Shown here: positions 1 to 32,767 of the stretch, in pieces
Position numbering within the stretch: position 1 is the stretch's first letter
How the letters are laid out: each line of letters starts with the position of its first letter
Origin: an uncultured Clostridia bacterium
Lineage (GTDB): Bacteria > Bacillota > Clostridia > Christensenellales > Borkfalkiaceae
DNA length: 32,767 nucleotides
NCBI GenBank assembly: GCA_947625865.1
Contig: CANQQD010000017.1
Coordinates: forward strand, 1-32,767
Direction: 5' to 3'
Notes under the pieces: model-generated
What the model was told of the DNA's origin: nothing
Seen by the model: only the letters and a program-made list of their open reading frames with translations
Databases searched by the model: none
Program-made: the position numbers and the translations under genes

Positions 1-777
1 GCGGCGGCGTTCGGCAGGCTGCATGTGGTGCGCGTGCCCGCCTACTCGCCATACGCCGTTGCCGAGCACGCCATGGCTATGCTGCTGTGCTCCGTGCGGC
101 GCGTGCACAAAGCGTATAACCGCACCCGTGACTTCAATTTCAGTCTCAACGGGCTGACGGGCTTCGTGCTTCACGGCAAGACGATGGGCGTTATAGGCAC
201 GGGCAAGATCGGCAAGACGTTCATAGACATATGCCGCGGCTTCGGAATGAATATCCTCGCATACGACAAATATCCGAAGCTCGAAAATGTGGAATACGCG
301 CCGTTCGGCGAGGTGATACAAAAAAGCGACATTATCTCCCTCCACTGCCCGCTGACGCCCGAAACCGAACATATAATAGGAAAACGGGCGATAGATATGA
401 TGAAAAAGGGCGCGATAATCATAAACACCTCCCGCGGGGAGCTGATAGATTCGGAGGCTCTTTTAAACGGGATAAAGGAGAGAAAAATAGGCGCCGCCTG
501 CCTCGACGTGTACGAGGAGGAGAGCGAGCTGTTTTTCGAGGACAACTCGGGGCACATTTTGAACGACGACGTGCTTGCAAGGCTTATATCCATGCCCAAC
601 GTTCTGGTCACCTCCCATCAGGCGTTTTTGACCGAGGAGGCGCTGGAAGCCATAGCCGAGACAACGGTGGGGAATATCCGCGCCTTTTTCGAAAGGGGCG
701 AGCTTTTAAACGAGGTGGTTTACCCGCCCGCGGCGGCAGCAGGCGCAGGCGGCGCGAGGGACGGGGCAAGACAATGA
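1..777 (+). CDS. ldhA: D-lactate dehydrogenase (NAD-dependent), 5'-truncated by the window edge
   Basis: The open frame runs in from base 1 without a start, giving 258 visible residues; family members are about 330 aa, so roughly 75 N-terminal residues lie outside. The enzyme reduces pyruvate to D-lactate with NADH in the cytosol and regenerates NAD+ during fermentation. Visible hallmarks are the AEHAMAMLL helix, the Rossmann motif GTGKIG, the NTSRGELID segment with the substrate-binding Arg, the DVYEEE segment expected to hold the catalytic Glu, and SHQAFLTEEAL with the catalytic His. The segments RTRDFNFSLNGLTGF and LFFED are characteristic of the LdhA branch as I recall it, rather than of phosphoglycerate or glyoxylate dehydrogenases. 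The C-terminus carries a short Ala/Gly-rich tail. A related 2-hydroxyacid dehydrogenase, for example one making aryl-lactates, cannot be excluded. A strong terminator follows the stop codon directly. Confidence 0.9.
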   Translation, partial: AAAFGRLHVVRVPAYSPYAVAEHAMAMLLCSVRRVHKAYNRTRDFNFSLNGLTGFVLHGKTMGVIGTGKIGKTFIDICRGFGMNILAYDKYPKLENVEYAPFGEVIQKSDIISLHCPLTPETEHIIGKRAIDMMKKGAIIINTSRGELIDSEALLNGIKERKIGAACLDVYEEESELFFEDNSGHILNDDVLARLISMPNVLVTSHQAFLTEEALEAIAETTVGNIRAFFERGELLNEVVYPPAAAAGAGGARDGARQ

Positions 778-819
778 GAGGCGTGGCGCGGCAATAATTT
801 GCCGCGCCACGCCTCTTTT
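778..819 (+). terminator. Rho-independent terminator of the lactate dehydrogenase gene
   Basis: A perfect 17-bp inverted repeat (GAGGCGTGGCGCGGCAA at 778-794 against its complement at 799-815) with a 4-nt loop starts immediately after the TGA stop and is followed by TTTT. It isolates ldhA from the lipoprotein unit downstream. Confidence 0.93.
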
Positions 820-961
820 CCCACCCCAACTCAAAAATGAATTAATGAATAAAAATTATATAATTATGTATAAAATAAGTTTTTTGACGAAAGCAAAACG
901 GAATTTATACAAATAATTTGTGAAAAGCAGATTAAAATTGCCTTAATATATTAAATTATAG

Positions 962-990
962 TTGCGCGCGCGGAAGAAATATGGTATTAT
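962..990 (+). promoter_or_regulatory. Candidate promoter of the lipoprotein unit
   Basis: TTGCGC (962-967) and an extended -10 element TGG-TATTAT (982-990) are separated by 17 bp and lie about 40 nt before the start codon at 1032. The -35 match is weak but the extended -10 compensates. A second candidate, TTGACG (884-889) with TATACA (906-911) and 16-bp spacing, lies upstream in the same AT-rich gap. Assignment is by consensus only. Confidence 0.5.
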
Positions 991-1021
991 TATAGTGAAC
1001 CCAATCAGACTGACACATTAT

Positions 1022-1026
1022 GAGGT
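1022..1026 (+). promoter_or_regulatory. Ribosome binding site fixing the start at 1032
   Basis: GAGGT stands 5 nt before ATG 1032. An in-frame ATG at 1020 overlaps this site and lacks its own Shine-Dalgarno sequence. Starting at 1032 also gives a clean signal peptide beginning MNKFKK. Confidence 0.75.
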
Positions 1027-1031
1027 ACCGG

Positions 1032-4000
1032 ATGAATAAATTTAAAAAAATACTTCTTATATGCCTTATTGCGTGCTGCACGGTGGCTTGCGCCGCAGCG
1101 GCGGCGTGCAGTTCGGTGCACAACTGGCGCGTTCCCAACGGGGGCGTCGTTGACGACGGCTCGGTAGACGAGAACAACCCCAACGGTAATTTGCCCTTCT
1201 ACTACCCCGCGGGCGTGGATCCCTCGGACTATGAGGATAAGGCGACCGCATATACCATTAAAACGGTCAGCATGGGCGGTCTGCCCATCGACGGCGTGCG
1301 CATTACCATCAAGGATATGAGCGGCGAAACCGTGGTAGAGGGAATTTCCATCGGCGGCTCGGCATCGTTCGGCATCGAGCTTGGCGAGTACACCGTGGAA
1401 TACTCCTCCCTGCCCCGCGGCTACAGCGAGGACCCCGAGGGCACAATAAAGCATCTTAACGCCGAAACGACGACTGTGACGACGGCGTTCACCTCCTCCG
1501 TAATAACCGGACAGGTTCCCGCCGGACTTACCTATAACCTCGGCGATATCATGTATGACTTTTCCGCGACCGACGCAAACGGTCAGACAATGGTGCTCTC
1601 GCAGATATTGCAGAACAAGCGCGCGGTGCTTTTGAACTTCTGGGCTACGTGGTGCGCGCCTTGCAGGGCGGAATTCCCGATAATCGACGAGGCTTATAAC
1701 CAATACAAGGATAAACTCGAGGTCATAGCAATATCGACCACTGACCAGAACGCCGCCGTAAAGGCTTTTAAAGAGGACGCCGGCTATAGCTTTTTTATGT
1801 CTGCCGACAATGCGGGGCTCTCCTCCCGCTTCGATACCTCCTCTATACCTGTTTCGGTAATGATAGACCGCTACGGCGTTATATCCTATCTGGATCCGGG
1901 CGCGGTGACAAACCTGCAGATATGGCTGAATATGTTCGAAACGTTCACTGCGGATAATTACGAACAGAGTATCCAGCAGGGTCAAGGCGGCGACACCGGC
2001 GAGGAAGCGGAGCCCGTTAAGGCGCCCGACGGATATGAAATGCCTTCGGACGACGAATTGACTCGGGCGTTGCTCGACCCCTCGATGGCGGGAAGCAGCC
2101 TGCACTTCTACGAGCCCGCGGCTGACACCCGCGACGGAATATACAACTGGCCCTTTAAGGTTGCCGACGATCCCGCCGGAGCATATATCACTCCCTCCAA
2201 CACGGGCAAAACTCCCACTACCGACAACACGTGGTCGATAGTTTATACGGACGTGGAGCTCGAAGCCGACCAGACTTTATCCATTGACGTCAGGGTGAAG
2301 AGCGATCCCGACGATATACTCTATATCTCACTGAACAACTCGGCAGAACTCACGTTCACCCGTTCGGGCGACACGGGCGGCTGGGAGACCATAACGCTTT
2401 TGAGCTCCACCCGTTATATGTCGGTGAACATTGCGATATTCTATATAAAGAATTATGTGGTCACGGACAACGAGGAATTTGTGGGCGTGAGAAACCTCAA
2501 GGTAGCCGACAACTCCTACGACTCGGACGCTCCCCTCGATGTGCGCACCGAGGCCGTGAAGGTCGTTGACGGAAAGCCCGAATATCCCAACGTCTATAAG
2601 GCGGGCGACGGCTTCTACCACATTCAGCAGGGCGAAACGCCCAACGAGGCGACAGACTCGATGCTGTTTGCCGACATACTTGCGGAATCGCAGTGGTCCG
2701 ATCTGCACCTTGCAAACTACACGCTTGTGCACTCGGAAAACGGGCAAAGCGTTACGCTTACAAAATCGCTCTACCTCATCTCCTACTGGCACGTCGCTTT
2801 CGGCGACGCCGCAAACAAGGGCGACACTCCCCTCAACTTCCAATACGGAACGAAGGAGACGGACACCGTCATAGATAACTACTGGATACAGGACGGCACA
2901 CAATATATGTCGCCTGTGAACGACGCGCTTATGACGGCGCTCAAGGCGTTCGCCAAACGCGCAAGCGAACAAATAGTGGAATACGAGGGCTACGGCGCGG
3001 GCGAAGCAAGCTACAACGAGAACACCTGGCTGGAGCTTTGCAGCTACTACCGCACTCTCGGCGGCGACCACAGCGCAGAAGGTCACTCCTGCCTTGCTCA
3101 TTATAATCCCGGCACAGGCAAGACGCTCTCCTACGCCATAGATACGCACGTCGGCGAGAGATTTACCGTTGACCTTACCAACGGACAGAAAAAGAACCGT
3201 GCGGGCGGCCTGTTCTTTAAGTTCACGGCGCCTGAGGACGGCGTATATAAGATAACGTCATTCCGTCCCTACGGATCCGACGACCCCATAGACCCCAGCA
3301 TAATAATCTGGCCCGAGGGCTCGGACGCGTACAACGATCCTCCCCTTCTGAGACAGGACGACTGCCACAGCCTGGAGAGATATGCCCGCAACGACGACAA
3401 TATATACACCAACAACATTATGGCGTATATCTACCTTACGGCAGGGCAGACGATATATCCCCAGCTGACCGTTGAAGAGGGCGATATTTCGCAGGTAGTT
3501 CAGCAGTATATCGATTCGCATATCGACGTGACATATGAGGCGCAGATCGATTATGTGGGCGCAACGGCGCATATACTCACCCTTGCCGGCACTGACGGCA
3601 CATGGGAATCTATGACTAAATTCAACGCCGTTCCCACCATACTTCAGAACGATTACGATCCCTTAACGAGCGCTGACGTGCCGACCTACCATCACCTGAT
3701 CGACGGCTACGGCGCAGGCTCGGAAATGTTTATAGACTTTATACATCCGAACTATATGGCGCCCACCTCCACCATCGAAGAGATGCTCAAGACAGACTAC
3801 TTCGATCTCGGCGACGTGGATTATACCTCGGAAATGAAGGGGCTGCTTGAACAAGCAAAGGCAAAGGATCCGGACGACCTCACATACGGTATGCTCCCCG
3901 CGACCGACAGACTCGTGCGTATAATAAGCGCGGTAATACAGAACCGCAGCGACGACGGCGACGGCATAGAATCGGGCGCATGGGAAGGCTTTGCATACTA

Positions 4001-4046
4001 CTGGCAGTACTACGGACCCACCGTTTGGGAACCGACCGCCGAATAA
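1032..4046 (+). CDS. Extracellular TlpA/ResA-type thioredoxin lipoprotein with a long uncharacterised C-terminal region
   Basis: This 1004-aa protein begins with a lipoprotein signal peptide; Cys26 after an Ala run is the likely lipidated residue, with Cys20 as an alternative. Residues about 72-155 look like a small carboxypeptidase-regulatory-like beta domain. Residues about 168-305 form a TlpA/ResA-type thioredoxin fold with FWATWCAPC (active-site Cys208 and Cys211) and a cis-Pro motif near Pro273, so thiol-disulfide exchange outside the membrane is expected. The remaining 700 residues are acidic, Tyr-rich and beta-rich. Residues about 513-745 resemble a region of the collagen-like lipoprotein at 4638-7175 and include a PPC-like stretch (FFKFTAPEDGVYKITSF). 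TlpA-family proteins are normally 150-370 aa, so the extension is exceptional. The gene leads a three-lipoprotein unit. Its electron donor is unknown; the polyferredoxin-thioredoxin protein encoded convergently at 7289-9466 is an attractive candidate. Confidence 0.82.
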   Translation: MNKFKKILLICLIACCTVACAAAAACSSVHNWRVPNGGVVDDGSVDENNPNGNLPFYYPAGVDPSDYEDKATAYTIKTVSMGGLPIDGVRITIKDMSGETVVEGISIGGSASFGIELGEYTVEYSSLPRGYSEDPEGTIKHLNAETTTVTTAFTSSVITGQVPAGLTYNLGDIMYDFSATDANGQTMVLSQILQNKRAVLLNFWATWCAPCRAEFPIIDEAYNQYKDKLEVIAISTTDQNAAVKAFKEDAGYSFFMSADNAGLSSRFDTSSIPVSVMIDRYGVISYLDPGAVTNLQIWLNMFETFTADNYEQSIQQGQGGDTGEEAEPVKAPDGYEMPSDDELTRALLDPSMAGSSLHFYEPAADTRDGIYNWPFKVADDPAGAYITPSNTGKTPTTDNTWSIVYTDVELEADQTLSIDVRVKSDPDDILYISLNNSAELTFTRSGDTGGWETITLLSSTRYMSVNIAIFYIKNYVVTDNEEFVGVRNLKVADNSYDSDAPLDVRTEAVKVVDGKPEYPNVYKAGDGFYHIQQGETPNEATDSMLFADILAESQWSDLHLANYTLVHSENGQSVTLTKSLYLISYWHVAFGDAANKGDTPLNFQYGTKETDTVIDNYWIQDGTQYMSPVNDALMTALKAFAKRASEQIVEYEGYGAGEASYNENTWLELCSYYRTLGGDHSAEGHSCLAHYNPGTGKTLSYAIDTHVGERFTVDLTNGQKKNRAGGLFFKFTAPEDGVYKITSFRPYGSDDPIDPSIIIWPEGSDAYNDPPLLRQDDCHSLERYARNDDNIYTNNIMAYIYLTAGQTIYPQLTVEEGDISQVVQQYIDSHIDVTYEAQIDYVGATAHILTLAGTDGTWESMTKFNAVPTILQNDYDPLTSADVPTYHHLIDGYGAGSEMFIDFIHPNYMAPTSTIEEMLKTDYFDLGDVDYTSEMKGLLEQAKAKDPDDLTYGMLPATDRLVRIISAVIQNRSDDGDGIESGAWEGFAYYWQYYGPTVWEPTAE

Positions 4047-4091
4047 AAATTTTAAAATAAACAATATAATTTTACCGGAGGTAAATTTTAA

Positions 4092-4556
4092 ATGAAACTT
4101 TTTAAAAGACTTGCCGTAACTTTGACGGCGATCATGGCGGTCGTGGGTATTGCAGTATTTGCGGCGGCATGCGACAAGGGCGGCAACGAAGAAGGATACG
4201 CTACCGATACCTTTACCGTTACAGTGCTCGGCGAGGACGGAAATCCCTTTGACGGAACACAGGGCGATTCCGGACTCAACGTAAAAATACAGTTTTGTGC
4301 GGTTAAACCGGACGGCGACGCAAGCGCATGCTTTGCGGACCGGTTCGATGTTGGAACGGACGGCAAGGCAACCGTGGATCTTACAAAAATAAAAACGTTT
4401 GTTACAAATAATGAAACCAACAAATTTATTATACATGTTGCCAACCTCGACGGCCAAGGTTATTCGAGCGATGGAAATTACGGCGTGTATGAAATAGACA
4501 AAGTGCCCAAAACAATAACCATTAAGCTCGATAAAAATCAACCGGTAACCATTTAA
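4092..4556 (+). CDS. Small lipoprotein with one beta-sandwich-like domain
   Basis: This 154-aa protein has a signal peptide of about 26 residues and a likely lipidated Cys27 (AAAC followed by DKGG). The mature part is one domain opening with FTVTVLGEDGNP and containing a GTDGKATVDL strand. This layout resembles the carboxypeptidase-regulatory-like or prealbumin-like domains near the N-termini of both flanking lipoproteins. GGAGG at 4077-4081 is 10 nt before the ATG, and the gene lies 45 nt after the previous stop with no terminator between, so co-transcription is likely. It has no catalytic motif. A binding or accessory role beside the larger lipoproteins is inferred only from position. Confidence 0.72.
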   Translation: MKLFKRLAVTLTAIMAVVGIAVFAAACDKGGNEEGYATDTFTVTVLGEDGNPFDGTQGDSGLNVKIQFCAVKPDGDASACFADRFDVGTDGKATVDLTKIKTFVTNNETNKFIIHVANLDGQGYSSDGNYGVYEIDKVPKTITIKLDKNQPVTI

Positions 4557-4566
4557 CAACTGACTG

Positions 4567-4592
4567 AGGGCTTTGCCGCAAGACAAAGCCCT
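4567..4592 (+). terminator. Weak hairpin, possible attenuating terminator
   Basis: AGGGCTTTG (4567-4575) pairs with CAAAGCCCT (4584-4592) across an 8-nt loop. Only a broken T tract (TGATTTAT) follows, so partial termination or 3'-end stabilisation is as likely as full termination before the next gene. Confidence 0.45.
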
Positions 4593-4637
4593 TGATTTAT
4601 AAAAACGCATACTCTGCGTATGTTAAGGAGACATTAA

Positions 4638-7175
4638 ATGAAAAAGAAAAGGATATTTCTTGCAGTGCTCGCCTCGATGTGCGTTGCGGCGGGCGCGGCG
4701 GGGCTTGCAGCCTGCGGCGGAAGCAACGACACGCACGATCCCGCACTCTATGCGGCATATCAGACATATGCCGCCGAAAACGAGGACGCTAAGCCCTATG
4801 AGGAATGGGTAGCGGACATTTTATCGAAGCTCGGAGCCACCGGCGGACAGGGCGACGACGGTCAGCAGGGCGATAAAGGCGACAAGGGCGACCCCGGTGA
4901 ACGCGGCGACGACGGCATGGACGGACTCGACGGCGAGGACGGCGTGAGCATCGACGACGTGAAGATGGTGGAATTAAACGGTAAGCAGTACTTTGAGTTT
5001 ACATTCTCAAACGGTAAAGTAATAAGACTTGCCGCGGACGGTTCGGACAGACAGGAGACGACGGCGTTTACCATAACTGCGGTAGACAACAACGGCGACC
5101 CCGTTGCGGACGCTTACTTCAACATTGGTTATGGCGAGAGCCAATTTACGGAACGCCTGACAAAGAGCGGCGCCACCACTACCAACGCCGCCGATTATTA
5201 CGCGGTGAAAACCAACAGCAAGGGCGTTGCAACCTTCTACCTCTTCCCCGAGGCGGGCGAGCACACATATAACGTATATATCGCCGACCCCGTGTCTATC
5301 TCTAACGACGGCGCCGTTTCCAACGTGCCGCACGGATACACGTTGAACTTCGGCACTTCGCACGGACTGAACAACACGAGCGCCGAGTTTTCAAAGGGCG
5401 CGGACGGCAGTTACTCCGTTACCGTAAACTTCATTGTGGATAACAGCTGGGGCTCGCTGTACGACTACGCAAACGACCTTGAATACAAGCGTTATGCAAC
5501 CGACCCCCTCCACTCGGACGAGATAACCGAAGCCAAAAAGGCTTATGTGAAGAGAGCGGTCAAGGACAAATATAATTATTTCTCATTCAGTCCCTATAAT
5601 CTGAACATGCCCGCGGGCGAGCTGAACGAGGAAGAGGAAAATACGGTCACCCAAAAGGCGATAGACGCAGCCTCGGGCGTATATAGATTTTCATTCAAGG
5701 CGGGCAACTCGGGCGCGCACGTGCAGCTGAGAGTGTTCGACTTCCTGAACGGAAGCTACTTTGTTAAAAACGGGGACGGTTCGCCCGCGGAGTCGCTGAT
5801 ATTGCAGCGTTCGGGCAGCGCGCCCACCGACAGCGGCGAGTTGCAGGCGGCTTATCAGCAATACCGCGCAGCCGAGGGAAATTCGGCGCTCGGATATGAA
5901 GCATGGCTTGCGGCATATACCGCATCCTTCAGCGGAGGCGACTACGTTGAGCTCAAGGTGGAACAGGACCAGGCATCGGCAATGTTCTGCCTCGGGTTCG
6001 TCACCGATATAAACTGCGACGTGACGATAACGGTTGAGAGAGTGGGCGACGTTACCAAGTGGTCAAACACCTACTCCACTGCCTCCATGCCCGAGGGCGA
6101 GGAGCAGGCGGTGGAGAATGACGGCAGAATTTTGGACGTGCCCATGAACTCGGTAATCGTCCGCGACGACGGCGGCGTTTATCACATCGGCAGCCTGACA
6201 GGTCCCGAGATATATGTACAGCTCAAAAATCCCACCCGCGCAAACGGCAGCTTTTCAATGGAATATCTTTCGGACTATTCCGAAACTTCTGCCGGTCCCG
6301 GCGGCGGCACCACCTCGGAGCACCTGACGGTGTTCAACTACTACACCGAAACCGTTGACGAGGCAACCAACACGGGCACGAGAGAATATATTGACTACAC
6401 CAACGTTGTTAAAGGATATTCCGCGCTTGCTAATTCCGACGGCGGATATCCCGTGAACGACCTTCTGAAAACCGTACTCGAAAACTTCTGCAAGAGCTAT
6501 GTAGGCTGGAGCAGCTACGACGAATATTGGGTGGCGGCATGCTATTACTACGGCGCGCCCTCCGACGGCTCCGAAGCCTCGCCCTACGACGTAAATACAG
6601 GCAATAATTCCGTGACCTTGAACAGCACAACCTATCTCTCGTTCAAACCCGCGACCTCGGGATATTACGTGCTCTCCACCACTGCGGGCGCCTTGGCGGC
6701 CGAGGGCGGAACATTAATAGACGGCAAGGTTTATGCCTATGCTTCAAGCTCGCAGGGTATAACCTTTACCGTCACTGGCAGCGGCACGGCTACCGTAAAC
6801 ATTGCAGCTGTTCCCGCAAACTCAGTGATAGGATATTCCGAAACGTTTAGCCAAAACCCCGACGGAACATTTACGCAAAACACTGTAGGCACGGCTGAAA
6901 ATCCCGTGAGAAAGAGCGGCTCGGGCGTATATCAGGTAAATATAGACCACTCGATATACAGCGGAAAGGTCGCGGTGGATTTCACGGCGATGCTTGACGC
7001 CGACGGCAACTACAGGTTCGAGATCTTCGGCAGTTCCACCGCCACTATCGTAGTGAACGGCGAACAACTTCAAAGCGGCAGCAGCGTTGCGCTCACCAAC
7101 GCGACGGCTGTGAGAATGTTGTTTGACGACATAAGCGACGGAACGTTCTTCATTAAAGTGACAAAGCTTTCCTGA
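4638..7175 (+). CDS. Large lipoprotein with a collagen-like Gly-X-Y segment
   Basis: This 845-aa protein has a textbook lipobox LAAC with Cys26 lipidated. Residues 39-63 (AAYQTYAAENED...YEEWVAD) resemble the linker that often precedes collagen-like repeats in Bacillota surface proteins, and residues 66-102 carry Gly at every third position (12 triplets, rich in Asp and Lys, one Pro). A short closing motif with NGK and FSNGKVIRL follows. Residues 142-268 are a beta domain similar to the neighbouring 154-aa lipoprotein. The linker motif recurs at residues 404-430 without any Gly-X-Y run. Residues about 502-690 resemble part of the 1004-aa TlpA lipoprotein, and the C-terminus (SGSGVYQVNI onward) looks PPC-like. 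AAGGAG at 4625-4630 is 7 nt before the ATG. A surface structural or adhesive role is likely; no enzymatic motif is visible. Confidence 0.78.
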   Translation: MKKKRIFLAVLASMCVAAGAAGLAACGGSNDTHDPALYAAYQTYAAENEDAKPYEEWVADILSKLGATGGQGDDGQQGDKGDKGDPGERGDDGMDGLDGEDGVSIDDVKMVELNGKQYFEFTFSNGKVIRLAADGSDRQETTAFTITAVDNNGDPVADAYFNIGYGESQFTERLTKSGATTTNAADYYAVKTNSKGVATFYLFPEAGEHTYNVYIADPVSISNDGAVSNVPHGYTLNFGTSHGLNNTSAEFSKGADGSYSVTVNFIVDNSWGSLYDYANDLEYKRYATDPLHSDEITEAKKAYVKRAVKDKYNYFSFSPYNLNMPAGELNEEEENTVTQKAIDAASGVYRFSFKAGNSGAHVQLRVFDFLNGSYFVKNGDGSPAESLILQRSGSAPTDSGELQAAYQQYRAAEGNSALGYEAWLAAYTASFSGGDYVELKVEQDQASAMFCLGFVTDINCDVTITVERVGDVTKWSNTYSTASMPEGEEQAVENDGRILDVPMNSVIVRDDGGVYHIGSLTGPEIYVQLKNPTRANGSFSMEYLSDYSETSAGPGGGTTSEHLTVFNYYTETVDEATNTGTREYIDYTNVVKGYSALANSDGGYPVNDLLKTVLENFCKSYVGWSSYDEYWVAACYYYGAPSDGSEASPYDVNTGNNSVTLNSTTYLSFKPATSGYYVLSTTAGALAAEGGTLIDGKVYAYASSSQGITFTVTGSGTATVNIAAVPANSVIGYSETFSQNPDGTFTQNTVGTAENPVRKSGSGVYQVNIDHSIYSGKVAVDFTAMLDADGNYRFEIFGSSTATIVVNGEQLQSGSSVALTNATAVRMLFDDISDGTFFIKVTKLS
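4833..4943 (+). repeat. Collagen-like Gly-X-Y coding repeat
   Basis: Thirteen glycines spaced exactly three residues apart encode GATGGQGDDG onward to GEDG. The X and Y positions are mostly Asp, Lys, Gln, Glu and Arg, with a single Pro, so any triple helix would be held by charge pairs rather than by Pro. Confidence 0.85.
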
Positions 7176-7198
7176 CGGGGAATATTTTAAAAGCAGTA

Positions 7199-7230
7199 TA
7201 AAAGACCGATAAATTTTTATCGGTCTTTTA
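7199..7230 (+). terminator. Terminator of the plus-strand lipoprotein unit
   Basis: TAAAAGACCGATAAA (7199-7213) and its complement (7216-7230) form a near-perfect stem ending in TCTTTTA, 23 nt after the last stop codon. The A-rich left edge means it could also work on the minus strand. Confidence 0.88.
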
Positions 7231-7248
7231 TTTGTGCTTATGCCGTAA

Positions 7249-7284
7249 AAAAAACAGGCGACCGAACCGGAACGCCTGTTTTTT
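7249..7284 (-). terminator. Terminator of the minus-strand operon, probably bidirectional
   Basis: AAAAAACAGGCG (7249-7260) pairs with CGCCTGTTTTTT (7273-7284) around a 12-nt loop. Both strands end in a T tract. It lies 4 nt beyond the stop of the polyferredoxin-thioredoxin gene and so closes the minus-strand operon; it also backs up the plus-strand terminator. Confidence 0.9.
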
Positions 7285-7288
7285 GTGT

Positions 7289-9466
7289 TTAGTTTAATGC
7301 CGCTTCTATGGCGGGCGTCAAATCATCGAGATGTCCGTTTACCACTGCACCCTGCCGCACAAAGGTTATATAGCCTTCGGCATTGACAACCACCGTTATG
7401 GGGTAGGAGTCCTTGCCGCCGAGGCGGGTCGCATAGAAGTCCGCGCCTATATCCTGACCGAAAATTATCTGCCAATTTGACCAGCTCGCTTTGTTTCTTG
7501 CGGAATCTTCGGAATCTATAAAGCTCTGTGCGCGGGGCACGTCGTCGTTGTTGGCGTGAACGGCGAGCGTTACCACCTTGTCGCCGTACTGTTCGGTTAC
7601 ATTTTCAATATAGGGCAATTCCTCTACGCAGGGACCGCAGCTTACGTACCAGAAGTTGATCACAAGCACCTTGCCGCGGGCGCTCTCCGTGGAGAACGTT
7701 CCCTCCTTGTAGGAGCTTTGATAGGTGTTTACGGTGAAGTCATAGAGCTTATCGCCCACTCTGTAGACCGTGGCGTCCCTTGCGCCCGTTATGTCCGTAT
7801 GAATTTCTTCAGCCGTCAAAGGACGATTGTTGCGGGTGTAAACCTCGCTGTGGACATTGAGGACGACAGTCATGGGGAACGCGCCGTCGCCGCCGCAGTC
7901 GGAATAGGCGTTAAAGTCATTCTCATCCTGTACAAAAGGAATGTTATAACTGTTAAAGCCGTGGTCGTTTATTATATTCTGAACGGTATCGCGAGAATCG
8001 CTGTTTACCACGTGAACGGCGACTATGTTTGCCTCCTCGGTGAGCGAGGGAAGGCTTTCGCCAAGATCTTCAAGATATTCTATACTTGTTTCGTTCCTTG
8101 ACGACCAGAACACGAGCACCGTAGGCTTGTCGCTGTTTTCATAGAGCGTATAGCTCTCGCCCTCGTATGCAGTCTGATAGGTTTGAGCGGTAAAGTCGTT
8201 TACCTGTTTGCCGAACGACGCGCTTGCCACGGGCTGTATGTTGTAGTAGACGAGCGCGGCTACAAGCAGACAAGCTGCGAGCGACCAAGCTACTATTTCC
8301 AAAACCTTGCTTGTCTTTGTGCGGACATAGCGGACCTTCTGCATTTTGGGCTTGTTTGCCGCAGGTTGAGCGCTTTCCGATTTTTCAGCCTGTGCTACGG
8401 TTGCCGCGGAAAGGTTTGCTTCCGTCCGGACCGCGGAGGTCTGAACGGCGGCTTCGGAGGTGTTGACCTCTGCGGGGGCGTCGACGGAGGCTGCGCCCGC
8501 GGGCATTGCCGTGCCGCTGACAAGTATTGCGTTCAACGCCGAGCCCGCGCTTGCGGGAGCCGCGGAAGCCGTTATACCCGCCGAAACGGGTTCTACAAAG
8601 AGCTTGCCGCCCTTCCAGCTTATTGCGTGCGTGGGGCAGACGGGTATGCACTCGCCGCAGTTTATGCATTCGTGGTCGCCCACATGCCGTATATCCATTT
8701 TACATTTGGATATGCACATGCCGCAGTCTATGCACTTGCTCTTTTCGAGCTTGACGCCCAAAAGCGCTATGCCGTTGAAGAAGCCGTAGATAGCGCCGAG
8801 GGGGCATACGAAACGGCAGAAGCCTCTATACACGAAAATACAGAGCACTATGAACATCACAAGCAGACAGAACTTCCAGCTGAACAAATAGCCGAGCATC
8901 GCGTAGAGGTCGTTGTTATACTCGCTTGAAAGCAAGCTCACCGAGCCTCCGAACGTGCCTGCGGGGCAAATATATTTGCAAAAGCCCGGAACGTTGTGAT
9001 ATATGAGCGGCACGGCTATCACCAGAGTTATCAAAAGCAGATACTTCAGATAACTGAGTATGCGCGTTGCCGCGCTCTTTTTGAGTTTGGGCGATTTTAC
9101 CTTGTACAAAAGGTCCTGCGTGAGACCGAACGGACAGAGAAAACCGCAGATCGTTCTGCCGAGAATGAGCCCGAACAGAGCTATGATGCCTAAAATATAG
9201 TAGGGCGTTGTATTGCCCGAGGAACCGAGCGAGTTCTGCAACGCGCCCAAGGGGCATGCCGCGACCGCGCCCGGGCAGGAATAACAGTTTAAACCGGGTG
9301 TGCACACGTTTTTGGTTGCGCCCGTATATATCTGACCCTCGCCGAAGCCCTTCAGATTTGCGTTAGTAAGTAACGCCGCGTAAAGCTGAATGATCCTCCT
9401 GCGGGTGGGAGCGTGATTTTTGAACCACCTGCCCGCTCCCGTGAAAAACGATTTGATCTTACCCAA
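7289..9466 (-). CDS. Membrane polyferredoxin fused to two thioredoxin-like domains
   Basis: This 725-aa protein joins an electron-transfer half to a thioredoxin half. Residues 1-240 hold several membrane segments and Fer4_5/NapH-like cysteine groups: C55/C61/C64/C71 (CYSCP, CPLGALQ), C107xxxC111P, C163xxxC167P and C217xxxC221P. Residues 245-277 carry two classical 4Fe-4S motifs (C245, C248, C251, C255; C267, C270, C273, C277). An Ala/Ser-rich linker (about 300-375) and a basic stretch lead into a membrane helix (about 388-408) that should place the C-terminus outside. The first thioredoxin-like domain (about 418-560) has FWSSRNET where CxxC is expected, but keeps a cis-Pro-like FP. The second (about 572-725) has an intact C610-GP-C613 and YP689. 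A role as a transmembrane electron conduit to extracellular thiols is inferred. It is the last gene of the operon and starts with TTG inside the upstream gene. Confidence 0.87.
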   Translation of the reverse strand: MGKIKSFFTGAGRWFKNHAPTRRRIIQLYAALLTNANLKGFGEGQIYTGATKNVCTPGLNCYSCPGAVAACPLGALQNSLGSSGNTTPYYILGIIALFGLILGRTICGFLCPFGLTQDLLYKVKSPKLKKSAATRILSYLKYLLLITLVIAVPLIYHNVPGFCKYICPAGTFGGSVSLLSSEYNNDLYAMLGYLFSWKFCLLVMFIVLCIFVYRGFCRFVCPLGAIYGFFNGIALLGVKLEKSKCIDCGMCISKCKMDIRHVGDHECINCGECIPVCPTHAISWKGGKLFVEPVSAGITASAAPASAGSALNAILVSGTAMPAGAASVDAPAEVNTSEAAVQTSAVRTEANLSAATVAQAEKSESAQPAANKPKMQKVRYVRTKTSKVLEIVAWSLAACLLVAALVYYNIQPVASASFGKQVNDFTAQTYQTAYEGESYTLYENSDKPTVLVFWSSRNETSIEYLEDLGESLPSLTEEANIVAVHVVNSDSRDTVQNIINDHGFNSYNIPFVQDENDFNAYSDCGGDGAFPMTVVLNVHSEVYTRNNRPLTAEEIHTDITGARDATVYRVGDKLYDFTVNTYQSSYKEGTFSTESARGKVLVINFWYVSCGPCVEELPYIENVTEQYGDKVVTLAVHANNDDVPRAQSFIDSEDSARNKASWSNWQIIFGQDIGADFYATRLGGKDSYPITVVVNAEGYITFVRQGAVVNGHLDDLTPAIEAALN

Positions 9467-10277
9467 GCCCGATACACTCCGTACAAATTCTTATAGCCTT
9501 ATTAAAGACTTCGCGTACACTGCCGTTGCAGCAGCCTGCTATGACGAACGCGACGCCGAGGCAGGCAACTGCTATTCTTATCCCGAGCTTGAAATACTTG
9601 TGCGTGACTATCCGCATAAATTTATTCTGCACAGCCGCCGCGGGGGCCTTTACGCCCGCCGTGAGCTTTTTGACGTGCGGCAGCTGCTTTTTTGCGGAGA
9701 TCTTATACGCCGTCACATATAAAAGCGCAGCTACGAATAATATTGCGCCGACGGGCAGAAGATACTTTGCCATATTCAGCATATCCGCCGTTTTATCCAC
9801 GTTGGGGAAGTTTGACGGCACGCACATGTAGACCACTACCAACACGAGATATACACATACCATGGCTATGAGCAGCCAATAAATCGCTTTTAAAATTTTG
9901 TTTTGGCTTTTCACATAGTCAAGGGAGCTTTTCAGCTTCCCCTCCGCCTCCTGCGGCAGCCGCTTTTCAAGCCTCTTCAAAACATAGCGGGGATCGGTGA
10001 TCGGGGAAATTTTTTCCCTGACGGGGAACACCTCGCACAGAATAAATCCCACCGCTATCATGGCTATCCATATCCAGAACGGCGCGGCGAGTATTCCGAG
10101 ACGCTCTTCAACGAGCTCGCGCGAAAACGGGCTGGTGTTGCCCGCAGCGACGCCGCCCGTATAAATATCGAGCGTCTGCCATATGAAGAGTGCGCCCACT
10201 ATTATAGTGAAAGCCGCAAAGACCCACTTATAGACGAGCTGCACTGTTTTATTTGTGCTTTCATTTACCTTGTTCAT
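9459..10277 (-). CDS. Five-helix membrane protein with a C-terminal CxxC tail (CD1871A-like ending)
   Basis: This 272-aa protein shows five hydrophobic segments (starting near YKWVFAAF, APFWIWIA, AIYWLLIA, YLLPVGAI and GIRIAVAC) with a basic loop between the second and third. The last residues read FNKAIRICTECIGLG, with Cys265 and Cys268. From memory, this ending closely matches small clostridial proteins named CD1871A family CXXC motif-containing, which occur beside 4Fe-4S membrane proteins and thioredoxin-like genes. Here the tail is attached to extra membrane helices and overlaps the polyferredoxin-thioredoxin gene by 8 nt, so the two products probably form one redox complex. The start at 10277 was chosen because it lies 5 nt after the preceding stop and gives a normal N-terminus; its ribosome site is weak, so coupling is likely. 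The family name could not be tested here. Confidence 0.75.
   Translation of the reverse strand: MNKVNESTNKTVQLVYKWVFAAFTIIVGALFIWQTLDIYTGGVAAGNTSPFSRELVEERLGILAAPFWIWIAMIAVGFILCEVFPVREKISPITDPRYVLKRLEKRLPQEAEGKLKSSLDYVKSQNKILKAIYWLLIAMVCVYLVLVVVYMCVPSNFPNVDKTADMLNMAKYLLPVGAILFVAALLYVTAYKISAKKQLPHVKKLTAGVKAPAAAVQNKFMRIVTHKYFKLGIRIAVACLGVAFVIAGCCNGSVREVFNKAIRICTECIGLG
9464..9480 (-). promoter_or_regulatory. TTG start and GGAG site embedded in the upstream gene
   Basis: The start TTG (9464-9466) overlaps the last codons of the CxxC-tail gene by 8 nt. GGAG (9477-9480 on the minus strand) precedes it by 10 nt. The overlap suggests translational coupling between the two membrane proteins. No in-frame ATG fits the conserved N-terminal region. 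Confidence 0.6.
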
Positions 10278-10282
10278 AGCAT

Positions 10283-10549
10283 TTAACTCAGCCACAGATA
10301 TGCCAACAGCCAGATAACGCCGAAAATCGCCGCCACTCCCAAAAGGAAGGGCCACATCGCGGCGAACGCGCCGCGTACCATCTGCCAGTACTCGCGGCGG
10401 CTGATCTTAGGGGGAATTACACCCTTATTCTGTTCACGGCGCTTTTCCAGATTGGGGTCGTACCACTTGAAGCCCTCTACGTTCATGTTTGCAAAGGTCG
10501 TGGTAGTATCCAACTCCGGTTTTTGGCGCTTTTGACGCTTCTTGGGCAT
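10283..10549 (-). CDS. Small basic membrane protein, 88 aa, unknown function
   Basis: The product starts with a highly basic stretch (MPKKRQKRQK), contains a central WYDPNLEKRREQNKG segment, and ends in one membrane helix (MWPFLLGVAAIFGVIWLLAYLWLS). The basic N-terminus should stay in the cytosol. The start at 10549 is supported by GGGAG 7 nt upstream; longer in-frame versions would run into the OppF gene. It sits 13 nt after oppF and 5 nt before the CxxC-tail gene, at the junction of the transport and redox halves of the operon. I do not recognise the family. A small subunit of the redox complex or of the transporter is possible. Confidence 0.7.
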   Translation of the reverse strand: MPKKRQKRQKPELDTTTTFANMNVEGFKWYDPNLEKRREQNKGVIPPKISRREYWQMVRGAFAAMWPFLLGVAAIFGVIWLLAYLWLS

Positions 10550-10562
10550 ATCTGTGCTCCCG

Positions 10563-11642
10563 TTAATTATTTTTCGACTCGGGATAGGGCGATATACTCG
10601 TCTCTGCGTCGGTGTACGCCGCCTTGAAGCCGAGAGGATCAGCCATGTATGCGGGGTCGTACAGATGGCAGGCGCAGAAGTGCCCCGGGGTGACCTCCCT
10701 GTATTCGGGCGCAACGCTTTCGCATATGCTCATACAGCTTTCGCAACGGGTATGGAACTTGCAGCCCGAGGGGGGATTTACCGGCGAGGGAATATCGCCT
10801 TTAAGTATTACTCTGTTCATCTTTATGTGCACGTTGGGAACGGGCACGGCGGAGAACAGCGCCTTTGTGTAGGGATGAAGGGTGTTGTTGAATATATCGT
10901 CCTTAGAGCCGTATTCCACGAGGCTGCCGAGATACATTACGCCCACTTCGTCCGAAATGTGCTTTACGACCGAGAGGTCGTGGGAAATAAATACATATGT
11001 CAGCCCGAGAGTTTTTCTGAGCTCTATGAGCATGTTTATTATCTGTGCCTGTATGGATACGTCGAGAGCCGAGACGGGCTCGTCGCATATTACAAGCTCC
11101 GGTTTGAGGGCAAGCGCGCGGGCAATACAAATTCTCTGGCGCTGTCCGCCCGAAAATTCGTGGGGATATCTCTCGAAATAGTGGGACTGGAGCCCGCACA
11201 TCTTCATTACGTCCGTGACGTAGTCATAGAAATCCTTTTTCCCGACGATCCCGTGCTGGCGCGCCGCTTCGCCGATTATTTCACCGACGGTGAGCCTCGG
11301 CGAGAGGCTGGCGTAGGGATCCTGAAATATCATCTGCATATTGGGACGGCGCTTGTCGAATTCGCTGTTGGAAAGATCGGAGATCTTTTCGCCCTTGAAC
11401 CACACCTCGCCGCTCGTTACGTCGTACAGGCGGAGGATAGTCCTGCCCATAGTCGTTTTTCCGCAGCCGCTTTCTCCCACTATGCCGAGCGTCTTGCCCT
11501 TTTCTATTTTAAAGGACACGTTATCCACGGCTTTGAGCCATGCGTTGGGTTTGCCGAAAAAGTCCTTACCTACCACAAAGTGCTTGCAGAGGTTCCGTAC
11601 TTCGAGGAAGGCTTCCGACTTGTATTCTTCGATCTCAGCCAT
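10563..11642 (-). CDS. oppF: Oligopeptide ABC transporter ATPase, OppF type
   Basis: This 359-aa protein has all ABC ATPase motifs: Walker A GESGCGKTT (residues 56-64), Q-loop FQDP near 106, signature FSGGQ (163-167), Walker B LVICDEP (183-189) and the switch His221. The C-terminal Opp/Dpp extension (from about 255, LHPYTKALFSAVP) carries four spaced cysteines in the CKFHTRCESCMSIC region, a pattern known to bind an Fe-S cluster in several OppD/DppD/OppF proteins. It hydrolyses ATP at the cytosolic face to power peptide import through OppB and OppC. The start overlaps the oppD stop by 8 nt with AAGGAGG 6 nt upstream, which indicates translational coupling. The substrate could be peptides in general or another family member such as nickel, so the symbol is by similarity. 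Confidence 0.93.
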   Translation of the reverse strand: MAEIEEYKSEAFLEVRNLCKHFVVGKDFFGKPNAWLKAVDNVSFKIEKGKTLGIVGESGCGKTTMGRTILRLYDVTSGEVWFKGEKISDLSNSEFDKRRPNMQMIFQDPYASLSPRLTVGEIIGEAARQHGIVGKKDFYDYVTDVMKMCGLQSHYFERYPHEFSGGQRQRICIARALALKPELVICDEPVSALDVSIQAQIINMLIELRKTLGLTYVFISHDLSVVKHISDEVGVMYLGSLVEYGSKDDIFNNTLHPYTKALFSAVPVPNVHIKMNRVILKGDIPSPVNPPSGCKFHTRCESCMSICESVAPEYREVTPGHFCACHLYDPAYMADPLGFKAAYTDAETSISPYPESKNN

Positions 11643-12960
11643 TTGCTTCCTCCTTTCCTTCGGCTTCCCTGTCGTCTCCGTTACCGTACAGATAGCAAGC
11701 CACCTTATGGGTGGGCGTTACCTGTACATATCCGGGATATTCGCCCGAGCATTTCTGCATGCACCTGTCGCACCTGTCGCGGAAATAGCAGTAATCGGGC
11801 ATATTTATGGGGTTGGGCACAAATCCGGGTATGCAATAGAGTTCGTCGGTGACCTGATCCACCGTGGGCTTGCTCTTTTGCAGACCTATTGTGTAGGGGT
11901 GGAGCGGGCGGTCGAAGATATCCTCCGCCGTGCCCATCTCTATCACCTTGCCCGCGTACATTACGACCACGTAGTCAGCCATTTCGGCTACGACTCCCAA
12001 ATCGTGCGTTATCAGCATTATGCTGCCGTTTATCTTGCCCTTGATCTCTCTCAACAGATCGAGTATCTGCGCCTGTATCGTAACGTCGAGCGCGGTCGTG
12101 GGCTCGTCGGCTACGATAAGCTTGGGGTTGCAGAGAAGCGCTATGGCTATCATTACCCTCTGGCGCATACCGCCCGAAAGCTCGTGAGGATATTTTTTGT
12201 AAACGCCCTCGGGGTCGGCTATGCCTACGAGCTTAAGCATTTCGATGCTGCGCGCCTTTACGCGCTCCTTGGATATGCCCTGTATGTGGAGCCTGCCCAC
12301 CTCGTCAAGCTGGTTGCCTATGGTGAATACGGGGTTCAGGGAGGTCATGGGCTCCTGAAAGATCATTGAAATTTCTCTGCCGCGGATAGTACGCATGGCG
12401 TCGGTGGGCATTTTGGCTATATCCACAACCTGCCTCTCCATTTCGTACATGGTGCCGCCGAGTTCGTTCTTTTTTACTATTTTTTTGCCGTGCTCGTCGA
12501 GCTTCGGAATATCGTTGCCGTTTTCGTCCTTTTCGGTCTCATATACGGGGATCTTCCTGCCGCGGCTGTCGCGCTTGAACATGTCGGCGCGGAAACGTAT
12601 GGAGCCGCTGACTATCTGTCCGCTGGGAGCCTGCACGAGGCGCATGAGGGAGAGCGAGGTCACGGATTTGCCGCAGCCGCTCTCGCCGACCACGCCCACG
12701 GTGGAGCCTGCGGGGACGGAGAAGGTCACGCCGTTTACCGCCTTTACCGTGCCTGCGTCCGAAAAGAAATAGGTGTGAAGGTCGTCAAATTCCACTATGT
12801 TATTCTCGTCCTTCATCTCCGTTAAATACTCTTCGGGGCGCGCTTTGCGCTTTTTAGCCCTTTCGAAGCGGCGTATGGCTTTGGAATTCTCTTTGGCAAT
12901 CTGCCTCGATTCCTTATGAGATATATAATGTTGTTTTTTATCCGATTTGTTTTCAGCCAT
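11635..12960 (-). CDS. oppD: Oligopeptide ABC transporter ATPase, OppD type, with an N-terminal extension and a charged insert
   Basis: This 441-aa protein pairs with OppF in the transporter. Motifs: Walker A GESGCGKSV (residues 92-100), Q-loop FQEP (201-204), signature LSGGM (261-265), Walker B LIVADEP (281-287) and His319. The C-terminal Opp extension again carries four cysteines (CYFRDRCDRCMQKC region). Two features are unusual: a 50-residue Lys/Arg-rich N-terminal extension before the ABC domain, and a highly charged insert (about 124-183) between Walker A and the Q-loop. Typical OppD proteins are about 330-350 aa. AGAGG 6 nt before the ATG supports this start; an internal Met50 would remove the basic extension and has no such site. 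The gene lies 3 nt after the oppC stop. Confidence 0.93.
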   Translation of the reverse strand: MAENKSDKKQHYISHKESRQIAKENSKAIRRFERAKKRKARPEEYLTEMKDENNIVEFDDLHTYFFSDAGTVKAVNGVTFSVPAGSTVGVVGESGCGKSVTSLSLMRLVQAPSGQIVSGSIRFRADMFKRDSRGRKIPVYETEKDENGNDIPKLDEHGKKIVKKNELGGTMYEMERQVVDIAKMPTDAMRTIRGREISMIFQEPMTSLNPVFTIGNQLDEVGRLHIQGISKERVKARSIEMLKLVGIADPEGVYKKYPHELSGGMRQRVMIAIALLCNPKLIVADEPTTALDVTIQAQILDLLREIKGKINGSIMLITHDLGVVAEMADYVVVMYAGKVIEMGTAEDIFDRPLHPYTIGLQKSKPTVDQVTDELYCIPGFVPNPINMPDYCYFRDRCDRCMQKCSGEYPGYVQVTPTHKVACYLYGNGDDREAEGKEEANG

Positions 12961-12963
12961 TTG

Positions 12964-14103
12964 TTACCTCTTCATCTTCGGGTCGAACGCGTCGCGTAAG
13001 CCGTCGCCGACAAAGTTAAACGCGAGTATTGCAAGCGTTATGCAAATGCCGGCGCCTATCCACATGTTGGGATAGAACTGCCTGTACCTCAGCTGGGAGG
13101 CAAAGTTGACCATGTTGCCCCACGTTGCGGTTTCGGGAGGAGCGCCTATGCCGAGGAAGCCCAATGTTGCCTCCATCAAGATTACGCTGCCGAGTCCCAA
13201 GGACATCGAAACTATGAGCTGGGGTATGACGTTGGGCAGAAGGTGCTTGAAAATTTTGGAGCTTGTGGAAAGTCCCGAGCACTTTGCGGCAAGCATGAAC
13301 TCCTGCTCCCTTAACGACAATATCTGCCCGCGTACAAGCCTTGCGGTGCCCACCCAGCCTATAAGACATAGCACCGCCATTATTATATACAACTTCCATA
13401 TAGTGCCCGTAATGGCGGGGAAGCCGTCGAGCGCGTAGCCGAGGATCAGCATCAACGGTATTGTGGGTATGCAGCTCAAGAGGTCGACTATTCGCATTAT
13501 TATGCTGTCGACGACTCCGCCGAAATAGCCCGCTATGCCGCCCAATACAACGCCTATCAGCGTTTCGAGAATTATTACGACAAAGCCTATGGTGAGCGAT
13601 ACTCTGCCGCCGTACATGAGCCTCGTCATTATGTCGTAGCCGCTGTTGTCGGTGCCCATCCAGTGGCTCGACGACGCGTCGTCGAGAACGTTGAGCCCGG
13701 CGTTCCAGTCATAGGTTATGGAGTAGCCGTCGTAGGTCTCTCCGTCCACCTCATAGGAAAACATTGTGCCGGAAATATTCGGATCGGTACGCGAAACGTC
13801 CGCTTCGGTTTCGCCCCAAGGCGAAAGCAAGGGACCTATGAAGGCGAACACGAACAGAAGTATTATCGTGACTAAGCCTATCATAGACAGCTTCGAGCGG
13901 AAGAAACGCTTTGCAACGGTGGCGCCGGGGGAGAGAGCCTTTACCCTGTCGCCCAAATTTTCACCGTGCAGATCGTCCTCCTTTACTGTTGTCCGAGGGG
14001 CTTCAAGTTCCTCCTCCATTTCGGCTTCAAGCCGTATTTCGGGGTCTTCAAGCCCGCCTTCGGACCGGATCTCGGGTTGAATTTCTTTTTTATTCTCTTC
14101 CAT
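12964..14103 (-). CDS. oppC: Oligopeptide ABC transporter permease, OppC type
   Basis: This 379-aa inner-membrane permease has an N-terminal helix (about 72-94), the family segment HWMGTDNSGYDIMTRLMYGGR (147-167), and a BPD permease domain with the EAA loop REQEFMLAAKCSGL around 265-280. The last helix precedes the conserved GDGLRDAFDPK tail. With OppB it forms the peptide channel. The first 65 residues are an unusual, strongly acidic cytosolic extension; the neighbouring OppD has a strongly basic N-terminus, so the two could interact. Residues 107-145 add a short external insert (GETYDGYSITYDW). GAGG 5 nt before the ATG supports the start. Confidence 0.93.
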   Translation of the reverse strand: MEENKKEIQPEIRSEGGLEDPEIRLEAEMEEELEAPRTTVKEDDLHGENLGDRVKALSPGATVAKRFFRSKLSMIGLVTIILLFVFAFIGPLLSPWGETEADVSRTDPNISGTMFSYEVDGETYDGYSITYDWNAGLNVLDDASSSHWMGTDNSGYDIMTRLMYGGRVSLTIGFVVIILETLIGVVLGGIAGYFGGVVDSIIMRIVDLLSCIPTIPLMLILGYALDGFPAITGTIWKLYIIMAVLCLIGWVGTARLVRGQILSLREQEFMLAAKCSGLSTSSKIFKHLLPNVIPQLIVSMSLGLGSVILMEATLGFLGIGAPPETATWGNMVNFASQLRYRQFYPNMWIGAGICITLAILAFNFVGDGLRDAFDPKMKR

Positions 14104-14110
14104 GGTGTCC

Positions 14111-15112
14111 TCACTTTCCGAGTTTGACTCTGGGATCCACTACCGCATACATGATATCCGATAGCAGTATGCCTATGACGGTCAGAATTGCAATAAACAT
14201 ATTGTAGCCCATTGCAAGGGGTATGTCGCCCTTCATGAGAGCGTCGTAGGTGATCTTGCCTATGCCCGGGATACTGAACACGGTCTCCGTTATCATTGCG
14301 CCGCCGAAGAGCATCGGGAGCGTTGACGCCATTACCGTGACCAGAGGGATCATTGTGTTGCGGAAAACATGCTTATACACGACCTTGCCCTCGGAGAGTC
14401 CCTTTGCGCGCGCCGTCCTTATATAGTCGGCGTTGAGTACCTCCAAGGTGTTCGTGCGCTGGTAACGCATATAGGAGCCGACGTTCAAAAGAACGAGCAC
14501 GACCATGGGAAGCACGAGGTGCCAGAGCATATCGGTAAACCTCGTCCAACCCGTTGCCGTGACCGGCAAGGTTGAAGATACAAGACCAAGCGACGGGTCG
14601 AACCAGCCTAACGTGTCGGCAAACCACATTATAAACAGGTTGCCCAAAAAGAATGTGGGGAACGCCGTGAGGGTCATTGTAACTACCGTTGCGGTGTAGT
14701 CCAGCTTTCCGTACTGGTTTACGGCGCACTTTATGCCGAGAGGTATGGCGATTATAAGCTCGAAAATGAGGGACACGAAGGATATACCGAAGGATATGCC
14801 CATATTTTCGAGGATTATCTCGTTGACCGGTCTGTTATGCACAAAGGACGTACCCATGTCGCCCTGTATAAACTTTGTAAGCCAGCCGAAGTAACCCTTT
14901 AAAATTCCTCCGAAGCTGTTGTCGTCCAGTCCGTACAGGGCTTTGAGCGCGTTATACTTCTCTTCGCTTATGCCGCCGTTGCCGGCAAGCGTGGCGTAGG
15001 TGTTGTCGATATAGTCCATCGGCATCAGCCTTATTATGAAGTATATTATCATAGATACTCCCACCATAATGAATACGGACAGGAGGAGTCTTTTGACTAT
15101 ATATTTAACCAT
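14111..15112 (-). CDS. oppB: Oligopeptide ABC transporter permease, OppB type
   Basis: This 333-aa permease begins with the family-typical MVKYIVKRLLLSVFIMVGVS helix, followed by an external loop containing GDMGTSF. The permease domain holds the EAA loop NADYIRTARAKGLSEGKV (about 227-244) that contacts the ATPases. It ends in DIMYAVVDPRVKLG, typical of OppB/DppB. It is 24 nt after the binding-protein gene and 7 nt before oppC, the standard operon order. The ribosome binding site is weak (GGA about 12 nt from the ATG), so translation may depend partly on upstream translation. Confidence 0.93.
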   Translation of the reverse strand: MVKYIVKRLLLSVFIMVGVSMIIYFIIRLMPMDYIDNTYATLAGNGGISEEKYNALKALYGLDDNSFGGILKGYFGWLTKFIQGDMGTSFVHNRPVNEIILENMGISFGISFVSLIFELIIAIPLGIKCAVNQYGKLDYTATVVTMTLTAFPTFFLGNLFIMWFADTLGWFDPSLGLVSSTLPVTATGWTRFTDMLWHLVLPMVVLVLLNVGSYMRYQRTNTLEVLNADYIRTARAKGLSEGKVVYKHVFRNTMIPLVTVMASTLPMLFGGAMITETVFSIPGIGKITYDALMKGDIPLAMGYNMFIAILTVIGILLSDIMYAVVDPRVKLGK

Positions 15113-15136
15113 TTTTTAAATATCCGTGTTTATTTA

Positions 15137-17866
15137 TTAGAGGTAGTTAACTTCCCAGATCCTGTCGAGCACGCCGTTGTTGGCGCCGGCATTCATATTT
15201 ACCGTGGAAGAATCGATTATAGTTTTATTGAATACGCACAGATCCTTACGCTGATAGAGAGGAAGCTCTATTGCAAGATCCATTATTAAATCGAGACAGT
15301 CATTATATAGTCCCGCACGGACGTCCTGCATTGTAGTGGAACGCGCCTCGTCTATAAGGTCGCTGAGATTGTTTATAATGCCCTGCTCGGTCCGATAGTC
15401 GCCGGAAGCGTCATTCAAAATGGTCTTGTAGCCCCAGTTGAGAACGCTGGTAGCCTGACTGTTCTTGTGATATACCTGGTACATATCGGGGTCTACGCCG
15501 GACGACCACGCCGCCGCCCATATCTGAAGTCCGCCGCGGGTCAAGGCAAGGAGTGCGTTGGAGTCGGTGGACAGCTTGATATCGAAGCCGGACGAGTTGA
15601 GAAGCTCCCTTGCGTCCTGGAACATGTTGTATGCGGGGTGGTCGGAGTTTGCGCCGGCTATGGTGAACGTATAAGTCAAAGATTTACCGCCCTTTTGATA
15701 AACGCCGTCGCCCCTGTCTGTGTAGCCGAGATCCCTCAATTCATCCTTTATTTTTTCGGGGTTGTCGAAGTGATTCTTAAGATAGTCGTACTCGGTTGCG
15801 CCCTTGGGATATGCCCACGACGTTGTAGACATGGGTCTGTATATCTGGCTTGCAAGGTCGTTGCCATAGTAGTTGAGCGAAAGACCGGGAGACATTGCGC
15901 GCATTATTATCTTTCTTATGTTGATATCGGGAACGTATGTGGGGTTGATGCCTACATAGCCGTAGCCGTTGGTATCGTACAATACGTTTTCGAGAGTATC
16001 TCTCTTACCCATGACATCGGTATAATTGGTATTGGACGCGTTGGGTTCGCCGTAGTCGATATTGCCCGTGTTAATGGCATTGAGAATTCTGTCCTCGGTG
16101 AGCACCTTGTATCTGAGATACTTGATCTTTGCGTTGTTTAAGCCCGAGCCCATGGTTTCGAAATAGGGATTGCGCTCGTAGTTTACAATGTAATTTTCAT
16201 AGAATTTGCTGCCCGAAGTTGCCACGCCGCCGGTGCTTGTGGAAGCCATGTAGGGACCGGCGCCCTTGGGAAGGGCGCTCTTGCCCTCAACTGTGCCTCT
16301 GACTACCTGATCGAAGAAGTCAAACTTGCCGCGGCATACTCCAAAACAGGTATTTGCGTTGCCCGTGGGGTCGTTGGCATAGTCTATCTGGTCGCCGTTA
16401 AAAGAAGTGATATAATTTTTGCCTTCATATGTTCCGGAATAGTAGCTCATGGGAGCTATGGTTATGCCGAACTGCCATATAGCCGCAGGGTCTACCTCGT
16501 TTACTATGACCTTGAGAACATCATAGCTGCCGTCGAGAGTTTTGCCGTTGAAGGAGGTCACGTTCTTTTCGGTCTGTATGCCCCTTATATAGTACTGGGG
16601 ATGCGCGCTGTTATTCAAAGTTTTGCCGCGCTCGTCCGCAAGGAACTCGCTGTACGCGGTGTTTGCGGTCGCCCACTGGGTGAGAACTTCGTCAAGACCC
16701 GAGCCGTCGTCGGGCATGTAGGTCGAATAAACCTTGTTGATGGAGTACTCTTTTGTAAGCTTGAGTATCGCCGTCTCCTCGTCGCAGTTGTTTTCCGCCA
16801 TATACGCGCTTACCTTCTGAGTGGTAGTTGCAGCCGTTATGTCGTTGATGATATCCTGACGCGATATTACGCCGGAGGTGCCGCCGACTGCGCCGACCGC
16901 CCAAGGATCGAGCGTGGTCAAAACCTTGCCGAGCTCGTATGCCTCTTTATTGGTCGGGTCTATTTCCACTCCCGTCTTTGCATCGACCCTTATCTCTCTC
17001 TGCGTGCCGTTGCTATATTGTCTGTACTGTGCAACTACGACGCCCTCGTTGAAGAGATATGCCTGCCATGCGGCGGTGAAATTATAATTTACCTTGAATG
17101 TATCCGTATAGCTGGTTTCAACGCTGTTCCAGTCGGTTTCGATCTCCTGCTTAAAGAGAGTCTTTACGCGCTCGAAGTCCTTTGCGCCCTGCTCGCCAAG
17201 GTCTCTATCTTCTTTTTTGCCGTAATCTATTAGTTTTTGTATTCTGTTCTGGGCATTTACAGCATAGGTGCCGGTGTTTACCGTTGCATCGTCGGCGATG
17301 GTGGAATCGTTGTTCTGGTAAGCTTTAAGACCCTGTATATCTACCGAATACATAGTGTTGGAGCCCGTGTAAACGGGATCGAGATATACATAGAAGTTAA
17401 AGAGGACGTCCTTTATGGTGAGAGGAGTGCCGTCCGAGAACTTCATTCCGTTTTTAATGAGGAACCTGTAAACCGACGTGCCGCCGTCTGCCGCTTGCAT
17501 ATCCTCGCACTCGTCGCCCGAAGCGTTGTAGAACTTTATTTCGAAGTCCTTGGCTACGGTGTTGTAGTTGTCGCCTGCAACGGGCTTGACGTTGTTCCCG
17601 GCGTCCACGTCGGAGGTAATGAGCGAGGACTGCGTCATGCTTATTACCTGCGTATCGGTGAGCGAGGTCGAGAAGAAGGGATTGAAGTTGCCGTCCAGCG
17701 CGCCTATCGAGAGCGCGAGAGCACGGGACTCGGTGTCGTACTTCTGGGCGCCGCCGCCATTGCCACCACCGCCGCCATTACCGCTATTGCCGCCGGCGCA
17801 TGCCGCTGCAAACAGCATTGTGCTGCCGAGTAAGGAGCAGGCGAGCACCTTTAAAAATTTGTTCAT
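15137..17866 (-). CDS. oppA: Oligopeptide-binding lipoprotein (SBP_bac_5) with a large insert
   Basis: This 909-aa protein has a lipobox ending at Cys23 and a Gly/Asn linker (24-40). Family 5 solute-binding hallmarks are KNGMKFSDGTPLTIKDVLFNF (138-158), KGAGPYMAS (534-542), YERNPYFE, and the later WAAAWSSGVDPDMYQVYH region that lines the ligand site. It captures peptides outside the membrane and hands them to OppBC. Typical members are 500-600 aa; residues about 185-430 form an extra segment rich in charged and polar residues between the first hallmark and the GAGPY region. A perfect AGGAGG lies 6 nt before the ATG, which overlaps the preceding stop as ATGA. The insert may widen the ligand range or contact another surface protein of the operon; that is speculation. 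Confidence 0.9.
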   Translation of the reverse strand: MNKFLKVLACSLLGSTMLFAAACAGGNSGNGGGGGNGGGAQKYDTESRALALSIGALDGNFNPFFSTSLTDTQVISMTQSSLITSDVDAGNNVKPVAGDNYNTVAKDFEIKFYNASGDECEDMQAADGGTSVYRFLIKNGMKFSDGTPLTIKDVLFNFYVYLDPVYTGSNTMYSVDIQGLKAYQNNDSTIADDATVNTGTYAVNAQNRIQKLIDYGKKEDRDLGEQGAKDFERVKTLFKQEIETDWNSVETSYTDTFKVNYNFTAAWQAYLFNEGVVVAQYRQYSNGTQREIRVDAKTGVEIDPTNKEAYELGKVLTTLDPWAVGAVGGTSGVISRQDIINDITAATTTQKVSAYMAENNCDEETAILKLTKEYSINKVYSTYMPDDGSGLDEVLTQWATANTAYSEFLADERGKTLNNSAHPQYYIRGIQTEKNVTSFNGKTLDGSYDVLKVIVNEVDPAAIWQFGITIAPMSYYSGTYEGKNYITSFNGDQIDYANDPTGNANTCFGVCRGKFDFFDQVVRGTVEGKSALPKGAGPYMASTSTGGVATSGSKFYENYIVNYERNPYFETMGSGLNNAKIKYLRYKVLTEDRILNAINTGNIDYGEPNASNTNYTDVMGKRDTLENVLYDTNGYGYVGINPTYVPDINIRKIIMRAMSPGLSLNYYGNDLASQIYRPMSTTSWAYPKGATEYDYLKNHFDNPEKIKDELRDLGYTDRGDGVYQKGGKSLTYTFTIAGANSDHPAYNMFQDARELLNSSGFDIKLSTDSNALLALTRGGLQIWAAAWSSGVDPDMYQVYHKNSQATSVLNWGYKTILNDASGDYRTEQGIINNLSDLIDEARSTTMQDVRAGLYNDCLDLIMDLAIELPLYQRKDLCVFNKTIIDSSTVNMNAGANNGVLDRIWEVNYL

Positions 17867-19272
17867 TGTTGTCCTCCTATAACTTGTTTGTTATCTATTT
17901 TCAATGTGGCGTTTTTCACGACCCCGCCGTACGCGGATTCAAATTCCGCGTCGGTTTCCGTGCCGTAAAGCCAGCTTGTCGTTTGGTAGTTGCCGTCTAT
18001 ATTCTGGATATTGTTTATCATCGCGCTGCCAGCGTTTATTTGAAGGTCGAAGCCGTCTACTTTGAAATCAGTGAGTTTTGCACCCGTCTCCACCGCAGAG
18101 AACAGTGCATATATGGAAGCGGCGCCGCCCCTTATGGTCATCCTTGCGGACACGTTTTTAAGCGTGAGACCGCTGATTTCAGCTTCCGCGCCGAGCCTGC
18201 CAAAGAGAGACGCTGTTGCACCGTTACTCAATGTCTGGGCAAGCGTTGCGCCGATAGCTATATCGGATATGGTAAACCCGTTGCCGACGACGCGGCCGTT
18301 GAAGTTCCCGGACGTGCGCATATAAAACATCGTATCAGATCCGCCGCAGCTGAAGTCATATGGAACATAGTAATTGCCGGAACCCTCGCCGAGCATCAAC
18401 GAGACGTCGGAGGCGTTCCTTACGGTGGTCCACTCGCCCTCGAGATACTTTGCATAGACGGTGATGTTGGCGCCGTCGGCGGGCTTTGTGAACCGCGCGT
18501 TGGGCATCAGCGGATCCTTGCAGGCTTCGTCGTAATACATCTGTATATACGAGTGCGTAGAAAAGGTTTTGGGGCTTCTGGAAGCGTCCACCGAAATGGT
18601 GCTGTAGGTGAATTCCCTTGTGGCGATCACATCGTTATTTTTATATGTCACATCCTTCTCTACGCCGTCCTCGCCCGTCTCCTTTGCGGTTATGGGGGTA
18701 TCGGTTACGAGCCTGAATTCGATTACGGAGTCGAGCGACCACGTTGCGGCAAGATATAAGGGCTTGCCCTCCTCAACGACGAGATTGCCGTTTTTGAACG
18801 CCTTTTCGCCGCTGGGCTCTGCGGTGAACCGCTTGCTCTGCTCCAAAAGCTGCCTGCCGTCGGAGCCCTTCATGTCCGCCGTGCCGTTTTCGAGAACGTT
18901 CAGCACCTGACCTTCGGAATCCTTCAATACGGGCTTGCCGTCGGCGTCGAGCTTGCAATACTCCCAGCCGTCGAAATTATAGCCGTCGCGGGAGATCGTG
19001 AGGTTTTGACCGAGGGAATTCACAACGCCTATGTTCAATATAGGCGCGCCCGACTTGTAGTAGACCGTTCTGTAAACCTTTTGGTCGAGGCTTGTGCCAA
19101 CCTGGAACTGCCCGCCGTTGGCATAGTAGGTCACGGGGCATTTGAGTCCGAGTTCATCCGCCATATCCTGTGCCGTTCTTTCACCTATGCTGCAACCGGC
19201 GCAAATACCGGCTATAAGCGAAACGGCAAACACGGCGATCAGGATAAGCAGGATCTTAATTCTGGTTTTCAC
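17863..19272 (-). CDS. Surface lipoprotein with InlB-type and GLUG-like segments, unknown function
   Basis: This 469-aa protein begins at GTG with AAAGGA about 9 nt upstream. The signal peptide ends at Cys27 (ICAGC). Residues about 45-110 contain GYNFDGWEY, resembling Listeria-Bacteroides (InlB B) repeats. Residues about 285-440 contain NGRVVGNGFTISDI and SLFGRLGAEAEISGLTLKNV, resembling the GLUG or beta-helix pattern also present in the 1739-aa lipoprotein upstream. It overlaps the start of the peptide-binding gene by 4 nt (ATGA), so the two are translationally coupled. It may be an accessory substrate-binding or adhesion lipoprotein. It has no catalytic motif. Confidence 0.75.
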   Translation of the reverse strand: MKTRIKILLILIAVFAVSLIAGICAGCSIGERTAQDMADELGLKCPVTYYANGGQFQVGTSLDQKVYRTVYYKSGAPILNIGVVNSLGQNLTISRDGYNFDGWEYCKLDADGKPVLKDSEGQVLNVLENGTADMKGSDGRQLLEQSKRFTAEPSGEKAFKNGNLVVEEGKPLYLAATWSLDSVIEFRLVTDTPITAKETGEDGVEKDVTYKNNDVIATREFTYSTISVDASRSPKTFSTHSYIQMYYDEACKDPLMPNARFTKPADGANITVYAKYLEGEWTTVRNASDVSLMLGEGSGNYYVPYDFSCGGSDTMFYMRTSGNFNGRVVGNGFTISDIAIGATLAQTLSNGATASLFGRLGAEAEISGLTLKNVSARMTIRGGAASIYALFSAVETGAKLTDFKVDGFDLQINAGSAMINNIQNIDGNYQTTSWLYGTETDAEFESAYGGVVKNATLKIDNKQVIGGQQ

Positions 19273-19300
19273 TGTATTTTTTCCTTTATTTTAATCTGTA

Positions 19301-22300
19301 TTAATACTTGCTCTTTACGTATATGACTGTACTTACCGCCACTGCCGCCACCGCAACGACCGAAAGGGCGATAAGAACATACCATACCGCGTTCCAATTG
19401 AAGCTGCCGCCGCCGGCAGGAGCCTCCGGTCCGACGGGCTCGGTGGGAACGGAAGGTTCTTCCGTGCCCGCTGCCTTTACAACGATGGGTATTCTGAAAT
19501 ACTGGCCGTTGTAGGTGCCCGCGATGAACGTATTGAAGGGGTGCAGGGGTCCGGTATATGCGGCGCTTATGCTGACGCCCGAAAGGTCGCTCACCGTTTC
19601 CACGGAGTAGTCGTCGTAGACTACCCTGAGCACAAGACCCGTCATGTCGAAGATTTCGCCGTCGATATACTCGGATTTATGGGCGCTCGACGCGTCGGTG
19701 GAAACGCTCGATATCTTTACGGATATGCCGAACTTCGATTTTACGGGCTTCAAAGCCGCTTCGACCGAATACAGCTTCTCCACCCTGCCGTCGGTCATCA
19801 TGCCGAGCTGAACCTCGCTCGTCGTGTTGTTGAGTATTCTGTGAGCCGTCTTCACCGACTCGGAGAATGCCTCCACCCTTGCGCGGGTCGCATCTGTAAC
19901 GTCAAGACCCGCCAAGGCGTTCACGGCGCTTATGCTGAATGAGTCCACAAGATTTATGAACTCGCGCGTGTTGTCGTCCATCAATTCCCCGAGACTCACC
20001 TTGCCGCCGAAGAAGTGACTGTATGTGTAGTTATCGTAGCCGGTGCCGTTGGAGGGATATGCAAGAGTGACTGTGCTCGTGAGCGTGCCCGCGTAATCGG
20101 GAATATAATCGAGTATTTCTCTGCCGAAGTTGCGGAAGTAGAGCGTGTGGAAAGCGTCGAATGTGAACGAAGCGCTGTTCCGCGAAGAGAGATCCCAGAA
20201 CTCCGAGAGGAGCACGGGCGCAGCGATGCTTTCGAAGTTATATCTCGTTATGCCTGCGCCGTAGAACGCCCTGTCGCCTATTGTCTTTACGCTGTAGGGA
20301 AGGGTGACTGTGGCGAGATATGTGTTCCCGACATTGGCAAACGCCATCGAACGGATGGTAACGGTGCCGTCCTTGATGCGGTAGTGCGCGGGATAGGTCT
20401 CGTTCTCCGTTGCGCGGAGCGCGCCCGGATACAGGCAAAGCTCGTAGCTTACCTCGTCCGGATTTGCATTGGTTATTTTTTCATAGAGCACGTTGTTTTC
20501 GGCAAAGAATATTCTGTTTGCCGTGGAGACTGTTACGCTTTGGAGCAGGCTTGCGTTTGCGAACGCGCCGCCGCCGTAATGTTTGAGGCTTGCGGGTATG
20601 GATAAGGTGTTTATCCTTATGCCGTAGAACGCCCTGTCGCCTATGCTCTCCGCCGCGGGGATGGAGAGGCTTGTGGCGGCTACGTTATAGAACGCTTCGT
20701 CGCCGATGGTCTTTGCCGCCGTGAGGGTAAGACCCGTGAGAGCGGTTAAACCGAACGCCCCGTCGCCTATGGAGGTCAGCTTGCCCAGCCCTGTGACGGA
20801 GGCAAGCTGCGTGCACCTTAAAAATGCTCCGTTGCCGACCTTGGTGACTTTTTTGAGATCGATAGATCTGAGCTCCGTGCAATACCAGAACATTCCCTCG
20901 CCGAGCTCGGTAAGTCCGCCGAGGTCTACGCTTGTAAGGGAGCTATGTCTGCCCGTCTGCACGCCCGTCTGCATATTGCCGGTCACGCCCGGGCAGAAAG
21001 TGTATGTGCCCGAGGCGGTGGCGTTCTTTCCGAACGAAGCCGAGGCAAGCGCGGAACAGCCGTCAAAGGTATATTCGCCGAGCGATGTCAGCGAGGACAG
21101 GTGCGCTTCGGTGAGACCGCGGCAATTTGCGAACACTCTGTCGCCCATAGACCTTACGCTTTCGGGAAGAGTGACCGACGTCAGTCCCGTGCCCGAGAAG
21201 GCGTTGCTGCCTATCGAAACGAGCGAGGAGCCCCTGAACGTCACATCCGAAAGATCGACGCAATTTGCAAAGGCGCTCGCGCCTATGGAGGTTATGCCGT
21301 CTATAGTAACCGAGGTGAGCCCGCTTTCCCTGAACGCGTGCGCGGGAATTTCGGTTATGCTTGACGGAATGGTTATTGATTTGATATCAAGTCCCGCAAA
21401 CGCTCCCTCGCCTATCTTTTCTACCGAGGCGGGAATGTTGACCGTGACCACACCGTCGGCAAGCGTGCTGCTTGCAAAGGCGTAGGGCGCGATTTCCGTT
21501 GTGCCCGCCGCTATGGCGAACGAGGAGGTTATTGTGTTGGGTGCGAGAACAAGCGTCTTGCCGTCGTAGACCGCGCTGCCGCTGACCGTATAGCCGTTGG
21601 CGCTCCAGTCTATATTTACGTTTTTGCCGTCGAAGACGCTTTCACCGAGCACGGGGTTGCCATTGGGCATTGTGAAATTTTCGATAGCCGTGCCGGCAAA
21701 GGCGTAGTCGCCTATATATGAAACCCCGTAATCGCCGAAGCTGACGTTTTTCAGCTGCGTGCAGCCCGCGAACGCATAGGGATCGATTCTGAACACTGTG
21801 TTTTTCCATGTTTTTTCGCCGCCGAATGTCACCGATGTGAGACCCGTGCAGCCCTGGAACGCACCGCCGCCGAAGCCGAAAACACTTTGGCTGCCGCTTA
21901 CGCGGGGAGCGTTTATTTCAACGCTTTCAAGACCCGTACAGCCATAGAACATGCCTTCGCTGAGCGCGGTGTAGTGGTCGGTAATTACGCTTTGAAGCCC
22001 CGTGCAACCCGCAAATACATTTCTGCCCGCGGTATGCAGACCGGTTATGTCGGCTTCTTTAAGCGAGGTGCAGCCCCTGAACGCCGAGTCGTTGGCTATG
22101 CCGATCTTCTCCATATGGCGCACTTCCTCAAGGCCCGTTCCCGCAAAGGCGTTTGCGCCCACGGTTATCACCTTGACGTTGGTCAGATCCAAAAGTCTGA
22201 GATTGGTGCAGCCCTGGAAGGCGTCCGCCAAAATGAGGTTGACCCTTGCAAGGTCCTTATCGGGCACGGAATTTTCGTCCGTGATATATAAGAAGTAAAT

Positions 22301-25300
22301 CTCCTCGAGAGCGGTGCAATTGAGGAAGGCTCTCTCGCTTATCTGGGTGACCGTTCTGGGGATAACGACCCTCTTCATTGTGTCGTTGTCCTCGAAGGCC
22401 TCCTCGGCGATATACATAATATTTTTATCGTCGGGAATGATCACCGTTTCTTCGGAGCCGTGATATTTATTGAGATAGGTGTTTGCGACGGTGAAGGGCT
22501 CGGTCACATTCAACGTTACCATTGCCGAAACGGTGGAGCCGTTGGGCAGGGTGGTTTCTGCGATTATGGTTGCATTGCCGTGCTTATTTAACGTTGTTAC
22601 CGTGCCGCCGGAATCCACGGTGGCTATCTCTTCGTTGGACGACGACCAGCTGAACGTGAGATCGTCTACGGGATAGTACCACGGATCGGAAACGACCTCT
22701 AACGTGAAGGTTTGACCCGCATTCACGTCCACGGTGCCCCTCGGCTTTTCTATCCCCAGATTGGAGTTCTTCATCACTCCGAAGGAGAGCGAGGGTCTTG
22801 CCATTTCCCTGCTGCTGTCCACTACCGTCACGTTCAGGGTGAGGGTTTTGCCTCCTCCCCTTACCGTCACCCTTGCGGCGCCGGGGGCTACGCCGAATAT
22901 CTCGTTGTTCCTTACGAGCACGGTAGATCTGCCGAGCGTGGACCACGTGTAGTTAGACGGATTCGAGGTCCCGCAGTCAAGCTCGACGCGGTAGAGCTCG
23001 TTCTTTTCTATGGTCAGATTGTAGGTCGGGGTAGAGGCCGAACGGTCTACGGTGACCCTGTTGTTGAGTACAAAGCCGAAGTTTTCCGACGCCTGATTGT
23101 TATTTGAGGTGTTGAAGTTTATGGTATATACGTTGTGGTTGAGAGCGTAGTCGTCAATCTGAACGTACATTTTGTTCTTGTATTTTTCGTAAAAATCGGT
23201 GATCTCCACCGATACGGTCGTGGTGCCGTTCCTGGTGGGGTTATAGATGGGTGTGACGTATTCCGTTGCGAGGTTGATCTCCGAGATCTCCGAAACATCG
23301 GTGTACTCATCGTCAGTATAGCATATGAGCACAGCCTGTGGATAGTGGTTGTCGTATATGTCGAGATCGAGATATACCCTCTGCTTGGGCTTGTCGTTTT
23401 CCTCGTAATCGTAGTATCTTATGCGCGAGCCCTCGAGCACGGGAGCGTCGTAGTCCACATAGAAGGTGGAAGTAAAGCTGTTGTCGTAGGGAATGTCGCC
23501 GGATATTTTATCGGCTTCCTTTCTGTAGAAATCGAATTCGATGCGGTATTTGCCGTTGTCTACCAGCCCGAGTTCGTCGGGAGTGAGCTTTAAATCGACA
23601 AGCGCGGGACGGGCGCTGCCGCCGTTTGCGATCGCCTTGCCTATGCGGTATTTGGAGCCGGAGTATATCAGCTCGCCCGTGGCGTCGTTATAAATATTAT
23701 AGTCCACGAGTTCGGCGTTTCGCAAAAGTCCCGCATACAGCGAGCGGATACCCGTTGACGTGAGATAGTTGTCGGTCGCCGTAGCTCCGTTGAAGATATT
23801 ATATCTGGAAACCGAGCAGTGCTCCTCGGATACATATACCTGTTCTACGCCGGGAGTATCGTCCTGAACATAGGCGAAGCCGCCCATAGGCACGCCGTAT
23901 CTGCCGTTATAATATGTGGAATAGAGCTGGGTGGCAAACACGCTCTCGTGGGGCTTTTCCTCCTCCGTGAGAGATGTATCCGCCTCGATGGCGGCTATCT
24001 CGTATGCGTTGTAATCCATGAGAGGAGCCGCGTCCCAGTCGCCGTAGAAGCCCATGAAGGGAAGATTGAGGTCGCACTGGCCGTCCGTTTGGGATTCGAG
24101 GGATATGAAGCCCTCCACATACATTCCGTTTGCAAAGTTGTCGTCGAGGTATTTCTTTTCAGCCGCCGAGAGAGTGAGAGTTACGCCTATCGTCGCCGTT
24201 CCGCCCGCAGCAACGGTTATCACGTCGCCGTCGCGGGTGGCGCCCGTTACCTCGAACTGCGCGGCATTGTCGTCGAGCATGTACGCAGCCTCGGCTACGG
24301 CAAGCTTATCGGCAGCTATCGTTTCGGTCATAAATCTCGGAACGAGCTTGAAGCCGAGAGGCGCGTTGCCGAAGTTATTTAAATAGAACTTAAAGGTATA
24401 TATACCCTTCTTGCTCTCGTCCTCGCCGAGTTCGATCTTGGGTCTGTTGTCCTCCGTGCCGCAGTCCTCGCCCTCGTGCGTTTCGAGGTATGCCTTGGTG
24501 GTGAATATGTTGCTTAAGGTTGCAAGTCCCGCGCCCTGCTTTCTGGGCGAATAGGGAAGCTTTTCCTCGTCATATACGAGGGTAGCCGAGCTCATTACTA
24601 TCTGGTTGGTCAAAGTTGTGAGCGCCTTGGGCTGCATACCGGGGTTCTGCCCCCTTAAATAGTCCTTTACGAGAGCCATGAGTCCCGCAAGGTTGGGCGT
24701 TGCCATCGAGGTGCCGCTCATCTGCTCGTAGCCGCCCGCAACGGACGAGGTGATCTCGCCGCCGTGCGAGGTGATGTCGGGCTTTAATTGCAGGTCGGGC
24801 GAGCTGCCCCACGACGAGTAGTCGTTCATGAAGGGTCCCGCCTTATATGATTTGTTTATTTCTATAGTGCCGCTGCTTCTGAGCCTGCCCGGGTTGGAGG
24901 GATCGGCGGTGAGCATTGCGCCCGCGTCCATATTTATGGCAACCGCGGGGATGCGGTCCTCCTCCTCGATCTCGCCGAGGGACATCCTTATAGTGCCCGG
25001 GACGTTGTCATATACAATGATGCCGTCCGCGCCCAATGAGTGGGCGTTTTCGACCTTGGTCTGGAAATCGAGGGTACCGCGCCTTACGAGCACGAGAATC
25101 TTTTCGCCCTCCTTCTTGTTCCTGAGAGCGTTTATTACCGTGCTGGGGTAGTCGCCCTGTGCGCCCGTGCCGGGTATTACATAATATGTGAATATGCCGC
25201 TCTGCTTATCGCCCAAAAGTTCGTCGGCGAAGTTGAAGGGAACGGCGTTTGCGTCGTTGGATTCAGTATAGTACAGGGGGTAATCGCCATAGTCGCTGTC

Positions 25301-26719
25301 TTCACCGGGGTTGCCGAGCATGTAGTCGGACTGCTGTCCGTTGATGGAGGCTACCGACATGGCGCCGACAAAGGTCGAGGGGGAGCCCACCGTGCCCGAG
25401 TCGGGATTGGAGGCGAGGTTGGTGCCGAATTCGCTGCCCGCGCCCGCGCTGTATTCGTTGCCCGCGGCGGCTATCAGGCTGATGCCCTCGTCCTTTATGC
25501 TCTGATAGGTCTCTTTGAGCATATGCCCCTCTTCGTCGCCGTCTATATACACGCTGGAGAAGCCGCTGGTGGTGCCGAGGCTCATGTTGATTATATCTAC
25601 TCCCAGAGTCACGCAGTCGTCGAGCGCGGCGATTATGTCCTCGCTCGTCGCGCCGCCGATATCCTCGCTTTCGAGGTCGTCGGTGAACACCTTGCATATT
25701 ACAAGCTGGGCATTCGGCGCAACGCCGCTGAAACTCTCTTCGCCATCATCGTCGCCTATCACGTTGCCGTCCTTATCTATGTAGGTATCGGCGCTGCCCG
25801 CGACTATGCCCGCAACGTGCACGCCGTGCTGGGAATATGAAGGATATACGTCGGCGTCCTTGTCCGCATAGTCGTATGCAAAGGGCACCTTGTCGCTCAA
25901 ATATACGTCGTCGAGGGTGAGATTGGGGGATGTTTTGGTTGCCGAGAGCTCGCCGCCCGCTATCGCCTCCTCAATGTGCGCACGGTCAAAGCCGAGTTCT
26001 TCGGGTTGTTTTTCAAAGGCTACGTGTGTATAGTCGAGTCCCGTATCCAGAATCGCAACGGTGACGCCGCTGCCGTCGTAACCGTATTTTTCGATGATTT
26101 CGGTCGAATCGTAAATACCCGTGCCGTGAACGTTGCTGGGGTTGACCTGCGCGCCCTGATCGGCGAGGGCGGCGTACGTCTTGGATACGCCAACCATGCT
26201 CACGCCCGCCATGCCGCGGATCTTTTGGAACTGTCTGAGATTTACCTCTATTGCCACGGCGTTCAGAACGGTGGAATATCTGCCGACTTCCTTATAGTCG
26301 ACGCCCGCCGCGCCGAGGCTGGAAAGAAATGAATTCTGGGAATCCCTTATTTGCTTTAAAGCGCGCTTGCCGTCGCCGCTCTTCAGATATTCGGCGACCG
26401 TTTCGCCGGAGTCCTTGCTCTCTGTTACGGAGGGGACGTTGAGGCTGACTATCACCGTTTCGGTGGTGTTTGCGCCGCTTACGGTGCGTATCTCCTCATC
26501 CTCGCCGTAGTCGACGACCTGCTCGCTGAGGTTCTTTTTTACCACGTCGGACGTATCCAGCATGCCTGTTACATTTTGGAAGGATACGTTATCCACGCGT
26601 GAAGCGGTTGAAGCCGTCACTGGCTCATAAGCGTATGTTATGAGCTGGCTTGCGGTTAAAGTGGCTGCAAGCGTGAGTGAAAGCGCGGCTAATGTTATCT
26701 TTTTTGTTCTTGATTTCAT
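19301..26719 (-). CDS. Giant cell-surface subtilisin-family (S8) protease with BspA-like leucine-rich repeats
   Basis: This 2472-aa protease has a Sec signal peptide, a propeptide-like region (about 86-182), and an S8 catalytic domain with Asp225 (VAILDTG), His298 (SQHGVHVAG), oxyanion Asn421 (AAAGNE) and Ser671 (MSGTSMATPNLAG). A PA-type insertion (about 490-600) sits between the oxyanion Asn and the catalytic Ser, as in lactocepins and C5a peptidases. An Fn3-like region and a VDYDAPV segment (about 1083) follow, then two Big2-like domains (about 1255-1405), about 800 residues of LRR_5 repeats (about 1410-2205), a helical segment, another Ig-like segment, a Pro-rich linker and a final membrane helix (VWYVLIALSVVAVAAVAVS) ending KSKY. 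It lacks LPXTG. The start at 26719 has GAGGT 4 nt upstream and gives a proper signal peptide; an upstream in-frame extension would overlap the previous gene. It probably degrades extracellular protein to feed the Opp importer. Confidence 0.92.
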   Translation of the reverse strand: MKSRTKKITLAALSLTLAATLTASQLITYAYEPVTASTASRVDNVSFQNVTGMLDTSDVVKKNLSEQVVDYGEDEEIRTVSGANTTETVIVSLNVPSVTESKDSGETVAEYLKSGDGKRALKQIRDSQNSFLSSLGAAGVDYKEVGRYSTVLNAVAIEVNLRQFQKIRGMAGVSMVGVSKTYAALADQGAQVNPSNVHGTGIYDSTEIIEKYGYDGSGVTVAILDTGLDYTHVAFEKQPEELGFDRAHIEEAIAGGELSATKTSPNLTLDDVYLSDKVPFAYDYADKDADVYPSYSQHGVHVAGIVAGSADTYIDKDGNVIGDDDGEESFSGVAPNAQLVICKVFTDDLESEDIGGATSEDIIAALDDCVTLGVDIINMSLGTTSGFSSVYIDGDEEGHMLKETYQSIKDEGISLIAAAGNEYSAGAGSEFGTNLASNPDSGTVGSPSTFVGAMSVASINGQQSDYMLGNPGEDSDYGDYPLYYTESNDANAVPFNFADELLGDKQSGIFTYYVIPGTGAQGDYPSTVINALRNKKEGEKILVLVRRGTLDFQTKVENAHSLGADGIIVYDNVPGTIRMSLGEIEEEDRIPAVAINMDAGAMLTADPSNPGRLRSSGTIEINKSYKAGPFMNDYSSWGSSPDLQLKPDITSHGGEITSSVAGGYEQMSGTSMATPNLAGLMALVKDYLRGQNPGMQPKALTTLTNQIVMSSATLVYDEEKLPYSPRKQGAGLATLSNIFTTKAYLETHEGEDCGTEDNRPKIELGEDESKKGIYTFKFYLNNFGNAPLGFKLVPRFMTETIAADKLAVAEAAYMLDDNAAQFEVTGATRDGDVITVAAGGTATIGVTLTLSAAEKKYLDDNFANGMYVEGFISLESQTDGQCDLNLPFMGFYGDWDAAPLMDYNAYEIAAIEADTSLTEEEKPHESVFATQLYSTYYNGRYGVPMGGFAYVQDDTPGVEQVYVSEEHCSVSRYNIFNGATATDNYLTSTGIRSLYAGLLRNAELVDYNIYNDATGELIYSGSKYRIGKAIANGGSARPALVDLKLTPDELGLVDNGKYRIEFDFYRKEADKISGDIPYDNSFTSTFYVDYDAPVLEGSRIRYYDYEENDKPKQRVYLDLDIYDNHYPQAVLICYTDDEYTDVSEISEINLATEYVTPIYNPTRNGTTTVSVEITDFYEKYKNKMYVQIDDYALNHNVYTINFNTSNNNQASENFGFVLNNRVTVDRSASTPTYNLTIEKNELYRVELDCGTSNPSNYTWSTLGRSTVLVRNNEIFGVAPGAARVTVRGGGKTLTLNVTVVDSSREMARPSLSFGVMKNSNLGIEKPRGTVDVNAGQTFTLEVVSDPWYYPVDDLTFSWSSSNEEIATVDSGGTVTTLNKHGNATIIAETTLPNGSTVSAMVTLNVTEPFTVANTYLNKYHGSEETVIIPDDKNIMYIAEEAFEDNDTMKRVVIPRTVTQISERAFLNCTALEEIYFLYITDENSVPDKDLARVNLILADAFQGCTNLRLLDLTNVKVITVGANAFAGTGLEEVRHMEKIGIANDSAFRGCTSLKEADITGLHTAGRNVFAGCTGLQSVITDHYTALSEGMFYGCTGLESVEINAPRVSGSQSVFGFGGGAFQGCTGLTSVTFGGEKTWKNTVFRIDPYAFAGCTQLKNVSFGDYGVSYIGDYAFAGTAIENFTMPNGNPVLGESVFDGKNVNIDWSANGYTVSGSAVYDGKTLVLAPNTITSSFAIAAGTTEIAPYAFASSTLADGVVTVNIPASVEKIGEGAFAGLDIKSITIPSSITEIPAHAFRESGLTSVTIDGITSIGASAFANCVDLSDVTFRGSSLVSIGSNAFSGTGLTSVTLPESVRSMGDRVFANCRGLTEAHLSSLTSLGEYTFDGCSALASASFGKNATASGTYTFCPGVTGNMQTGVQTGRHSSLTSVDLGGLTELGEGMFWYCTELRSIDLKKVTKVGNGAFLRCTQLASVTGLGKLTSIGDGAFGLTALTGLTLTAAKTIGDEAFYNVAATSLSIPAAESIGDRAFYGIRINTLSIPASLKHYGGGAFANASLLQSVTVSTANRIFFAENNVLYEKITNANPDEVSYELCLYPGALRATENETYPAHYRIKDGTVTIRSMAFANVGNTYLATVTLPYSVKTIGDRAFYGAGITRYNFESIAAPVLLSEFWDLSSRNSASFTFDAFHTLYFRNFGREILDYIPDYAGTLTSTVTLAYPSNGTGYDNYTYSHFFGGKVSLGELMDDNTREFINLVDSFSISAVNALAGLDVTDATRARVEAFSESVKTAHRILNNTTSEVQLGMMTDGRVEKLYSVEAALKPVKSKFGISVKISSVSTDASSAHKSEYIDGEIFDMTGLVLRVVYDDYSVETVSDLSGVSISAAYTGPLHPFNTFIAGTYNGQYFRIPIVVKAAGTEEPSVPTEPVGPEAPAGGGSFNWNAVWYVLIALSVVAVAAVAVSTVIYVKSKY
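20095..22495 (-). repeat. BspA-type leucine-rich repeat (LRR_5) coding array
   Basis: The translated repeat unit is about 22-24 residues with a core of the form IGxxAFxxCxxLxxVxIPxSVxxI; recurrent blocks include AFLNCTAL, AFQGCTNL, AFAGCTQL and AFANCVDL. The array occupies about 800 residues of the protease C-terminal half. Such repeats mediate protein and host-surface binding in related proteins. Confidence 0.85.
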
Positions 26720-26723
26720 ATTT

Positions 26724-26728
26724 ACCTC
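26724..26728 (-). promoter_or_regulatory. Ribosome binding site fixing the protease start
   Basis: GAGGT on the minus strand is 4 nt before ATG 26719. The preceding gene stops at 26742, so a longer version of the protease would overlap it by more than 100 nt and would bury the signal peptide behind 53 residues of unrelated, Arg-rich sequence. Confidence 0.8.
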
Positions 26729-26741
26729 AATTATTGCGGGC

Positions 26742-29700
26742 TTAGTCTTTTGCTGTAAGAGTAAGCGTCCACTCCTCTTTGTTTGCGCTGCTTTGGTCGA
26801 GGACCGCGGTGTATTCGTCGCCGTCCGCAGTTGTGAACGTGAACACAGCCCTGCCGCCCTCCTTGCTCTCCAGCACATAGCTGTAGTTCACTGCCGATTC
26901 ATCGGTGCTGGTGGTGAGCCTTATGACTCTGCCCGCGCCGTCGAACAGATAGGTAGCCGTTTCGGAAACGGAATCCTTGGGGTTGACTGCAAAGAATTCG
27001 TCCGGTTCGGACATCTTCACCGTCCAGTCGGAGGAATTGTTTGCCGACTGGTCGAGGGTGACGGTATAAATCTTGTCAGCCCCGTCCGTGAAGCGGAGTA
27101 TGTGCCTGTTGGTCATGTTGTCGGCAAGGATCACATAGTACGCGAAATTATCCGTAGTGCCGTCTGCGTTGTGGCGGGTCACCGAACCGACGCCGTTAAA
27201 TTCATAGCTTACGTTTGCCGTATCCCTATCCTTTATGGTGGCGCCGTAGAGCGAGTCGGGATAGAGGATAGCATAGTAGCTGTCGCCGTCGTGCACATAG
27301 TACAGGGCGGTGTAGTCGACCTCGGAATCCTTTTCCCACTCCACCATTACATATCTGCTATAGCCGGATGTGATACGCACGTTGCCGATGGCGTCGAGCG
27401 TGTAGCTGTACGCCGCCGACACGGCGCCGCGCGCGTCGTAGAGGACTGCCGTGCCGTTGCTGAAGAGCGAGGACGAAAGTCCGTCGAATACGAGCTTTTC
27501 GCCCGTATCGGCTTTGATTGCCGCATTATAGATCATATATTCGTTTCCGTAATATTTATCCTTGCGGTTCTCGCCGACGCATACGGAGTTACGGGAGCCG
27601 TTTATGCTGTTGTCGGGACCTACGGAGAGCTCGGTTATGCTCTGCGAGGTGAGCGCGTTTATATAGTATGTTCTGTTTTCAAACGGGAAGCTCATGTAGC
27701 CGCCCTCTTCGTTATAGGTGAAATCGACGGGGGTCGCCGCAGCGTCGCCATAGAATTTATATCTGCCCGAAGCCGAGCCGTCGGCATATATCTTGCCAAT
27801 CTCGAGCTCGCCCATCTCGCCGCCGACTATCCACTTGCCCGTGAAGGGCGTGGAGAGCGTAAGCTCTACGGGATCTCCGTTCGTTGCCGTAAATTGATAT
27901 ATCTGCTTGCCCGCAGCGTCTGTTGCGGGGGCTATTCTGCCGTCGGGATATAAAGCCGCCTCGGTGGATACAAGGCGTATCTCATTGTTTTCTATATAAT
28001 AAGTATATCTGCGCAAGCTCTCCAAATCTCCCTTGGAAGCCGTGACCGTGCCGCCCTTCTCCAGCATGCCCCTGCCGTCGAAGGAATATACATAGCCCTC
28101 TCCGTCGACAAGCGGACGGGAATACCATATGTCGCGCTGCTGAAGAATGATGGGCTCGGACGTTGCCCGCGACGATTGGGACGCGGTGACGGTTATTTGG
28201 TTTGCCGCGTAGTCGTATCTGAATGTATAGGCAACGCCCCTGTAGCTGAACGAGCCCTGCATAGAACTGTAGTCCAGGCTGTACTTGCCCGCACTTGCGG
28301 TGCCGACATATACGGTGCCGTTTACGGCGAGAGCACCGAGAGCGCTGTCGCCCGCGAGATCATAGAAGCCCCTGCCGTTGAACTGGACAGTGCCGAGAAC
28401 GTCGTCGTTGCTTATCCAGAGTCCCTTTATGCCGTCGTATGCCGTAAGACGGGCTGCGGAGCCGTTTAAAGTGCCCTGAAGCAGATATCTTTCACTGTCG
28501 AATGTGAGCTCGGCAAAATTTTCGGACTGGTTGTAGACGCTTATGGTGTACTCCCCGTCCCCGCTTGCCCTTGTTGCGGTGTAGGTGAGGTCTACTTCCT
28601 CGCCCGTTGCCACATACAGAGCCTTGGCTTCGCCGAGACCGCTCTCGCTGTTTATTCCGTTTAAAGTAAGGTTTATGGTTACCGCCGAGGAGGTGGGGCC
28701 TTCGGGCTTCTGGCTGTAGTACCATTCGCCGACAAAGCTGCCGCCCCTGTACAGCGTTTGGGAAACGCCGTTTTCGGTTATCGTGATAATGCCGTCCTTT
28801 ATTTCCGCAGTAAAATCGCCCGCGTCAAGCTTGCCGTTTGCAACCGTGTAGCTGCCGGTCGCGCCGCCGCCTACGCCGCTCTTTTTCCACGTGCCCTCGC
28901 CCGCCGCGGACTTGCCGTTGAAGGTGTAGGTCACATTATAGGCAAAGGGTGTTTCCCATGCGCCCGTAAAGCCGTCGTACGCCATTACCTGCGCCCTGTC
29001 GATCGCAGTCACATAGCCGTCGCCGTTGACCTCTGCGGTTATTTCGCTGTTGCCTATTGTTATAGTGAGAACATCGGAAGCATACGTGAACGTAAATTCG
29101 TCGGCATCGCCGTTTGTTTTGCGCACGCCCGTGCCGTTGCCGTAGAAGGCATATTCCGTGCCGTCTGCGCCGTTATAATAGTCGATATATTTGAAGTTTT
29201 CTATGGCTTTGAGCCCGTTCAGCGGGGCGTTACCCGCGAACAGCCTGAAGAACTCGCCCGTCTGGGCTATCTGCTCCGTCTGCGTGGGCACGCCGAACAT
29301 ATCGGTGCCCTCAACCATCGTGATCTCCACCTCGGAAACATAGCCGCCCGTTATGGAGATCCTGCCGTTTTCAACCGTTGCGCCGAAGTTGTAGAGAGAG
29401 CTGAGATAGTATTCCTTCTCGCGTGCGCCTATCTCCATTTCATCGAATACGGTGGAGAGATCGCCGAGCGCGCTGCCTAAAATTACTATCGTTTCGCCGT
29501 CGTAGGTGTAGGTGGCGTTCTGGCTGAGCGCGCCGTTGATATAAGTTACGGCGCCGTCGGGCGCGAACTTGAGCCTTGCGCCGATATCGGGGCTTTCGCC
29601 GAGATAATAGGTGCCGGCGACCTCGTTATAGTCCTTATATCCAATATATATTGTCATATTGCCGGTGGGCACGAATGAAGCGGGCACTCTTTCCTTCAGC

Positions 29701-31961
29701 TGCCCGTCGAAGAAATATCCGTAGGCACGGTTGCCGCTATTTCCCTCGGGATATTCCTTTATCCTGCCCGTCATATACCATCTCGACATGCTCATATAGC
29801 TGTCGTTCACCTCTAATGCCGCGGGAACCGTGCCGAAGCCGTCCGCAGCGGAGAAGGTTATGGTGAAATGCTTGGATGTTTCGCCCCTGGTGAACGTGGG
29901 CGCGCCGTTTGCAAACGTCCAGTCCTCCGCATCCCAGTGCATGGTGTTGCGGATAAAGCTTTCGGTTACTTCCGAAGCCCTTACGCCCTTGCTGCCGGAT
30001 ATCGTTACGGGATATGCGTGCGCGTCCTGCAGGCTGTCGCCCTTGTCGCTGTTGCCGACGACGGCGTCCGCATGGCTATATGCGCTGCCCGACATTGCGG
30101 AATAGGCATAATGGCTGCCCGTTGAGAATGAATTGTAGACAACGGTGTTGAAGCCCGCATATCCGACTATGCCGCCCGCGTTTGCGCTGAGCAAGCCCTC
30201 GGGATAGGTGACGCCGGGGTTTATGGGGAAGGGGCTGCTTGCCGTTACGTCGCCCGTGCTGTAGCAATTTATTATGGACGCGCCGGGAGCCATATAGCCC
30301 ACGACGCCGCCCGCGTTGACGCCGCCCTCTATGTTGCCCGTAGAGTAGCTGTTGAGAATATAGGAGGAAAGATTTTCCTCACCGACTCCGAGCAAGCCCG
30401 TTATGCCGCCCGCCGCGTACACGTAATCGGTGGCGGAGCCCGCATAAATGTCTACGTCAGCGGAGCACGAGGATATGCTCGAGAAATAGCTTATGGTGCC
30501 GGACGTGGAATAAGCCGAAAGCTGTACGCCGATAAGTCCGCCGGCATAGGAGCCGTACATCGTGCTGCCCGTAACGTTTATAGTACTGTTTGTAACGGTG
30601 CACCCGCTGACGGTTGCGCCGTAGCTCTGCCCTATGAGCGTGCCCACATGAACCTCGGGCACGGAGCTGAGCGAGGGCATGCTGTCGTATCTGGAAACGT
30701 CGACGCTTACCGTCGCGTTGTCTATGTTAAGGTTGTAGATCGCGGGGGAATATCTGTCCGTCGAGGTGGCTATTCCGAAGAGCCCCACGTTGGTGAGGTA
30801 GAGCTGGCTGAACTCCTCCTGCTCTATCCACATGTCGTTTATGAAGAAGTTGGATATTGTGTGCCCGTTGCCGTTGAAGTTGCCGGCAAATATGGCGTAT
30901 CCGTTGCCGTTGTCGTTGCCGTCGCCTATTACGTATGCCTGCTCGCCTTCGAAATCAATATCGTTTACAAGCTCATAATAGCCTGCGAAAAATCTGCCGT
31001 CGGTGTAGAAGCCTTGGTTTATCAGCATCGACATCTGGTATAGGTCGATGGGTTTGGATATACGGAAGGGGTTGTTTATGGTGCCTGCGCCGCCGTCCGC
31101 CCTCTCTACAAATGAGGTCTCCTCAACGAGGTTGCGAACCTGTATGGAGGTGTCGTCGGTGAGTTCAAAGGTATAGTAGCCGTCCGTACCGGGGGTGAGC
31201 ACGGTGCCGTTGGCAAGCACGTCGAAGCCGCTGTTGACATGGTAGACGCTTATTTTCACCTTGAACTTCAGCTCGTCGCCCGCAACGGTAGCTATCTCTT
31301 CGTCTGTTTGAATATACTGCCCTTGCTCGTCCGTATATCTTACGCGGGTGTCGCCGGAAACATAGGTGAGCGTGACGTTCTTAACGAGCCCGTCCACGCT
31401 TATCGTTACGGGGGAGTCCATGGTAAAGGTATAAACTCCGTTCGTATCGGGGGTGAGCGCTTCGCTGTTGGCATAGACCACAGCCGTGCCCGAATAGTTT
31501 TCGCTCCTCGTTATGGAGAACGAGACCTGAGTGCCCATTTTTACAAGCATGCCGCTCTTCAAGCCCTCGGTGAGAATACGGTAGGATATACCGGGCGTGG
31601 ACGCGAACACGAGCTTGTTGTATTCCGAGCCCTGAGCCATAAGTCCGTCCACACGGACGGTCGTGTCCCCGTTCATTACGAAGGAGTACTTACCGTCCTT
31701 CTCCTCGAGCACCTCGTCGTTGGCATATACGACGGGAGTCTGGTCCCTGGCGTCCTCGGCAAGGGTGAGACTGAAGGTGACGGTAGTGCCCTCCAGCACC
31801 TCGTAGCCGCTGGGAATGTCGCAGACGTAGGTCACGCCGTTGGTCTTTTTGAACACCAGCGTGTAGTATGTTCCGTCGGGACTGCCTCCGCTGCATGCCG
31901 CAGCCGCGCCGAGGCAGGCTAACAGGAGTACTGACAGTATCGCTAACAAAAATTTTTTCAT
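26742..31961 (-). CDS. Very large repeat-rich surface lipoprotein, first gene of the operon
   Basis: This 1739-aa protein has a lipoprotein signal peptide ending at Cys23. Three tandem beta domains of about 75 residues (33-107, 115-192, 196-278) each end in a YSF/YTF strand followed by VDGL or VRNL. A segment starting GGAGTINNPFRIS (290 on) leads into GLUG-like turns (FNGNGHTISNFFIND, NVGLFGI) and probably a right-handed beta-helix to about residue 690. The rest consists of repeated beta units of the YSFDGRG / GTVTASKGD type, and the last about 180 residues are two near copies of a unit ending in YTVTLDQSANNSSDWT and YTAVLDQSSANKEEWT. AAGGAAG is 5 nt before the ATG. No enzymatic motif is visible. 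Binding of macromolecules at the cell surface for the protease encoded 22 nt downstream is plausible but unproven. Confidence 0.82.
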   Translation of the reverse strand: MKKFLLAILSVLLLACLGAAAACSGGSPDGTYYTLVFKKTNGVTYVCDIPSGYEVLEGTTVTFSLTLAEDARDQTPVVYANDEVLEEKDGKYSFVMNGDTTVRVDGLMAQGSEYNKLVFASTPGISYRILTEGLKSGMLVKMGTQVSFSITRSENYSGTAVVYANSEALTPDTNGVYTFTMDSPVTISVDGLVKNVTLTYVSGDTRVRYTDEQGQYIQTDEEIATVAGDELKFKVKISVYHVNSGFDVLANGTVLTPGTDGYYTFELTDDTSIQVRNLVEETSFVERADGGAGTINNPFRISKPIDLYQMSMLINQGFYTDGRFFAGYYELVNDIDFEGEQAYVIGDGNDNGNGYAIFAGNFNGNGHTISNFFINDMWIEQEEFSQLYLTNVGLFGIATSTDRYSPAIYNLNIDNATVSVDVSRYDSMPSLSSVPEVHVGTLIGQSYGATVSGCTVTNSTINVTGSTMYGSYAGGLIGVQLSAYSTSGTISYFSSISSCSADVDIYAGSATDYVYAAGGITGLLGVGEENLSSYILNSYSTGNIEGGVNAGGVVGYMAPGASIINCYSTGDVTASSPFPINPGVTYPEGLLSANAGGIVGYAGFNTVVYNSFSTGSHYAYSAMSGSAYSHADAVVGNSDKGDSLQDAHAYPVTISGSKGVRASEVTESFIRNTMHWDAEDWTFANGAPTFTRGETSKHFTITFSAADGFGTVPAALEVNDSYMSMSRWYMTGRIKEYPEGNSGNRAYGYFFDGQLKERVPASFVPTGNMTIYIGYKDYNEVAGTYYLGESPDIGARLKFAPDGAVTYINGALSQNATYTYDGETIVILGSALGDLSTVFDEMEIGAREKEYYLSSLYNFGATVENGRISITGGYVSEVEITMVEGTDMFGVPTQTEQIAQTGEFFRLFAGNAPLNGLKAIENFKYIDYYNGADGTEYAFYGNGTGVRKTNGDADEFTFTYASDVLTITIGNSEITAEVNGDGYVTAIDRAQVMAYDGFTGAWETPFAYNVTYTFNGKSAAGEGTWKKSGVGGGATGSYTVANGKLDAGDFTAEIKDGIITITENGVSQTLYRGGSFVGEWYYSQKPEGPTSSAVTINLTLNGINSESGLGEAKALYVATGEEVDLTYTATRASGDGEYTISVYNQSENFAELTFDSERYLLQGTLNGSAARLTAYDGIKGLWISNDDVLGTVQFNGRGFYDLAGDSALGALAVNGTVYVGTASAGKYSLDYSSMQGSFSYRGVAYTFRYDYAANQITVTASQSSRATSEPIILQQRDIWYSRPLVDGEGYVYSFDGRGMLEKGGTVTASKGDLESLRRYTYYIENNEIRLVSTEAALYPDGRIAPATDAAGKQIYQFTATNGDPVELTLSTPFTGKWIVGGEMGELEIGKIYADGSASGRYKFYGDAAATPVDFTYNEEGGYMSFPFENRTYYINALTSQSITELSVGPDNSINGSRNSVCVGENRKDKYYGNEYMIYNAAIKADTGEKLVFDGLSSSLFSNGTAVLYDARGAVSAAYSYTLDAIGNVRITSGYSRYVMVEWEKDSEVDYTALYYVHDGDSYYAILYPDSLYGATIKDRDTANVSYEFNGVGSVTRHNADGTTDNFAYYVILADNMTNRHILRFTDGADKIYTVTLDQSANNSSDWTVKMSEPDEFFAVNPKDSVSETATYLFDGAGRVIRLTTSTDESAVNYSYVLESKEGGRAVFTFTTADGDEYTAVLDQSSANKEEWTLTLTAKD

Positions 31962-31986
31962 GACAACTTCCTTTTCTTACATGTGC

Positions 31987-32020
31987 GCAGGCGCGTTTGC
32001 TCTTTTCCGGCGCCGCCTGC
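31987..32020 (-). promoter_or_regulatory. Leader hairpin upstream of the first operon gene
   Basis: GCAGGCG and CGCCTGC (31987-31993 and 32014-32020) can pair around a 20-nt loop in the putative 5' leader, 25 nt from the start codon. The GC-rich stem contrasts with the surrounding DNA. It could stabilise the long mRNA or modulate translation; there is no riboswitch pattern I recognise. Confidence 0.35.
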
Positions 32021-32048
32021 TATTTGTGTGCGGGCGCGCAATTTCTTC

Positions 32049-32083
32049 ATTATATAATACACTTTAAAAAGAAACTGCCGCAA
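32049..32083 (-). promoter_or_regulatory. Candidate promoter of the minus-strand operon
   Basis: On the minus strand TTGCGG (32083-32078) and TATTAT (32059-32054) are spaced by 18 bp, with an overlapping perfect TATAAT at 32054-32049. The layout resembles the TTGCGC/TATTAT candidate in front of the 1032 gene. Transcription would start near 32042, leaving a leader of about 80 nt. Assignment is by consensus only. Confidence 0.45.
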
Positions 32084-32407
32084 ATATTGCGCCCATTTTC
32101 ATTATTACTAAGTCATTATACAATGTTACGGATAAAAATTCAAGTATTTTATATGCCTTTGCAATATTTTTCTGTCATTGTTTTTTATGCAATTATATCC
32201 AATGAACAAATTTTTTATTATATATATTGTATTATTCGGGTTCGGGGCTGCCCGTCCGCATTATTATTTTGCCGCAAATCGCGTAAAAACGTGCGTTTTG
32301 CGACATTTTGACCGCAAAAAATGTATAATTGAATAAATAAAAGAATTTTTTATGCAAATCAAAAAGGCGGATGGAGGGATTTTGCCGTTTCCGCAAGCGG
32401 AGCCTCG

Positions 32408-32427
32408 GCAAAGCGTCGTCGCTTTGC
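32408..32427. repeat. 8-bp hairpin GCAAAGCG / CGCTTTGC
   Basis: A perfect 8-bp stem with the loop TCGT. It is followed by an imperfect CCTCG...CGAGG pairing up to about base 32447. Confidence 0.6.
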
Positions 32428-32471
32428 TCCTCGCGTGCACCACGAGGGTTCTTCATTATCTCCAACATAAC

Positions 32472-32507
32472 AAATTCCCGCGCCGACAACAGTCGGCGCG
32501 GGAATTT
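32472..32507. repeat. Perfect 16-bp hairpin
   Basis: AAATTCCCGCGCCGAC (32472-32487) and its exact complement (32492-32507) flank the loop AACA. It ends in TTT on the plus strand and begins with AAA, so it could terminate transcription weakly in either direction. Confidence 0.85.
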
Positions 32508-32548
32508 GGCGCGGATGGAGGGATTTGCGCCTTGAGCGGCGCGCACGG

Positions 32549-32575
32549 TTGACAGCCCAAGCCGAGGGCTGTCAA
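32549..32575. repeat. 10-bp hairpin TTGACAGCCC / GGGCTGTCAA
   Basis: A perfect stem with a 7-nt loop (AAGCCGA). It directly abuts the next hairpin. Confidence 0.8.
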
Positions 32576-32597
32576 GTCGGCGGTAGAGTCCGCCGAC
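32576..32597. repeat. 8-bp hairpin GTCGGCGG / CCGCCGAC
   Basis: A perfect stem with loop TAGAGT, contiguous with the preceding hairpin. A further small hairpin GAAAAAC-AGA-GTTTTTC lies 4 nt away at 32602-32618. Confidence 0.8.
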
Positions 32598-32653
32598 CTG
32601 CGAAAAACAGAGTTTTTCTTGCCTCCCCTCAAATCCCTCATAATGCGAAAAAT

Positions 32654-32692
32654 CAAAACAAGCGGGGCGCAAAAAGTGCCCCGCTTGTTTTG
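32654..32692. repeat. 15-bp hairpin CAAAACAAGCGGGGC
   Basis: CAAAACAAGCGGGGC (32654-32668) pairs perfectly with 32678-32692 around the loop GCAAAAAGT. Both flanks end in an A4/T4 tract, so it has the form of a bidirectional terminator. Confidence 0.8.
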
Positions 32693-32702
32693 GCGCGCCA
32701 AG

Positions 32703-32738
32703 TGGGACGTAAGTTGAACATAACTTGCGTCCCATTTT
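32703..32738 (+). terminator. Terminator-like hairpin at the end of the repeat cluster
   Basis: TGGGACGTAAGTT (32703-32715) pairs with AACTTGCGTCCCA (32722-32734), with one G-T wobble and a 6-nt loop, and is followed by TTTT. No plus-strand gene precedes it in the window, so it may be part of the repeat cluster. A further stem AGGGC/GCCCT (32752-32767) runs into the window edge. Confidence 0.5.
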
Positions 32739-32767
32739 AATGCAGAAAGCGAGGGCAGAAACGCCCT

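Follow-up and report, generated by a model that had tools for sequence, protein, structure and literature searches.

A stretch of 32,767 nucleotides from an uncultured gut Clostridia bacterium of the Borkfalkiaceae (hereafter the window) encodes, in a 725-codon open frame starting with TTG, a membrane protein that probably acts as a transmembrane reductant of extracytoplasmic thiols driven by low-potential Fe-S electrons from the cytosol. In this protein a NapH-like polyferredoxin is followed by a linker, a fifth helix and two TlpA-fold domains (Table 1). Its Pfam matches above the curated cut-offs are Fer4_5 (three stretches), Redoxin/AhpC-TSA (two stretches) and Fer4-type motifs. With Fer4_5 over the cut-off, two CX3CP sites and two C-terminal 4Fe-4S motifs, it belongs to the NapH-like proteins (PF12801 superfamily), while scoring below the cut-offs of the NapH models themselves (TIGR02163, 69.8 vs 213.05; NF007013, 43.9 vs 234). 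Likewise, it is a member of the TlpA/ResA thioredoxin-fold proteins (PF08534, 70.8 bits vs a cut-off of 26.6), its predicted model matches folds of the ResA/StoA/Etrx2 type, and its score with the ResA model NF002854 (63.2) lies below the cut-off of 170. The Pfam search of the protein gave no match to the CcdA/DsbD membrane domain (PF02683) or to the catalytic domain of ferredoxin:thioredoxin reductase.

Table 1. Location of the fused gene, its parts and its putative partners in the window.
Position	Strand	Feature	Basis
1020..4046	+	1008-aa lipoprotein with its own TlpA domain (CAPC), candidate electron acceptor	family models, Pfam, genus presence/absence
7289..9466	-	fused polyferredoxin/TlpA membrane protein, 725 aa, TTG start	ORF, Pfam, family models, homologues, alignment
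7292..7780	-	second TlpA-fold domain, CGPC at 7628-7639	Pfam, model, alignment
7787..8215	-	first TlpA-fold domain, without CxxC	alignment, model
8237..8305	-	fifth transmembrane helix, residues 388-410	sequence, charge analysis
8315..8596	-	Ala/Pro/Ser-rich linker, low model confidence, basic stretch at its end	model, charge count
8597..9466	-	NapH-like membrane polyferredoxin, residues 1-290	Pfam, alignment, NapH comparison; AF2 pLDDT 84
8636..8734	-	2x[4Fe-4S] ferredoxin domain, C245-C277, predicted cytosolic	
8804..8818	-	CX3CP C217/C221, predicted inner face	sequence, alignment
8966..8980	-	CX3CP C163/C167, predicted outer face; absent from E. coli NapH	alignment
9134..9148	-	CX3CP C107/C111, predicted inner face	sequence, alignment
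9254..9304	-	C55/C61/C64/C71, motif CxPGLNCYSCPGAxxACP, predicted outer face; absent from E. coli NapH	alignment
9459..9466	-	8-base overlap of CD1871A stop and TTG start of the fused gene	sequence
9459..10355	-	CD1871A-family protein, 298 aa, five predicted helices, C-terminal tail 9462-9572, CxxC 9474-9485	NF040920 model, helix/charge analysis

The joining of polyferredoxin and thioredoxin halves in a single protein, proposed in a sequence-only reading of this DNA, is real and conserved. Both halves are present in all of the best 120 of 4023 homologues, each of which combines the polyferredoxin motif with one Trx-type CxxC; 73 of these 120 are at least 660 aa long and 47 are shorter. In the window's genus, 21 of 37 genomes carry the fused gene, with frames of 558-608 aa in 15 of them (one TlpA domain, judging from length) and of 705-734 aa in five; the frame of the last (G022) is interrupted by the contig end, yet spans the first TlpA region. 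The form with two TlpA domains is one of two common forms. The concern voiced in the earlier reading, that the fused form might be a gene-prediction artefact not conserved in relatives, can therefore be rejected, since those 120 homologues possess both halves, the 21 genus genomes carry the fusion, and the polyferredoxin cysteines are kept in 40 fused relatives. Stop codons flagged in the polyferredoxins of four genomes (G151, G206, G091 and G100) turned out, on reading, to lie where the genes end.

The Fe-S and CxxxCP motifs of the N-terminal half are those described before, and their cysteines can now be specified further: C55, C61, C64 and C71 are followed by CX3CP sites at 107/111, 163/167 and 217/221 and by two 4Fe-4S motifs at residues 245-277, with the CGPC of the C-terminal half at 610/613. 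In alignments of hand-picked sequences, all 18 polyferredoxin cysteines are conserved in 40 out of 40 fused relatives, and 17 of them in each of 83 polyferredoxins, C71 being found in 82. Aligned E. coli NapH has the four predicted inner cysteines and the eight of the ferredoxin domain and lacks the six predicted outer ones. The region formerly read as thioredoxin-like (residues 418-725) does consist of two TlpA-fold domains, but only the second has the active-site cysteines: it carries CxPC in 40/40 aligned fused relatives, whereas the first (residues 418-560) shows CxxC in none of the 22 rows that contain both domains.

An extracytoplasmic location of the TlpA domains, which had been argued from a basic stretch before the final helix, is supported by prediction. 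The flanks of the fifth helix have a mean net charge of +5.55 before and -0.17 after it, an inside-out bias seen in 40/40 fused relatives, and the separate TlpA partners encoded elsewhere (see below) display a lipobox-like pattern in 52 of 74 cases; most of them look exported. Three clear helices (2, 3 and 4) separate the C55-C71 loop from the ferredoxin domain and, with the latter inside, this count predicts that C55-C71 and C163/C167 face outward and C107/C111/C217/C221 inward. Helix 1 is, however, weakly hydrophobic (mean 0.45) and the loop 49-86 is positive (3.1 K/R vs 0.1 D/E), which both speak against an outer C55-C71, so that this placing rests on the three-helix count plus the argument for outer TlpA domains.

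The fused gene looks like a fusion within a widespread set of three genes, for a TlpA lipoprotein, a CD1871A-family protein and a polyferredoxin. The gene overlapping its start encodes a protein that reaches 38.1 bits (cut-off 32) with the CD1871A model NF040920, which describes a 38-residue tail with CxxC; the TTG start occupies the identical position in 112 of 132 loci. In the set of 61 relatives, the distribution of CD1871A coincides with that of this polyferredoxin: the 25 polyferredoxin genomes (21 with the fused and four with the split form) all have it and the 36 others do not. Genomes counted as carriers when their match had an E value of 1e-45 or lower, which sets aside weaker matches of NapH-like or ferredoxin type in G037, G042, G056, G040 and others; the four NapH-like loci fetched from these named genomes had neither the NCYSC motif nor, within the fetched stretch, a CD1871A tail. 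In a class-wide sample of 196 genomes, CD1871A was present in 31/31 strong polyferredoxin carriers (35 minus four weak matches of about 110 bits, in G146, G150, G244 and G249) and gave a single sub-cut-off match among the 165 others.

Two of the four order-level relatives with a separate polyferredoxin (L023 and L026) have the gene order TlpA-CD1871A-polyferredoxin; in the third, CD1871A was found through the model search (G052), and in the fourth the TlpA match is weak (G058). A scan with one genome per species yielded at least 592 stretches, all encoding polyferredoxin relatives, and the best 80 of these loci include Lachnospiraceae, Oscillospiraceae, Blautia luti, Angelakisella, Schaedlerella, and others. 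CD1871A adjoins the polyferredoxin, upstream of it, in 79 of the 80 (78 by the model and one, L089, on reading), and a TlpA-family ORF is present in 75, the fused locus L110 included; CxxC occurs in the searched part of 73 of the 74 separate TlpA partners. The five remaining loci (L037, L087, L090, L099 and L107) encode CD1871A and the polyferredoxin with no TlpA match in the fetched stretch, which points to the CD1871A-polyferredoxin pair as the tighter core. Three of them (L087, L099 and L107) share similar upstream ORFs, AzlC-like by eye, and a different acceptor is possible there. Clustering the neighbours of the 80 loci revealed no further gene at a frequency like that of the trio; the next clusters, two-component-like ORFs (21/80) and ABC ATPase-like ORFs (9/80), correspond to large families, and the former may indicate a regulatory link or merely family size. 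The sequence-only reading was largely right though incomplete, and is partly supported: it overlooked CD1871A, the six predicted outer cysteines, the lack of an active site in the first TlpA domain, and the widespread split forms.

In the CD1871A tail, the CxxC stands four residues from the C-terminus in 132/132 loci (0-8 allowed). The tail test covered 136 loci and failed in L067, L089, L116 and L141 (the tail of L089 is present on reading, and L116 has a TGA). Because some of these loci had been fetched with that same CD1871A model, this count is biased, unlike those for the 80 loci and for the genomes. A free C-terminus of invariant length suggests that the tail docks in a fixed site. In small forms of the protein (n=108), the N-terminal flank is the more positive one in 96, equal in 11 and less positive in one, and the basic loops of the five-helix form of the window alternate, so the CxxC tail is predicted to lie outside. 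The name CD1871A did not appear in the open-licence literature searched.

Onto these computed domains, conserved cysteines, gene linkages and co-occurrences, and onto the predicted topology, we place a donor and a series of electron transfers that we infer. Reduced ferredoxin or a similar cytosolic donor would charge the cytosolic 2x[4Fe-4S] domain, from which electrons may pass to an inner-face site (C107/C111/C217/C221) and across the membrane to an outer-face site (C55/C61/C64/C71/C163/C167). The latter would reduce the CxxC in the free C-terminal tail of CD1871A which, if it precedes TlpA in the chain, could in turn reduce the CGPC of the second TlpA domain; surface disulfides would be the final acceptors, with the neighbouring TlpA lipoprotein as first candidate. 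Reduced ferredoxin as the direct driver, suggested in the earlier reading, is a putative donor, and the path probably passes through further cysteines. In this best explanation, the choice between clusters and dithiols at the CX3CP sites is also one that we infer. A bolder form of the proposal, conceivable but on balance doubtful, would be a third class of transmembrane thiol reducer beside the CcdA/DsbD relay and the routes that use quinones or hemes: here an Fe-S wire would run unbroken across the membrane to an outer cluster, with the C-terminal CxxC of CD1871A supplied in trans as the adjacent active site, that is, a site like that of ferredoxin:thioredoxin reductase split over two membrane proteins.

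Under that bolder form, an in-frame UGA found in one genome (G156, locus L116) would represent a selenocysteine version of the site. A TGA (1512-1514) stands there at the first CxxC cysteine of CD1871A, and G156 encodes a SelB over the cut-off (385.5 bits). No second CD1871A with TGA for cysteine was found in 391 class genomes, where the genus of G156 is represented by one genome; the RNA downstream of the TGA folds no better than shuffles (z -0.25), and no TlpA ORF was seen in the 3.5-kb stretch of L116. The family name and accession of CD1871A are absent from the accessible main text of a 2026 selenoproteome review. We treat the selenocysteine form as a lead, a nonsense mutation or a read error being possible as well.

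The membrane module could instead work as a thiol relay, in a CcdA-like manner, with clusters confined to the ferredoxin domain, the CX3CP cysteines passing electrons, and the outer cysteines and CD1871A forming a dithiol chain. Cysteine pairs are indeed available at each predicted stage and, in the part of PMC5928378 available to us, NosR contains no more than eight Fe each and the CX3CP cysteines of NosR and RdhC are argued to be likelier disulfides, which counts against extra clusters at these sites. However, the six outer cysteines, two beyond the need of one 4Fe-4S cluster, and the motif CxPGLNCYSCPGAxxACP are compatible with a cluster as well; we regard a thiol relay as the less likely reading, if the strongest of the alternatives. 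Less probable still is that the system serves an outside peroxidase or small-molecule reductase, its TlpA/AhpC-like domains reducing peroxides and the like and protein disulfides being secondary. The Redoxin/AhpC-TSA matches would agree with such a role, as would the five of 80 loci with CD1871A and polyferredoxin and no TlpA match, where acceptors may vary, but CxPC in 40/40 second domains and the ResA/StoA/Etrx2-type matches of the model speak for thiol-disulfide exchange.

CcdA and DsbD are thiol relays that supply TlpA/ResA-type proteins with reducing equivalents through the membrane. No CcdA/DsbD match was obtained in any of the 37 genus genomes, carriers or not, including the window's own (94% complete). 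Such matches are rare among the 61 nearer relatives (0/25 carriers, 4/36 others) and, in the class sample, rarer in carriers (8/31) than in non-carriers (90/165; Fisher p 0.0055, kinship ignored). Within one genus (g123), G206 possesses the polyferredoxin and CD1871A and has no CcdA/DsbD match, and G182, G229 and G250 show the reverse. A NapGH-like activity, in which menaquinol would supply the TlpA electrons, is suggested by the kinship with NapH, which has been proposed as a quinol-oxidising part (PMC5928378, in its available part). Matches to the UbiA family do occur in five of 42 carriers (three over the cut-off), but this quinone prenyltransferase family is unmatched in the other 37, including the window's own 94% complete genome, whereas 14/14 controls are positive; some carriers are incomplete assemblies. 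A quinol donor is accordingly very improbable and can be set aside. These absences fit an Fe-S donor side, as advocated in the earlier reading, better than one of thioredoxin or quinol. Operation in reverse, with surface thiols oxidised and electrons delivered to ferredoxin, is hardly credible: electron wires are reversible in principle, but transfer from a dithiol to ferredoxin is uphill, and the CxPC site is presumably thioredoxin-like and not DsbA-like.

For a reductant fed by cytosolic Fe-S electrons, the first candidate substrate or relay is the 1008-aa TlpA lipoprotein of the window. TlpA-bearing frames of at least 880 aa are encoded by 20 of the 21 fused-form genomes of the genus vs two of the 16 others (Fisher p 2.7e-7, kinship ignored), in counts made by hand with the 880-aa limit set afterwards. 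The two others (G005 and G036, genus g1) have the big lipoprotein without the fused gene or CD1871A, which is a point against the proposal. Two more lipoprotein-like ORFs lie between this gene and the fused one (4092-7175, forward strand); one contains a short collagen-like stretch just below the cut-off, and the 845-aa ORF of this region resembles by eye the C-terminal part of the 1008-aa lipoprotein. At 7200-7290, between the convergent genes, two hairpins with T/A runs are likely terminators, judged by eye. Directly upstream of CD1871A and on the same strand is an oligopeptide ABC transporter cluster (10563-17866), whose solute-binding protein was recognised by Pfam and whose ORFs resembling permeases and ATPases were picked out by eye; a small basic ORF for a membrane protein sits in between, and a single transcript is possible. 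Two very large surface proteins follow on the reverse strand, namely a 2525-aa subtilisin-like ORF with leucine-rich-like repeats, seen by eye (19301-26878), and an ORF of 1739 aa in which a GLUG motif is found (26742-31961).

An operon of this make-up is already in print. The available part of a preprint of November 2025 (PMC12637426) describes a previously uncharacterised three-protein operon, encoding TlpA together with a 4Fe-4S and a CxxC protein, in Clostridia and their relatives; Blautia wexlerae and Anaerostipes hadrus are two of its sources. According to the preprint, the operon predicts immune-related adverse events of immunotherapy, and its authors bring up the possibility that targets outside the cell or on its surface are reduced. 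The three kinds of component are likewise linked here, as the fused form plus CD1871A in the window and as split trios elsewhere. The operon's 4Fe-4S protein has 3-4 transmembrane segments and the CxxC gene lies in between in all instances but one; unlike in the window, TlpA is a separate gene, and the likeness is one of architecture and of the Blautia luti locus L081. In that part of PMC12637426 we found neither a fused form nor the topology, outer cysteines or electron path described here, and no other paper describing the three-gene set was recognised in the open-licence literature. If the proposed mechanism is true, anaerobes could draw on their low-potential Fe-S pool to keep extracellular thioredoxins reduced, with no need of cytosolic thioredoxin, quinones or CcdA. 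It would also provide a mechanism for a gene set spread across gut Clostridia (at least 592 matching stretches), whose like is tied to immune side effects of cancer therapy (PMC12637426, available part), and a function for CD1871A, with the fused protein as a convenient single chain for testing it.

Among known systems, the NapH/NosR/RdhC module shares with the fused protein Fer4_5, two C-terminal 4Fe-4S motifs, and two CX3CP sites, which align with C107/C111 and C217/C221; the fused protein differs by its six extra cysteines, and its partners are CD1871A and TlpA where the module has NapG or an FMN domain. In contrast with CcdA/DsbD, it has no PF02683 domain and its donor side would be Fe-S and not cytosolic thioredoxin. 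In ferredoxin:thioredoxin reductase, ferredoxin electrons also end on a thioredoxin CxxC, but that enzyme is soluble and of a different fold. The NapH-NapG fusion polyferredoxin of MLMS-1 likewise unites NapH helices, a fifth helix and an extracytoplasmic redox domain in one chain, although its outer domain is a Tat-exported 4Fe-4S domain and not a thioredoxin fold (PMC5449189, available part). In flavinylated systems, too, a NapH-like Fe-S membrane protein feeds an extracytosolic redox domain, fused or separate, whose carrier is covalent FMN instead of a thioredoxin fold (PMC8238504, available part). Set beside these systems, the fused protein represents a variant form of electron delivery by NapH-like proteins, and the mechanism proposed for it is attractive and can be tested.
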